From positions 1 through 64,000 of the forward strand of contig VGHA01000005.1 in assembly GCA_016868375.1 (NCBI GenBank): a stretch of 64,000 bases of DNA, written 5' to 3'. The notes under the pieces were generated by a model that ran no database searches, had not been told where the DNA came from, and was given only the letters and a program-made list of their open reading frames with translations. This document shows, one piece after another, positions 1 through 64,000 of the stretch (positions are counted from its first letter, which is position 1; every line of letters starts with the position of its first letter). Origin of the DNA: Betaproteobacteria bacterium. GTDB taxonomy: Bacteria > Pseudomonadota > Gammaproteobacteria > Burkholderiales > Burkholderiaceae_E. The position numbers were made by a program, and so were the translations under genes.

Positions 1-28
1 CGGCTCAACTTTGAATTGTACCCTGCCT

Positions 29-1288
29 TCAGGCGGCAGCGGGTTGGTCGAGTTCGAAGGCCTTGTGCAGCGCCCGAACCGCAAGTTCCATGTACTTGTC
101 TTCAATGACCACCGAGATCTTGATTTCGGAGGTGGAGATCATCTGGATGTTGATGCCTTCCTGCGACAGCGTGCGGAACATGAGGCTGGCGATACCCACA
201 TGCGAGCGCATGCCAATGCCCACCACTGAAACCTTGGCAATCTTGGGGTCCCCCACGATGTCGCCGGCCTGAATGCGCGATTTCACCGTGTCGTTCAGAA
301 CAGCGATGGCCTTTTGATATTCGTTGCGATGCACCGTAAACGAGAAGTCGGTGTTGCCACCCACGCTCGCGTTCTGAATGATCATGTCAACGTCAATATT
401 GGCCTCGGCCACCGGACCCAGGATCTGGTAGGCGATGCCCGGCCGGTCGGGAACATTGGTAACTGTGATCTTGGCTTCGTCGCGGTTGAACGCAATACCG
501 GAAATGACCGCCTTCTCCATCTGTTCGTCTTCCTCAAATGTGATCAGGGTGCCCGACTCGGCTTCAGTGGCCAGATCGATGTCGGGCGGCGTGAGGCTGG
601 ATAGCACGCGCGTTTTTACCCGGTACTTGCCTGCAAATTCCACCGACCGAATCTGCAGCACCTTCGAACCCAGGCTGGCCATTTCGAGCATTTCCTCGAA
701 CGTGACACGAGCCAGGCGCCTGGCCTCGGGCACGATGCGCGGGTCAGTGGTGTAGACGCCATCAACGTCGGTGTAAATAAGGCACTCGGCCGCCTGCAAG
801 GCCGCGGCAACCGCGACCGCCGAGGTGTCGGAACCGCCCCGTCCCAAGGTGGTGATGTTGCCGTTTGAATCAACGCCCTGAAAGCCGGTAATGATGACCA
901 CCCGGCCCGCCGCCAGATCGGCACGCACGCGCGCATCGTCGATTGATTCAATGCGCGCCTTGGTAAACGCATCATCGGTGCGAACAGGAACCTGCCAGCC
1001 CGCATAACTGACCGCAGGCACGCCAATGGCGTTCAGGGCCATGGACAGAAGACCCACCGAGACCTGCTCGCCGGTGGACGCAACCATGTCGAGCTCGCGC
1101 GGGTCGGGCTGCGCCTGAATCTCTTTGGCGAGCGCGATCAGCCGATTGGTTTCGCCCGACATGGCAGAGGGCACCACCACCATTTGATGCCCCGCCGCGT
1201 GCCACTTGGCAACCCGCTGCGCAACGTTCTTGATGCGCTCGACCGAGCCCATCGACGTGCCGCCGTACTTGTGAACAATTAAGGCCAT
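29..1288 (-). CDS. lysC: Aspartate kinase
   Basis: 419 aa; N-terminal VHKYGGTSMG, GFQGVDSNGNITTLGRGGSDTSAVAVAA, C-terminal ACT domains (VTNVPDRPGIA, VVGIGMRSHVGIA). Confidence 0.97.
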   Translation of the reverse strand: MALIVHKYGGTSMGSVERIKNVAQRVAKWHAAGHQMVVVPSAMSGETNRLIALAKEIQAQPDPRELDMVASTGEQVSVGLLSMALNAIGVPAVSYAGWQVPVRTDDAFTKARIESIDDARVRADLAAGRVVIITGFQGVDSNGNITTLGRGGSDTSAVAVAAALQAAECLIYTDVDGVYTTDPRIVPEARRLARVTFEEMLEMASLGSKVLQIRSVEFAGKYRVKTRVLSSLTPPDIDLATEAESGTLITFEEDEQMEKAVISGIAFNRDEAKITVTNVPDRPGIAYQILGPVAEANIDVDMIIQNASVGGNTDFSFTVHRNEYQKAIAVLNDTVKSRIQAGDIVGDPKIAKVSVVGIGMRSHVGIASLMFRTLSQEGINIQMISTSEIKISVVIEDKYMELAVRALHKAFELDQPAAA

Positions 1289-1328
1289 GAAAGAAGCGAC
1301 GCAAGGCCGCGTAACTGACGCAAAGCCT

Positions 1329-2741
1329 TTAATTATAGGATAAAAGCCAGTCCGACCGAGGGTCTTCCACGGCTGCCACGCGCACCGATATCGCTACGTT
1401 TGAACCCGCCTTGCCCACGCTCTGACCCACCGGTAGGTCCACCTCACCCAGCCCCGCCACGCCCACCGACATGCCGCCCACCAGCAGCTCGGGCAGCCAG
1501 CTGCGAAGCCAGGGCGGCACGCCCAGTTCCTGCCAGCGCTTACGCACTTCGCGCGAACGCGCCCTGGGGGCAGGCCTGACGCGCAACCGAGCCGATGCTG
1601 CGCGAAGCTCAATGGGTGCCTGCTCGAGCAGGGCGCGATCGACCAGAAACGCGGAACCCGCCGCTGGCACCGACCCTATTGAAAGTTGAAGACCCCATTG
1701 CTGCACATCCAGCATCGACTGCCCTGCCCACTGCCCGCTCCATCGATCGGGCGATGGACGATCCGGGCGCAGCCACGCCTCGGGCGACAAGGCCTGCAAC
1801 CGATCGCGATACCGCACCACACACCAGCCCGCATGAAGCCAGAGCGCATGCGGCGACTGCGACGCGAACACCTGATCGAGCAAGGCAGACAATCGGGCCT
1901 GCGACGGCACGGGCGCCCCACAGCGCCGCAACCAGTGCCGCACCGCGTTGGCCTGGCGCGCGCGCGGAAGGCCCGCCAACGCAGAGGCCATCAATCGGCC
2001 CCCCGCATGCCTGGCCGACACCAGATCGATTTGCGCAAGCTCGTCCGCAAGCTCGGCCGCCTCCGCGATCAGACTGGCACTGCGCGCGGCATTGGCAACA
2101 AAGGCTGGCGCCACCTCGACCAGGGCGGGCATCACCCGCGCACGCAGCGCAGAACGAAGCAGCGTGGGATCGTCGTTCATGGGATCCTGAATGACACCCA
2201 GCGCATGCCGCGCGCAGTAATCAGCCAGGCTTGCGCGCGACAGCGGCAACAACGGCCTGATCAGCCGCACGCCCTCGCGATGCGTATCGGGCTGCATGCC
2301 CGACAAGCCGTCCGGGCCGCTGCCGCGGGCAAGGCCAATCAGCAAGGTTTCGGCCTGATCGTCAGCATGATGTGCGGTAAGCACCGCCGCTGCGCCAAAC
2401 TGATTCGCGCAGGCCACCAGCGAACGATAGCGATGGTCTCGCGCCCACGCCTCGACCGATTCGCCGCGTGCCGGACGACCAGTCAAGCGCCGCAGATCAT
2501 TACGCACACCGAGCTGCCGGGCAGCGGCGGCGCAGTGCTCTGCAAACGCATCGGCCGCTGGCTGCAACCCGTGGTGCACATGACAGGCGACCAACTGCTC
2601 GTGGGGCCAGACCTGCGCACAGGCGTGGAGCAGAGCTGTGGAATCAGCACCGCCGCTGGTGGCCACCACCAGTGTTGCGCCTGACGGCAGCGCCGCAAGC
2701 GCATCGCGAACCGCCTGGACGACCGGATCTTGAGGAGTCAT
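1329..2741 (-). CDS. tilS: tRNA(Ile)-lysidine synthase
   Basis: 470 aa; PP-loop VVATSGGADSTALLHA, HHADDQAETLLIGLARGSG. Confidence 0.95.
   Translation of the reverse strand: MTPQDPVVQAVRDALAALPSGATLVVATSGGADSTALLHACAQVWPHEQLVACHVHHGLQPAADAFAEHCAAAARQLGVRNDLRRLTGRPARGESVEAWARDHRYRSLVACANQFGAAAVLTAHHADDQAETLLIGLARGSGPDGLSGMQPDTHREGVRLIRPLLPLSRASLADYCARHALGVIQDPMNDDPTLLRSALRARVMPALVEVAPAFVANAARSASLIAEAAELADELAQIDLVSARHAGGRLMASALAGLPRARQANAVRHWLRRCGAPVPSQARLSALLDQVFASQSPHALWLHAGWCVVRYRDRLQALSPEAWLRPDRPSPDRWSGQWAGQSMLDVQQWGLQLSIGSVPAAGSAFLVDRALLEQAPIELRAASARLRVRPAPRARSREVRKRWQELGVPPWLRSWLPELLVGGMSVGVAGLGEVDLPVGQSVGKAGSNVAISVRVAAVEDPRSDWLLSYN
1332..1337 (-). promoter_or_regulatory. Candidate -10 element (TATAAT on minus strand) upstream of lysC
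   Basis: ATTATA on + strand = TATAAT on - strand, 44 nt upstream of the lysC start and overlapping the tilS 3' boundary; no good -35 seen. Confidence 0.25.
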
Positions 2742-2755
2742 CGGGCCAGTCGCAC

Positions 2756-3724
2756 TTAGCTGGGCCGCAGTTCCTTGAACTTGCCGTAGGCGAGGATACG
2801 ATCGTGCCGCTGGCGAAGCAGTGTCTTGACATCGATGGACTGCAGCTGGCGCAGCGCATCAGAGATGGCACGACGCAGCAGCTGCGCCATTTGCTGCGGA
2901 TCGCGATGCGCGCCGCCCAGCGGCTCGCTGACGATTCGATCGATGAGGCCAAGCGCTTTCAGGCGATGCGCGGTAATGCCCAGTGTCTCGGCTGCATCAG
3001 GCGCTTTCTCGGCGCTTTTCCAGAGAATGGCCGCGCACCCTTCAGGCGAAATGACCGAATAGATGCCGTACTGAAGCATGAGCACGGTGTCGCCCACCGC
3101 AATGGCCAGCGCACCGCCCGAGCCGCCCTCGCCGATGATGGTGGTGACGATGGGCACGCGCAGCGCAGCCATTTCGATGAGATTGCGGCCAATCGCTTCA
3201 GACTGGTTGCGCTCTTCGGCGCCAATGCCAGGAAACGCGCCAGGCGTGTCCACGAAAGTAAGCACCGGGATTTCAAACTTTTCGGCAAGTTTCATCAGCC
3301 GCAGCGCCTTTCGGTATCCCTCGGGGCGAGGCATGCCGAAGTTTCGGTAGCCGCGCTCGCGTGTATCGCGGCCCTTCTGATGGCCGATCACCATGACCGG
3401 CTGACCATTGAATCGGGCAAGACCGCCCACAATGGCCGGGTCATCGCCATACGCGCGGTCGCCATGCAGCTGATGAAAGTCGGTGCAAAGCGCAGCAATG
3501 TAGTCAAGCGTGTAGGGCCGCTGCGGATGTCTGGCTACCAGGGCCACCTGCCAGGGCGTGAGCTTGGCGTAGGTGTCTTTGAGCAGCGACTGGCTTTTTT
3601 TCTTGAGGTTATCGACTTCCTCGGCGATGTCGATCGCCGAGTCTTCCTGCGCAAACCGCAGTGCCTCGATCTTCTGCTCGAGATCGGCGATCGACGCCTC
3701 GAAATCAAGAAAGGTTGTTTTCAT
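2756..3724 (-). CDS. accA: Acetyl-CoA carboxylase carboxyltransferase subunit alpha
   Basis: 322 aa; [68 protein letters not shown]. Confidence 0.97.
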
Positions 3725-4347
3725 CAGTACTCCACCGGCAACGGATCAAGGCTGCGCCACAGATACCAGGTGGCCACCGTGCGCCAGGGCCGCCAGCGTT
3801 CGCCAAACTGGCTGGCGTGCGCCCGGCTGACCTTCTCGCCGTCGCCATAGGCACGGCCAATTCCGCGCAACAGCCCGATGTCATCAACGGGATACACGTC
3901 GGGGCGGAGCAGATTAAAGATCAGAAACATCTCGGCTGTCCAGCGCCCGATTCCACGCACCGCGGTGAGCTCGGCAATGATGGCCTCGTCGGGCAGCTGC
4001 GGCCAGCGCTTGGGATCGACACGCCGCTGCACAAACCCGCCAGCAAGATCACGAATGTATTCGGCCTTCCGCTCGGACAAACCGCAGCCCCGAAGCGTGG
4101 TCATTCGCATGCGCGACACGCGAAGTGGCTCAACCGTGCGCGCCGCGCGTGCGAAGCGATCCCAGACCGTTTGCGCGGCCTTCACTGAAATTTGTTGTCC
4201 CACCACCGAGCGCGCGAGCGTAACGAACGGATCACCGCGGGATACCAGATGCACAGCGCCCGCGGACTGAATGATGCCGCCCATGACCGGGTCAATGTGC
4301 GAGAGCTCGCGGCAGGCCTGATCCCAGTAAACCGGCTTCACGCGCAA
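3724..4347 (-). CDS. DNA-3-methyladenine glycosylase II-like (HhH-GPD)
   Basis: 207 aa; HhH-GPD signature [18 protein letters not shown]...[12 protein letters not shown]; start overlaps accA stop. Confidence 0.88.
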
Positions 4348-5741
4348 CGCCAGCTGGTGCCCGCCGGCGTGTCTTCCAGCACGATTGCCTGGGCCAGGAG
4401 TTCAGCCCGGATGCGATCGGCGTCCTGAAAGCGCTTGGCCTTTTTCGCGGCTGCGCGCTCGGCAATGAGCGCTTCGATTCGTGCAGTGTCGGGGCTGCCA
4501 GTTGACTGATTGGCTTCCGAGCCCGCGAGACCGCTTTGCCGCACGGCCTGTGGCGCACGCCCCAGCAGGCCCAGCACCGAGGCCAATGCCCGCAGTTGCT
4601 CGCGTGCGCCCGCTACGCCACGGTTTGCATCGGCCGCCAACTCAAACAGCACCGACATCGCCACCGGCGTGTTGAAGTCGTCATCCATGGCCTCGCGAAA
4701 ACGCGCGCAGGCGATATCAGACCAGTTGATGGAGGCCACCTGCAGCGGCTGGGCGCCATCACCCAACGCGCCATAGAGTCGAAGCAAGGACTGGCGCGCG
4801 TCTTCGAGATGTGCATCGGAGTAGTTGAGCGGGCTACGGTAATGCGCCCGCAAAATGAACAGGCGAATGACCTCGGCATCAAACTTCTTCAGCACCTCGC
4901 GGATGGTGAAGAAATTGCCAAGCGACTTCGACATTTTTTCGTCATCAACGCGCACAAAGCCGTTGTGCATCCAGTAGCGCACGAACTGATCGTTAAGCGC
5001 GCCCTCACTTTGAGCGATCTCGTTCTCGTGATGCGGAAACTGCAGGTCGGCGCCGCCACCATGAATGTCAATGGTGTTGCCGAGCAGTGAAGTGGCCATG
5101 GCCGAGCATTCAATATGCCAGCCGGGTCGGCCATCACCGTGTGTCGAAGGCCAGCGCGCCTCGGCGGGTTCATCGGGCTTGGCCGCTTTCCAGAGAACGA
5201 AATCAAGCGGATCCTGCTTGGCGCTGTCAACGGCCACGCGTTCGCCGGCCCGCAGGTCATCGAGTGACTTGCCCGACAGTCGGCCATACGCCGCAAAGCG
5301 CCGCACTGCGAAATTGACGTCGCCATCGGCCGCGCGATAGGCCAGACCCTTGCCCTCGAGCAGATCGATCAGGCCAAGCATCTGAGGCACGTAGTCGGTG
5401 GCCCGGGGCTCGTGATCGGGCCGCTGAACGCCCAGCGCATCGGCGTCTTCGTGCATGGCGGCAATGAAGCGGCCGGTAAGCGCGTGAATGGTTTCGTTGT
5501 TGTCAACCGCCCGGCGGATGATCTTGTCTTCGATGTCGGTGATGTTGCGAACGTAAGTGACCGCATAGCCGCTTTGCCGCAGCCAGCGTTGAACGGCGTC
5601 AAACACCACCATGACACGGGCATGGCCGACATGACAGAAATCGTAGACCGTCATGCCGCAGACGTACATGCGCACCCGACCGGGCTCGAGCGGGACGAAA
5701 TCTTCCTTGGCGCGGCTGAGAGTGTTGAAAACGCGGAGCAT
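4338..5741 (-). CDS. cysS: Cysteinyl-tRNA synthetase
   Basis: CHVGHAR (HIGH-type), KMSKSLGNF, zinc-site [12 protein letters not shown] at 5741 ([15 protein letters not shown]) preferred over the longer ORF start at 5822. Confidence 0.95.
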
Positions 5742-5784
5742 CGGGATTTTCGGGCGGAACCCCTTTTGGCGGGGCTCGAAAACA

Positions 5785-5798
5785 GGCGAACGTTCGCC
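5785..5798. promoter_or_regulatory. Perfect 14-bp palindrome GGCGAACGTTCGCC in the cysS/TPR divergent intergenic region
   Basis: Sequence is its own reverse complement; lies between divergent start codons at 5741 (-) and 5817 (+). Confidence 0.4.
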
Positions 5799-5816
5799 CG
5801 TTGATAGAATGCTGCG

Positions 5817-6536
5817 ATGCATTCGAGTATAGCACCGGGGCCCTGTCTGCCCTCGAGCGAAGCCGCCTGGCTGGGTTGGCTGCGGCGAGCCTTGCGTGGG
5901 GCGTCGTCAGCCCTGGCACTGGCCGGGGCGCTGGTATGCCTTGCCGGCACGCTGCCACCCTTCCTGACACAGGCGCAGGCGCAGGCACAGGCGCAGCCGC
6001 TGCCCTCGCCACTGTCGCCCGCCTGGTCTGATCCGCGCGCAGCCTCCACCGCGCTTGAGCAGGCCCGTCGCCTCTATGCCGAAGGCCAGCGCGACTCGGC
6101 AATGAAGGTGGTTGATACCGCGCTTCAGAACGCACCGCGCGATGCAGCGCTTCGCTTTACCCGTGCAGTGATGCTCGCCGACGCGGGTCGGTTTGACGAA
6201 GCGCTGCAGGGATTCACCGAGCTTACGCAGGAATTTCCCGAGCTGCCTGAGCCGCATAACAATCTCGCCACGCTGTACGCTGCACGCGGCGAACTTGATC
6301 AGGCGCGTACGGCGCTTGATAACGCGGTGCGCGCGCTGCCGTCTTATGCGCTTGCTTGGGAGAATCTGGGCGATGTGCACCTGCGCATTGCCGAGCGGGC
6401 CTGGGCGCGTGCCGCCTCACTCGATACCGGGTCTGCCGCACAGGGCAAACTCAAGCTCGCTCGCGAGTTGATTGATCGCGTTTCGCCAACCGGCGCACGA
6501 CCTGCGTCGGTCAATCTGCCTGGCAGGCGTCCGTAA
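5817..6536 (+). CDS. Exported TPR-repeat protein
   Basis: 239 aa; TPR-like helices ([86 protein letters not shown]); N-terminal hydrophobic segment. Confidence 0.8.
5970..5996 (+). repeat. Short tandem hexamer (CAGGCG/CAGGCA x4 + CAG) coding QAQAQAQAQ
   Basis: Read directly: caggcg caggcg caggca caggcg cag, near the predicted signal peptide end. Confidence 0.85.
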
Positions 6537-6582
6537 CCGGACAACGGCCAATCCACCCCCTCCACTGCCTCCGAGGACTCCG

Positions 6583-7176
6583 ATGCTGTTCAGAAAACTT
6601 CCGCTGATTGCCGCCCTGCTGATGACGATGGCCATGACCGACGAGGGCGCAGCCGCGGGCTCACCGCAGGTGCTCATGAAAACCTCGATGGGCGAGGTGG
6701 TCATTGAGCTCTATCCCGACAAGGCGCCCAAGACCGTCGACAACTTTCTGAAGTACGTGAAAAGCGGCTTCTACACCGACACCGTTTTCCACCGCGTGAT
6801 CAACGGCTTCATGGTTCAGGGCGGCGGCTATCCGAAGTCGATGTACCAGGGCGACATGGGACGCAAGGAAACATTTCCCCCCATCGAACTCGAATCCAAG
6901 AATGGTCTGAAGAACGACACCGGCTGGCTCGCGATGGCGCGCACGTCCGTCCCCAACTCGGCCACGTCGCAGTTCTTCATCAACGTTGTCGACAACGACA
7001 TGCTCAATCACCCGAAACCTGACGGACACGGCTATGCGGTGTTCGGCAAAGTGATCAAGGGCATGGAAGTGGTGAACGCCATCAAGGGTGTGAAAACCAC
7101 TCGGATGGGCCCGATGGCAGACGTTCCGGCCGAACCGGTGGTCATTCAATCGATTACGGTGGTTGGCGCCAAGTAA
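6583..7176 (+). CDS. Peptidylprolyl isomerase, cyclophilin type, exported
   Basis: VVIELYPDKAPKTVDNFLKYVKSGFYTDTVFHRVINGFMVQGGG, signal peptide MLFRKLPLIAALLMTMAM; internal ATG chosen. Confidence 0.93.
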   Translation: MLFRKLPLIAALLMTMAMTDEGAAAGSPQVLMKTSMGEVVIELYPDKAPKTVDNFLKYVKSGFYTDTVFHRVINGFMVQGGGYPKSMYQGDMGRKETFPPIELESKNGLKNDTGWLAMARTSVPNSATSQFFINVVDNDMLNHPKPDGHGYAVFGKVIKGMEVVNAIKGVKTTRMGPMADVPAEPVVIQSITVVGAK

Positions 7177-7932
7177 GTGAGCGCCGCTGCGCGGCTCAAT
7201 GTGACCGCAGGCGAAGTTGCCCTCTTCGCCTCGGACATGCATCTGGGCGATCACGACCCGGACACCGCCGCGCAGTTTTTTCAGGCACTGGACGCGCAGT
7301 CAGCGTCCATCACCCATCTGTTTCTGCTGGGCGATATCTTCGAGGCCTGGGTTGGCGACGATCAGCCCGACCTGGTTGCCGCGCAGCTTGGCGAACGGCT
7401 CCTGCGGCTCTCGCAACGCGGTGTTCGGATTGCGCTGATGCGCGGCAATCGCGACTTCCTGCTGGGCAGCGCGTCGGTGGGTCAAACCTGGCCTGAGCGT
7501 CACGGCGCGTTACTGCTTGACGACCCCACGGTCATTCAGTTGTTCGAGCGTCTGGTACTGCTCTCGCACGGTGATGCGTGGTGCACCGATGACCATGCTT
7601 ACCAACGCTTTCGCGCTGAAGTTCGAACCCCCGTCTGGCAGCAGACGTTTCTCGCGCGGCCGCTCGCTGAGCGGCTGGCAATCGCGCGCGAGATGCGCGC
7701 CCAAAGCGAGCGCAACAAGCAGAGCCAGGACGTTGGCGATGTGAATCTGGAGGCCGTTCGCGAGGCGCTTCGGAGCGCAGGCGTGCGCCATGTGATTCAT
7801 GGGCATACGCACCGGCCGGGACGGTATGCGTTGGGTGACGGGTTGGAGCGTTGGGTGCTGCCGGATTGGCTGGCGGCGCAGGGGCGCGGCGAGCTATTAA
7901 AGGTGGATGCGCTCAGTCCACCATCCGGTTAA
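7177..7932 (+). CDS. lpxH: UDP-2,3-diacylglucosamine diphosphatase
   Basis: 251 aa; [47 protein letters not shown] start. Confidence 0.93.
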
Positions 7933-8662
7933 GCGTTTTCGCATCCAGCGGGCTCGATTCCCCGCGCGCAACATTGCTGCCTAGCCCCGCAAGCGCCTGC
8001 TGCAAGGCTTCAATCTGGCGGTCCTGGTCGGCCACATGATCAATCAACCTGTGCAGCGCAATGACCAGTGGGTCATCGGCTGACTGCGTGACTGCGTAGG
8101 CGGAAAAGCCCATCTTCGCGGCCTGGGCCTCGCGCCGCTGGGCCTCTTCGCTTTCAATGACCCGAGCGGGAATGCCCACGGCGGTCGCGCCCGGGGGCAC
8201 CTCTTTGACCACCACAGAATTGGAGCCGATGCGAGCGCCCTCGCCCACCGTGAACGGCCCCAGCACCTTTGCCCCCGCCCCCACCACAACACCGGGGGCG
8301 AGCGTGGGATGGCGCTTGGAGCCTCGAACGAGCGAGGTGCCGCCCAAGGTCACGCCCTGATAGATCGTGCAGTCATCGCCGATTTCCGCGGTCTCGCCAA
8401 TGACCACGCCCATGCCATGATCGATGAACACCCGACGACCAATGGTGGCACCAGGATGAATTTCGATGCCGGTCAGGAATCGGCTGAGATGCGACACAGA
8501 ACGCGCAGCGGTCGTCCAACGCACCCGCCACAATCGGTTGGCAAGGCGATGCAGCACCAGCGCATGAATACCCGGATAACACAGGCATACCTCGAGCGTT
8601 GAACGCGCAGCAGGGTCGCGCTCCCTTACCGCGGCGATATCGTCGCGCAGTCGCTCGAACAT
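7913..8662 (-). CDS. cysE: Serine O-acetyltransferase
   Basis: 249 aa; [44 protein letters not shown] hexapeptide repeats; 3' end overlaps lpxH by 20 bp, convergent. Confidence 0.95.
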
Positions 8663-8767
8663 GATCAGTGCTCCCGGGGCCAGGTCAGGTCAGATGCCGC
8701 CTTGCGAATGGGAAACGGCATTCTTCAAGGGGCGTGAGTTTAGGCGCAGTCAGGAAACCCTACTGCC

Positions 8768-9559
8768 TCAGGGTTCGCGCCGGGCCTTCTCGAGAAGCGC
8801 CACCTGCCGATCAATCTGGGTGCAGATACCACGCAGAATATCCACCTCTTCCACCTCCAGCCGCGTGCGCGACAGCAGGCGGCGCAGCCGAGGCATCAGT
8901 TTTTTCGGATGACGCGGGTCGATGAATGCGATGGCCACCATGGAACGCTCAAGATGCTCGAAGACGCGCTCCACCGCCTCGTGCGAGGCGTAGCGGCCCT
9001 GCCAGGGCAGATCGGGTTCGATGGGCGTCGAAGCCTCGCACGACAACGCGTAGGCGAGCACCTGCACGGATTGCGCAAGATTAAGCGACCCGTAGCCTGG
9101 CGCAGTGGGAATCGAGACCACGGCCTGGCAGCGCCCCACCGATTCAATCGATAACCCGGTGCGCTCGGGGCCAAACACAAATGCCACCTGATGGCTGGGG
9201 TCGCGCGACAGCTCCTGCAGTGCCTCGCGAGCGAGGACGGCAGGCGGCTGAGGCGTTGCGCCAAATTCTCTGGAGGCCGCGCTGACCGCAATCGCAAACG
9301 ACACAGGCGCCAGCGCATCCTCAAGCGTGGGAACCACCTTCGCGTGGGCAAGCACCTGGGTTGCGTTGCTTGCGAAGGCGAGCGCGTCGGGGTTCGACAG
9401 CACGTCGGGAAAGCGCGGATCCACCAGCACCAGCTGCTCGAGTCCCATTACCCGCATGGCGCGTGCGGTAGCCCCGACATTGCCCGGATGGCTGGGCTGA
9501 ACCAGCACAAAACGGATTTTTGAAAACGCTTCCGGTGGATCGAACTGCAGTCCGTGCAT
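8768..9559 (-). CDS. trmJ: tRNA/rRNA methyltransferase, SpoU/TrmJ family
   Basis: 263 aa; IRFVLVQPSHPGNVGATARAMRVMGLEQLVLV, VAFVFGPERTGLS, SLNLAQSVQVLAYAL. Confidence 0.9.
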   Translation of the reverse strand: MHGLQFDPPEAFSKIRFVLVQPSHPGNVGATARAMRVMGLEQLVLVDPRFPDVLSNPDALAFASNATQVLAHAKVVPTLEDALAPVSFAIAVSAASREFGATPQPPAVLAREALQELSRDPSHQVAFVFGPERTGLSIESVGRCQAVVSIPTAPGYGSLNLAQSVQVLAYALSCEASTPIEPDLPWQGRYASHEAVERVFEHLERSMVAIAFIDPRHPKKLMPRLRRLLSRTRLEVEEVDILRGICTQIDRQVALLEKARREP

Positions 9560-9596
9560 CGGGTTCCCTTAAAATAACGAATTTCGGGACGCGTTC

Positions 9597-10571
9597 ATGC
9601 ATCCGATGCTCAACACAGCGGTTCGGGCCGCTCGGCAGGCCGGCCGTATCATCAACCGGGCCAGCCTCGACCTTGACACGCTGGCGGTGGCCCGCAAACA
9701 GCGCAACGATTTCGTGACCGAAGTCGATCGCGCATCAGAAGAAGCCATCATCGAGGTACTTCGCACCGCGTACCCAAGTCATTCTATCCTCGCCGAAGAG
9801 TCAGGCCACGACCCCAAAGGCAACAAAGGGCATCCGCGCGAAGCCGAAAACATCTGGATCATCGATCCGCTGGATGGCACCACCAACTTCATCCACGGCT
9901 TTCCGCAGTACGCCGTGTCCATTGCGCTCATGCAGAAGGGCGTGGTCACCCAGGCTGTGGTGTACGACCCGTCGCGCGACGAACTGTTCACCGCCACCCG
10001 AGGGCGCGGCGCCTACCTGAACGGGCGGCGAATCCGGGTCTCCAAGCGCCTGCGGATCGAAGAGTCGCTGATTGGTACGGGCTTTCCCTTCCGAAAACTC
10101 GACATGCTCGATGGCTACCTCGCGATGATGCGGGTGGTGATGGAGCGCGCGGCGGGTCTGCGCCGGCCAGGCGCGGCAGCCCTGGACCTCGCCTATGTCG
10201 CAGCGGGGCGGCTCGACGGTTTCTTCGAGTTGGGGCTTGCGCCCTGGGATGCCGCGGCAGGAAGCCTGCTGATCACCGAAGCGGGCGGCATGGTGGGCAA
10301 CTTCGGCGCCGAAGGCGATTACCTGTTTTCCGAGCAGATCGTGGCCGGCACACCGAAGGTGTTTGCCAACCTGATCGCGCTGCTGCACCGCCACGTCGTT
10401 GCCGCCGAGGTAGCCGTGACGGCGGCAGCAGCCAAACCCGCGGCCACGGCGGCTGCAGCACCTGCCGCTGAGCGTCCAACCGACGATGCAAGGCGCGACC
10501 CCAACCGCCGCGCCATTCGACCGATTCGTAAGCGCGCCGACGCCGAATCAGGCGGCGGGCAAAGCGCCTAA
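9597..10571 (+). CDS. suhB: Inositol monophosphatase family protein with Ala-rich C-terminal extension
   Basis: 324 aa; [37 protein letters not shown]-terminal [47 protein letters not shown]. Confidence 0.92.
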
Positions 10572-11129
10572 GCGAATCCACCACTGCCTGAACGACTCAA
10601 CCAGCGGTCGCTCCACCCGAAGCTCGATCAGGCGAAGCGTCGGGTCGGTGGTGGCGCCCTCAATGCCCGCATCAAACAGGACCGCTGCGAAGGGGCCGAA
10701 GCGGGTGGCGATACAGGCCCCATCAAGTACCTCGGTGCCCACCGGCCCAGCGCGTTCAAACAGGTCGCGCAATGCGGACTCAGGCCCGCTCAGTAAAAGC
10801 ACGCCCCACGCATCACTGATCACAGTCACCATGGCGTTCACGGCGGCGCATGCGAGGTTGAGCTGCTGCTGAATTGCATGCTCGTGATCAGCGGGGCCAT
10901 CGATCAGCCAGACACCAGGCGCAGTGGACCACCACCGTACCTTGCCCCCTGAATGAAGTTTCAGCGGCGCTGAGCGCCACGGAACGCCCAGCGCCTCGCC
11001 AATCCAGCGGCTGTCCGAGGCCGGGTTCATTCGCACCGACAGCAATGCCCGCGCGGCAGGCGTCTCGAGGCGAACTGTTCCACCTTCGCAGCGCACCGCA
11101 CGGCCGGCAAGCGCGTCGGATTCAGCCAC
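10548..11129 (-). CDS. soxG: Sarcosine oxidase gamma subunit
   Basis: GTG at 11129 preferred (overlaps end of soxA); position after soxA in a canonical soxBDAG order; [37 protein letters not shown]. Confidence 0.75.
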
Positions 11130-14100
11130 GCATCCTCCCACCCTGTGTGTCGTAAAAGATTGGAGCGACCACCCGCGCTGCGCGCAGCACAAGGCCTTTG
11201 ACCAGGGCCTCGGGCGGCACCGCATCGCCCGGTGCGCCCGCCTGCGGCAGACTGCCGCTGACACGAAGCGGCTGCGACTGCGTCACCTGCAAGGTTTCAC
11301 CGATTTTCGCGCGACCGTCCTCGATCAGGGCCAGTGCGATGGGGCGGCCTGCAGCCTCGCTCTGTACGCTTGCGGTCACCAGTCCAATGGACCGACACTG
11401 CCCTGCAACCAGCCGTGCCTTGCTGGCCAACACCTGAGCGCCCTCCTCGAAGGGTCGACCTTCGTCCAGGCACTCCAGGCCCACCAGCTGCCGACGGCCC
11501 GCTGGCATCAACCGATCACGCTCCAGCGAGCGGCGACCAATAAACTCGGGCTTGTCCCAGTGCACCGCCCAGCCCATGCCGAGGTCCTCGGGGTTGGTGT
11601 CGCCATCGACTTCGTGACCCAATGAGATGAATCCCTTTTCAATGCGCAGTACGTGGTTGGCTTCCGAGCCCACCGGCTCAATGCCGAGATCGGCACCGGC
11701 CGCCATGACCGCTTTCCACAACGCAAGGCCGCGCGAGGCGGGCACGCAGATTTCGTAGCTGAGTTCGCCGGTAAAGCTCACCCGGAAAACGCGCGCGTCG
11801 ATGCCGGCCACGGTGAATGACTGCCAGCGCATGAAGCCGAAAGTCGCTGCGGATAAGCCTGCCCGAGCATTGGGTTCGAGCAGCCTCGAGAAAAGCTCGC
11901 GCGCCCGTGGTCCGCAGATGACGATATCGGCCCAGTGCGATCCGACCGGTTCGATCATGACCTGAAGCCGCCCGCCAAACAGCCATTGACGCGCGTACTC
12001 GAGCCAGCTCGCCATTGCATCCGCATTGCCGGCGGTACTGCTCAGCCAATACCGCGCTGTATCCAGCCGGAACACCGTGCCATCGTCAAAAATGCGGCCA
12101 TCGTCCCGCAAGGCAAGCGCATAACGGCCGCGCCCCGGCAGCAGATCAGAGACCCGGCAGGCGAGCACATGCTCAAGAAACGCCGCCGTATCCGGCCCGC
12201 CAATTTCGAACTTGCCTAGTGGCGTGCTGTCATACACACCTACTGCCTGACGAACCGCGCGGCACTCGCGGCGAACCGCGTCATCCATGGATTCGCCAGC
12301 GCGCGGGTAATAGCCTGGCCGTCTCCAGTTGGCGCCCGATTCATAGAGCACCGCACCGTGGTCGCGATGCCAACCCGTGACCGGCGTCTCGCGCGTGGGC
12401 CGAATCAGCGGCCCGGGATCACTGCCCGCCAGCGTTCCGAACGCGACCGGCGCGAAGGGCGGTCGGGCGCGGGTGGGTGGTAACGATTCAGGATCACGGC
12501 CCTCGAGTTCGGCAAGGCGCAGAAGGCCATCGACCCCTGCCGACCGGCCCTGATCGGGCCCCATGCCAAGCGTGGTGTAGCGCTTAAGCAGTTCGGTTGC
12601 CGTGTAGCCCTCGCGCGCGGCCAGCATGATGTCGGACACGGTGACATCGCCGGCCAGGTCAACAAACACCCGGTCGGGTGCAAGCGCCGCCTGCGCCGCG
12701 CGATTCGAATGGGTAGGCGACGAGGGCCTGGCTGTCGGTGGCGTTGCGGCGGACGGGCTGCCAGCCAGCCGCTGAAGGAGCGTATCGGCCGCCTGCCGAC
12801 CGCTCGCGACGCAGTCATCGGTGGACACTGCCCCGGCCGCCGCGCCGGCCAGCACCGGCGTCTGCTCACTTGCTTCGCCACGAAGCGCATCCCGCGTGCG
12901 GTCATACCGGGCAACGCCCCCGGCCTGAACATAGAGTTGCAGCGCGGGGTTCCATCCCCCTGATATCGCCAGGCAGTCGCAGGGCAACATCTCAGTGGAT
13001 CCCCCGGCATTCACCGCCACCTCAGACAGGCCATGCCGCCCGCCCCGCGCCCGCAGCAAGTGGCCTTCGATCAGTGCAACGCCACGACTGCGCGCGGCCT
13101 CAACGAGCGAGGCTGGCGCTGCCGCGAGCGTCGGCGATACGATGGCCAAGACCGTCATCCCGGCATCCTGCGCCTCCCAGGCGAGCGACCAGTCGGTAGC
13201 GTCCCGCGTGGCAAGCACCATCTGCCGACCCGGGGCCACCGCGTGACGATGCAGCGCGGATCGCACCGCACTGGCCATCATCACACCCGGCACATCATTG
13301 TTTTCGAATGGCAGACCGCGCTCGAAGGCACCGGTGGCGAGGCACACCGCCTTGACCCGCATCATCCACAGGCACTCTCGCGCCCAGCCATCGCGCTCCA
13401 GCGCAAGCGCCTGGCCATGATCATGCAGACCCAATACCACCGTGCTGCGCAATCGACGCAGAGTCGGTTCAGCACCCCAGCGATCGGCCTCGCGACGAAT
13501 CGCATCGATCGCCGCACGATCAGCGCTCTCAGCGCTCGCGCCCAGGATCCCGCCAGGGCGGCTGCGGTCATCGGCCCAGATGACGGAGCACCCTGCAGCA
13601 AGCAGCCGCGCCACGGCTGCCGACCCGGCTGGGCCTGCGCCCACCACCAGCACATCGGCCTGCGCATGACGTCGCTCGACCACGGGGCCACCGGCACGGC
13701 GCGGCGCGCGCCCCAACCCGGCGGCTCGCCGGATCAGCGATTCATAGAGCGGCCAGGCGCGACCGGGCCACTTGAAGGTCTTGTAGTAAAACCCCGCCGG
13801 GAGCAGCGCGTGCAGCCAGTTGGCGAGCGCCCCCACGTCCCACTCGATGTTGGGCCAGCCGTGCATGCCGCGCGCCACGAGCCCCTCGGCCAATGGTGCC
13901 CGCGTGGCAAGCAGATTGGGTTCTTCCCAGGGCTCGAGCAGCTGCACAAACGCGTTCGGGTCATCCCAGCCCTCAGCGCGTAGGCCCCGACGCCGATGCA
14001 GCTTGAAGCTGCGCGCCACGGTGCGAATGCCGTTGGCGAGCAGGGCCGAGGCCAGCGTATCGCCCTCGAAGCCCTGGAGCACCCGGTCATCGAACCTGAA

Positions 14101-14169
14101 TTGAAGCGGCCGCGACCGATCAATATCGGTACCGCCCTGATTCAGCCTGAAGCATCCGCCCTCCATCAT
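11122..14169 (-). CDS. soxA: Sarcosine oxidase alpha subunit
   Basis: N-terminal FRFDDRVLQGFEGDTLASALLANG, DVLVVGAGPAGSAAVARLL, C-terminal GcvT-like domain (GSHWADIVICGPRARELFSRLL); start at 14169 preferred over ORF start 14280. Confidence 0.93.
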   Translation of the reverse strand: MMEGGCFRLNQGGTDIDRSRPLQFRFDDRVLQGFEGDTLASALLANGIRTVARSFKLHRRRGLRAEGWDDPNAFVQLLEPWEEPNLLATRAPLAEGLVARGMHGWPNIEWDVGALANWLHALLPAGFYYKTFKWPGRAWPLYESLIRRAAGLGRAPRRAGGPVVERRHAQADVLVVGAGPAGSAAVARLLAAGCSVIWADDRSRPGGILGASAESADRAAIDAIRREADRWGAEPTLRRLRSTVVLGLHDHGQALALERDGWARECLWMMRVKAVCLATGAFERGLPFENNDVPGVMMASAVRSALHRHAVAPGRQMVLATRDATDWSLAWEAQDAGMTVLAIVSPTLAAAPASLVEAARSRGVALIEGHLLRARGGRHGLSEVAVNAGGSTEMLPCDCLAISGGWNPALQLYVQAGGVARYDRTRDALRGEASEQTPVLAGAAAGAVSTDDCVASGRQAADTLLQRLAGSPSAATPPTARPSSPTHSNRAAQAALAPDRVFVDLAGDVTVSDIMLAAREGYTATELLKRYTTLGMGPDQGRSAGVDGLLRLAELEGRDPESLPPTRARPPFAPVAFGTLAGSDPGPLIRPTRETPVTGWHRDHGAVLYESGANWRRPGYYPRAGESMDDAVRRECRAVRQAVGVYDSTPLGKFEIGGPDTAAFLEHVLACRVSDLLPGRGRYALALRDDGRIFDDGTVFRLDTARYWLSSTAGNADAMASWLEYARQWLFGGRLQVMIEPVGSHWADIVICGPRARELFSRLLEPNARAGLSAATFGFMRWQSFTVAGIDARVFRVSFTGELSYEICVPASRGLALWKAVMAAGADLGIEPVGSEANHVLRIEKGFISLGHEVDGDTNPEDLGMGWAVHWDKPEFIGRRSLERDRLMPAGRRQLVGLECLDEGRPFEEGAQVLASKARLVAGQCRSIGLVTASVQSEAAGRPIALALIEDGRAKIGETLQVTQSQPLRVSGSLPQAGAPGDAVPPEALVKGLVLRAARVVAPIFYDTQGGRMRG

Positions 14170-14450
14170 TGGGGCGCTCCGGCAAACCGGATCGCGCCCA
14201 CCTGATGCGTCACGGTGTTGCGCTCGACCAGCAACCACTGGCGGCATCCGGATGCATGCCACCAGAGCTCGACACTCCATCCCGCAGGGTTGCTGCGCTG
14301 GTAAAGCACCTCCGCCCAGGCCGCTTCATCCAGCTCAGCAGGATTAGCCGGGCGTGCCGTTGCATCACCGGCGCACTGAAACTCGGTTTCCGGACGATCG
14401 CCGCAAAAGGGGCATTGAAGTCTGAGCATCGTATGACGCGAGTCGGTCAA
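14166..14450 (-). CDS. soxD: Sarcosine oxidase delta subunit
   Basis: 94 aa; CPFCGDRPETEFQCAGDA Zn-ribbon start; located between soxB and soxA with 4-bp overlaps. Confidence 0.92.
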   Translation of the reverse strand: MTDSRHTMLRLQCPFCGDRPETEFQCAGDATARPANPAELDEAAWAEVLYQRSNPAGWSVELWWHASGCRQWLLVERNTVTHQVGAIRFAGAPQ

Positions 14451-15691
14451 AAGCGGTTCGAGGCGCTGGCTGTTTCAAACAGCAGGCGTCCCGTGCGAAA
14501 GCGCGCCAGTGAAAACGGGCGGATCCAGTCATCGGGTTCGTCCGTTGCGATCAGGCGCGCGAAACTGCGCCCGCCAGCAGGAATTGATTTGAAGCCACCC
14601 GACCCCCATCCCGTGCTGACGAACAGTCCCTTGACCGGCGTATCGGACACGATGGGGGTGGTGTCGATCGACAGGTCAATTGCGCCCGCCCACTGGCGGA
14701 GCAGCTTGATCCTTGCAAACGAAGGAAAGAGTTCAAGCATCGAGGCCACCGTGTCGAGCACCACCTGCGGCGTTCCCCGCTGGGCGTACGACCCATAGCC
14801 GTCGGCCCCGCCGCCAATCACAAGTTCGCCTTTGTCGGACTGGCTGAGATACACCGCGAGCGCTGGGGCGGTAACAACCACATCGAGAACAGGCTTAAGC
14901 GGCTCGGATACGAACGCCTGCAGCGCGACGGTTTCAATGGGAAGCTTGAGACCGGCCAGCGCAGCGAGCCGGCCCGAATTGCCGGCGACCGCGAGACCGA
15001 CGCGCGAGGTCACGATATTGCCTCGCGAAGTACGAACGCCGCGAACCCCGCCCTCGGCACAATCAATGCCCGTGACTTCGCAGCCCTCGACAATGTCCAC
15101 GCCGGCATCGCTGGCCGCGCGCGCGTAGCCCCAGGCCACCGCATCATGACGCACCGTACCGGCACGTCCCTGCCAGGCCCCGCCCAGAATCGGCAGCCGC
15201 ATGGCCGGATCGCGGTTGAGCATCGGCAGCATTCGATAGCACTGATCGACGGTCAGCAGCTCATAGTCGGCCCCCACCATGCGCATCGTGTGCAGGCGCC
15301 GCCTGGAGTCGCGCAGCTTGCCCCAGGTTTGCAGCAGTTCGATCTGCCCCCGGTGGCTCACCATCAGGTTGAAGTCGAGCCGCGCCGACAGGTCGGTCCA
15401 GAGCCTGAGGTTTTCGTCCTGAAACCGGATGGCCTGCTCGCGAAGATAATTCGAGCGAATGACCGTGGTGTTTCGGCCAGTGTTGCCCGACCCGATCCAG
15501 CCCCGCTCAAGCACCGCCACCCGCAGGCCGTGTTCGCGTGCGAGATGCCAGGCGGTAGCAAGTCCGTGCCCCCCACCGCCCACCATGACCGCGTCATAAA
15601 CCGGCGACGGCTCGGCCGCCTTCCAGGCGCGCGGCCACCCCGAATGGCCACGCAGGGCTTGGCTGATCAGATTGAAGATCGAGTAACGCAT
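14447..15691 (-). CDS. soxB: Sarcosine oxidase beta subunit
   Basis: MRYSIFNLISQALRGHSGWPRAW, DAVMVGGGGHGLATAWHLAREHG (FAD), STGWGSGGFKSIPAGG; internal ATG 15691 of a longer ORF. Confidence 0.93.
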   Translation of the reverse strand: MRYSIFNLISQALRGHSGWPRAWKAAEPSPVYDAVMVGGGGHGLATAWHLAREHGLRVAVLERGWIGSGNTGRNTTVIRSNYLREQAIRFQDENLRLWTDLSARLDFNLMVSHRGQIELLQTWGKLRDSRRRLHTMRMVGADYELLTVDQCYRMLPMLNRDPAMRLPILGGAWQGRAGTVRHDAVAWGYARAASDAGVDIVEGCEVTGIDCAEGGVRGVRTSRGNIVTSRVGLAVAGNSGRLAALAGLKLPIETVALQAFVSEPLKPVLDVVVTAPALAVYLSQSDKGELVIGGGADGYGSYAQRGTPQVVLDTVASMLELFPSFARIKLLRQWAGAIDLSIDTTPIVSDTPVKGLFVSTGWGSGGFKSIPAGGRSFARLIATDEPDDWIRPFSLARFRTGRLLFETASASNRF

Positions 15692-15799
15692 CGCGCCGCA
15701 GTGTAGCCGCAGATCCCCGTGGCGGATGCGCGCATGGCTGGCGGGGTGAGGGTTTGCTGCTAACATCCCGCGACTCAACTTACCGACGAGGTTCCCCTT

Positions 15800-16594
15800 A
15801 TGAAAGCCTTCCGGATTCTGGTCGCGCTTGCCGCCACCAGCCTCGCATTGTTTTCCGCGCCCAGTCAGGCGCAGGCGCCGGGCAAGTCGCGGCTGCAGAC
15901 CGTGCTCGAGCGCGGCACGGTGCGCGTGGGCACCACCGGCGATTTCAACCCGATGTCCATTCGCGACCCGGCCACCAACAGCTATCGCGGCTTCGACATC
16001 GAAGCCATGGAGCAGTTCGCCAAGGACCTGGGCGTGAAAATCGAATGGGTCCCGGCAGAGTGGGCCACGCTGGTGGCGGGCATTACCGCTAACCGTTATG
16101 ACATCTTCTCGGGCGCGTCGCTCAACATGGCGCGGGCCAAAACCGTTGCGTTCTCCGACCCCTACACCGAGGCGGGCACAGTGCCGCTGGTGCAGAAGTC
16201 TGACGCAGCCAAGTACAAGGGCTGGGCAGATCTGAACCAGTCGGGCACGGTGGTGGCAGTCCTGCTTGGCACCGTGTTTGAAGAGCAGGCCAAGGCCCAC
16301 TTCCCGCAGGCCCGGGTGCGCTCGGTTGAGAAGCCCGCCACCGGCTACCAAGAAGTTCTGGCGGGCCGCGCGCAAGCCACCATCACCAGCAACGTCGAAG
16401 CGGCCACGCTGGTCAAGCAGTTCCCGAATCTGACGATCGTGGGCGGCGCCGAGCTGCGCAACAAGCGTCCGTTTGCATATCCGCTGCCGCAGGGCGATGC
16501 GGTGTGGACCACCTACGTGAACAACTGGATCGCACTCAAGAAGTCCGAGGGCTTTTTCAAGGCTCTTGAAGCCAAGTGGCTCGGCGGGCAGTAA
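15800..16594 (+). CDS. Amino-acid-type ABC transporter substrate-binding protein (SBP family 3)
   Basis: 264 aa; signal peptide to AQA; LERGTVRVGTTGDFNPMSIRDPATNSYRGFDIEAMEQFAKDLGVKIEWV, YDIFSGASLNMARAKTVAFSDPY. Confidence 0.85.
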   Translation: MKAFRILVALAATSLALFSAPSQAQAPGKSRLQTVLERGTVRVGTTGDFNPMSIRDPATNSYRGFDIEAMEQFAKDLGVKIEWVPAEWATLVAGITANRYDIFSGASLNMARAKTVAFSDPYTEAGTVPLVQKSDAAKYKGWADLNQSGTVVAVLLGTVFEEQAKAHFPQARVRSVEKPATGYQEVLAGRAQATITSNVEAATLVKQFPNLTIVGGAELRNKRPFAYPLPQGDAVWTTYVNNWIALKKSEGFFKALEAKWLGGQ

Positions 16595-17343
16595 TCCTCG
16601 CCAGCTGCGCAGTCCTGCCGCTTCTTCTGCTGGCAGGCTGCGCATCCAACTCTGGGGGCTACACCTGGGGTTGGTACATCTTCAATCCGTTGTCGGCCAA
16701 AGGACTGGGCAACATCCAGTTCATGGCCGCCGGATTGGGTCTTACCGTGGCGCTGGCCGTCTGCGCCATCGTGCTGTCGGTGGCCATCGGTGTCACGATG
16801 GCCCTGGCAGGCATGTCATCGTCGCGACTGCTTCGAGGCAGCGCGCGAACCTACGTCGAGTGCCTGCGGTCCATTCCGCTGCTGGTCCTGCTGTTGTGGG
16901 TTTATTACGGCTTGCCTGTCATCACCGGCTTGCAGTTCACTGCTTTCACCGCAGGCGTGTTGTCGCTCGCACTGTCTGATTCCGCATTCGAAGCCGAAGT
17001 TTTCAGGGCTGGCATCCAGTCGGTGGCCAAGGGCCAGCGCGAGGCAGCGCGGTCGCTGGGGCTATCCAGTTGGAACACCTTTCGGCTGGTGGTGTTTCCC
17101 CAGGCAATTCGCACCATTCTTCCGGCACTTGGCAACCAGTTTGTCTACGTTCTCAAGATGAGCTCGCTGGTGTCGGTAATCGGGCTGCAGGAACTGACCC
17201 GCCGGGCCAACGAACTCAATGTCACCGAATATCGACCGCTCGAGATCTACACGATGCTGGTGCTCGAATATCTGGTGCTGATACTGATCACCTCCTGGGG
17301 CGTGCGCGCGCTTGAGCGCCGGATGTCGCGCCACCAGCACTGA
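16576..17343 (+). CDS. Amino-acid-type ABC transporter permease with lipobox-like N-terminus
   Basis: 255 aa; ARTYVECLRSIPLLVLLLWVYYGLP, EVFRAGIQSVAKGQREAARSLGLSSWNTFRLVVFPQAIRTILPALGNQFVYVLKMSSLVSVIG; N-terminus LPLLLLAGCASNSGG; GTG start overlaps SBP. Confidence 0.88.
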   Translation: MARRAVILASCAVLPLLLLAGCASNSGGYTWGWYIFNPLSAKGLGNIQFMAAGLGLTVALAVCAIVLSVAIGVTMALAGMSSSRLLRGSARTYVECLRSIPLLVLLLWVYYGLPVITGLQFTAFTAGVLSLALSDSAFEAEVFRAGIQSVAKGQREAARSLGLSSWNTFRLVVFPQAIRTILPALGNQFVYVLKMSSLVSVIGLQELTRRANELNVTEYRPLEIYTMLVLEYLVLILITSWGVRALERRMSRHQH

Positions 17344-17374
17344 GTCACCGAGCAGCCAGCCAGGGTCGATCGAG

Positions 17375-18160
17375 ATGCAGCTTGCCCTTAGCACCTCAGC
17401 GCAAGTCGAACACTACCTGCAGCGTTCGAAGTCGATCGTCATTCCGTTAGGCTCCACCGAGCAACACGGGCCGATCGGCCTGATTGGCACCGACACCTTG
17501 TGCGCGCAAACCATCGCCGCGCGCCTGGGCGCGCATCGCGGAGTGTTGGTTGCGCCTGCGTTGTCGCTCACGGTCGCGCAGTTCAATCGTGGCTTTGCCG
17601 GAACCCTCACGGTTCGCGCGAGCACCCTGCTTGCGCTGATTCTCGATGTCCTGCACTCGCTGGCAGACCAGGGGTTCCAGCGAATCTATCTGCTCAATGG
17701 GCACGGCGCCAACATCGCAGTGGCGCGCGCCGCCTGTCAGGATTTTTATCTGGAACGCGGGCGAATGGCGGGCGCAGTCCCCCATTGCCGACTGCGCAGC
17801 TGGTGGGAGTATCCCGAGGTTGATCGACTGCGACGCGCCTGGTACGGATCGCTCGAGGGGTTGCACGCCACACCCAGTGAAGTGGCCATCGTGATGGCCG
17901 CCGAACCCGAGCACAGCGCGCGCGCAAGGCGGGAAGGCGAAGCGCTCGCGGCCGATGCGCCCGCCCCGCTGAGCGCAGCGTTTCTGCGCGACCACGGCGG
18001 CGACAACCACTTTGACGCGGCCTCTCATCGGGCCGCATTTCCGGATGGCCGTGTTGGCTCGCACTCGATCCTTGCTACCCGCGAACACGGCGAGGCACTG
18101 ATTGCCGCGGCGGTGGCTGATGCGGCACGCGATCTGGCGGCCTTCGAAGCGGAGCAATGA
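17375..18160 (+). CDS. Creatininase-family (creatinine amidohydrolase-like) protein
   Basis: IVIPLGSTEQHGPIGLIGTDTL, YLLNGHGANIAVARAA, ATPSEVAIVMA; ATG at 17375. Confidence 0.88.
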   Translation: MQLALSTSAQVEHYLQRSKSIVIPLGSTEQHGPIGLIGTDTLCAQTIAARLGAHRGVLVAPALSLTVAQFNRGFAGTLTVRASTLLALILDVLHSLADQGFQRIYLLNGHGANIAVARAACQDFYLERGRMAGAVPHCRLRSWWEYPEVDRLRRAWYGSLEGLHATPSEVAIVMAAEPEHSARARREGEALAADAPAPLSAAFLRDHGGDNHFDAASHRAAFPDGRVGSHSILATREHGEALIAAAVADAARDLAAFEAEQ

Positions 18161-18161
18161 G

Positions 18162-18818
18162 ATGCTGATCCTGTACGGTGTGCCGGTGTCCACCTTCACC
18201 ACCAAGGTTCGCATCGCGTTGCATGCGAAGGGCGTCGACTTTTTCGAACAGCCCCCGCCTGGCGGTTATCGATCTGACACATGGCGGGCGATCATCCCCA
18301 CCGGTACCATCCCCGCCATTGACCATGATGGTTTCATGCTGGCTGAATCGGAAGCGATCATCGAATACGTGGACGAGGCCTTGACCGGCCCGCCGCTACT
18401 ACCCGGCGATGCGCAGACGCGCGCCCGCGCCCGGATGCTCGCTCGCGTTCATGATCTTGCGGTCGAGCCCGCCATTCGTGCGCTGTTTCCCCTGATTCGT
18501 GACCCGGCCAAGCGCGATGCGCTGCCCGCACTGGACAATGCGCTGCAGGACCGTCTGGCTCAACTCGAGCGCCTGCGCGGTGCTGATGCGGCCTGGATGG
18601 CTGGCCCCGATTTCAGCACTGCTGACTGTGGCTTCGCGGTGTCCCTTCCCCTGGCGCGAAGGCTGCTCGAGGCCCTGGGTCGACCGCTTGCGATGCCCGC
18701 CTCTCTTGAAGGCTGGCTCGAGCGCAGCACACACCATGCTGCCGTGGCCGCGGGGCTCGCGCCATGGCGCCCGGCCACTGAAGCCTGGCTTGCCCAGGCC
18801 ATGGGAGCGCAATCGTGA
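18162..18818 (+). CDS. Glutathione S-transferase family protein
   Basis: MLILYGVPVSTFTTKVRIALHAKGVDFFE...PTGTIPAIDHDGFMLAESEAIIEYVDEAL. Confidence 0.87.
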   Translation: MLILYGVPVSTFTTKVRIALHAKGVDFFEQPPPGGYRSDTWRAIIPTGTIPAIDHDGFMLAESEAIIEYVDEALTGPPLLPGDAQTRARARMLARVHDLAVEPAIRALFPLIRDPAKRDALPALDNALQDRLAQLERLRGADAAWMAGPDFSTADCGFAVSLPLARRLLEALGRPLAMPASLEGWLERSTHHAAVAAGLAPWRPATEAWLAQAMGAQS

Positions 18819-19429
18819 GCACACATCCGAAGGCCAGTCCGCTGTTGAAGCCCGACTGGCGTTATGTCGAAAAGATTTCGCTTGAAGATTTCACCCGGGG
18901 CGACTGGGCGCTTCTCAACGCGCAGCGCTCGCAGTACTACGCCGAGGAGCAGGCGCGGCAGGTGCTGCGCATGCTGGCAGACTCCGAGCACGACACCACC
19001 TTCGGCTATCAGGTGAACAACTATCGCCACAGCCTGCAGTCGGCCACGATGGCGCACCGCGACGGGCTCGACGAGGAAGACGTGGTGGTGGCACTGCTGC
19101 ACGACATCGGCTTCATCGCCTGCCCGCAGCGACACGGCGAGTTTGCAGCCGCGTTGCTGGGCGCCTATGTCAGCGAGCGAAACGAGTGGATGCTAAGACG
19201 CCACGCGATCTTTCAGGACGTCCACGCCCACCACCATCCTGATGTCGATCCGAATGCGCGAGAGCGTTGGCGTGGACACCCGCACTTTGAGTGGGCGGCC
19301 ACCTTCGTTGCGCGCTACGACCAGGCCACTGTCGACCCGGGTTATGAGTGCGCACCGCTCAGCTTTTTCGAACCCATGGTGGCCCGCATCTTTGCGCGCC
19401 CGCAGCGGCGAGCGCCGATGCCTGACTGA
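18815..19429 (+). CDS. HD-domain protein resembling PhnZ/TmpB-type HD mixed-valent diiron oxygenases
   Basis: 204 aa; NNYRHSLQSATMAHRDGLDEEDVVVALLHDIG, RRHAIFQDVHAHHH, FVARYDQATVD (His...HD...H...H...D pattern with HxLQxAxxA). Confidence 0.7.
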   Translation: MSTHPKASPLLKPDWRYVEKISLEDFTRGDWALLNAQRSQYYAEEQARQVLRMLADSEHDTTFGYQVNNYRHSLQSATMAHRDGLDEEDVVVALLHDIGFIACPQRHGEFAAALLGAYVSERNEWMLRRHAIFQDVHAHHHPDVDPNARERWRGHPHFEWAATFVARYDQATVDPGYECAPLSFFEPMVARIFARPQRRAPMPD

Positions 19430-19465
19430 CAAACCCATCAAGACTGATTCCCTGGAGCACTGCTG

Positions 19466-20047
19466 ATGTCCGCATGGATCCGAATGATTCCCCTGGAAGA
19501 GGCTGAGGGTTCACTCGCCTCGGCTTACCAGAAGGTACGCACGCCGCACGGTACGGTCGATAACGTGATGAAGGCACACAGCCTACGGCCGCACACCATG
19601 GAAGGCCATGTTTCGCTGTATCGAAGCGTGCTGCACAACCCCGACAACACGCTGCCTTTCTGGTATCTGGAAGTGGTGGCGTCCTATGTCAGCATGCTCA
19701 ACAACTGCGCCTACAGCCTGACCCACCATTGGTCGAACGCGCGCAGACTGATTCGCGATAAGGCGCGTTCTGATTCCATTCATGCAGCGCTGTCCGCGCG
19801 CGCGCCCCAGCAGGCGTTCGAAGGCAAAGAGCTTGAACTGCTGCGCTACGCGGGCAAGCTCACCACCAGCGTCGCCAACATGGCAAAGGCTGATATTGAT
19901 GCGCTGCATGCGGCAGGCTGCAATGACGGCGAAATTCTGGAAGTCAATCAGGTCTGCGCCTACTTCAATTACTCGAACCGACTGCTAAACGGGCTCGGCG
20001 TGACCACCGAGGGCGATGTGATCGGCTACTACAAGGAAGACGAATGA
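19466..20047 (+). CDS. AhpD/carboxymuconolactone-decarboxylase-like (peroxidase-related) protein
   Basis: 193 aa; MIPLEEAEGSLASAYQKV, EVVASYVSMLNNCAYSLTHHWSNARRL, DGEILEVNQVCAYFNYSNRLLNGLGV; second Cys of CxxC is Ser. Confidence 0.75.
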   Translation: MSAWIRMIPLEEAEGSLASAYQKVRTPHGTVDNVMKAHSLRPHTMEGHVSLYRSVLHNPDNTLPFWYLEVVASYVSMLNNCAYSLTHHWSNARRLIRDKARSDSIHAALSARAPQQAFEGKELELLRYAGKLTTSVANMAKADIDALHAAGCNDGEILEVNQVCAYFNYSNRLLNGLGVTTEGDVIGYYKEDE

Positions 20048-21021
20048 ACCGGCACAGTGCGCGCGTCGTATCGGTCGACGAAATTCCGGTCATTGATGTC
20101 TCGGGGCTGGTTGCCCCTGACCGTGCCACGCTCGAAACCGTGGGCGCTGAAATGCGTGAGGCGGCAGCGCGAATCGGCTTTTTCTATGTCAGCGGCCACG
20201 GCATTGCGCAGTCGCTCATCGATGAGGTCGACGCCGCCGCCCGGAGGTTCTTTGCCGCGCCACGGGCTGACAAGCTGTCCATCGAGCCAGTGGGCCGTCA
20301 CCGGGGCTACATCAAGCAGGGTGAGGCCAAGATGAGTGACCGCGCGCGGCCTGATCTGAAGGAAAGCTTCATCTGGGGGCTCGATGTTGGCGCAGACGAC
20401 CCCGATTTCATCGCCGCCAACCGGATGATCGGCCCCAATCGCTGGCCTGCGTTCATGCCGGAACTTCGCCCTCTGCTCAACCGTTACCTCGATGAAGCGC
20501 ACGCCTGTGCGAAGCGGCTGCTGCGTGCGCTCGCCGTCAGTCTTCATGCACCCGAAGACGCCTTCACGCGCAAATTCGACAAGCCCATTTCGCGAGGCTC
20601 TCTGGTGTACTACCCGCCGCAGCCGCCAGAACTTGGCGACCGTCAGTATGGGGTGGCACCGCACACTGACTACGGCGTCATCACGCTGCTCCACCAGGAT
20701 CCCGTGGGCGGACTGCAGGTAGCCACCCGCGGCGGTGAATGGGTCACCGCAACCCCCATTCCCGGCACGCTGGTCATCAACTCAGGCGACCTGATGGGAC
20801 GCTGGTCCAACGATGTGTTCAAGTCGAATCCGCATCGTGTCATCAACACATCGGGCCGCGAGCGGCTGTCGATCGCGGTGTTCGTCGACCCCGACTACGA
20901 CACGCCCATCGTGCCGGTCACCGAGCCGGGTGTGGTCGCCAGATACCCGGAAGTCAGCTGCGGCGAATACATCCTCGGGCGCTTTGACAAGGCATTTGAG
21001 TACCGCAAGCGCGCGGGCTGA
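20044..21021 (+). CDS. 2-oxoglutarate/Fe(II) oxygenase, isopenicillin-N-synthase-like family
   Basis: 325 aa; EIPVIDVSGL, VAPHTDYGVITLLHQDPVGGLQV, NSGDLMGRWSND, NPHRVINTSGRERLSIAVFVDPDYDT (HxD...H...RxS). Confidence 0.9.
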   Translation: MNRHSARVVSVDEIPVIDVSGLVAPDRATLETVGAEMREAAARIGFFYVSGHGIAQSLIDEVDAAARRFFAAPRADKLSIEPVGRHRGYIKQGEAKMSDRARPDLKESFIWGLDVGADDPDFIAANRMIGPNRWPAFMPELRPLLNRYLDEAHACAKRLLRALAVSLHAPEDAFTRKFDKPISRGSLVYYPPQPPELGDRQYGVAPHTDYGVITLLHQDPVGGLQVATRGGEWVTATPIPGTLVINSGDLMGRWSNDVFKSNPHRVINTSGRERLSIAVFVDPDYDTPIVPVTEPGVVARYPEVSCGEYILGRFDKAFEYRKRAG

Positions 21022-21088
21022 AGGCGGAAAGCTGCGCTCTAAACTGTTAGACTTAGTCCGGTTGGCCTCGTTTAACAGGAGAGGCGCC

Positions 21089-21506
21089 GTGCGGTCGGTC
21101 AATATTCACGAAGCGAAAACGCACCTGTCGCGGCTGGTCGAACTGGCTGCTGCGGGCAGCCGAAGGTGGCAGACGCATCCCGGGCAAACTGCGCAAGCTC
21201 ATCAGCAACGAAGAACATGCGCTCTTTTTCAGCGTGGCAAGCCTCTGGGAAATCGCCATCAAGGCAGGCCTGGGCCGTCCAGACTTCACGCTCGATGCCT
21301 CGGTCTTTCGCCGTCTTTTGATCGATAACGGCTACACCGAGATTGCCATCAGCGGCAGCCACGTAATCACCGCTAACAGCCTGCCACCGCTGCACCGCGA
21401 CCCGTTCGATCGGCTGCTAGTCGCGCAGGCCATCAGCGAGGGCTTCACGCTGCTGACTTCCGACCCCGCACTGGCCGGCTACCCGGGCGACATTGTCATC
21501 GCCTGA
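21089..21506 (+). pseudogene. Decayed toxin-antitoxin module: Phd/YefM-like antitoxin N-terminus abutting an N-terminally truncated PIN-domain (VapC-like) toxin in another frame
   Basis: Frame 2: MRSVNIHEAKTHLSRLVELAAAGS (antitoxin start); frame 3: PGKLRKLISNEEHALFFSVASLWEIAIKAGLGRPDF...LPPLHRDPFDRLLVAQAISEGFTLLTSD (PIN C-terminal two thirds); no LLLDTH-type N-terminal motif. Confidence 0.75.
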
Positions 21507-21534
21507 CATTCACCGCCACGGTCGCTCGGCATCC

Positions 21535-23541
21535 TCAGCCCGCAGGCGGTGCCTCACCCACCAGCGCCATCAGCGCTTCTTCGGAAATCACTTCAATGCC
21601 CAGCTTGCGCGCCTTCTCCGCTTTGCTGCTCACCGAATTCGGATCGGCCAGCACCAGATAGGTGGTCTCGCGCGTCACGGTATCCACCAGCTTCATGCCT
21701 GCCGCCGCAAGCGGTGCCTCGTAGTCTGATTTCTTTTTACCGCTGGGCAGCTTGCCGCTGATGCAGACGGTTTTCACGGGCTCCCCCGTTGCATCGTCAC
21801 CCACCACATCGCGCTGCGGCGCTGTGACTACGATGCCGTTGGCGAGCATCTTGTCGATCACGCCACCCATGCCATCGATGCCATCCTGGATCGGAGCCCC
21901 CAGGTTGGGCACGCCCACGCGCTCTGCAAATTCAGGGTCGCGCAGCCGCCCCGACCGCCATTGATCGAGCGTGTCCAGTTCGCCCCCGGCGGCGGCGATC
22001 ATCAATTCAATTCGGCGGATGCCGGCACTTTCTATCCCAAGCGAGCCCAAAAACCGCGCGAGGCTCAGCATGCGCGTGGCATCGATCGCGTCCAGAATCG
22101 ATCGGGCGCGTTTGTCCCCCAGCCGAATGCCCTTCTCGCCATTGATCACCAGTTCGGCCAGCTCAGCGCTGCGGGCCTCGAGCGCATAAAGATCGGCAGC
22201 ATCTTCGATACCGAAGCGCTCAAGCATCGCCTCAAGCACGGAGTCGCCGATACCCTGAATGTCGAGACTGGTAATCCACCGATCGATCTTGCCCGTGCTT
22301 TTCTTGGGGCAGGCTGCGTTGCGGCATTCAAGGATCACGCCCTCTTCGCCCGAGGTGATCCGCCGGCGGCCCACCGCACCACCGCAAAACGGGCATGCGC
22401 TGGGCGCAATGATCGGGCGCCGGTCGGGCGGCCGGTGCGTGACCCGAATCACCTTCGGGATGATGTCGTTGGCCTTGATCAGCCATACCGAGTCGCCGAT
22501 GGCGACATCGAGTCGGGCGATTTCGTCAAAGTTGGCAAGCGATGCACTGCTGACTGTCGTGCCACCGATTTCAACCGGCCGAAGCTGCGCGGTGGGCACG
22601 AGCGACCCTGTATGGCCGCCGCTCACAACCACGTCTTCGAGCACCGTTTCGGCGCCTGCCGAATCAAACTTCCAGGCCACCTGCCCTTTGGGCCGGCCAG
22701 CGGTGACACCCAGCGCTTCCTGCCGCCCAACATCATCAATTTTGATGACCACGCCATCGATCCAGAACGGCAGTGAATCGCGCCGCGCCCCGGCGTCGCG
22801 ATGCCAGGCAACGGCTTCATCGACACTGGAACAGAAGGCATGCGGGATCAGGTTGAAACCCAATTCAGCCAGACGCGCGAGCTTATGCGACTCGGATGCG
22901 AACCGCACCGATGCGCCATCGCGCTGCTCATCGATGTCAAAGGCAAACGCGGTGAGATGCTCGCACTGGTGGCCATTTTTTCGCCCCATGATGCCGCTGC
23001 CGGCATTGCGAGGATTCTTGCTGCGGGCGGGGTCAACCTTGGCCCACTCCTCGACGGTCAGGATGACCTCGAAGCGCACTGCGCCAGTGAAACGTTCCGG
23101 GCCGCTGCCCACCCAGGCGGGCAACCCATTGAACCGGATCGCGTTGGCGGTGATGTCTTCACCGATCACGCCGTCGCCACGCGAGATCGCCTGCATCAGC
23201 CGGCCATCGCGATAGTAGGCAGCCGCGCTCGCGCCGTCGCCTTTCAGGCTGACGTGAAGCGGCGGCCCGCCGCTCTTGTCGACCCAGGCGCGAAATTCGG
23301 CCTCGGAATTGACCTTGTTCTGGCTGCCCATCGGCATCGCGTGCCGGGCCTTGGTAAGAATGCTGTCGGCGGGCACTGGCGCCCCGACCATCGCGAGCAC
23401 GGGATCATCGGGCGAGCGCACGCGGAGTTCGTCCTCCAGCGAGTCATACTCGGCATCGGACATCAGCGGCTCCGGACCGAAGTAATACGCGTGCTTGGCT
23501 CTCAGAATCAGATTACGGAGCTGGACGATGCGGTTGGGCAT
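21535..23541 (-). CDS. NAD-dependent DNA ligase, divergent LigA-type
   Basis: 668 aa; Ia domain AYYFGPEPLMSDAEYDSLEDEL, KxDG motif SLKGDGASAAAYYRDG, SRGDGVIGEDITANAI, KNPRNAGSG, Zn finger CPFCGG...CRNAACPKK, C-terminal BRCT-like GKLPSGKKKSDYEAPLAAAGMKLVDTVTRETTYLV. Confidence 0.85.
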   Translation of the reverse strand: MPNRIVQLRNLILRAKHAYYFGPEPLMSDAEYDSLEDELRVRSPDDPVLAMVGAPVPADSILTKARHAMPMGSQNKVNSEAEFRAWVDKSGGPPLHVSLKGDGASAAAYYRDGRLMQAISRGDGVIGEDITANAIRFNGLPAWVGSGPERFTGAVRFEVILTVEEWAKVDPARSKNPRNAGSGIMGRKNGHQCEHLTAFAFDIDEQRDGASVRFASESHKLARLAELGFNLIPHAFCSSVDEAVAWHRDAGARRDSLPFWIDGVVIKIDDVGRQEALGVTAGRPKGQVAWKFDSAGAETVLEDVVVSGGHTGSLVPTAQLRPVEIGGTTVSSASLANFDEIARLDVAIGDSVWLIKANDIIPKVIRVTHRPPDRRPIIAPSACPFCGGAVGRRRITSGEEGVILECRNAACPKKSTGKIDRWITSLDIQGIGDSVLEAMLERFGIEDAADLYALEARSAELAELVINGEKGIRLGDKRARSILDAIDATRMLSLARFLGSLGIESAGIRRIELMIAAAGGELDTLDQWRSGRLRDPEFAERVGVPNLGAPIQDGIDGMGGVIDKMLANGIVVTAPQRDVVGDDATGEPVKTVCISGKLPSGKKKSDYEAPLAAAGMKLVDTVTRETTYLVLADPNSVSSKAEKARKLGIEVISEEALMALVGEAPPAG

Positions 23542-23642
23542 GAAAACGAGCTGCTAACGAGGCAGCCAAACCATCAATAAGCCCGCCACTTTAGCAGCGG
23601 GGCTGTCGTCGGCAATAATCCCGACCAAGGAGAACACTCGCC

Positions 23643-24410
23643 ATGACTGCACCCACACACCACACAGCCGCTTCACTCAACCCAGCGAGCCTCAGGCAAG
23701 GCAAGATTGACCTTGCCGCCGCACTGCGCTGGGCCGCGCGGCTGGGCCTTAACGAAGGGGTCTGCAACCATTTCAGCCTGGAGCTTGCGCCCGACCGATA
23801 TCTGATCAACCCTCAGGGCTTGCACTGGTCGGAGGTCACCGCGGGCGACATGCTGCTGATCGACGGCAGCGGCCGCGTGCTGGAGGGCTGGCACGCACTC
23901 GAGCCGACCGCATTCTTCATCCACAGCTGGATTCACCGCACCAGCCCCCGCGCCAAGGCGGTGCTGCATACGCACATGCCGCATGCCACCGCGCTTACGC
24001 TGATCGAGGGCGGGCGGCTTGAATGGTGTAACCAGAACACGCTGCGCTTCTGGGGGCGGGTGGGCTACGACGATCATTACAACGGGGTTGCACTGGACGA
24101 TGCAGAAGGCGTGCGAATCGCCTCACAGCTCAAAGACCATGATGTGCTGTTCATGGCCAGTCACGGTGTCACGGTGGTGGGGGCCAACCTGGCATGGGCC
24201 TTTGATGACCTGTACTACCTCGAGCGCGCCTGCATGCATCAGCTGTTGGCCACGCAGATGGCAGCGGGCAAGCCCCTGCGGCAGGTGCCGGAAGCGCTGT
24301 GCGCCCGGGTGGGCGCGCAGATTGCCGGCGAGCGCCAGCAATCGGATCTGTTCTTCGCCTCGATCAAGCGAATGCTGGATCGCGAGTCGCCCGGCTGGGC
24401 AACCATCTGA
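23643..24410 (+). CDS. Class II aldolase/adducin family protein
   Basis: 255 aa; DLAAALRWAARLGLNEGVCNHFSLEL, SPRAKAVLHTHMPHATALTLI, VLFMASHGVTVVGANLAWAFDDLYYLERAC. Confidence 0.87.
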   Translation: MTAPTHHTAASLNPASLRQGKIDLAAALRWAARLGLNEGVCNHFSLELAPDRYLINPQGLHWSEVTAGDMLLIDGSGRVLEGWHALEPTAFFIHSWIHRTSPRAKAVLHTHMPHATALTLIEGGRLEWCNQNTLRFWGRVGYDDHYNGVALDDAEGVRIASQLKDHDVLFMASHGVTVVGANLAWAFDDLYYLERACMHQLLATQMAAGKPLRQVPEALCARVGAQIAGERQQSDLFFASIKRMLDRESPGWATI

Positions 24411-24414
24411 GCGG

Positions 24415-25302
24415 TCAGAAGCTCAGCTTGGGCAGGGCAAGGCCTTGCACGCCGGGCTCAAACGCAAGCAGACGCCCGGCATAGGGCTCGCGCGCAAGCG
24501 CGGCTTCGTCAAGCATAAAGGTCATTGACGTGACATACAGCGTACGAAGATCGGGGCCGCCGAATGCAACGCTGGTGGGACGACTGATCGGTAGCGGCAC
24601 CTCGCGTTCAACGCGCCCAGCGGGATCAATCCGAATAAGCTGCGATGCACCCAATTCAGCCACCCAGAGCATGCCCTCGGCATCGATGGTGCAGCCATCA
24701 GGATGACCGCGGCGCCCCGCAAAATCGATCAGCACGCGACGATTCGCAGCCTCGCCGGTGGCGGGGTTGAAATCCCAGGCGTAAATACGGCCATCGGGAT
24801 GGGTGTCGGTGTGATACAGGGTGCGGCCATCAGGACTGAACGCGATGCCATTGGACACCTCAAAGCCCCGGTCGATGGTTGCGGCGATCAGGCTGCCGTC
24901 GATTCGATAGAGTTCGCCCAGCGGGCGCTTCAGCGTGCGCTCGTACGAACCAATCCAAAGCCGGCCGGCGGGGTCGACCGCGCTGTCGTTCATTCGCTGA
25001 ATCGAGAAATCAATGCCCCATAGCGGCAGCATCCGAAGCTTGTCAGGCGTGGGGTCGGTGACCGCAAGGCCGCGCTGGAAGTGAATCAGAAGACTGCCGT
25101 CGGCGCGCTCGCGCAGCCCCGAGGCACGCTGCGGCAGCTTCCAGGTGGTGGTGCTGCCCGTGGCGGGCGCATAGCGATGCAACGTCTTAGGCTCAAGGCC
25201 CACATCAACCCAGTAGAGGGCCTGCTCGGCTGCCACCCAAAGCGGGCCTTCGCCGATGGAGGTGACCTGGTCGGTAACGCAGTGAATGTCCGGTTTTTTC
25301 AT
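24415..25302 (-). CDS. SMP-30/gluconolactonase/LRE family protein
   Basis: 295 aa; SIGEGPLWVAAEQALYWVDV, NGIAFSPDGRTLYHTDT, GHPDGCTIDAEGMLWVAE, RPTSVAFGGPDLRTLYVTS. Confidence 0.9.
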   Translation of the reverse strand: MKKPDIHCVTDQVTSIGEGPLWVAAEQALYWVDVGLEPKTLHRYAPATGSTTTWKLPQRASGLRERADGSLLIHFQRGLAVTDPTPDKLRMLPLWGIDFSIQRMNDSAVDPAGRLWIGSYERTLKRPLGELYRIDGSLIAATIDRGFEVSNGIAFSPDGRTLYHTDTHPDGRIYAWDFNPATGEAANRRVLIDFAGRRGHPDGCTIDAEGMLWVAELGASQLIRIDPAGRVEREVPLPISRPTSVAFGGPDLRTLYVTSMTFMLDEAALAREPYAGRLLAFEPGVQGLALPKLSF

Positions 25303-25415
25303 TGAAGCTTCTCGACAATTCCCAGTCTCGTAACCAGGAAGGGTTTTGCGCGGGTCGCGAACTCAAGTACATTTTCGTGGCCTTCACCCAATTCCTTCCT
25401 AATCGGAGTCATTCA

Positions 25416-26396
25416 ATGAAACTCCTTCGTCGCGCTTTGGTTACCGCGTCGGCCACCGCCGTCGGGCTCGCCGGCATCAATGCCTACGCACAAGGCCAAT
25501 ATCCCGCTCGCACCATCAAGCTGCAGGTGCCGTTTGCACCGGGCGGCACCACCGACATCATTGCGCGCGTGATCGCGGAGCCACTGGGCAAAGCCCTCGG
25601 CCAGCCCGTGGTCATCGAGAACAAGGCGGGGGGTGGCGGGGTGGTGGGCGCCACCGAAACCGTGCGTTCAACGCCGGACGGCTATTCGCTTGGGATGGCA
25701 ACGGTTTCCACCACTGCCGCCAATCCGGCGATCAATCCAAAGATTCCCTACAACCCGATCACCGACTTCACGCCGGTCATCAACATCGCGGCCACACCGA
25801 ACCTGATCGCGGTTCATCCAAGCTTCCCGGCACGCGACTACAAGAGCTTCATCGATGAATTGAAATCGAAGCCGGGCAAATATTCCTACGCGTCATCGGG
25901 CACGGGCGGCATCGGGCATCTGCAAACCGAGCTGTTCAAGAGTCTGGCTGGCGTGTTCGTCATTCACATCCCCTACCGCGGTGCGGGCCCTGCGTTGAGT
26001 GACACCGTCGCGGGTCAGGTGCCGATTATTTTCGACAATATTCCTTCGGCCCTGCCCTTCGTTCAGGCGAACCGCCTGCTGCCAGTCGTGGTCGCCGCGC
26101 CGCAACGGCTTGCCGTACTGCCCAACGTCCCCACGTTCAAGGAAGTGGGTCTTGAGCCGGTGAACCGGATGGCCTACTACGGCATTCTTGGGCCCAAGGG
26201 CCTTCCCCGCGAGGTGGTCGATCGCATCAACGCAGCCACCCGCAAGGCGCTCGAGGATCCCGCCGTGCGCAAGCGCATCGAGGACACCGGATCACTCGTG
26301 ATTGGCAACAGCCCCGAGGAGTTCGCCGCGCAGATCAAGGCCGAGTTCGAGGTATACCGCCAGGTGGTGACGCAGCAGAAGCTGTCACTCGAGTAA
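25416..26396 (+). CDS. Bug-family (tripartite tricarboxylate transporter) substrate-binding protein
   Basis: QYPARTIKLQVPFAPGGTTDIIARVIAEPLGKALGQPVVIENKAGGGGVVGA, FDNIPSALPFVQANRLLPV; ATG 25416. Confidence 0.93.
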   Translation: MKLLRRALVTASATAVGLAGINAYAQGQYPARTIKLQVPFAPGGTTDIIARVIAEPLGKALGQPVVIENKAGGGGVVGATETVRSTPDGYSLGMATVSTTAANPAINPKIPYNPITDFTPVINIAATPNLIAVHPSFPARDYKSFIDELKSKPGKYSYASSGTGGIGHLQTELFKSLAGVFVIHIPYRGAGPALSDTVAGQVPIIFDNIPSALPFVQANRLLPVVVAAPQRLAVLPNVPTFKEVGLEPVNRMAYYGILGPKGLPREVVDRINAATRKALEDPAVRKRIEDTGSLVIGNSPEEFAAQIKAEFEVYRQVVTQQKLSLE

Positions 26397-26421
26397 GGCT
26401 CGCGCGCTGTTCTTAGCCCGC

Positions 26422-26448
26422 GCGGCTGCGCCAAGGTGGCGCGGCCGC
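26422..26448. terminator. Hairpin (11-bp stem with one G-U) between convergent genes; possible bidirectional terminator
   Basis: GCGGCTGCGCC-AAGGT-GGCGCGGCCGC; no strong U-tract. Confidence 0.35.
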
Positions 26449-26463
26449 TGCCGGGTAGCACGC

Positions 26464-27933
26464 TTAGTCGGTTCTGACCGGGTCACGCCCCCAGCGCAGC
26501 CGAAGCGCCAGATAATCCTCTTCGAGCACGCCCGAGCGCAGTTCGGGTGTCCACCCGGTTAAATCCGAAAACGCTTCCAGCGTATAACGCCCCAGGTCGG
26601 TGCGGCGCAGGCGCGCATGCCGCAGCGCAAGCACGACACGCGAGACGCCCGCGTTCTTCAATGCGCCTGCGCACATCGGGCAGGGCTCCATCGTGCAGTA
26701 AAGCGTCGCGCCCTGCGTGACACCCACGCCGTGCGCTGCAATCGCCCGCCGAATCACATCGGATTCCGCGTGCACGGTTAAGTCACATTGCGATACCTGG
26801 CGGTTCTGCCCGGTGGCCAGCAGCTTTCCGTCGCGGACCAGCACGGCGCCGGTTGGCCAGTCGCCGCGCTCGAAGGCCTCTTGAGACTGGGCCAGCGCCA
26901 GGCGCATCCAATGGCGATCAGGATCGGCGTCGGTGCCCAGGGTTCCCGGGGCGCTGGGCAACGTGGCCGCCTCGGCAGACCCGACACGATGCGGTGCTGG
27001 ATTGGCCGCTCGCCCCTCATGACCGCCAGCGATCTGTTCAAGCATGGCCCGACCCAGCAGACCGCAGGGGTTGGCGAGCGTTTCCAGAATTTCAAAGTGG
27101 TTGTAGCCCTCGGCGGTCAGGCGCGTGACAGGCACACCCTGCGCCTGCGCCGCATCGGCATAGTGTTGCGCCTGCCGCTGAAACTCGGGACTCTCGAGTG
27201 AACCCCAGGCAACCGTCAACGGCACACTCAATCCACTCAGATGCCGGACTGGGCTGAGTCGTTCGAGCTGTTCATCGGTAAGTCGAAGATAGTTGCCCCG
27301 GGCAGACAATCGAACCGGCAGCAGGTCGTAAATGCCGCTGCAGACGCTGAAGCTGGCAATGGGCGAGTTCGACGCAAGCGAGAAGTCGCCGCGCCAATCT
27401 GTTGCAAGTGCAGCGGCTGCAAGGTGTCCGCCCGACGAGTGTCCGAACAAATGCACACGCGCCGGATCGATGCCCAGCGCGGCCGCATTGGAGGCAACCC
27501 AGGCAATGGCCCGACGGATCTGATCGGTCATGCGGCCCAGATCGCCATCGAGCTCGGTGACCGGTGCAAAGTCGGGAATCAAGACTGCATAGCCAGCCGC
27601 CACGAACGGCTCGGCCACAAACGCATAGTGGCGTGCCAGTCCGCCGCGCCAGGCCCCGCCGTGAATGAACAGCAGTGCGGGCCTGAGCTTAGGGTTCGAG
27701 GGCGCCTGCGCCTCGCCGGGGCAAAAGCAGTCAAGCGCCTCAGCGGCCGAGGGCCCGTAAGCATGCCGCGAAGGCTGCCCAAGCCGCTCGCGCGCCCGCT
27801 CACTGGAGAGCTCATAGCGCTTGAGCACCTGCTGCATGTTTGGCGCGTGCTGCGCCTGATCATAGGCCCGGTCAAGCGCAGCCTGATCCAGGTCGAGCCA
27901 CACCTTGGGCGCGCCGTCCGCGTTATCCGCCAT
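26464..27933 (-). CDS. Fusion protein: alpha/beta hydrolase (kynurenine-formamidase-like) + cytidine/deoxycytidylate-type nucleoside deaminase domain
   Basis: 489 aa; N-terminal PALLFIHGGAWRGG, VHLFGHSSGGHLAAAA, YNHFEILETL; C-terminal RLALAQSQEAFERGDWPTGAVLVRDG, HAESDVIRRA, TLYCTMEPCPMCAGAL. Confidence 0.9.
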   Translation of the reverse strand: MADNADGAPKVWLDLDQAALDRAYDQAQHAPNMQQVLKRYELSSERARERLGQPSRHAYGPSAAEALDCFCPGEAQAPSNPKLRPALLFIHGGAWRGGLARHYAFVAEPFVAAGYAVLIPDFAPVTELDGDLGRMTDQIRRAIAWVASNAAALGIDPARVHLFGHSSGGHLAAAALATDWRGDFSLASNSPIASFSVCSGIYDLLPVRLSARGNYLRLTDEQLERLSPVRHLSGLSVPLTVAWGSLESPEFQRQAQHYADAAQAQGVPVTRLTAEGYNHFEILETLANPCGLLGRAMLEQIAGGHEGRAANPAPHRVGSAEAATLPSAPGTLGTDADPDRHWMRLALAQSQEAFERGDWPTGAVLVRDGKLLATGQNRQVSQCDLTVHAESDVIRRAIAAHGVGVTQGATLYCTMEPCPMCAGALKNAGVSRVVLALRHARLRRTDLGRYTLEAFSDLTGWTPELRSGVLEEDYLALRLRWGRDPVRTD

Positions 27934-28696
27934 GCGTCAGCCCTCCATCAATAGCAAGTTCCTGCCCGGTGACAAAGCGAGCCGCCTCGGAGCAGAGGAA
28001 GGTGACTGCGTTGGCAATGGCCTCGCAGTCCAGCGGCTGCGGAACACATTGCATGTTGAGGATCATCTGCTTGTACTGGTCAGGCAGGCGGCTTGCCTGC
28101 AGCCCATGCAGCACCACGCCAGGCAACACCGTGTTGACCGTGACGCCGTGCTGACCGAGCTCCCGCGCGAGCGATCGGCTCATGCCGGCGAGCGAGGCTT
28201 TACTGGTGACGTAGTGCAGAAAGTGTGGGCGCCCCATTCGGTAGGTGCCTGATGACACGTTGACAATACGCCCCCAGCCACTCGACTTCATGTCGGGGGT
28301 GACCGCTCGGACGCACTGAAACGTGCCGGTGATATTGGTATGGATCACGCGGTCCCATTCTTCAAACGGGATCTGGTCGAAATCCTGATAGCCGAGCGCG
28401 GAAAACAGCGCTGCGTTATTCACCAGGACATCGATTCGCCCAAAGCGCTCGCGGGCACGGGCTGCACACGCTTCAACCGACACCCGGTCGGCAATATCCA
28501 GCGCACAACCTATCGCCGAGCCGCCGGCCGCACGGATTTCGTCTGCCACCTGGTTGGCCTGATCAGCGAGCAGATCGCCAATGACGACCTGAACGCCCGC
28601 GCTGGCCAGTCTGAGCGCGCAGGCTCGCCCAATGTTTCGAGCGCCACCCGTCACGAGCGCGGTGCGCCCGGCGATGCCAAGAAAGTCGGAATTCAT
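27923..28696 (-). CDS. SDR-family oxidoreductase
   Basis: 257 aa; ALVTGGARNIGRACALRLA, NNAALFS, NVSSGTYRMGRPHFLHYVTSKASLAG. Confidence 0.9.
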   Translation of the reverse strand: MNSDFLGIAGRTALVTGGARNIGRACALRLASAGVQVVIGDLLADQANQVADEIRAAGGSAIGCALDIADRVSVEACAARARERFGRIDVLVNNAALFSALGYQDFDQIPFEEWDRVIHTNITGTFQCVRAVTPDMKSSGWGRIVNVSSGTYRMGRPHFLHYVTSKASLAGMSRSLARELGQHGVTVNTVLPGVVLHGLQASRLPDQYKQMILNMQCVPQPLDCEAIANAVTFLCSEAARFVTGQELAIDGGLTHGG

Positions 28697-28737
28697 GATG
28701 ATTGAGGCGCCTGGCGCACGATGAACGGGCTGCCTGC

Positions 28738-29232
28738 CTAGAGCAGGAAGGCGATGCCGGGCAGTTCAGCTTCGGAGTTGATCAGGTCGACGCGTTTGTC
28801 AGCAATCTGCCAGTGCCCCTGGTGTTGCCGCAGACGATGTTCGACGAGCGCCGCCCAGGTGCGCTGCTGCTCGAGCCGGTATTCAAGCAACACGAGCGCT
28901 GAAGCGACCCACGTGGCGGTGTCCGTGTGCTCGAGAATTTGCACGTTGCTGACCTGGTGCACGGTGCGCGCCAGCGGCCGCCGCGCATGCGCACGCGGAT
29001 GCGTGATCTGGCGAACCCGAAGTTCGAGCAGCGTGCGGTCGTCATAGATGATGGACGAGGTGTTGAGCGGATCCGCCTGCCCCTGCTCAAGCGGTACCCA
29101 GTAATGAGCATCGTCTGCAAAGAGCGCAAGCCAGTCTTCAAAACAGTGCGTATCAAGCAGCCGCGCCTCGTGATAGAGAAAGGCGCGCACGCTTTCGCCG
29201 AGCGCGTGCAAGGAGTCAGTTGAGCCGGTCAT
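28738..29232 (-). CDS. Aromatic-ring-hydroxylating dioxygenase beta subunit
   Basis: 164 aa; FLYHEARLLDTHCFEDWLALFADDAHYWVPLE, RITHPRAHARRPLARTVHQVSNVQI-type SnoaL-like fold; adjacent to alpha subunit. Confidence 0.88.
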   Translation of the reverse strand: MTGSTDSLHALGESVRAFLYHEARLLDTHCFEDWLALFADDAHYWVPLEQGQADPLNTSSIIYDDRTLLELRVRQITHPRAHARRPLARTVHQVSNVQILEHTDTATWVASALVLLEYRLEQQRTWAALVEHRLRQHQGHWQIADKRVDLINSEAELPGIAFLL

Positions 29233-30563
29233 GCCATGTCCTCCGCCGACTCAGCACACATATAGCGCAGCCACGCATCGAACTGCCTGCGAATGAAGAT
29301 TTCACTGGTACCCGTGCCGCCTCGAAGCAGCTCGCCGTCCGGCACATCAGTGCCGACACCCCGCGACAGGTTGACCCACTCGGGCTGCGCCGCCGACAGC
29401 CCCTGCTGCACCCGACCGTACACTTCCAGGTCGTCAGTGAGCACCCAGGATGCGGTGCCGTTGACCACATTGGAGAAGGCAACGGTGTCGCGAAACATCT
29501 GCTCGGGTGCACCCTTCAAGCGCAGGTTGTAGGTGTAGACAACGGTGCGGTTGACTGCCAGGGGATGAACAATTCGAAGCTGCCGGAACTGGCTCATGAA
29601 TGACACGTTGGGATACACGATCGTGTTCCAGCGGGTAACGCCCAGAATGCGCTGCGCCTCGTCGGCGCCCACCCGCTGCTCGAGCCGTTGGCGATAGTCG
29701 GCAAATACCGGGTTGTTCAGGCCCACCACCAGTCGGCCATCCGAGTGGTAGTCGCCCATGTAGCCGTGACCCCAATCACTGGTCCACATGCCAATCGCTT
29801 CCCAGACCGGCTGGGGCGCGCCGTTCTGGCGCATCTGGCGGATTGAAATGTCGGAGTATTTTTCTGGCTGACCCGGATCGGGTGCGTCGCGGGCCACATG
29901 CACCGACGAAATATGAACGTGGTTCGGATGCACACCGTCGAGGTGATTTTCAAGCACCAGCTTCCAGTTGCCCTCATAGGTGTGCTTGAATACGCCCCCG
30001 GCGACCTCAACCTCGCCATCAGGCGCGCGATCAACCAGGTCGTCGAACGAACTGGCAAGCGGCCCCAGAAAATCCGCGAGGCCAGGCCCGGATGACGCCA
30101 GGCTTGCAAAAATAAAGCCCCGGTAGAGATCGACGCGAGGCACGGCTCGCAGGCCCAACTCGGCAAAGCTTCGCTGCGGCTCGGCACCATAGCCCTGCGG
30201 CACCGGCACGCCGGTCAGTCGGCCGTCAAGTTCGAAGCCCCAACCGTGATACGGGCAGACAAAATGGCGCGAGTGCCCGCTGGCCTCGTGGCACACCAGC
30301 GCGCCCCGGTGAGTGCATCGATTGATCAGCACCCGCACCGAGCCCGACGCATCGCGCGACACGATGACCGGCAAACGCCCCATACGGGTGGTGAACCAGT
30401 CGCCGGGTCGTGCCACCTGTGAACTATGTCCCAGCAAAAGCCACGCGCGTCCGAAGATGCGATCGAGCTCGAGTTCGAACAACGCAGGGTCTGAGTAAAC
30501 CGAGTGGTGAACGCGGTCAGGGCGGACCAGCGATCGCAGGCCCTGCATATCGTGTTGAAGCAT
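29229..30563 (-). CDS. Rieske [2Fe-2S] aromatic-ring-hydroxylating dioxygenase alpha subunit
   Basis: Rieske motif NRCTHRGALVCHEASGHSRHFVCPYHGWGFELDG; ENHLDGVHPNHVH metal site; ATG 30563 (MLQHDMQGLRSLV) plausible, ORF opens at 30629. Confidence 0.92.
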   Translation of the reverse strand: MLQHDMQGLRSLVRPDRVHHSVYSDPALFELELDRIFGRAWLLLGHSSQVARPGDWFTTRMGRLPVIVSRDASGSVRVLINRCTHRGALVCHEASGHSRHFVCPYHGWGFELDGRLTGVPVPQGYGAEPQRSFAELGLRAVPRVDLYRGFIFASLASSGPGLADFLGPLASSFDDLVDRAPDGEVEVAGGVFKHTYEGNWKLVLENHLDGVHPNHVHISSVHVARDAPDPGQPEKYSDISIRQMRQNGAPQPVWEAIGMWTSDWGHGYMGDYHSDGRLVVGLNNPVFADYRQRLEQRVGADEAQRILGVTRWNTIVYPNVSFMSQFRQLRIVHPLAVNRTVVYTYNLRLKGAPEQMFRDTVAFSNVVNGTASWVLTDDLEVYGRVQQGLSAAQPEWVNLSRGVGTDVPDGELLRGGTGTSEIFIRRQFDAWLRYMCAESAEDMA

Positions 30564-30733
30564 CTGGGAAGCCGCGACAAAGGTTGAACGACGGAGGCAG
30601 GCCGCTGAAGCCGCTTCAGCGAACGCCATTCGTTATTCTGATCATGGCGGGCGATTTCTTGCAACTGCTAGAGGGTCAGAACGGGCCGAAACCGCTGTTT
30701 TGAGAGCAGGGTCCGACAATCTTGCGAAGATCC

Positions 30734-30761
30734 TTGACAGCGGAATACCGTTCGCTAATAT
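30734..30761 (+). promoter_or_regulatory. Candidate sigma70 promoter for the TRAP operon (TTGACA-N16-TAATAT) containing an imperfect palindrome AGCGGAATACCGTTCGCT
   Basis: TTGACA 30734-30739, TAATAT 30756-30761; palindrome 30739-30756 including CGGAATACCG; 49 nt before dctP ATG. Confidence 0.5.
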
Positions 30762-30809
30762 CCGCCGACGTTTTCAATGCCCGTCCACACCAGCCCCTGG
30801 GAGCTCCTG

Positions 30810-31835
30810 ATGATCCGACTGCAACGATTCTCGGCTGGCGCAGCGCTCGCGCTGGCGCTGTCCGTGGCTGCGGGAGCAGCGCAGGCGCAAACCGTGTTCC
30901 GCATCAACGGATGGCTGCCGCCCACCCATCCCATCATGACTCGCACCCTCAAGCCGTGGGCCGACGAGGTCGCTGCAGCCACCCAGGGTCGTGTTCGATT
31001 TGACGTGACCGCGAGCACGCTGGGCCCGCCGCCCACGCAGATCGACATGGTGAAAGACGGCATTGTGGAAGCGGTATTTAGCGTCCACGGCTACACACCG
31101 CAGCGCTTTACGCTCGCCCGCGTGGGCGAACTGCCATTCCTGTCCGATCTGTCTGAGCCGCTGTCGGTTGCGCTGTGGCGTGTCACTGAAAAGCACTTCG
31201 CCGCGCGCGACGAACATGCCGGCATGCAGTTGCTTGCGCTGTGGGCCGCGCAACCCGGGCGCGTCTGGACATCGAAGAAGCCGCTCAAAACAATGGCCGA
31301 CTGGAACGGTATCAAGCTTGCGGGCGGTGCCGCCATCAACGTTGATATCGCCAAGGTCCTGGGCGGCGTAGGTATCCGCGCGCCAGGCCCACAGGCAGCC
31401 GAAATGGTTCGCCGCGGCGTCACCGACGGTCTGTTCATCGATGCCTCATCCTTCACCGACTTTTCACTGCAGGGAACCATCCGCCATCTGCTCGATTTCC
31501 CGAAAGGCATGTATTCCGCCACCTTCTTTTTTGGCGTGAACAAGGCTCGGTGGAACCAGCTGTCACAGGCTGACCGGGACGCCATCCTGAAGCTCTCGGG
31601 TGAGCGGCTCTCAGCCATCGCTGGCCGTAATTGGGATGCCGAGGCGGCAAAGTCTCGCGAGAACGTCAAGGCCGCGGGCGTCGAGATCACCATGGCCTCG
31701 GGCGCCTATCTGGCCGAGCTTGAGAACGCGCTTCGCTCGTTCGAGGAAGATTGGCTGAAGGCTGCGCAAGGTGCCGGTGTTGATTCCAAAGCGGCGCTGA
31801 CCGATCTGAAATCCATCATCAGCTCCTACAAGTAA
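30810..31835 (+). CDS. TRAP transporter substrate-binding protein DctP
   Basis: Signal peptide to AQA; HPIMTRTLKPWADEVAAATQGRVRFDV, GPQAAEMVRRGVTDG; ATG 30810. Confidence 0.92.
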   Translation: MIRLQRFSAGAALALALSVAAGAAQAQTVFRINGWLPPTHPIMTRTLKPWADEVAAATQGRVRFDVTASTLGPPPTQIDMVKDGIVEAVFSVHGYTPQRFTLARVGELPFLSDLSEPLSVALWRVTEKHFAARDEHAGMQLLALWAAQPGRVWTSKKPLKTMADWNGIKLAGGAAINVDIAKVLGGVGIRAPGPQAAEMVRRGVTDGLFIDASSFTDFSLQGTIRHLLDFPKGMYSATFFFGVNKARWNQLSQADRDAILKLSGERLSAIAGRNWDAEAAKSRENVKAAGVEITMASGAYLAELENALRSFEEDWLKAAQGAGVDSKAALTDLKSIISSYK

Positions 31836-31861
31836 GCGCCGCGACGCTCCGGATCCGCCGC

Positions 31862-32356
31862 GTGCTGTTGCCACTGCGTAGCGCCATCCTGCGGGCCCTG
31901 GGCCTGCTGGTGGCGCTGCAACTTTTTGCGTTGATGCTTACAGTGGCCATTGATGTCGGCGGCCGCTATCTGTTTTCAAGCCCGCTACCAGCGGGCTACG
32001 AGATGATCCAGGTGCAGATGGGGGCGCTTGCGTTCACGACGCTTCCCCTGCTGTGCGCAACCAACGAACACCTGTCGCTCGGCCTGCTTGATCACCTGTT
32101 TCGAGGCTGGGTGCAGCGAATTCGCCTGTTCATCATTCATCTGTTGAGCGCGGCGGGGACCGGATTTCTGGCCTGGCGGATCTGGGTGCATGCCGGCAAG
32201 CTGGGCGCGATGGACGAGAGCACCCCCGTCCTCAATCTGCCCTATGCGCCGCTCGGTTATCTGATGTCCGCATCCGCCGCTATCGGCGCGCTGATGCTGG
32301 CGGCCCTCGCGGTTCACTGCCTGGTGAGCAACACCGGCTCAAAGGACGAGCGCTGA
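31862..32356 (+). CDS. TRAP transporter small permease DctQ
   Basis: 164 aa; four hydrophobic segments, VAIDVGGRYLFSSPLPAGYEMIQVQMGALAFTTLPLL; between DctP and DctM. Confidence 0.85.
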   Translation: MLLPLRSAILRALGLLVALQLFALMLTVAIDVGGRYLFSSPLPAGYEMIQVQMGALAFTTLPLLCATNEHLSLGLLDHLFRGWVQRIRLFIIHLLSAAGTGFLAWRIWVHAGKLGAMDESTPVLNLPYAPLGYLMSASAAIGALMLAALAVHCLVSNTGSKDER

Positions 32357-32357
32357 G

Positions 32358-33650
32358 ATGGGCCTTGCGCTTGCCGCCTTCATTCTGCTCTTTGCCCTGC
32401 TGTTCGCAGGGCTGCCCATCGCATTTGGCCTGCTTCTGATCGGCTTCGGCGGATTCGCTTTGCTGCAGGGATTACCGGCAGCGTTGGCGATGGTCGGCCA
32501 GGTGGGTTTCAACACCGTCATGAATGAAGAGCTGTCGGTGATTCCGCTTTTCATTCTGATGGGTGGATTCATCGCTGCGTCTCGTCTGTCTGATGAACTG
32601 TTTGGCGCAGCCAATTCGTTTGTCGGCCATCTGCGCGGCGGCCTGGCCATGTCGTCCGTGATTGCCAGCGCAGGGTTTGCCAGCGTCTGCGGCTCCAGCT
32701 TCGCCACAGCGGCCACCATGGCCAAAGTGTCGTTACCCCCGATGCGACGCTTCGGCTACGCCGACTCGTTAGCCTCGGCATCGGTGGCTGCGGGCGCCAC
32801 GCTGGGCATCATGATCCCGCCCTCGGTGCCACTGCTCATCTATGGCTTCATGACCCGGACGGACGTGGGCAAGCTGTTCATCGCCGCCATTATCCCCGGA
32901 CTGATCGGAGCACTGCTGTATGTGGGCGCGGTGCTATGGTCGGTCTGGCGCAACCCCGACAGCGGCCAGCCCGGCGAGCGCACCTCGGCACGCGAGCGGC
33001 TGCGCAGCCTCCGGAAGGTCTGGGCTGTTGCAGCGCTGTTTGTGTTCATTATTGGCGGCATTTATCTGGGCGTGTTCACACCCACCGAGGCTGCTGGCGT
33101 CGGCGCGTTCGCGGGCTTTCTGTTTGCGGCTGCGCGACGTGAACTGGGCGGCGGTCGCCTGCTCGAGGTATTGCTGGATGCCGCGCGCTCAACCTGCTCG
33201 ATTCTGATCCTGCTCATTGGCGCACTGGTGTTTTCGAACTTCATCGATATTGCAGGCGTGCCCAAAGCACTGGGCGCTTCCGTTCAGTCGATGACCTCCG
33301 AGCCCTGGATGGTGATCGTTGTCATTCTGATCGTGTATCTGGTGCTCGGCTGCATCCTCGATTCAATGTCCATGCTGTTTCTGACCGTGCCCGTGTTCTA
33401 TCCGATCGTGTCTTCACTGGGCTACGACCTGGTGTGGTTCGGCATTCTGGTGGTGACCATGATCGAGGTTGCGCTGATCACCCCGCCCGTCGGGCTCAAT
33501 GTCTTTGTGCTGCACCAGGTGCAGCCCGATATCGCCACGCGAACCATCTTCCGTGGCCTTGCGCCGTTCGTCACCGCCGACCTGATTCGCGTCTCGCTGC
33601 TGGTGGCGGTGCCCTCTCTTGCACTGTGGCTGCCCGGCTTCATGGGCTAG
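32358..33650 (+). CDS. TRAP transporter large permease DctM
   Basis: 430 aa; IPLFILMGGFIAASRLSDELF, GFASVCGSSFATAATMAKVSLPPMRRFGY, GIMIPPSVPLLIYG, LGCILDSMSMLFLTVPVFYPI. Confidence 0.95.
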   Translation: MGLALAAFILLFALLFAGLPIAFGLLLIGFGGFALLQGLPAALAMVGQVGFNTVMNEELSVIPLFILMGGFIAASRLSDELFGAANSFVGHLRGGLAMSSVIASAGFASVCGSSFATAATMAKVSLPPMRRFGYADSLASASVAAGATLGIMIPPSVPLLIYGFMTRTDVGKLFIAAIIPGLIGALLYVGAVLWSVWRNPDSGQPGERTSARERLRSLRKVWAVAALFVFIIGGIYLGVFTPTEAAGVGAFAGFLFAAARRELGGGRLLEVLLDAARSTCSILILLIGALVFSNFIDIAGVPKALGASVQSMTSEPWMVIVVILIVYLVLGCILDSMSMLFLTVPVFYPIVSSLGYDLVWFGILVVTMIEVALITPPVGLNVFVLHQVQPDIATRTIFRGLAPFVTADLIRVSLLVAVPSLALWLPGFMG

Positions 33651-33672
33651 CAAACGATTCGGGTTCTTGAAC

Positions 33673-34371
33673 ATGGGCCAGACAAAAAAGAACGAGGTGC
33701 GAACAGCGATTTTGCGCTCGGCACGAACGCTGTTTGCCCGCCATGGCTATATCGCAACCAGCCTGCCGAAAATCGCGGAGGGCGCGGGTACCTCAACCGC
33801 CAACGTGTACGTCTATTTCCGCTCGAAGCTGGAAATTCTGTACGAACTCTATGACCCTTGGCTGCGCGCACGCATTGAGGCGCTTGCCAGCGAAGCAGCC
33901 ACCATCACAGACCGCCGCGAGCGGCTGCGCTTTGTGCTGGGCAGCTTCTGGCGCGACATCCCTAAAGAGAACAGCGGCTTCGGCAACAACATCATCCAGG
34001 CCATTTCCACCATGCAGCGCGGTGAGGGCTACCAGCAGGTGCTGCTCAGATGGCTGGAAGCGCAGATGCAGGCACTGGTGCTCGACTGTCTGCCGCCGGC
34101 AAGGCGACGATTATTCGAGGGATCGGATCTCGGTCACTTCCTGGTGATGGCGTTTGACGGCTATCTGATGTTCCATCACCTTGATCGCAAGCGCCCGCTG
34201 GACGACCGAACGCTGGATGCGCTGGTGGTCTCGCTTCTGGGGCAGCGCGCGCTTAGCGACCCAGACAGCGCTCAACCCAGCGCGCCGCGCGCAAGGTCCG
34301 CGCGTCGTCGCCAATCCGCCCCAGCACCTGCATCGCGAGCGGCAAGCCGCTCGGCCCGAAGCCACCGGTAA
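33673..34371 (+). CDS. TetR/AcrR-family transcriptional regulator
   Basis: MGQTKKNEVRTAILRSARTLFARHGYIATSLPKIAEGAGTSTANVYVYFRSKLEILYELYDP HTH; ATG 33673. Confidence 0.92.
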   Translation: MGQTKKNEVRTAILRSARTLFARHGYIATSLPKIAEGAGTSTANVYVYFRSKLEILYELYDPWLRARIEALASEAATITDRRERLRFVLGSFWRDIPKENSGFGNNIIQAISTMQRGEGYQQVLLRWLEAQMQALVLDCLPPARRRLFEGSDLGHFLVMAFDGYLMFHHLDRKRPLDDRTLDALVVSLLGQRALSDPDSAQPSAPRARSARRRQSAPAPASRAASRSARSHR

Positions 34372-35578
34372 CCGACACACTGGGCCCGTGCAGAAAGGTC
34401 CAGATCTGGTTCATTGACGTGTCGCCGGTGCTCTCAAGGCCGCCGGGCGCCTCGCCAGTGGCAGCAGGCGCAAACAGTACATCACACGATCCGAAAATGT
34501 CGGCGAGTTGCTGCCGACATGCACGACCCAGCGTCTGAGCCGCCAGATACTGTGCGGGCTCCACCTGCAAACCCGCCAGCGTCCGGTCAAGCAGAGGCTT
34601 GCGGATGCGCTCGCCATCATGCGCGACGATATCGGCAAAGCCTCGGGCCATCTCATACCAGGCGACCAGCCGATGGGCTTCAAGCAGTCCGCGGAATGAT
34701 TCCGGCAGCACGATCTCGAGCGTGCGCGCGCCAGCGGCCGCAAGCCGCTTCCGACTGTCTTCGAACGCGTCGTGGATGGATGCGTCAGCCCGATCCCATT
34801 CCCAGGTTCGACAAAAACCGATTACAGGCGGCGCAGTAACCTCATGGTCATCAAAGGCGAGCGCAGGATAGTGACCGGCGGCTGCGGCAAACATCGCCAC
34901 ATCGCGGACATCGCGGGCCATGAGGCCCACCGTGTCAACCGAGTCGGCATTCGGCCATACGCCCCGCCGGGGGAGCAGGTTGTAGGTGGGCTTGTAGCCG
35001 CAGACCCCGCAGTAGCCGGCCGGGCGAATCGTGGAACCAAGCGTTTGCGTGGCGGTGGCAAATGGCACCATGAAATCAGCCACGGCAGCGGCGGATCCGG
35101 ATGACGAGCCGCCAGGCGTGTGGCCCGGGTCACGCGGATTGCGCGTGCCGTTGGGCGGAAAGGTTGCAAGTTCGGTGGTGACTGTTTTCCCGATCATGAG
35201 CGCGCCCGCGCCGCGCAGCAGCGCAATCACGGCTGCATCGGTGGCCGGTTGATGCCCGCGAAACGCCTCTGACCCGCCTTGCGTGGGCATGTCGCGCGTA
35301 TCGAACACGTCTTTGATGCCCACGGTAAGCCCCTGCAGCGGGCCCTGAATGGGCGAGCGATCGAGTTCGGCAGCCTGCTCCAGAACGCGTTCAGCCGCCA
35401 CAAAGGCGAACGCACCGATGAGGGGCTCGCGCTCACTGATTCGGGCAAGACTCGCTTGGGCGTAGGCCTTCGCTGTCAGTTCACGCCGTTGCAGCAACCG
35501 GGCGGCCTCAAAGCCGCTCAGTTCATTGATCGCTTGAGCGGCCATGGTCAGCGCGTCTCCGGGTTGAGCGCCGCCCAC
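34253..35578 (-). CDS. Amidase (amidase signature family)
   Basis: 441 aa; IGKTVTTELA, TPGGSSSGSAAAVADFMVP, TQTLGSTIRPAGYCGVCGYKPT. Confidence 0.93.
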   Translation of the reverse strand: MGGAQPGDALTMAAQAINELSGFEAARLLQRRELTAKAYAQASLARISEREPLIGAFAFVAAERVLEQAAELDRSPIQGPLQGLTVGIKDVFDTRDMPTQGGSEAFRGHQPATDAAVIALLRGAGALMIGKTVTTELATFPPNGTRNPRDPGHTPGGSSSGSAAAVADFMVPFATATQTLGSTIRPAGYCGVCGYKPTYNLLPRRGVWPNADSVDTVGLMARDVRDVAMFAAAAGHYPALAFDDHEVTAPPVIGFCRTWEWDRADASIHDAFEDSRKRLAAAGARTLEIVLPESFRGLLEAHRLVAWYEMARGFADIVAHDGERIRKPLLDRTLAGLQVEPAQYLAAQTLGRACRQQLADIFGSCDVLFAPAATGEAPGGLESTGDTSMNQIWTFLHGPSVSVTGGFGPSGLPLAMQVLGRIGDDARTLRAARWVERCLGR

Positions 35579-37845
35579 ACGCGGGCTGGCGTAAAGGGCA
35601 TGTCGATGGCAGCCGCTCCGTTCGCGGCAAGCGCATCACTCATTGCGTTGGCAAGCGCGGGCAGTGATCCGGTGCAACCTGATTCGCCGACGCCTTTCGC
35701 ACCCGTGCGGTTCAGCGTGGTGGGGATCGGCAGATTGTCGCTGACCAGTTCGGGTACGCAGCCGGCCTTGGGCATGGCGTAGTCCATGAACGAGCCCGAG
35801 CTGAGCTGGCCACGTGCGTCATACACCACGTTCTCGCAGAAAGCCTGCCCCCATCCCTGCACCACGCCGCCCTGCATCTGGCCATGCACCAGCTGTTCGG
35901 AGATCAGCCGGCCCGCATCGTCGACCGACACATACCGTATTAGCTGGGTGGTCCCCGTACTGGGGTCGATTTCGATCTCGGCGACATGGCAGCCGTTGGG
36001 AAACGTGGCCCCCGACTTTGCCTGCGCTTCAATGGCGAGTTGCGAGCGCTCCGCCGCGCTCAGCGAGCGCACCCAGGCGGACAGATCGAACGACGCATCA
36101 GGTGATTCGCCACGCGCGGCGCGAAGGCCGTTGACCCGCTCGCGAATCTGCTCACACATGACGGTGATTGCACTGCCTGCGCCATAAAGCGTTCGCGAGC
36201 CCTCGGTGCCATTGCCAACCACTGACACACCATGATCGCCCGCCCGATACATCACCCGATCAGCAGGCAGACCAAGCGCCTCTTCGACCATGGTCGCAAA
36301 TGAGGTTTCATGCCCCTGACCCGACGCGCCGGTTGCGCCGAAGATGATCAGGTTGCCCGTGTCATCGAACTCGCCCCGCACCGAGTCATGAGGCGCCGAG
36401 CCCATACCGGAAACCTCGAGCCAGCTGGCAAGCCCGATGCCTCGCAATCGGCCCTGGGCCTGGGCCGCCGCCCGGCGAGCCGGAAAACTGTCGAACTCGG
36501 ACAGCTCAAGTGCCCGCGCCAGCAGGCGCTCAAAATTGCAGTGGTCGTACACCGTGCCATTGGCAGTGCGATAGGGAAACGCTTCGGGTGTGATGAAGTT
36601 CAGACGCCGCAGCGCGATCCGATCAAACCCATGCTCGCGCGAGGCGTGGTCCATCAGCGCCTCAATCGCATACGCGATGTCGGGCCGCCCTGCGCCGCGG
36701 TAGGCGGACACGGGCACGGTGTTGGTGTAGGCAAGCCGCGAGCTCATATGCAGAGCCGGCACCCGATACACGCCGCCCATCGATACCGACAGATTCCGTG
36801 TTCCCACCAGCGTGCCGGCAAAAACAATGTAGGCGCCCAGGTCGACCGTGTCCTCAAAGCGAAGCGCTAGAATCCTGCCCTCGGCATCCAGCGCGATCTG
36901 ACCGTCCAGCGTCAGCGCCCGCCCGTGCCAGTCGCTCAGAAAAATCTCAGAACGTGACCCCAGCCAACGCACCGGCTGGTTGAGCTTGCGCGCTGCGAGC
37001 ACAGCCAGAACATGTTCGGAATAGGGGCTTGCGCGAAGACCGAACGAGCCCCCCACATCCTGGCTGACGATGTCGAGCTGCTGCGGCGCGAGGCCCGTGG
37101 CTGCGCACATCTGCTTGGTCATGCTGGGCACGCCCTGCGTCGGCGCGAACAGCCGCGTGCGATCAGCGTTGCGGTCATGCACCGCCAGCACGGCACGCGG
37201 CTCCATCGGCGCACCGATCAGTCGCTGGCTGTTGATCTTCAGACGGCTGACGTAGGTGGCGCGCGCGAAGGCAGCGTCCACCGCGGCACGGTCTCCCGCT
37301 TCGTAGTGAACCGACAGATTGCCCGGCACACCAGGATGCAGCGCGATCGCACCCGGCGCGATCGCCTCGTCAAAGCTGGCAACCGCTGCCAGCTCCTCAT
37401 AGTCGATCAGCGCCAGCTCAGCGGCGTCCTGTGCAGCATCAGCCGTATCAGCCACCACGAATGCAACCGGCTGGCCTAAGAAATGCACCCGGTCGCGCGC
37501 CAGCACCGGCATCAGCACCACGCGCTGCGGCGCGCCATCCGGACTGGTAACCGCCATCAGGTTGGGAAGCTCCTTCGGACCATCCACCTCGATGTCAGCT
37601 GCAGTGAGCACCAGCCGCACACCGGACGCCGAAGCGACCGCCGACAGATCGCAGCGACGGATCCAGGCATGCGCGTGCGTCGAGCGGATCACGTAGGCAT
37701 GCAGCATGTCGGGCGCAAGATGGTCGGCGGCAAAGCGACCCGCGCCAGTAATCAGGCGGTGGTCTTCGCGGCGCGCATAGCGAATCGGTTGACCCGCAAC
37801 GTGCGACGACGCGGGTGAAATCGGGTGCGATGCCAAATTCGACAA
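35548..37845 (-). CDS. Xanthine dehydrogenase/aldehyde oxidase family molybdopterin-binding (large) subunit
   Basis: PIRYARREDHRLITGAGRFAADH, VSAYRGAGRPDIAYAIEALMD, GATGASGQGHETSFATMV, AKGVGESGCTGSLPALANAMSDAL; TTG at 37845 with GGAG 6 nt upstream proposed as start. Confidence 0.9.
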   Translation of the reverse strand: MSNLASHPISPASSHVAGQPIRYARREDHRLITGAGRFAADHLAPDMLHAYVIRSTHAHAWIRRCDLSAVASASGVRLVLTAADIEVDGPKELPNLMAVTSPDGAPQRVVLMPVLARDRVHFLGQPVAFVVADTADAAQDAAELALIDYEELAAVASFDEAIAPGAIALHPGVPGNLSVHYEAGDRAAVDAAFARATYVSRLKINSQRLIGAPMEPRAVLAVHDRNADRTRLFAPTQGVPSMTKQMCAATGLAPQQLDIVSQDVGGSFGLRASPYSEHVLAVLAARKLNQPVRWLGSRSEIFLSDWHGRALTLDGQIALDAEGRILALRFEDTVDLGAYIVFAGTLVGTRNLSVSMGGVYRVPALHMSSRLAYTNTVPVSAYRGAGRPDIAYAIEALMDHASREHGFDRIALRRLNFITPEAFPYRTANGTVYDHCNFERLLARALELSEFDSFPARRAAAQAQGRLRGIGLASWLEVSGMGSAPHDSVRGEFDDTGNLIIFGATGASGQGHETSFATMVEEALGLPADRVMYRAGDHGVSVVGNGTEGSRTLYGAGSAITVMCEQIRERVNGLRAARGESPDASFDLSAWVRSLSAAERSQLAIEAQAKSGATFPNGCHVAEIEIDPSTGTTQLIRYVSVDDAGRLISEQLVHGQMQGGVVQGWGQAFCENVVYDARGQLSSGSFMDYAMPKAGCVPELVSDNLPIPTTLNRTGAKGVGESGCTGSLPALANAMSDALAANGAAAIDMPFTPARVWAALNPETR

Positions 37846-38002
37846 GGGGAACTCCGTTTCCAGGGGTGACGACTGCCGGATTCCGAGCGATGCGCCGCTA
37901 GAGCCTCGGCCTGACGACACTAACAGGTTTGTATCGACGCAGCGACCCGTCAAACTCGATTGAATCGCCGACGCCCGACTCGCAGTCCAAGCCGCAACCC
38001 CA

Positions 38003-38031
38003 TTCTCAGGTGGGATTTTTTCCCATATAAT
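38003..38031 (+). promoter_or_regulatory. Candidate sigma70 promoter TTCTCA-N17-TATAAT for the subtilase gene
   Basis: TATAAT 38026-38031; spacer contains GGGA-TTTTT-TCCC inverted repeat (38012-38024). Confidence 0.45.
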
Positions 38032-38106
38032 TCGGAAGACTCTGGCATATCCGATATGCTTCAAAGCTCGAATTCCCGACCATCACTTTTGATCGATGCG
38101 ACCGCC

Positions 38107-40125
38107 ATGCCTGAACGCCTGCCACGCTTCGCCCCTGCCACATCGTTTTTGTGGACCATCACACTTTCGCTGATCCTGACCGCATGCGGCGGCTCGGGTT
38201 CGTCGGGAGGCGCCTCACCGGTGGCCAACGAACCCAGCGCCGCCATTGCAGCCCAGGTCGACGAGATCCGCCCCGCCGATGAAAGCGAAAGCGTCGGCGT
38301 GTTCGTTGAACTGAACGACGGCGCGCCGGTGGCTGCCGCCACGGTCAGCGACACCGACGGCCGTCGCGCCTGGCTGCAGCAGCGCTTCATTTCCGACCTG
38401 AGCACTGCTGCCTCGGCACCCCTGGCGGGCGTTTCCACCACCCGTTGCAGCAGCGCAGATCTGCAGTCCCGGCTCGAACGGGCCCAGCGGCCGGTCTCGG
38501 GCAGCACCGTTCGCATCGAATTGACATCCTGCGAACTCGATCTGCTGCCGCGCTTATCCATCGTGCGGGGCGTTCATGCCGACCGACCGCTCACCACCCA
38601 GGCGGCCAGCGACGCGACCGCGCTGCATCAGGCCATCGTGCAGTCGTTTGATGGCCAAACCGCCTGGCCCGCGCTCTCGGGGCAACCCCTGGAAGGCGGC
38701 TCGCGGGTTATCGCCGTGCTCGATACGGGCGTTGAGGATCGGCATCCGGCGCTGGCGGGCACCAAGGTGCTTCCGGGCGCATGCTTTTCCACGGCGGCCA
38801 ATGGCGGAACAGGCTTCTGTCCCAATGGGACCAGCATCGACACCACCAGCAGCACGGCAGGCCGCAGTTGCGTGGACCGCTTCGCCAACCGCAGTGCCGC
38901 ACTGTCGGCCGGTTGCGGACATGGCACCAGCATGGCCGCTGTCGCTGCGATGGACTACAGGCAGGTTGCTGCCGACCGGGGTGGCGTCGCCCGATCGGCC
39001 AGCATCCTTCCCGTCCAGGTGTTCAACGCCGATTCGCGCGGCGCAATCAGCGCCAGTTCAGGCGATCTGCTCGCGGCAATCGAGTGGGTCACCGAGCAGG
39101 CGCGCCTGCGTCGCACATCGGGGCAGGCTCCGATTGCCGCGCTCAACCTCAGCCTGGGTGCGGGCGCGTATTCCGCGGCCTGCGATACCGATTACCTGGG
39201 CGGACTGTTCCGCAACGCGTTTGATCGGCTGCGCGCTCAAGGTGTCGTGCCCGTGGTGGCTGCGGGCAACAGCGGCACGATGGGTGCTGTGGCGTTTCCC
39301 GCCTGTGTCAGCAACGCGCTGCCCGTTGCCGCCGCGCGTCTCAACTATTCGGGCCTCGCCTCGTACAGCAACTTCAGCAGTCGGGTGAAAGTCGTCGCCA
39401 TCGGCGGCGACACGGTTGGCGCCTACCGCGCACCAGTGCCCTGTTCAACGAGCAGCGCCACCGACTGCTGGGCCGCCACCATGGGGACATCACCAGCCAC
39501 CGCCATGGTGTCGGGGGCGGTAGCCGCTCTGCACGCCCTGCAAAGCGCGCCCAACGCGGCCCAGGTTCAGGCCGCGCTTACCACCAACCTCGCAGCGTCC
39601 GATTCACGCGCGCGCTCGCTCACTGTCGCGGGCATCACGGTCCCTGCGTTGCGGCTGACGCCCAGCGCAGAATTGCTGGCAGGCGCCGGCACAACCGCAT
39701 CAGGCGGCGTTGCCTCGGGGTCGACCGCTTCCGGCAACGGCACGAGTTCGGGCGCAGGCACATCAAGCGGATCGGGCACGGGGACCGGATCGGGATCCAG
39801 CGAGGGCGTTGACACCATCACCAAACGGTCGACCCGGATCTGCGTGTACTGGTGGACCAACTACTCCGGGCTTGGATCGTGTGCAATTGCCCGCCTGGAC
39901 GCCGACGACAGTCCGATCGTTTACAGCTACCTGGGCCCGGTTCGATCGGTCACGATACGAGACGCCGATACCAATCAGCCCGTAGCAGGGCGGGTGCGCG
40001 TCACGCTCTACGCCAGTTTCCGTACAAGAAGCGATGTGTCGATTACCCAGGACACCCCGGCGATTGCAGGGGGCCCCTTCAATTCGCTGGTACGAAGTAT
40101 TCAGGTGTCGCCGCTATCGCAGTGA
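38107..40125 (+). CDS. S8-family (subtilisin-like) serine protease, predicted lipoprotein, with Ser/Gly/Thr linker and C-terminal crystallin-like domain
   Basis: Lipobox LILTACGGSGSSGG; Asp IAVLDTGVEDRHPAL, His GCGHGTSMAAVAAM, Ser ATMGTSPATAMVSGAVAAL; C-terminal ICVYWWTNYSGLGSCAIARLDADD. Confidence 0.88.
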   Translation: MPERLPRFAPATSFLWTITLSLILTACGGSGSSGGASPVANEPSAAIAAQVDEIRPADESESVGVFVELNDGAPVAAATVSDTDGRRAWLQQRFISDLSTAASAPLAGVSTTRCSSADLQSRLERAQRPVSGSTVRIELTSCELDLLPRLSIVRGVHADRPLTTQAASDATALHQAIVQSFDGQTAWPALSGQPLEGGSRVIAVLDTGVEDRHPALAGTKVLPGACFSTAANGGTGFCPNGTSIDTTSSTAGRSCVDRFANRSAALSAGCGHGTSMAAVAAMDYRQVAADRGGVARSASILPVQVFNADSRGAISASSGDLLAAIEWVTEQARLRRTSGQAPIAALNLSLGAGAYSAACDTDYLGGLFRNAFDRLRAQGVVPVVAAGNSGTMGAVAFPACVSNALPVAAARLNYSGLASYSNFSSRVKVVAIGGDTVGAYRAPVPCSTSSATDCWAATMGTSPATAMVSGAVAALHALQSAPNAAQVQAALTTNLAASDSRARSLTVAGITVPALRLTPSAELLAGAGTTASGGVASGSTASGNGTSSGAGTSSGSGTGTGSGSSEGVDTITKRSTRICVYWWTNYSGLGSCAIARLDADDSPIVYSYLGPVRSVTIRDADTNQPVAGRVRVTLYASFRTRSDVSITQDTPAIAGGPFNSLVRSIQVSPLSQ

Positions 40126-40137
40126 TGAGTGATGCGT

Positions 40138-41439
40138 TCAGGTAACAGCATGACGCGCCTGGAAGCGGGGCTCGCGCCACTCCGCGCGTTCGATGACCTG
40201 CTGCAGATGTTCTGCCGCGCGCCATACCTCGGCAAAACCCAGGTAAAGCGGCGTGAACCCAAACCGCAGAATGTCCGGAGCGGTTGAACCGTTTCCGGCA
40301 CGGAAATCACCAATGACACCGCGCGCAATCAGGGCCTGAACCATTGGGTAGGCGCCCTCGCGTCGAGTAAGACTGACCTGTGAGCCTCTTGCCGAATGCG
40401 CCCTCGGCGTGACGATATCCAACCCGTGATTGCCTGCGAACCGGTCAATACGGTTGATGAACAGATCGGTGAGCGCGAGCGACTTCGCGCGCAGCGCTGC
40501 CATGCCTCCCAAGCCTTCAGCGGCCAGCACGGTACTGACACCTTCATCGAGCGCGACCAGGCTCAGAATAGGCTGAGAGCCGCACTGATATCGAAGGATG
40601 CCCGGCGCCGGTTCATAGCCCGACGTAAAAGCAAACGGCGCAGCATGGCCCCACCAGCCGGAGAGCGGCTGCAGTGCGCGGTTGGCATGGCGGGGATGCA
40701 CCCATACAAATCCCGGCGCACCCGGCCCACCGTTCAGGTATTTGTAGCCACAGCCAATCGCGAAATCCGCATCGGCCGCGTGCAGGTCTACCGGGACCGC
40801 GCCTGCGCTGTGGGCGAGGTCCCAGATGATGAGTGCGCCTGCCGCATGCGCGCGTTTGGTGATCGCGGCCATGTCATGCATGGCGCCGGTTCGGTAGTTG
40901 ACATGCGTGAGCATCAACACATCGACACCCGCGTCGATGGCATCGCCCAGCGCCTCGTTATCGACCGCAAGCAGGCGCGCACCGCGCTCCCGGCAAGCCC
41001 CTTCCGCGATGTACAGATCGGTTGGAAAGTTTGCCCCTTCGCTCAGAACCGTCAGAGGCCGCTGGCGCCGTGAGCCTGAGAGACCAAGTGCCGCGCAGAG
41101 CACCTTGTACAGGTTGATGGACGTGCCGTCGACCGCAAGCACCTCGCCTTCGCGCGCACCGATCAAACGCGCGATACGGTCGCCCACCCGGCGCGGCAGG
41201 TCAAACCAGCCCGCATCGTTCCAGCTTCGGATCAGCCCCTGCCCCCACTGCCGCGTGATGGCATCACTGAGCCGCCCGGCTGTCTGCTTTGGCAAAACGC
41301 CCAGCGAGTTGCCATCGAGATAGATCAGATCGCTTGGAAGCGCGAACTGCGCCCGCAACCCGCCAAGCGGATCGACGCGGTCGCGATCCAGGCAGGCCTC
41401 ATAGGTTTGCGGGATCGGGTCTGAGTGCATTGACTTCAT
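40138..41439 (-). CDS. kynU: Kynureninase
   Basis: 433 aa; IYLDGNSLGVLPKQT, TSINLYKVLCAAL, ANFPTDLYIAEG, WDLAHSAGAVPVDLHAADADFAIGCGYKYLNGGPGAPGFVWV. Confidence 0.95.
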   Translation of the reverse strand: MKSMHSDPIPQTYEACLDRDRVDPLGGLRAQFALPSDLIYLDGNSLGVLPKQTAGRLSDAITRQWGQGLIRSWNDAGWFDLPRRVGDRIARLIGAREGEVLAVDGTSINLYKVLCAALGLSGSRRQRPLTVLSEGANFPTDLYIAEGACRERGARLLAVDNEALGDAIDAGVDVLMLTHVNYRTGAMHDMAAITKRAHAAGALIIWDLAHSAGAVPVDLHAADADFAIGCGYKYLNGGPGAPGFVWVHPRHANRALQPLSGWWGHAAPFAFTSGYEPAPGILRYQCGSQPILSLVALDEGVSTVLAAEGLGGMAALRAKSLALTDLFINRIDRFAGNHGLDIVTPRAHSARGSQVSLTRREGAYPMVQALIARGVIGDFRAGNGSTAPDILRFGFTPLYLGFAEVWRAAEHLQQVIERAEWREPRFQARHAVT

Positions 41440-41471
41440 GGTGATCGACTCCAGCTTTCGATGGGCATGCG

Positions 41472-42389
41472 CTAACCAGCCCGCGCCCCGCGACGCAACA
41501 CCCGCTCGCCGCTCAGTAGATGCTCGCGAAAACCCGACGCGATCGGCGAGATCTGCCGCTGCCGCGGGTGCACCACGTGCCAGGACGAACTGATGGGGAA
41601 GCCTTCAACAGCCAATACCGCCACGCCGTCCTCGCGCTCGCGCCCGTGCAAGGTATGGCGCGACACCACGCCCAGTCCCAAGCCACCGGCAACCGCTTCC
41701 TTGATCGCCTCATTGCTGCCCAACTCCAGCCGCACACGGGGCTTGAAGCCGCGCCGGCGAAAGTAGCGGTCAACCGCCATCCGGGTGCCCGAGCCTGGTT
41801 CGCGCAAGATGAAGCGTTGGCCCGAAAGCTCGGAAAGCGTGGTGTCGTCTCGTCGCAGTAACGGACTGCCTGTGGCCGAAATGAGCACCAGCGGATTGGC
41901 CATGAACACCTGGTCGTCGAGATCAATGTCATCGGGCGGCATCGACATGACGTAGAGGTCATCGAGCGACTCACGCAGACGACGAACAACGCCGTCGCGA
42001 TTGAGTACTTCAAGCGAGACTTCGATATCAGGATATTTGCGGCAGAAGGTGCCAACCAGGCGCGGAACGAAGTATTCGGCAGTGCTCACGATGGCCACCC
42101 GCAGACGACCGCGCCGCAGGCCCTTCATCGCATCGATTCGTTGCGCAAACTGATCCCATTCCTCGTTGATCTGGCGGGCAGTGCGGGCGAGCTCGCGGCC
42201 TGCGTCGGTGAGCCGAACCTTACGGGCGATGAGCTCATACAGCGGAAAGCCAACCGTTTCAGTAATTTCGCGCAGCTGCATTGAAGCGGTGGGCTGCGTG
42301 ACATTAACCAACCGCGCTGCCGCACTGACGCTACCCGTTTGCGCAAGCGCAAGAAACAGGCGCATCTGTCTGAAAGTAATCGGGTGCAT
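41472..42389 (-). CDS. LysR-family regulator, CbbR-like
   Basis: 305 aa; TFRQMRLFLALAQTGSVSAAARLVNVTQPTASMQLREITETVGFPLYE; GTFCRKYPDIEVSLEVLNRDGVVRRL, LREPGSGTR. Confidence 0.93.
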   Translation of the reverse strand: MHPITFRQMRLFLALAQTGSVSAAARLVNVTQPTASMQLREITETVGFPLYELIARKVRLTDAGRELARTARQINEEWDQFAQRIDAMKGLRRGRLRVAIVSTAEYFVPRLVGTFCRKYPDIEVSLEVLNRDGVVRRLRESLDDLYVMSMPPDDIDLDDQVFMANPLVLISATGSPLLRRDDTTLSELSGQRFILREPGSGTRMAVDRYFRRRGFKPRVRLELGSNEAIKEAVAGGLGLGVVSRHTLHGREREDGVAVLAVEGFPISSSWHVVHPRQRQISPIASGFREHLLSGERVLRRGARAG

Positions 42390-42402
42390 CGTCAGGTAAC
42401 AA

Positions 42403-42446
42403 ATAGATTTTTATCTATGAATTGGTAAGGCCTAATCAATTTTACC
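42403..42446. promoter_or_regulatory. Candidate LysR-type operator region: ATAGAT-TTTT-ATCTAT plus near-palindrome TTGGTAAGGCCTAATCAA
   Basis: Perfect 6-bp inverted repeat 42403-42418; 18-bp near-palindrome 42422-42439 carrying a T-N11-A spacing; AT-rich interval between divergent LysR and SbtA-like genes. Confidence 0.55.
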
Positions 42447-42493
42447 TGGGTATTGGCAAAAAACGAAAATGGCACGGAACGCTTCCAAATGTC

Positions 42494-43501
42494 ATGAACG
42501 CCCTCTTCGATCCCGCCATCCTGTTTTTTGTTTTTGGCCTGTTCGCCGGCCTGGTGAAATCAGATCTGGAAATTCCGGCGCCGATCGCACGGTTTTTGTC
42601 ACTCTATCTGCTGATGGCACTGGGCCTGAAGGGTGGCTTTGCACTGGCGGAGTCGGGCCTGACCATGGCAGTGATGGCCAGCCTGATTGGCGCTGTCCTG
42701 ATGGCGCTCATTGCCCCGGCGATCGGCTATCTCGCGCTGCGAAATCGGGTCAGCCGATACGACGCAGCGGCCATCGCCGCATCTTACGGATCCGTCAGTG
42801 CCGTCACCTTTCTGACCGCGGCGCAATATCTCGAAGATTTTGGCATGCCCGCAGGGGGCCACATGGCCGTTGCGCTGGTCCTGATGGAGTCACCCGCAAT
42901 TCTGGTGGCGGTGCTGATCGCCAACGCACTTCGCGCCGCTGGCACGGTTTCGTCTACGGTCGCGGGTGGTCTTGCTGCGGCCGAGTCCCTGGCCAACCGA
43001 TCCGCCGGCCAGCAAATCGGAAAAATCATCCATGAGTCGCTCACCAACGGCTCACACATGCTGTTGATCGGCGCGCTGTTGGTAGGCATTGTCAGCGGGG
43101 ACTCAGGCAAGGCGGTGATGCAGCCGTTTTCCATTGACCTGTTCAAAGGCATGCTGGCCTTTTTCCTGCTGGACATGGGACTGACTGTGGCCCGAAATTT
43201 CGGTGACGCCCGCAGAGCGCCGCCTCTGCTGATGGTCTATGCGGTCATCGCACCGCTGCTGCACGCGTCGATTGCTCTGGGACTGGCCCTGATGCTGCGA
43301 CTGGCCGCTGCGGATGCGGCACTGCTCATGGTGCTGTCTGCGAGCGCGTCGTATATCGTGGTGCCTGCCGTGATGCGACAGGCCATTCCTGAGGCCAATC
43401 CGGCGCTTTACTGCGGCCTGTCTCTCGGGATCACCTTTCCGCTCAACCTGCTGGTCGGCATCCCCCTGTACAGCTGGGCGGCGCGGTGGCTGCTGGGCTA
43501 A
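42494..43501 (+). CDS. SbtA-like sodium-dependent bicarbonate transporter family protein
   Basis: MNALFDPAILFFVFGLFAGLVKSDLEIPAPIARFLSLYLLMALGLKGGFALA; SVSAVTFLTAAQYLEDFGMPAGGHMAVALVLMESPAILVAVLIA; about 10 TM segments. Confidence 0.88.
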   Translation: MNALFDPAILFFVFGLFAGLVKSDLEIPAPIARFLSLYLLMALGLKGGFALAESGLTMAVMASLIGAVLMALIAPAIGYLALRNRVSRYDAAAIAASYGSVSAVTFLTAAQYLEDFGMPAGGHMAVALVLMESPAILVAVLIANALRAAGTVSSTVAGGLAAAESLANRSAGQQIGKIIHESLTNGSHMLLIGALLVGIVSGDSGKAVMQPFSIDLFKGMLAFFLLDMGLTVARNFGDARRAPPLLMVYAVIAPLLHASIALGLALMLRLAAADAALLMVLSASASYIVVPAVMRQAIPEANPALYCGLSLGITFPLNLLVGIPLYSWAARWLLG

Positions 43502-43523
43502 CCGCGCGGTGCCGCTCTGCCGG

Positions 43524-44156
43524 TCAGTTCATACCGACCTCGAAGCCGCGCCGAACACCCGGGCGCGCCATCAGCTGGTCATACCAGCGCCTGACATTCG
43601 GATACTCGGCAAGGTCGACCTTGTGCCGCTCATGGCGCCAGGCCCAGCCGAGAATTGCGAAATCGGCAATCGACAGCTCGCCTGCGAAAAATTCGTGCGT
43701 TGCCAGCCGCTTGTCCATGACGCCATAGAGCCGCCGCGTTTCCTTACTGTAGCGCTCCAGCCCGTAGCGCTGGTCCTCAGGGTTGCTGACGCCAAGAAAG
43801 TGGTGCACCTGTCCGGGCATTGGGCCGAATCCGCCCACCTGCCACATCAGCCACTCGAGCGCCTGGACTCGCAGGCGCGCATCGCGCGGTAAGAACTGGC
43901 CGGTTTTTTCAGCCAGATAAATCAGGATGGCGCCTGATTCAAACACGCTGATCGGCTGACCATCCGGTCCCTCAGGATCAACGATCGCGGGAATCCTGTT
44001 GTTTGGGCTGATGCGCAGAAACGCTTCATCAAACTGGCGCCCCTGCGTGATGTCGATGAGATGAACCGCATAGGGCAATGCCATCTCTTCGAGCGCGACG
44101 CTGATTTTGCGTCCGTTTGGCGTGTTCCAGGTGTAGAGGTCAATCGGCGAGGCCAT
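43524..44156 (-). CDS. Glutathione S-transferase family protein (Nu-class-like)
   Basis: IDLYTWNTPNGRKISVALEEMALPYAVHLIDITQGRQFDEAFLRISPNNRIPAIVD; ATG 44156. Confidence 0.92.
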   Translation of the reverse strand: MASPIDLYTWNTPNGRKISVALEEMALPYAVHLIDITQGRQFDEAFLRISPNNRIPAIVDPEGPDGQPISVFESGAILIYLAEKTGQFLPRDARLRVQALEWLMWQVGGFGPMPGQVHHFLGVSNPEDQRYGLERYSKETRRLYGVMDKRLATHEFFAGELSIADFAILGWAWRHERHKVDLAEYPNVRRWYDQLMARPGVRRGFEVGMN

Positions 44157-44258
44157 GGCGCAATCTCCGGAAACTTGGTCGCGCCACGATAACCGGCCAG
44201 TGTCAGTCTGACCAACATGCGCGCGATGAAATGGCACGGCCGCTGTCTCGATACGCAC

Positions 44259-45002
44259 TCAGCCGATGACATACCCACCATCGGCGATCAGCGTTTCGCC
44301 GGCGATGTAGGCCGCAGCGTCGGACGCAAGGAAAACGATCAGGTCGGCGATTTCCTGCGCTGAACCCCAGCGACCCAGCGGTACCCGGGACAGGCCTCGG
44401 TCGCCGGAATACCCTGGCGCTGCGGTCTGTTGGGTCATGCGGGTGATGGATCGGCCAGGGGCCAGGCACACCACTCTTACGCCATGTGGCCCCCATTCAA
44501 TAGCGGCCGCCCGGGTCAGTTGCGATACGGCAGCCTTGGCGGCTGCGTAAATACCGCGGTTCTCTCCGCCACAAAAGGCGGTTTGAGACCCGACAGACAC
44601 AATGACGCCGCGGCCTTGCGCCACCATCAGGCGACCGAAATGCTGGGTGAGCAAAAAGACCCCCAGAAAGTCGGTGTCGATCAGATGGCGCGCCTCGGCT
44701 TCGCTGGTGTCGAGCAGAGGTTTGGCAACCAGCGCGCCGGCATTATTGATGAGCACGTCAACCGTGCCAACGGCAGCTGCCAGCTCGCCGATCGAAGGCG
44801 CGTCAGCCTGATCGAAGACGAAGGCCTGGGCGCCCAGCTGGGCGGCGAGCGCCTTGACGGGTTCGGCCTCGATATCAGCGAGCACCAGCGACGCACCCTG
44901 CGCGTGAAAACGTCGGGCGGCCGCCTGTCCAAAGCCGTTGGCAGCCCCCGTGATCAGTACCCGCCGACCGGTGAAATCAAATGACTCAGCAAGCGGTGTC
45001 AT
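44259..45002 (-). CDS. SDR-family oxidoreductase
   Basis: FTGRRVLITGAANGFGQAAARRFHAQGASLVLADI, NNAGALV, GIYAAAKAAVSQLTRAAAIEWGPHGVRV. Confidence 0.92.
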   Translation of the reverse strand: MTPLAESFDFTGRRVLITGAANGFGQAAARRFHAQGASLVLADIEAEPVKALAAQLGAQAFVFDQADAPSIGELAAAVGTVDVLINNAGALVAKPLLDTSEAEARHLIDTDFLGVFLLTQHFGRLMVAQGRGVIVSVGSQTAFCGGENRGIYAAAKAAVSQLTRAAAIEWGPHGVRVVCLAPGRSITRMTQQTAAPGYSGDRGLSRVPLGRWGSAQEIADLIVFLASDAAAYIAGETLIADGGYVIG

Positions 45003-45916
45003 CCGTGGCCTCGCTGTTTGACCCACTCGAGCGTCCGGCGCGTGCCTTCGACCATCGACACGCGGGGGTTGAATCCCAGGTCGCGCCGCGCGGCATCGAT
45101 TGTGAGTGCGCCTACGGCAAAGCTGCCCACCGGCAGGGCTTGCGGATCTTCAACGATTCGCGCCTGAGGCAGGCTGTGACGAATCGCGGCTTCGACCTCG
45201 GGAAGGTCGTGCACGACACCGGGACCCACGTTGTAATGTCGCTGAGCCAATGAGTTTGCGTCGAGTGCGCCAATGACCGCGTCGACCACGTCGTCCACAT
45301 AAACGAACTGACGCGTTCTGCGCGGGTCGCTCCGAAAGCGCGCAGGCTCTCCACGCAGGCCCGCTTCAATGGTCAGGCGAATCACGCACGGGGTTACCCG
45401 TCCAGGCCCGTAGCAGCCCGCCACGCGAAGCGATACCGCATCCAGCCCAAACTGCGCGTGATAGGCCGTGATCAGCGCATCTCCCGCCGCTTTGGTGGCG
45501 CCGTAAAGCGTCGTCGGCTGCAAGAGCGCTCGCTCGCTGACGGGCGAGAGGTCAGGATGTTCGCCATAGGCGAGCACCGACGAAAAACAGACCACACGCC
45601 GAAGCCTGTGAATGCGCGCAGCCTCAAGCAGCCCGGCCACCCCCGCGAGATTGATATCGACGATTCGGGCCGGTGCATCCGGCAGCAGCATCGGCCCCGA
45701 TACGCCACCTGGATGAATGATGTCGGTGATCCCAAAACGCTCGATCACCTCATGCCAGCGATGCGGATCGGGCAGATCGTGCGTAAGCACCGGAAAGGGC
45801 TCGTTGGCGCCTACGCGCTGATCCATGCCCACAACCGATCGACCCATCGCAAAAAATCGATCGGCCACGGCGCGACCAATCAGGCCGCTCAGCCCGGTGA
45901 CAAGGATGGTGCTCAT
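44999..45916 (-). CDS. NAD-dependent epimerase/dehydratase family protein
   Basis: ILVTGLSGLIGRAVADRF, VVCFSSVLAYGE, YGATKAAGDAL, QFVYVDDVVDAVIGAL; ATG 45916. Confidence 0.92.
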   Translation of the reverse strand: MSTILVTGLSGLIGRAVADRFFAMGRSVVGMDQRVGANEPFPVLTHDLPDPHRWHEVIERFGITDIIHPGGVSGPMLLPDAPARIVDINLAGVAGLLEAARIHRLRRVVCFSSVLAYGEHPDLSPVSERALLQPTTLYGATKAAGDALITAYHAQFGLDAVSLRVAGCYGPGRVTPCVIRLTIEAGLRGEPARFRSDPRRTRQFVYVDDVVDAVIGALDANSLAQRHYNVGPGVVHDLPEVEAAIRHSLPQARIVEDPQALPVGSFAVGALTIDAARRDLGFNPRVSMVEGTRRTLEWVKQRGHG

Positions 45917-47205
45917 TTGATTGGCATCAGAAGGTCCGGCAACCAGGTGGTGAGTTCCGGATAAATTGTGATTAACCCGAGCGTGACCAGCATCGTGCCG
46001 AGGATAGGCCACATCTCTTTCCAGAACTGCATCATCGAGAGGTTAGCAATTCGACACAGCAGGAACATGGTGAGGCCGTACGGCGGGGTGACAAGTCCGA
46101 TCAGCAAGGTGAACACCGTGATGACGCCAAACTGCACTTCATTGATACCCAACGCAGTCACCGTTGGCATCAGCAGCGGCACAAACACCAGAATGATGGG
46201 CACCGTGTCGAGCATGCAGCCAAGCAGCATGTAAATGATGATCACCGCAAACAAAAATACCGCCGGCTCCTTCGTGATGCCGGTCATCCAGGTGGCCAGA
46301 CCATCGGCCACGCCATACAGCGTGAGCACCCTGCCAAACACGGCTGCAGCTGCAATGATCAGAAATACCGAGCCCATGGTTCGCGAGGTGGCCAGCACCT
46401 GGCGCGCAAACGATGCCGGTGTCATTTCGCGGTAGATGAATCCGCCCGTGATAATGACTGCCAGCACACCGAGCACGGCGGCTTCAGTGGGCGTGGCAAT
46501 ACCGGAAAGGATGCTGCCTAGTACGACCGCCGGAATCAGCAGCACAGGCATGCCCACCGCAGTGGTCCTTACCCGCTCTTTCATGCTGGCCTTGGGTTCG
46601 CGCGGATAGTTGTTTCGGCGCGCCTGAACATAGGCCTGCAGCATCAGCAGCAGGCCAAGGAGCGCGCCGGGAATCGCGCCACCCAGAAACAACCGGCCGA
46701 CCGACGCCTCGGTAGCCGCCGCATAGAGGATGAACGCGATCGACGGCGGAATCAGCGGACCGATCATCGCAGCGCCAGCAATGATTGAGGCCGCATAGGC
46801 CACCGGATATCCCGCTCGCTTCATGGCCGGAATCAACAGTTTGCCGGTGGCTGCCGCATCCGCCAGGTCAGACCCCGACATGCCTGCCATCACCACATTC
46901 ACCGAAACGCTGACGTGCGCAAGGCCGCCCCAGATATGTCCGATCCAGGCCTTGGCAACATTGACAAGACGCTGCGTAACCCCCGAGGCAAGCGCGAGGT
47001 CGCCCATGAGGATGAAGAATGGGATGGCAAGCAGAACGAAGTGGTTCACGCCCTGCCACATCGTGGTGGGCAGCGTGGAAATCGGAATGGACGAGGGCGC
47101 AAAGATCAGCCCGACCAGCGAGGCGCCGATAAGCGTGATGGCAATCGGTACGCGCAGCGCGAACAGCACAAAAAACACAATGATGATGAGGGTGAGCCCG
47201 TCCAT
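45913..47205 (-). CDS. TRAP transporter large permease DctM
   Basis: 430 aa; IPFFILMGDLALASGVTQRLV, GMSGSDLADAAATGKLLIPAMKRAGYP, GPLIPPSIAFILYA, LGCMLDTVPIILVFVPLLMP. Confidence 0.95.
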   Translation of the reverse strand: MDGLTLIIIVFFVLFALRVPIAITLIGASLVGLIFAPSSIPISTLPTTMWQGVNHFVLLAIPFFILMGDLALASGVTQRLVNVAKAWIGHIWGGLAHVSVSVNVVMAGMSGSDLADAAATGKLLIPAMKRAGYPVAYAASIIAGAAMIGPLIPPSIAFILYAAATEASVGRLFLGGAIPGALLGLLLMLQAYVQARRNNYPREPKASMKERVRTTAVGMPVLLIPAVVLGSILSGIATPTEAAVLGVLAVIITGGFIYREMTPASFARQVLATSRTMGSVFLIIAAAAVFGRVLTLYGVADGLATWMTGITKEPAVFLFAVIIIYMLLGCMLDTVPIILVFVPLLMPTVTALGINEVQFGVITVFTLLIGLVTPPYGLTMFLLCRIANLSMMQFWKEMWPILGTMLVTLGLITIYPELTTWLPDLLMPIK

Positions 47206-47223
47206 GAATCGCTGCTTTCCTGG

Positions 47224-47823
47224 TCAGATCTCGACGGCACCGCCGCGGGTGCGCACCGGTGCGCCAGTGAAGCGGCGCACCAGCAGTCCGATTGAAAAAA
47301 TGATCATCAGCCCTGCTGTGACCGGGATCGAATACGCGAAGATCGACAAGGGCAAGCCGAGGGAAATTGACTGCATGATGTCGAGCATTCGGGCATTGTT
47401 CCAACCCCACCATGCCACCGGTGTCAGCAGCGCAATCGTAAGCAGATCGCAGAACATCAGAAGCAAACGTTGCAGGCTCGATGGCAGCAGATCAAAGACC
47501 GCGTTCATCGTGATGTGCTCATCGGTGCGCTGCAGCGTGGCTGCTGCCCACAGCGTCGCCCACACCATGAACAGCCGGCCGGCCTCTTCGGTCCAGGGCA
47601 AGGTGACATCGTCGGGCAGCACGTAGCGGGCCAGCACCTGAATGGTGGAGGCGCCCAGCATCAGCAGCATCAGGAAAACCGTGACCGAGTTTTCGAAGTT
47701 GCGCCAGATGCGGGGTATCCAGGGCAGATCGGTGTGGTCAGTCCGAATCAGCCAACCCAGCCAGAGCGCGAGGATCACGCACAGCCAGAACAGCACCTTC
47801 AGTTCAAACGGCGTTGGAAACAT
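47224..47823 (-). CDS. TRAP transporter small permease DctQ
   Basis: 199 aa; ENSVTVFLMLLMLGASTIQVLARYVLPDDVTLPWTEEAGRLFMVWATLWAAA. Confidence 0.92.
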   Translation of the reverse strand: MFPTPFELKVLFWLCVILALWLGWLIRTDHTDLPWIPRIWRNFENSVTVFLMLLMLGASTIQVLARYVLPDDVTLPWTEEAGRLFMVWATLWAAATLQRTDEHITMNAVFDLLPSSLQRLLLMFCDLLTIALLTPVAWWGWNNARMLDIMQSISLGLPLSIFAYSIPVTAGLMIIFSIGLLVRRFTGAPVRTRGGAVEI

Positions 47824-48686
47824 CAGCTTGCGCTCCGCGGGTCTGCGTGCCGGGACCAGGTGCCCCAGCGGCCGGCGTCAACCGCCGACAGAAAATCCTG
47901 AACCATCTGGTTAAAGAGCATGGGCTCCTCAAGATTCATCGCGTGGCCGCACATGGGCAGCATCGCGAGGCCAGCATACGGCGCATGGTCGCGAATGAAC
48001 CGGCAGGCCTCATGCGACGGAAAATCCTGGTCGCCTGTCATCACCAGAATCGGCATGGATAGCTTTTGAAGCTGCGCGCCAAGCGCATTCACAGGCTGCC
48101 GATCGACCAGGGTGATGCGCATCAGCTTTTCAGCAGCCACGGGCGACAGATCGTGCAGCAGCCCCAGGAACTGCTGCCAGCCGCGCGGATCTTTGGTTTG
48201 AAATACCGCCCGCTGCGGCGCCTGCTCGATTGCGGCGAAGGCTTTCGCGGTGCCATGCTGCGCAATGTCATCGGCAAGCGCGCGGGCGCCCGCCAGCCAG
48301 CGCTCGCGATCGCTGGTACCCGCCCCCGCGCCAACCACCACCAGCCCCATGACGCGCGACGGATGCGCGATCGCGAAATTGAGCGCTACGTTGCCGCCAG
48401 TGGCCTGACCGACAATGTGCGCACGTTCAATGCCGAGGGAATCGAGCAGGCCCGCCAGGTCATCGATCAGATGGCGGTGCAGCCACTGCGAATCATCCTG
48501 CGGCACGGTCGACGGCGGATAGCCACGACCGTTGAAGGCGATTGCCCGATAGCGACGACCGAAGAAGCGAAGCTGTGCTTCCCAGGCTCTCGCGTCGCTT
48601 GCGTATTCATGACAGAACACCAGCGGAACACCCGACCCCACTGATTCATAGTGGAGCCGGATGCCGTTGGCGTGAACGATGGGCAT
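47823..48686 (-). CDS. Alpha/beta-fold hydrolase
   Basis: 287 aa; GIRLHYESVGSGVPLVFCHEYASDARAWEAQ, AHIVGQATGGNVALNFAIAHP, MTGDQDFPS, GHAMNLEEP. Confidence 0.92.
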   Translation of the reverse strand: MPIVHANGIRLHYESVGSGVPLVFCHEYASDARAWEAQLRFFGRRYRAIAFNGRGYPPSTVPQDDSQWLHRHLIDDLAGLLDSLGIERAHIVGQATGGNVALNFAIAHPSRVMGLVVVGAGAGTSDRERWLAGARALADDIAQHGTAKAFAAIEQAPQRAVFQTKDPRGWQQFLGLLHDLSPVAAEKLMRITLVDRQPVNALGAQLQKLSMPILVMTGDQDFPSHEACRFIRDHAPYAGLAMLPMCGHAMNLEEPMLFNQMVQDFLSAVDAGRWGTWSRHADPRSAS

Positions 48687-48693
48687 TGACCAA

Positions 48694-49680
48694 TCAACGC
48701 TGCGCGTCGATCACCTCTTTCAGAAGATCGGCGCCCACCATGGTCGAAAAATACTTGTGAACGCCCGCCACTGCGGACTCAAAAGGTGCGCGCTCGGGCC
48801 GAATCAGCTTCACGCCATTCTTTTCCATCAGCGCGATCGCGTCTTCGTTAGCCTTGGCCGCTCCTGCCCGCATGGTTTCGCCCGCAGCCCGCGCAGCCTT
48901 CAGCACCGCGTCCTGGTGCGCCGGCGACAGCGAGGCGAACCTCTTCATATTCATCACGTAGACCGTGGCCGTGAAGATGTGGTCGGTGATCGCCAGGCTC
49001 TTGGCAACTTCAAACAGCTTGGAGTCGGCCATGCCGTGGTAGTTGGTGTCCACGCCATCGATCGTGCGCTGTTGAAGCGCGGTGTACACCTCGGGCCAGG
49101 CCATCGGAACCGGGTTGCCACCAAACGCCTGCACCGTGCGAACGTAGAGCGCGTTCTCGATCACCCGAATCTTCTTACCCTTCATGTTGGCGGGCTGGTT
49201 GATGTCGGTGCCATTCATGAGAAAGCCGCGGAAATCCCAGACGCCCCATGACAGGCCTTTGATGCCCTTGGATTCAAGCGTGCCGAGAATGCGCGTGCCG
49301 GTGGGGCCGGTAAGCACCTTCCAGGCCGAGTCGCGGTTCTTCCAGATGTAGGGAAGCTCGGTGATGCTGAAGGTAGGTTCGATGGCGGCCACAATACCCG
49401 AGCCATTCATCGCGATGTCAAGCGTGCCCAGCCGTACCTGCGACAGCATCTCGAGCTCGCCGCCCAGTTGCCCGTTGGGGAACAGTTCAATTTCGATTTC
49501 GCCGTTTGACAGCCGTCGCACGGTATCGGCAAATGCTTTGCCGCCCTGACCGGCAATCGCCGCGGCCGACGTGACATGTCCCAGCCGCAATTTGACCTTT
49601 GCCTGAGCCGAAGCCTGGACTGAAAACGCACCCAGAACGGCCGACAAAAGGCCGGCAACCAACCACTTAGATTGAAGCAT
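48694..49680 (-). CDS. TRAP transporter substrate-binding protein DctP
   Basis: 328 aa; KLRLGHVTSAAAIAGQGGKAFADTVRRLSNGEIEIELFPNGQLGGELEMLSQVRLGTLDIAMNGSG. Confidence 0.94.
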   Translation of the reverse strand: MLQSKWLVAGLLSAVLGAFSVQASAQAKVKLRLGHVTSAAAIAGQGGKAFADTVRRLSNGEIEIELFPNGQLGGELEMLSQVRLGTLDIAMNGSGIVAAIEPTFSITELPYIWKNRDSAWKVLTGPTGTRILGTLESKGIKGLSWGVWDFRGFLMNGTDINQPANMKGKKIRVIENALYVRTVQAFGGNPVPMAWPEVYTALQQRTIDGVDTNYHGMADSKLFEVAKSLAITDHIFTATVYVMNMKRFASLSPAHQDAVLKAARAAGETMRAGAAKANEDAIALMEKNGVKLIRPERAPFESAVAGVHKYFSTMVGADLLKEVIDAQR

Positions 49681-49760
49681 GGGACTCCTCCGATGGGGTT
49701 CAATAATGAGCTGCCGTCAGTCACAACGCTGACGAACTGCCAGCACGGTACGCGACGATC

Positions 49761-49788
49761 TTTCAACGCGTCAAGCACGTGGTTGAAA
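49761..49788. promoter_or_regulatory. Inverted repeat TTTCAAC-N14-GTTGAAA in divergent dctP/amidase intergenic region
   Basis: Perfect 7-bp arms. Confidence 0.45.
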
Positions 49789-49817
49789 CGCTCGTCAGGC
49801 GGGTCCCTGGAACCCGT

Positions 49818-49829
49818 TCGTGTACACGA
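49818..49829. promoter_or_regulatory. Perfect 12-bp palindrome TCGTGTACACGA upstream of amidase
   Basis: Self-complementary, 55 nt before the ATG at 49884. Confidence 0.45.
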
Positions 49830-49883
49830 CCGGCTGTTTCAGCTAAGGTTTCCCCCAAGACTGACTGAAAGCAGCTCATCCCC

Positions 49884-51167
49884 ATGACACGTGAACCCCA
49901 TTCCCTCACCGCCTCCGAGGCCGCCGCAGCCATCGAATCGGGCAGTCTGAGCGCCGAATCTCTGGTGCGCAGCTGCCTCGAACGCATCGACGCCCGCGAG
50001 CCTCAGGTGCATGCCTGGGTGCATCTCGATCGTGACGCAGCCATCGCCGCCGCCCGGCGCGCTGATGCAGGGCCGCGATCCGGCCTGCTTCACGGCATTC
50101 CCGTCGGCTTCAAAGATGTGATCGACACTGCCGATCAGCCCACGGCTTACGGGTCGCCGATTTACACCGGTCATCGGCCCGTGACCGACGCAGCCTGCGT
50201 TGCGCTCACACGCGAGGCCGGTGCGCTGGTCCTGGGCAAAACCGCTTCCACCGAATTCGCCTATCGCCATCCCAGCACCTGCACCAACCCACACAATCCC
50301 GCGCACTCCCCCGGCGGGTCATCTTCGGGGTCGGCGGCTGCAGTGGCCGACCTGATGGTGCCCCTCTCGGTTGGGACGCAAACCAGCGGGTCGGTCATCC
50401 GACCTGCCTCCTACTGTGGCGTTCACGCAATCAAGCCCGGCTACGGCGAACTGAGTTTCTCAGGCGTGAGGCATCTGGCGGAAAGTCTTGACACCCTGGG
50501 CTGCATGGCGCGCAGCATCGAAGATCTGGCGCTTTTCATGGCGGGGCTTCAAATGCGCGACTACCGCCGCGTTGGCGACGGATTGCAGCGCGCGCCGAGA
50601 CTCGCTGTCTACCGCAGCGAGCTGTGGGAAGACGCCCAGCCCGATGCCCGTCAACGGTTCGACGAGGCGCTGCAGACGCTCGCCCGCGCTGGCGCCGAAC
50701 TGACCGAAATCACCAACCCCGGCCTCGATCGCAAGCTGCTGGACGCAATCTGGCTGGCCACCAAATTTGAGGCAGGCCGCGTGCTGGTGCGCGAATATCG
50801 ACATCACCGCGAGTCGATGTCAGCGCCCGCGCAGGCGCTGGTTGGCGATGCCCGGGCCATTGGCCTTGACGCCTATCATGCCGCCAGCAACGAGATGGAA
50901 CGCGGCCGCAATCACCTGCTCGCGCAGCTCGCACCGTTTGATGCAACCCTCACCCTGTCGGCCGTGGGCGAGGCGCCGCTTGGGTTGCATGACACGGGCC
51001 CCGTTCTGTTCAACTATCTCTGGACCCTTGCCTGGACACCGGCGCTCAATCTGCCGGTGATGCGTGGCAACAGCGGCCTGCCGGTCGGCCTTCAAGTGGT
51101 CGGCGCACGACACGGCGAGCAGGCCCTGCTCGCCACGGGCCGCTGGATCGAGCGGCAGCTTGCCTGA
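49884..51167 (+). CDS. Amidase (amidase signature family)
   Basis: 427 aa; LVLGKTASTEFAYRHP, SPGGSSSGSAAAVADLMVPLSVGTQTSGSVIRPASYCGV. Confidence 0.93.
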   Translation: MTREPHSLTASEAAAAIESGSLSAESLVRSCLERIDAREPQVHAWVHLDRDAAIAAARRADAGPRSGLLHGIPVGFKDVIDTADQPTAYGSPIYTGHRPVTDAACVALTREAGALVLGKTASTEFAYRHPSTCTNPHNPAHSPGGSSSGSAAAVADLMVPLSVGTQTSGSVIRPASYCGVHAIKPGYGELSFSGVRHLAESLDTLGCMARSIEDLALFMAGLQMRDYRRVGDGLQRAPRLAVYRSELWEDAQPDARQRFDEALQTLARAGAELTEITNPGLDRKLLDAIWLATKFEAGRVLVREYRHHRESMSAPAQALVGDARAIGLDAYHAASNEMERGRNHLLAQLAPFDATLTLSAVGEAPLGLHDTGPVLFNYLWTLAWTPALNLPVMRGNSGLPVGLQVVGARHGEQALLATGRWIERQLA

Positions 51168-51176
51168 GGACACCCC

Positions 51177-52166
51177 ATGAACGATCTCAGCCGTCCCGCC
51201 GTCCCGTTAATGTTTGAAGACGCCATCGCCAAACCGCTCGCGTGGATCCGCGATGAGGTGAGCGAAAGCGATTGGCGCGTTCCGGTCCCTGCCGAAGCGC
51301 TGGCCGAAATTGATCAGGTCATCGACATCCTGCGCGCAAATCCTATGGACATTCGCGCTCTGTGTCCGGACGACTATCCGCTTGAAGCCTGCCGCGCGTT
51401 GATGGACAGGGTTCGCCATCAGCTTGATCACGGCATCGGCATGGTGGTGCTTGACCGGATGGCCGTTGAGCGCCACGACAAGGAGTCGCTCACAGCCATT
51501 TACTGGATGCTGTCGTCGATGATTTCGCGGCCGGTCGCTCAGTCGTACGACGGCCGACTGCTTTACGACGTGCGCGATACCGGTAAAAAGACCGACACGC
51601 GGGTACGCGCTGATCTGACAAATCAGGAAATCTCCTGGCATAGCGACTACGGCTTCAATTTTCCGCCGCCCTATCTGGGGCTTCTGGTGCTCCGAACGGC
51701 GCGCTCAGGGGGCATCAGCAAGGCAGCCAGCATGATGACCGTGCACAACGATCTGCGTGAAAAGCGTCCAGATCTGCTGCGCCGGCTCTATGAGCCCTTT
51801 CACTGGAACCGTCAGGGCGAGCATCCGGAAGGCGCGCCCGTCACGCATTTTTTTCCGATCTTCCAATGCCATGATGGGGTGGTGCGCTCGCGATTCAATC
51901 CGGCCCTGGTGCCCAAGGGCTACGAGCTGGTGGGTCTTCAACCGGACGCGCTGGGCCTGGAAGCACTGCGCGAGGCCGGCAAAATCATGTCAGACGAGCG
52001 CAATCACATTACCTTTGTGCTGAAGCCAGGTGAAATCCAGTACGTCAACAACTTCCGACTCGCCCATCTTCGCACCGACTATGACGACTACGATGAGCCC
52101 GACCGCAAACGCCATCTGGTGCGAATCTTTCTTCGCGACTTTGGCAGGCGTTCCTACATGGGCTAA
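51177..52166 (+). CDS. TauD/TfdA-family Fe(II)/2OG dioxygenase-like protein
   Basis: 329 aa; QEISWHSDYGFNFPPPYLGLLVLRTARSGG, PGEIQYVNNFRLAHLRTDYDDYDEPDRKRHLVRIFLR. Confidence 0.82.
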   Translation: MNDLSRPAVPLMFEDAIAKPLAWIRDEVSESDWRVPVPAEALAEIDQVIDILRANPMDIRALCPDDYPLEACRALMDRVRHQLDHGIGMVVLDRMAVERHDKESLTAIYWMLSSMISRPVAQSYDGRLLYDVRDTGKKTDTRVRADLTNQEISWHSDYGFNFPPPYLGLLVLRTARSGGISKAASMMTVHNDLREKRPDLLRRLYEPFHWNRQGEHPEGAPVTHFFPIFQCHDGVVRSRFNPALVPKGYELVGLQPDALGLEALREAGKIMSDERNHITFVLKPGEIQYVNNFRLAHLRTDYDDYDEPDRKRHLVRIFLRDFGRRSYMG

Positions 52167-52178
52167 CTGGAGCACCCG

Positions 52179-53117
52179 ATGACTACATTGATCAGTCCGC
52201 AGACGCGCGGCGTTTTTATCATCGCGGCGACGCCCTTCACTGACGCGGGCGAGGTCGACTATGAAAGCATAGACACCCTCACCGACTTTTACCTCAGCTT
52301 TGGCATCGATGGCCTCACGATTCTCGGCATCATGGGCGAAGCTCAAAAGCTCTCGGCCGAGGAGTCGCTTGCAGTCATGCGCAGGTATCTGGCGCGCGTC
52401 GCCGGACGCATTCCAGTGATCGTCGGGGTCACGGCCCCCGCTTATGACCCGATGGTCTCGCTCGCACGCGCATCGATGCAAGAGGGGGCGGCAGGCGTGA
52501 TGATTGCGCCACCGGCAAACGTCAAGACCGACGAGCAGTTTTTCAATTTCTTCTCGGGAGCCTGCCGGGCACTCGGACCGGAGGTGCCGGTTTGCCTGCA
52601 GGATTATCCGGCTGTAACCGGCGCCTGGATGTCAGTGCCGGTCTTTGAGCGCATCGTGCGGGAACTGCCCCAGGTCGTGATGCTCAAGGCAGAGGATTGT
52701 CCAGGCCTTACCAAAATCTCCCGAATCCGGGCCCTTGAAGCCAAGGGCCTGCGACGCAGCGCCATTCTCGTGGGCAACAACGGATTGTTCTATCCGCTCG
52801 AGCTTGCACGGGGCGCCGATGGTCCGATGACAGGCGTGGCCTACCCCGAGATGCTCACCGAGGTCTATCGCGCCATGCAGGCTGGAAACCGAGACCTCGC
52901 GGACGATATCTTTGAGATCTATCTTCCGCTTGTTCGCTACGAGACCCAGGCTGGGGTGTCGCTTGCCTGGAGAAAAGAAATACTGCGTCGGCGTAAAGCC
53001 ATCCGCAGCGCCAAGGTAAGAGCGCCCGGCGCGCAACTCAACGCGGATGAACACGATGACCTCACCCGGATGATGGCGAGGATCGATTCGAAGCTTGCCG
53101 CACTCAAGCGCGCCTGA
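52179..53117 (+). CDS. Dihydrodipicolinate synthase (DapA)/NAL-family protein
   Basis: 312 aa; GVFIIAATPFTDAGEVDYESIDTLTDFYLSFGIDGLTILGIMGEAQKLS, VCLQDYPAVTG, VVMLKAEDCPG. Confidence 0.9.
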   Translation: MTTLISPQTRGVFIIAATPFTDAGEVDYESIDTLTDFYLSFGIDGLTILGIMGEAQKLSAEESLAVMRRYLARVAGRIPVIVGVTAPAYDPMVSLARASMQEGAAGVMIAPPANVKTDEQFFNFFSGACRALGPEVPVCLQDYPAVTGAWMSVPVFERIVRELPQVVMLKAEDCPGLTKISRIRALEAKGLRRSAILVGNNGLFYPLELARGADGPMTGVAYPEMLTEVYRAMQAGNRDLADDIFEIYLPLVRYETQAGVSLAWRKEILRRRKAIRSAKVRAPGAQLNADEHDDLTRMMARIDSKLAALKRA

Positions 53118-53150
53118 ACACGTCTTAACCGGCGCAACAGGGATTCGTTC

Positions 53151-54614
53151 ATGCAATTTGATATCGTGATTCGTGGCGGCACTGTGGTCAACGCTGACGG
53201 GCCTGCTCGCGCCGATGTGGGTATTGTGGGTGAGCGTATTGTCGCGGTCGGTGAAGGCCTGGCCGCGGGGCGGCGCGAGATTGATGCGCGTTCCCGCCTG
53301 GTGATGCCGGGCGGTGTGGATAGCCATTGCCACATCGAACAGGTCTCTTCATTCGGAATCATGTGCGCTGATGATTTTTATTCGGCGACGGTATCCGCCG
53401 CGTTTGGCGGCACAACCACGGTGATTCCTTTTTGCGCGCAGCACCGGGGTGATCGTATCCCCGACGTGTTGGCCGACTACCACCAGCGTGCTGCCGAAAA
53501 AGCCGTGATCGACTATGGCTTTCACCTCATCGTCGCCAATCCCGATGAGCAAACGCTTGCCGGCGATCTGCCCGAGGCGATCGAAACGGGAATACGCTCG
53601 TTCAAGATCTTCATGACCTATGAGCGCATGCGGCTCCACGACGAGCAGATTTTGGATGTGCTCATGACCGCGCGCCGCCACGGCGCACTGGTGATGGTTC
53701 ACGCTGAAAATCACGGCATCATCAGCTGGCTAGCGGGCCGCATGGTGGGACAGGGCCGGGTTGCCCCGCGCTACCACGCCATCTGTCACACGCGCTCGTC
53801 CGAAGCCGAAGCCATCAATCGCGTGATTGCGCTTGCCGAGGTGGTCGACACCCCCATTCTGATTGTTCATGTGAGCACAATTGAGGGCGTGGCAGCGATA
53901 CGTGAGGCGCGCGCTCGGGGTGCCAAGGTTTACGGCGAGACCTGCCCGCAGTATCTGTTCCTTACCGCAAGCGACATCGACCGTGGATTGGAGGGAGCGA
54001 TGTTTTGCTGCTCGCCACCCCCGCGCGATGAAGCCGCACAGCAGGCGTGCTGGCGGGGGCTCAAGGACGGCGCCCTGGCGGTCTATTCCTCTGACCATGC
54101 GCCTTATCGCTACGACGCCAGCGGCAAGCTTCCGAAAGGCGACAAGACGACCTTCAAGGAAATGGCCAATGGCGTACCCGGGCTGGAGCTCAGGCTGCCT
54201 CTGCTGTTTTCCGAGGGCGTGGGCAAGGGGCGATTGAGCCTGGGTGAATTTGTCGAACTCACAGCCACCCGCCACGCCGAAATTTACGGGCTACCCACCA
54301 AGGGCCGCATTGCGCCAGGCTGCGATGCCGACATCGCCATCTGGGACACCGAACGCAAGCTCACCATTTCGGCGGCTGCGCTCCACGACAACACCGGCTA
54401 CACGCCCTACGAGGGGCGCAGCCTATCGGGTTGGCCGGTGATGGTATTGTCCCGGGGCGACGTGATCGTCGACCAGATCCAGTCGCCTGGGGTGATTCAG
54501 GCTGCGCGCGGACGGGGCCGCTTCATTGCGCGCGACCGCAGCGATGCGGTGGTACCGGCCGGCCGCATGATTGCTGAGGTCGCCCAGCTTGCAACCTGGG
54601 GAGATACGCTTTGA
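53151..54614 (+). CDS. Dihydropyrimidinase/D-hydantoinase-like amidohydrolase
   Basis: 487 aa; DIVIRGGTVVNADGPARADVGIVGERIVAVGEGL, PGGVDSHCHIEQ, IRSFKIFMTYE, VHAENHG, YGETCPQYLFLT, VYSSDHAPY. Confidence 0.93.
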   Translation: MQFDIVIRGGTVVNADGPARADVGIVGERIVAVGEGLAAGRREIDARSRLVMPGGVDSHCHIEQVSSFGIMCADDFYSATVSAAFGGTTTVIPFCAQHRGDRIPDVLADYHQRAAEKAVIDYGFHLIVANPDEQTLAGDLPEAIETGIRSFKIFMTYERMRLHDEQILDVLMTARRHGALVMVHAENHGIISWLAGRMVGQGRVAPRYHAICHTRSSEAEAINRVIALAEVVDTPILIVHVSTIEGVAAIREARARGAKVYGETCPQYLFLTASDIDRGLEGAMFCCSPPPRDEAAQQACWRGLKDGALAVYSSDHAPYRYDASGKLPKGDKTTFKEMANGVPGLELRLPLLFSEGVGKGRLSLGEFVELTATRHAEIYGLPTKGRIAPGCDADIAIWDTERKLTISAAALHDNTGYTPYEGRSLSGWPVMVLSRGDVIVDQIQSPGVIQAARGRGRFIARDRSDAVVPAGRMIAEVAQLATWGDTL

Positions 54615-55558
54615 CTCGAAAGCTTCATATTGCCGCCGCGCAGCTGGGCGCGGTCCATCTTTCTGACACGCGTGAGGCAGTTGTTGCCCGTCTTCGGGCG
54701 CTGCTCTCGCAGGCGCATGAGCGTGGCGTGCGCTTTGTGGTGTTTCCGGAGCTTGCCTTCACCACCTTCTTCCCGCGTCACTGGTATGACAACCAGGCCG
54801 AGGTCGATGCGCGTTTTTTTGAGGCAAGCCTGCCATCGCCTGCCACGCAACCTCTGTTTGATGATGCGAAGCGCTACGGTATCGGGTTTTACATTGGCTA
54901 TGCCGAGCTCACCGAGCAGGATGGACGCACACGGCGTTTCAACACAGCCGTGCTGGTCTCGCCCAATGGCGAAATCGTCGGCAAATACCGCAAGGTACAT
55001 CTGCCAGGCCATGCGGACCACAAGCCGCAGGCGGCATTCCAGCACCTGGAAAAAAAATATTTCGAAGTGGGCGATCTGGGCTTTCGCACGTGGCGCCTTC
55101 AGGACGCGATCATGGGCATGCTGATCTGTAATGATCGTCGTTGGCCCGAGGCGTTTCGTGCGTTGACGCTGCAGGGTGCTGAACTCGTCGCGCTGGGTTT
55201 CAACACCCCAACCGAGAACCTCCACTATCCTGAGCCCCCGGCGCTCAGGGTGCACCATCATCTGATCATGGCGCAGGCAATGGCGTTCATGAATGCCACC
55301 TGGCTGGTTGAAACCGCCAAATGCGGCTTCGAGGACGGATTCAGGATGTTCGGGCATTCCGTGATCGTTGCCCCGTCAGGCGAAATCGTCGCCAAGACAG
55401 CGACCGAGAACGATGAGTTGATCAGCTTTGATGCAGACCTGGATATGGCACAAGATCTCAAACGCACCATGTTCAACTACGCCGCGCACCGCCGCCCGGA
55501 GCACTATCGCATTCTGGTGGACCGGATTGGTGCAGAGGTCACGCCCGCTAACGGATGA
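54611..55558 (+). CDS. Carbon-nitrogen hydrolase, N-carbamoyl-D-amino-acid hydrolase-like
   Basis: 315 aa; HIAAAQLGAVHLSDTREAVVARLRALLSQAHERGVRFVVFPELAFTTFFPRHWY, GKYRKVHLPGH, MGMLICNDRRWPEAFRALTLQGAELVALGFNTP. Confidence 0.92.
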   Translation: MTRKLHIAAAQLGAVHLSDTREAVVARLRALLSQAHERGVRFVVFPELAFTTFFPRHWYDNQAEVDARFFEASLPSPATQPLFDDAKRYGIGFYIGYAELTEQDGRTRRFNTAVLVSPNGEIVGKYRKVHLPGHADHKPQAAFQHLEKKYFEVGDLGFRTWRLQDAIMGMLICNDRRWPEAFRALTLQGAELVALGFNTPTENLHYPEPPALRVHHHLIMAQAMAFMNATWLVETAKCGFEDGFRMFGHSVIVAPSGEIVAKTATENDELISFDADLDMAQDLKRTMFNYAAHRRPEHYRILVDRIGAEVTPANG

Positions 55559-55662
55559 CAGTCATACCGCACGGCCCGTCGCACTGATTTGGGGCGGCAT
55601 GCGGTTTGCTCACAGGTATAGAGCCCCGGCCACGATCTCGGCCAACTTTTTAGGAGACTGAA

Positions 55663-56508
55663 ATGAAACGGATGACGCTCAATACGCTGTTTGCGGTGGC
55701 CCTGGTCGCAGCGCCAGGGACGATGGCGCAGGACAAGCCGATGCTCGCGGGCGTCGATGGCACCTTCGCACCACATGCCATGCCCAAAGTGGGCGGCGGG
55801 GTGGAAGGCTTCAATATCGACCTGATCATGGAGATCGGCAAGCAGCTGGGCCGCAAGATCGACATCCAGGCGGCCGAATTTTCGGGCCTGATTCCGGCGA
55901 TGAATGCGGGCCGTCTCGACTTCGTCGGCGCGCCGACAACGGTCACGCGTGAGCGCGCCCAGAACCTGCTCTTCACCGAGGGCTATCTCAACACCTACTA
56001 TCAATTTCTGGTGCCCGCAGGCAGGCCTGATCTCAAGACACTTGATGACTTGAAAGGCAAGATGATTTCTGCCAACAAAGGCTCGGCCTACGACAAGTGG
56101 CTGGCCGACAATGCAGGAAAATATGGCTTCAAGCACGAGTCGTATCCGACCAACTCGGATGCAGTTCAGGCGGTGATGTCTGGCCGGGCTGATGCAACGC
56201 TGGGCGGTAACACGGTCTCGGCGTATGCGGCGCTTCGCAACAAAGGGAAACTTTCTCTCACATCGCTCAAGATTGACGAGGGTCTGGTGTGGGCCGCGGT
56301 GTTCCGCAAGGATGATGCGAAAACCCGCAATCAGGTTGATGAGGCGATCGAGTGCCTGAAGAAAAACGGCACGATCGCGCAGCTGCATGAAAAATGGTTT
56401 GGCGTGAAACCTGAGGCTGGTGCCGCGGCGGTCACCGTCTTTGCCGGATATGGCGTGCCTGGCATGCCGGGCTACGAGGCAACGCCCCACGAAGCCAAGT
56501 GTCGGTGA
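55663..56508 (+). CDS. Amino-acid-type ABC transporter substrate-binding protein
   Basis: 281 aa; signal peptide to MAQ; GFNIDLIMEIGKQLGRKIDIQAAEFSGLIPAMNAGRLDFVGAPTTVTRERAQNLLFTEGY. Confidence 0.9.
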   Translation: MKRMTLNTLFAVALVAAPGTMAQDKPMLAGVDGTFAPHAMPKVGGGVEGFNIDLIMEIGKQLGRKIDIQAAEFSGLIPAMNAGRLDFVGAPTTVTRERAQNLLFTEGYLNTYYQFLVPAGRPDLKTLDDLKGKMISANKGSAYDKWLADNAGKYGFKHESYPTNSDAVQAVMSGRADATLGGNTVSAYAALRNKGKLSLTSLKIDEGLVWAAVFRKDDAKTRNQVDEAIECLKKNGTIAQLHEKWFGVKPEAGAAAVTVFAGYGVPGMPGYEATPHEAKCR

Positions 56509-57260
56509 AGCCACCTTCCGGCGCGCAGCCCCTGCTTGAACTCCGGGGCTTGCGCAAAAGTTTTGGTGCAAGCGAAGTGGTGCGCGGGGTCGACCTTGCG
56601 GTTGTCCCGCGAGAACTTGTCTTCGTGATTGGCCCCTCGGGCTCAGGCAAGTCGACGCTGCTTCGCATGTGCAATCGGCTCGAAGAGCCTTCGGCTGGGG
56701 AAATCTGGTTCGAGGGACAGAACATCCTGGCCCCGGGCACCGATCTGAACGCGGTTCGACGCCGGATCGGCATGGTGTTTCAGTCCTTCAATCTCTATCC
56801 CCACCTCAATGCCCGAGACAATGTGGCGCTTGCGCTGATCCATGTGCTCAAGCAGCCGCGCGAAGAGGCGCATGCGCGGGCCGTCGAATCACTTCGTAAA
56901 GTAGGGCTCGGCGATCGGGGTGAGGCAAAGCCTGCCGAGCTTTCGGGCGGCCAGCAGCAGCGCGTGGCAATCGCTCGCGCGCTTGCGCTCGAGCCTGCCA
57001 TCGTGCTGTTCGACGAGCCGACCTCGGCGCTTGACCCCGAGCTTGTGGGCAGCGTGCTCGCAGTGCTCAGGGAGTTGCGATCTGCCGGTATGACGATGAT
57101 GGTGGTGAGTCATGAAATGGGCTTTGCCCGCGGCGCAGCCGATCGCGTGGTGTTCATGGAATCGGGTCGGATCCTGGCAGACGGTCCGCCCGAGACAATT
57201 TTTGGCGCAGGGGCGCCTCAGCGCATCCGCGAGTTTGTCGCAAGCGTCGAACACCGTTGA
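56499..57260 (+). CDS. Amino-acid-type ABC transporter ATP-binding protein
   Basis: 253 aa; Walker A GPSGSGKST, ELSGGQQQRVAIARAL, Walker B IVLFDEPTSALDPE. Confidence 0.96.
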   Translation: MSVKPPSGAQPLLELRGLRKSFGASEVVRGVDLAVVPRELVFVIGPSGSGKSTLLRMCNRLEEPSAGEIWFEGQNILAPGTDLNAVRRRIGMVFQSFNLYPHLNARDNVALALIHVLKQPREEAHARAVESLRKVGLGDRGEAKPAELSGGQQQRVAIARALALEPAIVLFDEPTSALDPELVGSVLAVLRELRSAGMTMMVVSHEMGFARGAADRVVFMESGRILADGPPETIFGAGAPQRIREFVASVEHR

Positions 57261-57263
57261 ACC

Positions 57264-57935
57264 ATGCAAGGCCTAATCGACACTTTTTTCAACATCGCGG
57301 TGATGGCGCAATACCTGCCCAAGGTCCTCGAGGGTATGGTCATCACGGTGCTCCTCGCCATAGCCGTGGTGCTGACAGGTCTGGCGCTGGGATTTGTGCT
57401 GGCCGTGGTGCGCAGCGCCGGTCTTCGCGTGGTCAACGTCCTGATCGTGCTGTTTGCCGATGTGTTTCGCGCCGTGCCGCCGCTGGTGATTCTGATCACG
57501 ATCTATTTCGCACTACCCACGGTTGGCCTGCGCTTTACCGGCTTTGAGTCGGCCTGGATCGGCCTCTCGCTGGCGCTTGCTGCCTTCGCAGAAGAAGTGA
57601 TCTGGGCCGGCATCCTGTCGGTGCCGCGCGGGCAATGGGAGGCTGCGCGCTCAAGCGGCTTAGGCTTCGCGCAGGCGATGCGTCTCGTGATTCTTCCGCA
57701 GGCCTTACGGCTTACGATTGCGCCGCTCACCAGCCGCGCCATCGTGATCACCAAGAACACGGCATTGGCCTCGGTCGTGGCGGTCGGAGAAATTCTGTAC
57801 CAGGCACAGGCCGCCTATTCTTTTTCCTACAACCCGTCGCCGCTCACGCTGGGCGCGATCGCTTATCTGGTGCTGTTCATCCCGCTGGTGTGGCTCGGGC
57901 GGTGGGTGGAAACGAGGTTTGCATGGAAGCGCTGA
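57264..57935 (+). CDS. Amino-acid-type ABC transporter permease
   Basis: 223 aa; VVNVLIVLFADVFRAVPPLVILITIYFALPTVG, EEVIWAGILSVPRGQWEAARSSGLGFAQAMRLVILPQALR. Confidence 0.94.
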   Translation: MQGLIDTFFNIAVMAQYLPKVLEGMVITVLLAIAVVLTGLALGFVLAVVRSAGLRVVNVLIVLFADVFRAVPPLVILITIYFALPTVGLRFTGFESAWIGLSLALAAFAEEVIWAGILSVPRGQWEAARSSGLGFAQAMRLVILPQALRLTIAPLTSRAIVITKNTALASVVAVGEILYQAQAAYSFSYNPSPLTLGAIAYLVLFIPLVWLGRWVETRFAWKR

Positions 57936-58594
57936 TCAGCGGATTTTTCAATCTGCAGATTCTTACTGAGGCAGCGCCCTACCTCGCGCAGGGTCTGGCC
58001 ATGACCCTGATGCTCAGCCTTGTTGCGGTACCGCTTGGCCTTGCGGGGGGGCTTGCACTTGCTCTCGCATCAACGTCAAGGAGCCGCCTGCTTCGCTGGT
58101 CGGCAGTTGTGTACACCGACCTGTTTCGGGCTTTTCCGCCGCTTGTGCTGTTGCTCTTTGTGGCCTTCGGATTGCCCTTTCTGGGATTCAAGCCACCCGC
58201 CTTCATTGCGGTGGCGATCGCCTTTCTGCTCAACACTTCAAGCTATTACGGCGAGATTTTGCGCGCGGGTATTGAATCGGTGCCAGGGGGCCAGCACGAA
58301 GCGGCGCGGGCAACCGGTCTGGGCCGTTGGCAGAGCCTTCGTTATGTGATCGTGCCCCAGGCCGTGCGCAATGTGGTGCCCGATCTGATCAGTAACACCC
58401 TGGAAGTGGTCAAGCTCACATCCATTGCGAGCGTTGTGGCGCTTCCCGAACTGCTTTATACGGCAAGACAGGTCCAATCGGTCACCTACAATGCCTCGCC
58501 GGTGATTGCCGCAGGGCTGATTTATCTTGTACTGCTCTGGCCGCTGGTGCGTTTACTCTCCCGCTATGAGCGGCAGGCAGTGAGTATCCGCTAG
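57923..58594 (+). CDS. Amino-acid-type ABC transporter permease
   Basis: VVYTDLFRAFPPLVLLLFVAFGLPFLG, GEILRAGIESVPGGQHEAARATGLGRWQSLRYVIVPQAVR; ATG 57923 inside a longer ORF. Confidence 0.93.
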   Translation: MEALISGFFNLQILTEAAPYLAQGLAMTLMLSLVAVPLGLAGGLALALASTSRSRLLRWSAVVYTDLFRAFPPLVLLLFVAFGLPFLGFKPPAFIAVAIAFLLNTSSYYGEILRAGIESVPGGQHEAARATGLGRWQSLRYVIVPQAVRNVVPDLISNTLEVVKLTSIASVVALPELLYTARQVQSVTYNASPVIAAGLIYLVLLWPLVRLLSRYERQAVSIR

Positions 58595-58630
58595 GGCATC
58601 GAAAGAGCGTCAGACCCGAGGAGCTGATTC

Positions 58631-59293
58631 ATGAGTCCGCGTATTCTGGTGATCAATCCCAACAGCACGGTCGCGGTCACCGAGGGCATCGACCGGGCGC
58701 TCGCGCCGCTGCGATTGCCCGGGGGCCCGCAGTTCGAGTGCGTGACACTGGCCGAAGGCCCGCCAGGCATACAGACGCAACGTGATGTGGACGGCGTGAT
58801 CACGCCACTGTGTCAACTCATCGCCCAACGCGACCAGAACTGCGATGCCTTTGTGATCGCCTGCTACAGCGACCCGGGTTTGCACAGCGCTCGTGAAGTC
58901 ACCCGAAAACCGGTTCTGGGCATCTCCGAATGCGGGGTACTCACCGCGCTCACGCTGGGCCAGCGCTTCGGAGTGATCGCGATATTGGCCGGTTCAATTC
59001 CGCGACACCTGCGCTATCTGGGTGCGATGGGCGTCATGGATCGGCTCGCAGCCGAGTTGCCGGTTGGGCTGCAGGTGACCGAGTTGTCAGACGTGGCGCG
59101 CACCCGCGAACGGCTCATCGCAACCGGCCGAAGCCTGGTCAATGAACACGGTGCCAACGTGGTGGTGATGGGTTGCGCGGGCATGGCGCAGTATCGGCGC
59201 GAGCTCGAGCAGGCCATTGGCGTACCGGTGGTCGAGCCCACTCAGGCAGCAGCGGGTATGGCGCTTAGCCGCGTGCAACTCGCCTCGGCCTGA
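58631..59293 (+). CDS. Asp/Glu/hydantoin racemase family protein
   Basis: 220 aa; [83 protein letters not shown]. Confidence 0.92.
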
Positions 59294-59336
59294 AACCGCG
59301 GCTGGCGAGCAGACATCCCCTCGTTCCAGGTTCTTG

Positions 59337-61946
59337 ATGGCTGATATCGATAACCATACGCCGATGATGCAGCAGTACCTGCGCATCAAGGCTGACTATC
59401 CGGAGATGTTGCTGTTCTACCGGATGGGGGATTTTTACGAGCTGTTTTTCGACGATGCCGACAAGGCATCGCGACTGCTTGGCATCACCTTGACACGACG
59501 CGGCGTGTCGGCCGGGGAACCGATTCCGATGGCCGGCGTTCCGGTTCATGCTGTTGAGCAGTATCTGGCGCGACTGATTCGAATCGGCGAGTCGGTGGCG
59601 GTCTGCGAGCAGGTCGGCGACCCGGCGCTTGCCAAAGGACCGGTTGAGCGCAAAGTGGTGCGCATCGTGACGCCGGGCACCCTTACCGACGCGCAGCTTC
59701 TCCCCGAGCGCGAAGACCGCGTTCTGCTGGCACTGAACCCCAGTCCGCGTGCCGATGGCAGGTGCGGACTCGGGTGGATGGTCGTGGCAAGTGGCGAGTT
59801 CTGGGTCGCCGAGGTGGACGCCAATGCACTGGGCCAGGAAATTGACCGGCTGCGGCCCGCTGAAGTTCTGATCGCTGATGGACGCACGCTTTCACCCGAG
59901 TGGCTTGCGCTCCTCGGACAGGCGCCGCTTGCACGCGCCCCCGACTGGCACTTTGACCCGCAGCGGGCCGAACGCGCGCTGGCTGAGCTCTTCGGTGTGC
60001 GTGACCTGGCGGGCTTTGGCGTCACCGAGTACCCGCTCGCGGTAGGCGCGGCTGGAGCGCTGGTGCAGTACGCCATGCGGACGCAGGGCCAGTCGCTTCC
60101 GCATCTGCAAGGCCTGCGGGTTCATCAGGGCAGCGAGTTTATTGAGCTTGATCCGGTTGCACGGCGCAACCTCGAAATCGTCGACACGCTGCGCGGCGAC
60201 GATGGGCCCTGCCTGATCCGAATTGTCGACCGCTGTGCCACCGCGGCCGGCGGTCGATTGTTGCGGCGTTGGCTGCAGCAACCGTTGCGCGACGCTGAAC
60301 GCGCCGCCGCTCGCCATGACCAGGTCGATGCAATCGCCGCGGTTCGCCTCGCGCTTCAGGATTACCTGTCGCGCCTGCCAGACCTTGAACGGGTGGCCGC
60401 GCGCATTGCGCTGGGCAGCGTGCGCCCGCGCGAGCTCGCAGCGCTTCGGGATGCAATACCGCCACTGCGCGGCATCATCGAACTGCTGGCCTCCCTGCCG
60501 CAACCCGCATTTGCGGACCCCATCGATGCGCTTGCCCTGCCCGACCCAGCCTGGCAACCCATCGCAGAGGCGCTGATGGACGAGCCCTCTGCGCTGGCAC
60601 GCGAGGGCGGCGTGATCCGCGACGGGTTTGATGCCGAGCTCGATGAACTGCGCGCAATCGACCGCGACTGCGACAGCTTCCTCGCACAAATGGAGCAGGC
60701 CGAGCGCGAGCGCACCGGAATCGCCAATCTGCGCGTGGGCTACAACAACGTTCACGGCTTTTTCATTGAAGTCAGTCACGGCCAGTCCGACAAGGTTCCC
60801 GTTGAATACCGCCGGCGCCAAACGCTGAAGAACGCCGAGCGCTACATCACACCCGAGCTGAAGACCTTCGAAGACAAAGCGCTGTCGGCCCGCGAGCGCG
60901 CGTTGGCACGCGAGCGCATGCTCTATGAGCAGCTGGTCGGCCGGCTTGCCGCATCGGTCCCTGCCTGGCAGCGGGCGGGACGAGCGGTAGCCGAGGTCGA
61001 TGTGCTGGCAAATTTTTCTGAGCGCGCGACCACGCTGCGATGGACCCGGCCGCGTTTCGGTCGCACGCCCGGCGTCGAAATTCGAGCCGGACGTCACCCG
61101 GTGGTGGAGGCGGGTGTCGAAACTTTCGTGCCGAACGACTGCGTGATGCGCGAGAACCGTCGGATGCTGCTCATCACGGGTCCCAACATGGGCGGCAAGT
61201 CCACCTACATGCGATCAGTGGCGCTCATCGTGCTGCTCGCTTACTGCGGAAGTTTTGTGCCGGCTGAGCTTTGCGAGTTGGGCCCGATCGACAGAATTTT
61301 TACGCGGATCGGCGCATCGGATGACCTCGCCGGGGGGCGCTCAACCTTCATGGTCGAAATGACCGAAGCAGCTGCAATCCTGAATGCGGCCACCGAGCAC
61401 TCACTGGTCCTGATGGACGAAATTGGACGCGGTACCTCGACCTTCGACGGGCTGTCGCTCGCCCACGCGATCGCGTCGCGTCTGCTGTCGCACAACCGAA
61501 GTTTTACGCTGTTTGCCACCCATTATTTCGAGCTCACTGAACTCGCCTCCACGCAACCCGGCGCAGTCAACCTGCATCTGTCCGCGGCCGAGCATCGCGG
61601 CGGCATCGTATTTCTGCATGAGGTGCGTGACGGTCCCGCAAGCCGCAGCTACGGGCTTCAGGTGGCACGGCTGGCTGGCGTGCCGCAACCTGTCATTCGA
61701 AGCGCAGGGGCGCTGCTCACCAGGCTCGAAGCGCGCGCGCGTGAAAACGATCAGCAGTTTGATCTGTTCGCAGCCGATCCGGTACCCGAAGCGGCCGATC
61801 AACCCGCTGCGCCCGTGCCTGAGCCTGCGCTTGATCAGGCGTTCGCGCTTCGCGACCGCCTGATCGAGATCGACCCGGATGCGCTAACGCCACGCGAGGC
61901 GCTCGATCAACTTTATGCGCTCCGGGCCATGCTCGACGGCCGATAA
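59337..61946 (+). CDS. mutS: DNA mismatch repair protein MutS
   Basis: [91 protein letters not shown] 59337. Confidence 0.98.
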
Positions 61947-61961
61947 GCGCAGGGTCATCGC

Positions 61962-63038
61962 ATGCCTGCTGTTCTCAACCGCCGATCGCTGCTTGCCGCC
62001 GGCGCAACGCTGGTGCTGCCCGGTTCAATGCTGTCGGCGTCGGGGGCTCATGCGGCAGACGCCGAGCGCATGCGCCCCACCGCCGCTCTGCCGCGTTTCA
62101 GCTTCGCCTTGATTGGCGATCTGCCCTACCGACGCTTTGAACTCGCCGCGGTGCCGTGGCTGCTCGAGGACATCGCTCAGCAGTGCGCATTCGCGATTCA
62201 CGTGGGCGACATCAAAGGCGGCTCAGAGCTTTGTTCGAACGAACTGCTTGAAGCAAGAATCGCTGCACTGTCGGCAACGCGAGTGCCCATGGTGTACACG
62301 CCCGGCGACAATGAATGGACCGACTGCTGGCGACCCGCGGCGGGCGACCATGACCCCTCTGAACGGCTCGACTGGTTGCGCCGCGCGGTCTTCGAGCGAT
62401 CGGCGCCGTGGCTGGGCCCGACCGATCAGGCTGCGCGCCGCGCGCTGCAAGGCCACGCAACGGGGGACCTCGCGCCCGGAGGACCAGACTCATTCGCCAC
62501 CGACCGTCTGGTCAGGCAGCGCGACATCGATTCAGGCCCACCCGAGAACCTGATGTGGATTGCCGGCAACGTGTTGTTCCTCACGCTGAATCTGCCCGGG
62601 TCCGACAACGGCCGCCGCTCTCCCCTGGACGACGCCGACCGGTTTGAGCGCGACGCGCACAATCGCCGCTGGCTGGAACGGGCGCTGGCCGTTGCGAACT
62701 CGGCCAGGCTGGTGGCCATCGCGGTGGCCGCGCACGCCAATCCTGGGTTTGGTCGCGGCATCGACCCTTCGAAAATCGTCGGCGATGACGGCTATGCGGC
62801 GTTCCGTCATGACCTGGCCCGCCTGAACGCGCGGTTTTCGGGACATCTGCTGCTGATGCACGGCGATACCCATCGCTTCAGGGTTGACCGCATCCTGCCG
62901 CGACTGACGCGGGTCGAGTGTTTTGGAAGCCCGTTCACCTCGTCGTGGGTGCGAATCGACGTTCATCCGCAGCGCTCGCAACCGTTCGAGATCTCCGTGC
63001 GAAACGCAAGCGCGCCCCGGGATGAATCAACGCCCTGA
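61962..63038 (+). CDS. Metallophosphoesterase-like exported protein, possible Tat signal
   Basis: 358 aa; NRRSLLAAGATLVLPGSMLSASGAHA; ALIGDLPY, AIHVGDIKGG, YTPGDNEWTDCW, LLMHGDTHRF. Confidence 0.75.
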   Translation: MPAVLNRRSLLAAGATLVLPGSMLSASGAHAADAERMRPTAALPRFSFALIGDLPYRRFELAAVPWLLEDIAQQCAFAIHVGDIKGGSELCSNELLEARIAALSATRVPMVYTPGDNEWTDCWRPAAGDHDPSERLDWLRRAVFERSAPWLGPTDQAARRALQGHATGDLAPGGPDSFATDRLVRQRDIDSGPPENLMWIAGNVLFLTLNLPGSDNGRRSPLDDADRFERDAHNRRWLERALAVANSARLVAIAVAAHANPGFGRGIDPSKIVGDDGYAAFRHDLARLNARFSGHLLLMHGDTHRFRVDRILPRLTRVECFGSPFTSSWVRIDVHPQRSQPFEISVRNASAPRDESTP

Positions 63039-63057
63039 TCGCGTGCGTCCGGTTAAT

Positions 63058-63087
63058 TTGCCTCAAAGCCGCTCCAGACGCTAAAAT
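63058..63087 (+). promoter_or_regulatory. Candidate promoter TTGCCT-N18-TAAAAT upstream of rpmE2
   Basis: Read directly, 46 nt upstream of ATG 63133. Confidence 0.35.
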
Positions 63088-63132
63088 TTAGGGTTTCGCA
63101 AACCTTCAGCACAGCATCCAAAGAGATTTCCG

Positions 63133-63396
63133 ATGAAAGACGGCATTCACCCCAACTACCGGGAGGTCGTGTTTCTTGACATGGCCAGCGGCTTTAAGTT
63201 CATCACGCGCTCCACGGTGAACACCCGCGAATCAATCAAGATGGACGACGGTAAGGAATACCCCTTGTTCAAGCTTGATGTGACCTCCGAGTCGCATCCG
63301 TTTTACACCGGCGCCCAGCAGCGAATCATTGAAACCGGTCGCGTCGAGAAATTCCGCCAGAAGTTTGCGCGCTCGAGCGCCAAGCCTGCCGCCTGA
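63133..63396 (+). CDS. rpmE2: 50S ribosomal protein L31 type B
   Basis: 87 aa; [60 protein letters not shown]; lacks the zinc-binding Cys set. Confidence 0.96.
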
Positions 63397-63444
63397 ATTT
63401 CGGGCAGGTTGATGCCTGCGTCGCGGGGTGCCTAGCACCTGCCC

Positions 63445-64000
63445 ATGCGTTCCCCCGCGTTCATCGTTACCCAGCGCGAGGCCCGGCGGCTGCCCGGCCT
63501 CGTGTTGTTCTTGCTGATTACGCTTTACGTCCTTGCCGGTCTGCTGGGCCGTGACCCCTGGGGACGCGCCGATGCGGAAGGCTTCGGGCTGGCGCTGACC
63601 ATGGTTCGTGGCGGTTGGGAGGACTGGCTGGCACCCAACGTTTTCGGCCTGCCCGTGGCAGAAGAAGGTCCTTTGCCTGGCTGGCTCGCGGCAATCTTCA
63701 TTCTGCTGTTTGGCAGCATCGTTGGCGAACCCAATGCCGCGCGACTGGCCAGCGGCGCCGTTGCGGTCTGCGGCCTGCTCTGGATCTGGCAGGCCTGCCA
63801 GCGCATTGCGGCGCGGCCCGAAATTCAGCCCGCTGACCCCTTCGATGTCTCCGCCTCTGCAGCCGACCTCGGACGGGCTGTGGCCGATGCTGCGGTCCTT
63901 GTCTGCATTGCAACCTGCGGATTAATCGCGCGTGTCCATGAAAGTTCCGCCACGGTCTTTCAGTTCACATGGAGCGCTGCGTTCGCGCTTGGCGCAGCCG
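63445..64000 (+). CDS. Partial multi-pass membrane protein, ArnT/PMT-like glycosyltransferase (runs off window)
   Basis: MRSPAFIVTQREARRLPGLVLFLLITLYVLAGLLGRDPWGRADAEGFGLALTMVRGGWEDWLAPNVFGLPVAEEGPLPGWLAAIFILLFG; open to the window end. Confidence 0.65.
   Translation, partial: MRSPAFIVTQREARRLPGLVLFLLITLYVLAGLLGRDPWGRADAEGFGLALTMVRGGWEDWLAPNVFGLPVAEEGPLPGWLAAIFILLFGSIVGEPNAARLASGAVAVCGLLWIWQACQRIAARPEIQPADPFDVSASAADLGRAVADAAVLVCIATCGLIARVHESSATVFQFTWSAAFALGAA

Follow-up and report, generated by a model that had tools for sequence, protein, structure and literature searches.

A cluster of seven + strand genes in the window (the whole 64,000 nucleotide stretch of DNA that was analysed) may, with a probability of roughly 0.45, serve to take up and aerobically degrade a small N-methylated zwitterion, a carboxylated nitrogen compound, through putative oxygenase, hydrolysis and SoxBDAG steps. 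The substrate is possibly betaine-like, perhaps an N-methyl heteroaromatic acid. The conservation of the cluster is far beyond chance, and in other genomes unrelated enzymes occupy two of the pathway slots, one taken by either a 2-oxoglutarate (2OG) or a VanA-type Rieske oxygenase and the other by either an HD-domain or a NicX-like protein. A search of the literature for a description of this cluster found none.

Organisation and conservation of the cluster

All seven genes of the operon proposed in an earlier note on this DNA were confirmed within 15800–21021, as was its divergence from soxBDAG. A periplasmic solute-binding protein of the SBP_bac_3 type (15800..16594), with the cyclohexadienyl-dehydratase-like binding proteins 5kkw/5wjp as its nearest solved structures, is followed by a polar amino acid type ABC permease (16576..17343), EhuC/GlnP-like by its family matches. 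No ABC ATPase gene is present in the window's cluster; in relatives this gene sits between those for the permease and the creatininase-fold protein. Next are a creatininase-fold amidohydrolase of the 3no4-like subfamily (17375..18160), assigned from family and structure matches, a GST that is weakly maleylacetoacetate-isomerase-like in its family matches (18162..18818), the HD-domain protein (18815..19429), a CMD/AhpD-like protein (19466..20047) and a 2OG/Fe(II) oxygenase (20044..21021). The spacing between these genes ranges from -19 to +36 bp.

The divergent transcription unit on the - strand begins with soxB, which starts near 15685, and therefore about 115 bp are common to the two units. 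It encodes a soxB-like FAD subunit belonging to a heterotetrameric oxidase for N-methyl amino acids (14447..15685; 552 bits against a TIGR01373 cut-off of 529), a soxD-like subunit (14166..14429; family match, 101 bits against a cut-off of 116.5), a soxA-like subunit with a folate-binding, GcvT-like C-terminal half (11122..14169; 946 bits against a TIGR01372 cut-off of 1164) and a soxG-like subunit assigned by position (10548..11129; 52–56% identity in congeners). The complex may have an N-methylglutamate dehydrogenase-like function. A promoter and terminator scan gave matches at no more than chance level.

The cluster is kept, in rearranged form, in Beta-, Alpha- and Gammaproteobacteria, its members co-occurring in Comamonadaceae lake MAGs, Roseomonas, Telmatospirillum and other Alpha- and Gammaproteobacteria. 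The trio of HD, 2OG and creatininase-fold genes, whose conservation the earlier note had made a point to check, recurs in other genera and classes, and an independent search anchored on the CMD protein again recovered cluster members together. The CMD gene is present at 20 of 25 loci of the HD subclade and the creatininase-fold gene at 18 of 25, whereas each is found at 0 of the 107 loci of other HD relatives. A survey of 300 genomes from the order and 74 from the family placed the cluster in the window's genus only; the HD genes of other Burkholderiales (36–46% identical) have neighbours unrelated to it. At several Comamonadaceae loci no 2OG gene adjoins the HD and CMD genes, and in two Comamonadaceae loci the cluster is followed by an AMDase/Asp-Glu racemase-family gene of the maleate isomerase superfamily. 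A hydantoinase-like gene adjoins the Telmatospirillum cluster, and hut genes near three clusters and on a Leisingera plasmid hint at a link to histidine degradation. The host of the window is a lake bacterium.

The HD protein and its NicX-like replacement

The six metal-ligand positions of the HD protein (H72, H96, D97, H107, H130 and D169) are all present, and are invariant across 21 diverse and 16 subclade sequences; positions 1–3 were confirmed by alignment with PhnZ and TmpB, while positions 4–6 are assigned from invariance. Foldseek comparison of its model returned TmpB/PhnZ at ranks 1–10 (E 3.5e-5 to 1.8e-4, probability 1.00), then MIOX as a weak structural match at rank 14 (probability 0.98), and no convincing match among other HD hydrolases (probability 0.63 or less). 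Of the outcomes that the earlier note had named as refuting (missing metal ligands, a grouping with nucleotidohydrolase HD proteins, or a trio not conserved across genomes), none was observed. The protein is predicted to be a mixed-valent diiron oxygenase.

Likeness to PhnZ and TmpB holds for the fold and the ligand positions. Scores against the NCBIfam models are far below the cut-offs, at 33 bits for TIGR03276 (cut-off 215), 32 bits for NF049941 (300) and 23 bits for NF052439 (300), and the protein belongs to a subclade of its own, marked by FGYxxNN..H and HDxGF (SH-aLRT 100). The YxxE loop of PhnZ and TmpB binds the substrate amino group. This loop, formed by Y24/E27 in PhnZ and Y30/E33 in TmpB (PMC8177086), is absent from the HD protein, in which the aligned residues are T62, F63, G64 and Y65. 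The position after HDxG is F in the window (HDIGF), F or Y in the subclade and D in most other relatives, and the histidine found there in PhnZ and TmpB (HDLGH, HDIGH) has no counterpart in the subclade. Because both features are missing, an aminophosphonate substrate is unlikely. Hydroxylation of N-methyl-2-aminoethylphosphonate by the 2OG enzyme, with cleavage by the HD protein to sarcosine and phosphate, would suit the fold, the six ligands, the two-oxygenase logic and the adjoining soxBDAG. This route is nevertheless very improbable, since in addition to the altered motifs no phosphonate genes were found in the cluster, the amidohydrolase, GST, CMD and amino acid type importer fit it badly, and a NicX-like protein holds the HD slot elsewhere.

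That protein, which is unannotated and is here called X, takes the place of HD in sister clusters of Ruegeria, Leisingera, Paracoccus and others. In the 19 genomes with the CxYS form of the CMD-like protein, counted without regard to kinship, the FGY-type HD is found in 8, X in 8 and both in 0. The top match of the X model, which is of moderate quality (pLDDT 67.5), is the 2,5-dihydroxypyridine dioxygenase NicX (7cn3; E 6e-14, TM ~0.5), with a fold that also includes M29 aminopeptidases. This points to a NicX-type role for the HD slot, cleaving a ring or a C-C bond, rather than C-P cleavage. The replacement also bears on whether the HD protein is instead a nucleotide or phosphoester hydrolase with a housekeeping or signalling function, merely co-regulated with the catabolic genes. 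The majority of HD-domain proteins are hydrolases (PMC8177086), and no oxygenase gene adjoins many of the broad-clade relatives found in Burkholderiales and Pelagibacteraceae. Against this stand the six-ligand HD...H...H...D pattern, the fold match to HD oxygenases only and the exclusive replacement by a dioxygenase-fold protein, which make a hydrolase unlikely.

Partner proteins and the proposed route

The 2OG protein (DIOX_N plus 2OG-FeII_Oxy) has a full HxD...H triad (H207, D209, H264) and an RxS motif (R274, S276), invariant in 12 homologues, and is therefore a 2OG oxygenase and not an IPNS-type enzyme. Within the DIOX_N/IPNS-like superfamily it is of the DIOX_N type, and not of the PhyH or GBBH type. 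Elsewhere its slot is taken by the VanA-type Rieske oxygenase, adjoining HD or X. In other lineages the wider HD clade directly adjoins GBBH/TauD- and PhyH-type 2OG oxygenases, as expected for a hydroxylase-then-HD pair.

The creatininase-fold protein scores 82.5 bits against TIGR04448 (equivalog cut-off 235), 178 bits against its nearest solved structure, 3no4, which was deposited as a creatinine amidohydrolase, and 40 bits against characterised creatininases. Its invariant residues are EQHG, D41, H111 and EGxHxTPSE. Conversion of creatinine, creatine or N-methylhydantoin to sarcosine by this enzyme would draw on its Pfam family, the adjoining sarcosine oxidase and the hydantoinase-like gene of Telmatospirillum, yet is very improbable: the enzyme is far under the equivalog cut-off and groups with 3no4, the cluster has no creatinase, the two oxygenases, CMD and GST are left without a role, and the creatininase-fold gene is missing in a congener (G330).

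The CMD-like protein is a cluster-specific variant in which CxYS replaces CxxC (E-x11-C-x2-S-x3-H). Serine replaces the second cysteine in 20/20 aligned cluster members, the CxYS form is present in 19/19 cluster-type genomes, and homologues outside the cluster carry CxYC. A peroxidase role was set aside, the AhpD site (E-x11-C-x2-C-x3-H) being without its second cysteine.

The association with soxBDA recurs in other genomes. It is a frequent neighbour of these clusters, is near the X-type clusters of Ruegeria, Paracoccus and Leisingera thetidis, and is also near a sister HD group; the Roseomonas cluster contains an N-methyltryptophan-oxidase-like gene. G330 keeps only GST-HD-CMD-2OG and is without soxB, the creatininase-fold gene and the adjacent transporter genes. 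The import, isomerisation or hydrolysis, and SoxBDAG steps are therefore not obligate, and the comparison does not support sarcosine as the obligate product.

In the proposed route the binding protein and permease would take up the substrate, which the 2OG enzyme would hydroxylate. The HD mixed-valent diiron oxygenase would then use O2 for C-C cleavage of the hydroxylated intermediate, a reaction that the NicX-fold dioxygenase would perform in the sister form. The opened product would be isomerised and hydrolysed by the GST, the CxYS CMD-like protein and the creatininase-fold amidohydrolase, and SoxBDAG would oxidise the resulting N-methyl amino acid, passing the C1 unit to tetrahydrofolate. 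A narrower and tentative version is that the HD oxygenase oxidatively cleaves the ring of an N-methyl heteroaromatic acid once this has been hydroxylated, standing in as a non-orthologous substitute for a NicX-type Fe(II) dioxygenase, in an undescribed pathway ending in N-demethylation by SoxBDAG. We know of no earlier HD oxygenase acting on a heterocycle; homarine (N-methylpicolinate) is, we presume, a candidate substrate.

An open-chain betaine or carnitine pathway is a doubtful alternative. Here the 2OG or Rieske enzyme would hydroxylate or demethylate a quaternary amine and the HD protein would cleave an acyclic C-C or C-N bond, with no ring involved. Neighbours of the sister HD group and of other HD relatives include soxBDA, dimethylglycine dehydrogenase, MttB-type methyltransferase, choline/betaine binding proteins and GBBH-like 2OG oxygenases, and a GbcA-like Rieske gene precedes HD at one locus (L143). 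Ring-cleavage chemistry is what the maleylacetoacetate-isomerase-like GST, the CMD-like protein, the NicX-like replacement and the AMDase-type neighbours resemble instead.

Relation to known systems and significance

The PhnY/PhnZ and TmpA/TmpB systems likewise combine a 2OG hydroxylase and a small HD protein that has the same fold and six-ligand diiron motif, and the TmpA/TmpB product enters betaine metabolism, a further likeness. The cluster differs from both in its HD subclade without YxxE and HDxGH, in its DIOX_N type partner, in the added CMD, GST, creatininase-fold enzyme and SoxBDAG, and in having no phosphonate genes. The nicotinate pathway, in which NicX cleaves 2,5-dihydroxypyridine, resembles the sister form in its NicX-fold protein and its oxygenase, isomerase-like and amidohydrolase partners, although the HD fold is unrelated to NicX and the cluster has an N-methyl amine oxidase. 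Also of the HD fold, the diiron oxygenase MIOX has no YxxE loop and cleaves a C-C bond, but it differs in the residue after HDxG and in its partners. Methylguanidine demethylation by MgdH/MgdL shares the order of 2OG hydroxylation followed by a dedicated second cleaving protein; the published model of MgdL places its conserved residues in a beta-barrel (PMC12508155), and the protein is not of the HD type. An MgdL-like hemiaminal lyase role was set aside, given the different fold.

The HD proteins of the cluster form a subclade of their own, and their partners recur in three bacterial classes. To our knowledge few HD-fold oxygenases are known, and those characterised biochemically act on inositol or phosphonates. 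The subclade gains a testable step, one for which a NicX-fold enzyme may be used in other bacteria. Because the sister form occurs in cultured Ruegeria, Leisingera and Paracoccus, the pathway is accessible to laboratory tests. The cluster points to a route for methylated organic nitrogen, in lakes as well as in the sea, that has probably not been described before.

The cluster and its surroundings

The seven genes that the earlier note placed at 15800–21021 (+) were found at those positions, encoding SBP, permease, creatininase-fold amidohydrolase, GST, HD (18815–19429, +), a CMD/AhpD-like protein (CMD; 19466–20047, +) and 2OG. All point the same way, the spacing between neighbours running from -19 (overlap) to +36 bp (gap), and soxB-D-A-G is divergent from them across approximately 115 bp. 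Among solved structures, the SBP comes closest to 5kkw, a CDT-like SBP whose entry presumably holds a sulfobetaine ligand. The CMD protein is without the second cysteine of AhpD, and the 2OG protein has a complete triad and RxS motif. A creatininase assignment for the creatininase-family protein was ruled out by score and nearest structure.

The assembly is 4.7 Mb and the window's nearest named relatives, such as Lake Erken bins and Comamonadaceae MAGs, come from lake metagenomes. A small PIN-domain-like ORF lies directly 3' of the operon (21234–21506); in congeners L064 and L065 a small gene pair, one antitoxin-like and one PIN-like, is found at another place in the region. Elsewhere in the window are Rieske ring-hydroxylating oxygenase alpha- and beta-like subunits adjoining an SDR gene (28738–30563), and a separate cluster (49884–59293) suggestive of hydantoin or pyrimidine use, in which a complete ABC importer of the amino acid type accompanies amidase-like, hydantoinase-like, carbon-nitrogen-hydrolase-like and racemase-like genes.

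Classification of the HD protein

The HD protein matches Pfam HD weakly; its top NCBIfam matches, Phn-HD and TmpB, are far under the cut-off, and PhnZ ranks first in a PDB sequence search. In the comparison with PhnZ, TmpB and MIOX that had been proposed earlier, a structure model built from a 21-sequence alignment (pLDDT 89.8) has TmpB and PhnZ as fold matches 1 to 10 and MIOX as match 14, with no convincing hydrolase match. All six metal-ligand positions, on which the earlier proposal depended, are invariant among the aligned homologues. Because of this fold match and these ligands, the protein is likely to be an HD oxygenase. Membership of the aminophosphonate subgroup is ruled against by two features: in profile alignments to PhnZ and TmpB the YxxE loop is replaced by TFGY, and the histidine after HDxG by phenylalanine.

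A tree of 113 HD proteins (quick method, LG+G4, SH-aLRT support without bootstrap) places the protein among 25 rows that group together with an SH-aLRT of 100 on a long stem (0.93); FGYx[VI]NN..H and HDxGF distinguish nearly every member. Seven further sequences join in the next larger set with strong support, and four of the seven come from HD genes close to soxBDA or MttB. In the stretches that were fetched, CMD is found at 20 of the 25 subclade loci vs 0 of 107 other HD relatives, a creatininase-fold gene at 18 vs 0, and a CDT-like SBP at 18 vs 2–3, with L151 counted in the subclade by tree position.

In the wider clade, in Gammaproteobacteria and Gemmatimonadota, HD directly adjoins GBBH/TauD-type and PhyH-type 2OG oxygenases, which is the hydroxylase-then-HD arrangement of PhnY/PhnZ and TmpA/TmpB. 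Pseudomonas aeruginosa plasmid pF045_1 (L075 6881–12838) carries another unstudied HD and 2OG pair, a broad-clade HD with a TauD/TfdA-type dioxygenase on one side and choline binding protein, choline dehydrogenase and aldehyde dehydrogenase genes on the other. A gammaproteobacterial same-strand run (L109 451–13505) holds soxA, soxD, soxB, dimethylglycine-dehydrogenase-like, HD and GBBH-like 2OG oxygenase genes, together with a MetF-like gene and one whose product has RACo (corrinoid activase) domains. On a Phaeobacter inhibens plasmid (L077 7977–10459), HD is followed by sterol-desaturase-family and ketopantoate-hydroxymethyltransferase-family genes.

Gene order and replacement in relatives

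Four congeners have GST-HD-CMD-2OG, with identities of 62 to 94%. Two of them carry the transporter, creatininase-fold and sox genes in the same place as in the window, and a third has these partly on another contig. In the fourth, G330, the four genes are alone between a suhB-like gene and ligA, and the genome has neither soxB nor a creatininase-fold gene. Comamonadaceae MAGs have the order SBP-permease-[ATPase, opposite strand]-creatininase-fold-GST-HD-CMD; only some have 2OG adjoining CMD, and several have a divergent soxBDA. In Alphaproteobacteria and Gammaproteobacteria (L143 to L150), HD is accompanied by CMD, 2OG or both, with the gene order shuffled. The HD, creatininase-fold and 2OG trio, the conservation of which the earlier note had made a check, is together again in Telmatospirillum (L150, L265), where SBP, permease, GST, soxADB and CMD share the single contig. 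Aminotransferase and sulfopyruvate-decarboxylase-like alpha and beta genes are near HD in two Rhodospirillales MAGs (L150 11885–14105; L153 4368–5446 and 8615–9688).

As an independent anchor, the CMD protein was used in place of HD to search 385 Alphaproteobacteria genomes, 29 of which matched. All cluster-type CMD proteins have CxYS and other CMD homologues CxYC. Among 19 CxYS genomes, the window included, 8 have the HD of the window's subclade, 8 have X, an unannotated protein in the HD slot, and none has both (hypergeometric 0.002, kinship ignored); the 3 with neither are all of one genus. X has no match in Pfam, and the best fold match of its model (pLDDT 67.5) is the 2,5-dihydroxypyridine dioxygenase NicX, followed by M29 aminopeptidases. 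X-type genomes (L267, L269, L271, L272) have CMD with 2OG, permease, ATPase, SBP, GST and creatininase-fold genes. In named roseobacters and in Paracoccus seriniphilus, X is accompanied by CMD(CxYS), an amino acid importer and a Rieske oxygenase of the VanA type, and often by soxBDA. Four loci have histidine-utilisation (hut) genes adjacent or close to the CMD(CxYS) cluster (L143 11110–14336, L272 12634–17659, L273 4146–7371, L278 19849–25038).

The proposed pathway

One slot is occupied by 2OG in the window but by a Rieske oxygenase at other loci, and the second by HD in the window but by a NicX-like protein elsewhere. These replacements suggest that both slots are oxygenation steps on one shared pathway. 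From the families and replacements, the most likely order would be import of the substrate, hydroxylation, oxidative C-C cleavage by HD, isomerisation and amide hydrolysis, and lastly oxidation of an N-methyl amine by SoxBDAG. A candidate for the substrate is homarine or some other N-methyl heteroaromatic acid. The earlier proposals of an aminophosphonate substrate and of sarcosine as product are both weakened, the first because the substrate-binding residues are missing from HD and the second because a congener without soxB keeps GST-HD-CMD-2OG. Support has grown for the broader idea of a two-oxygenase pathway that is new and is connected with N-methyl amine oxidation.
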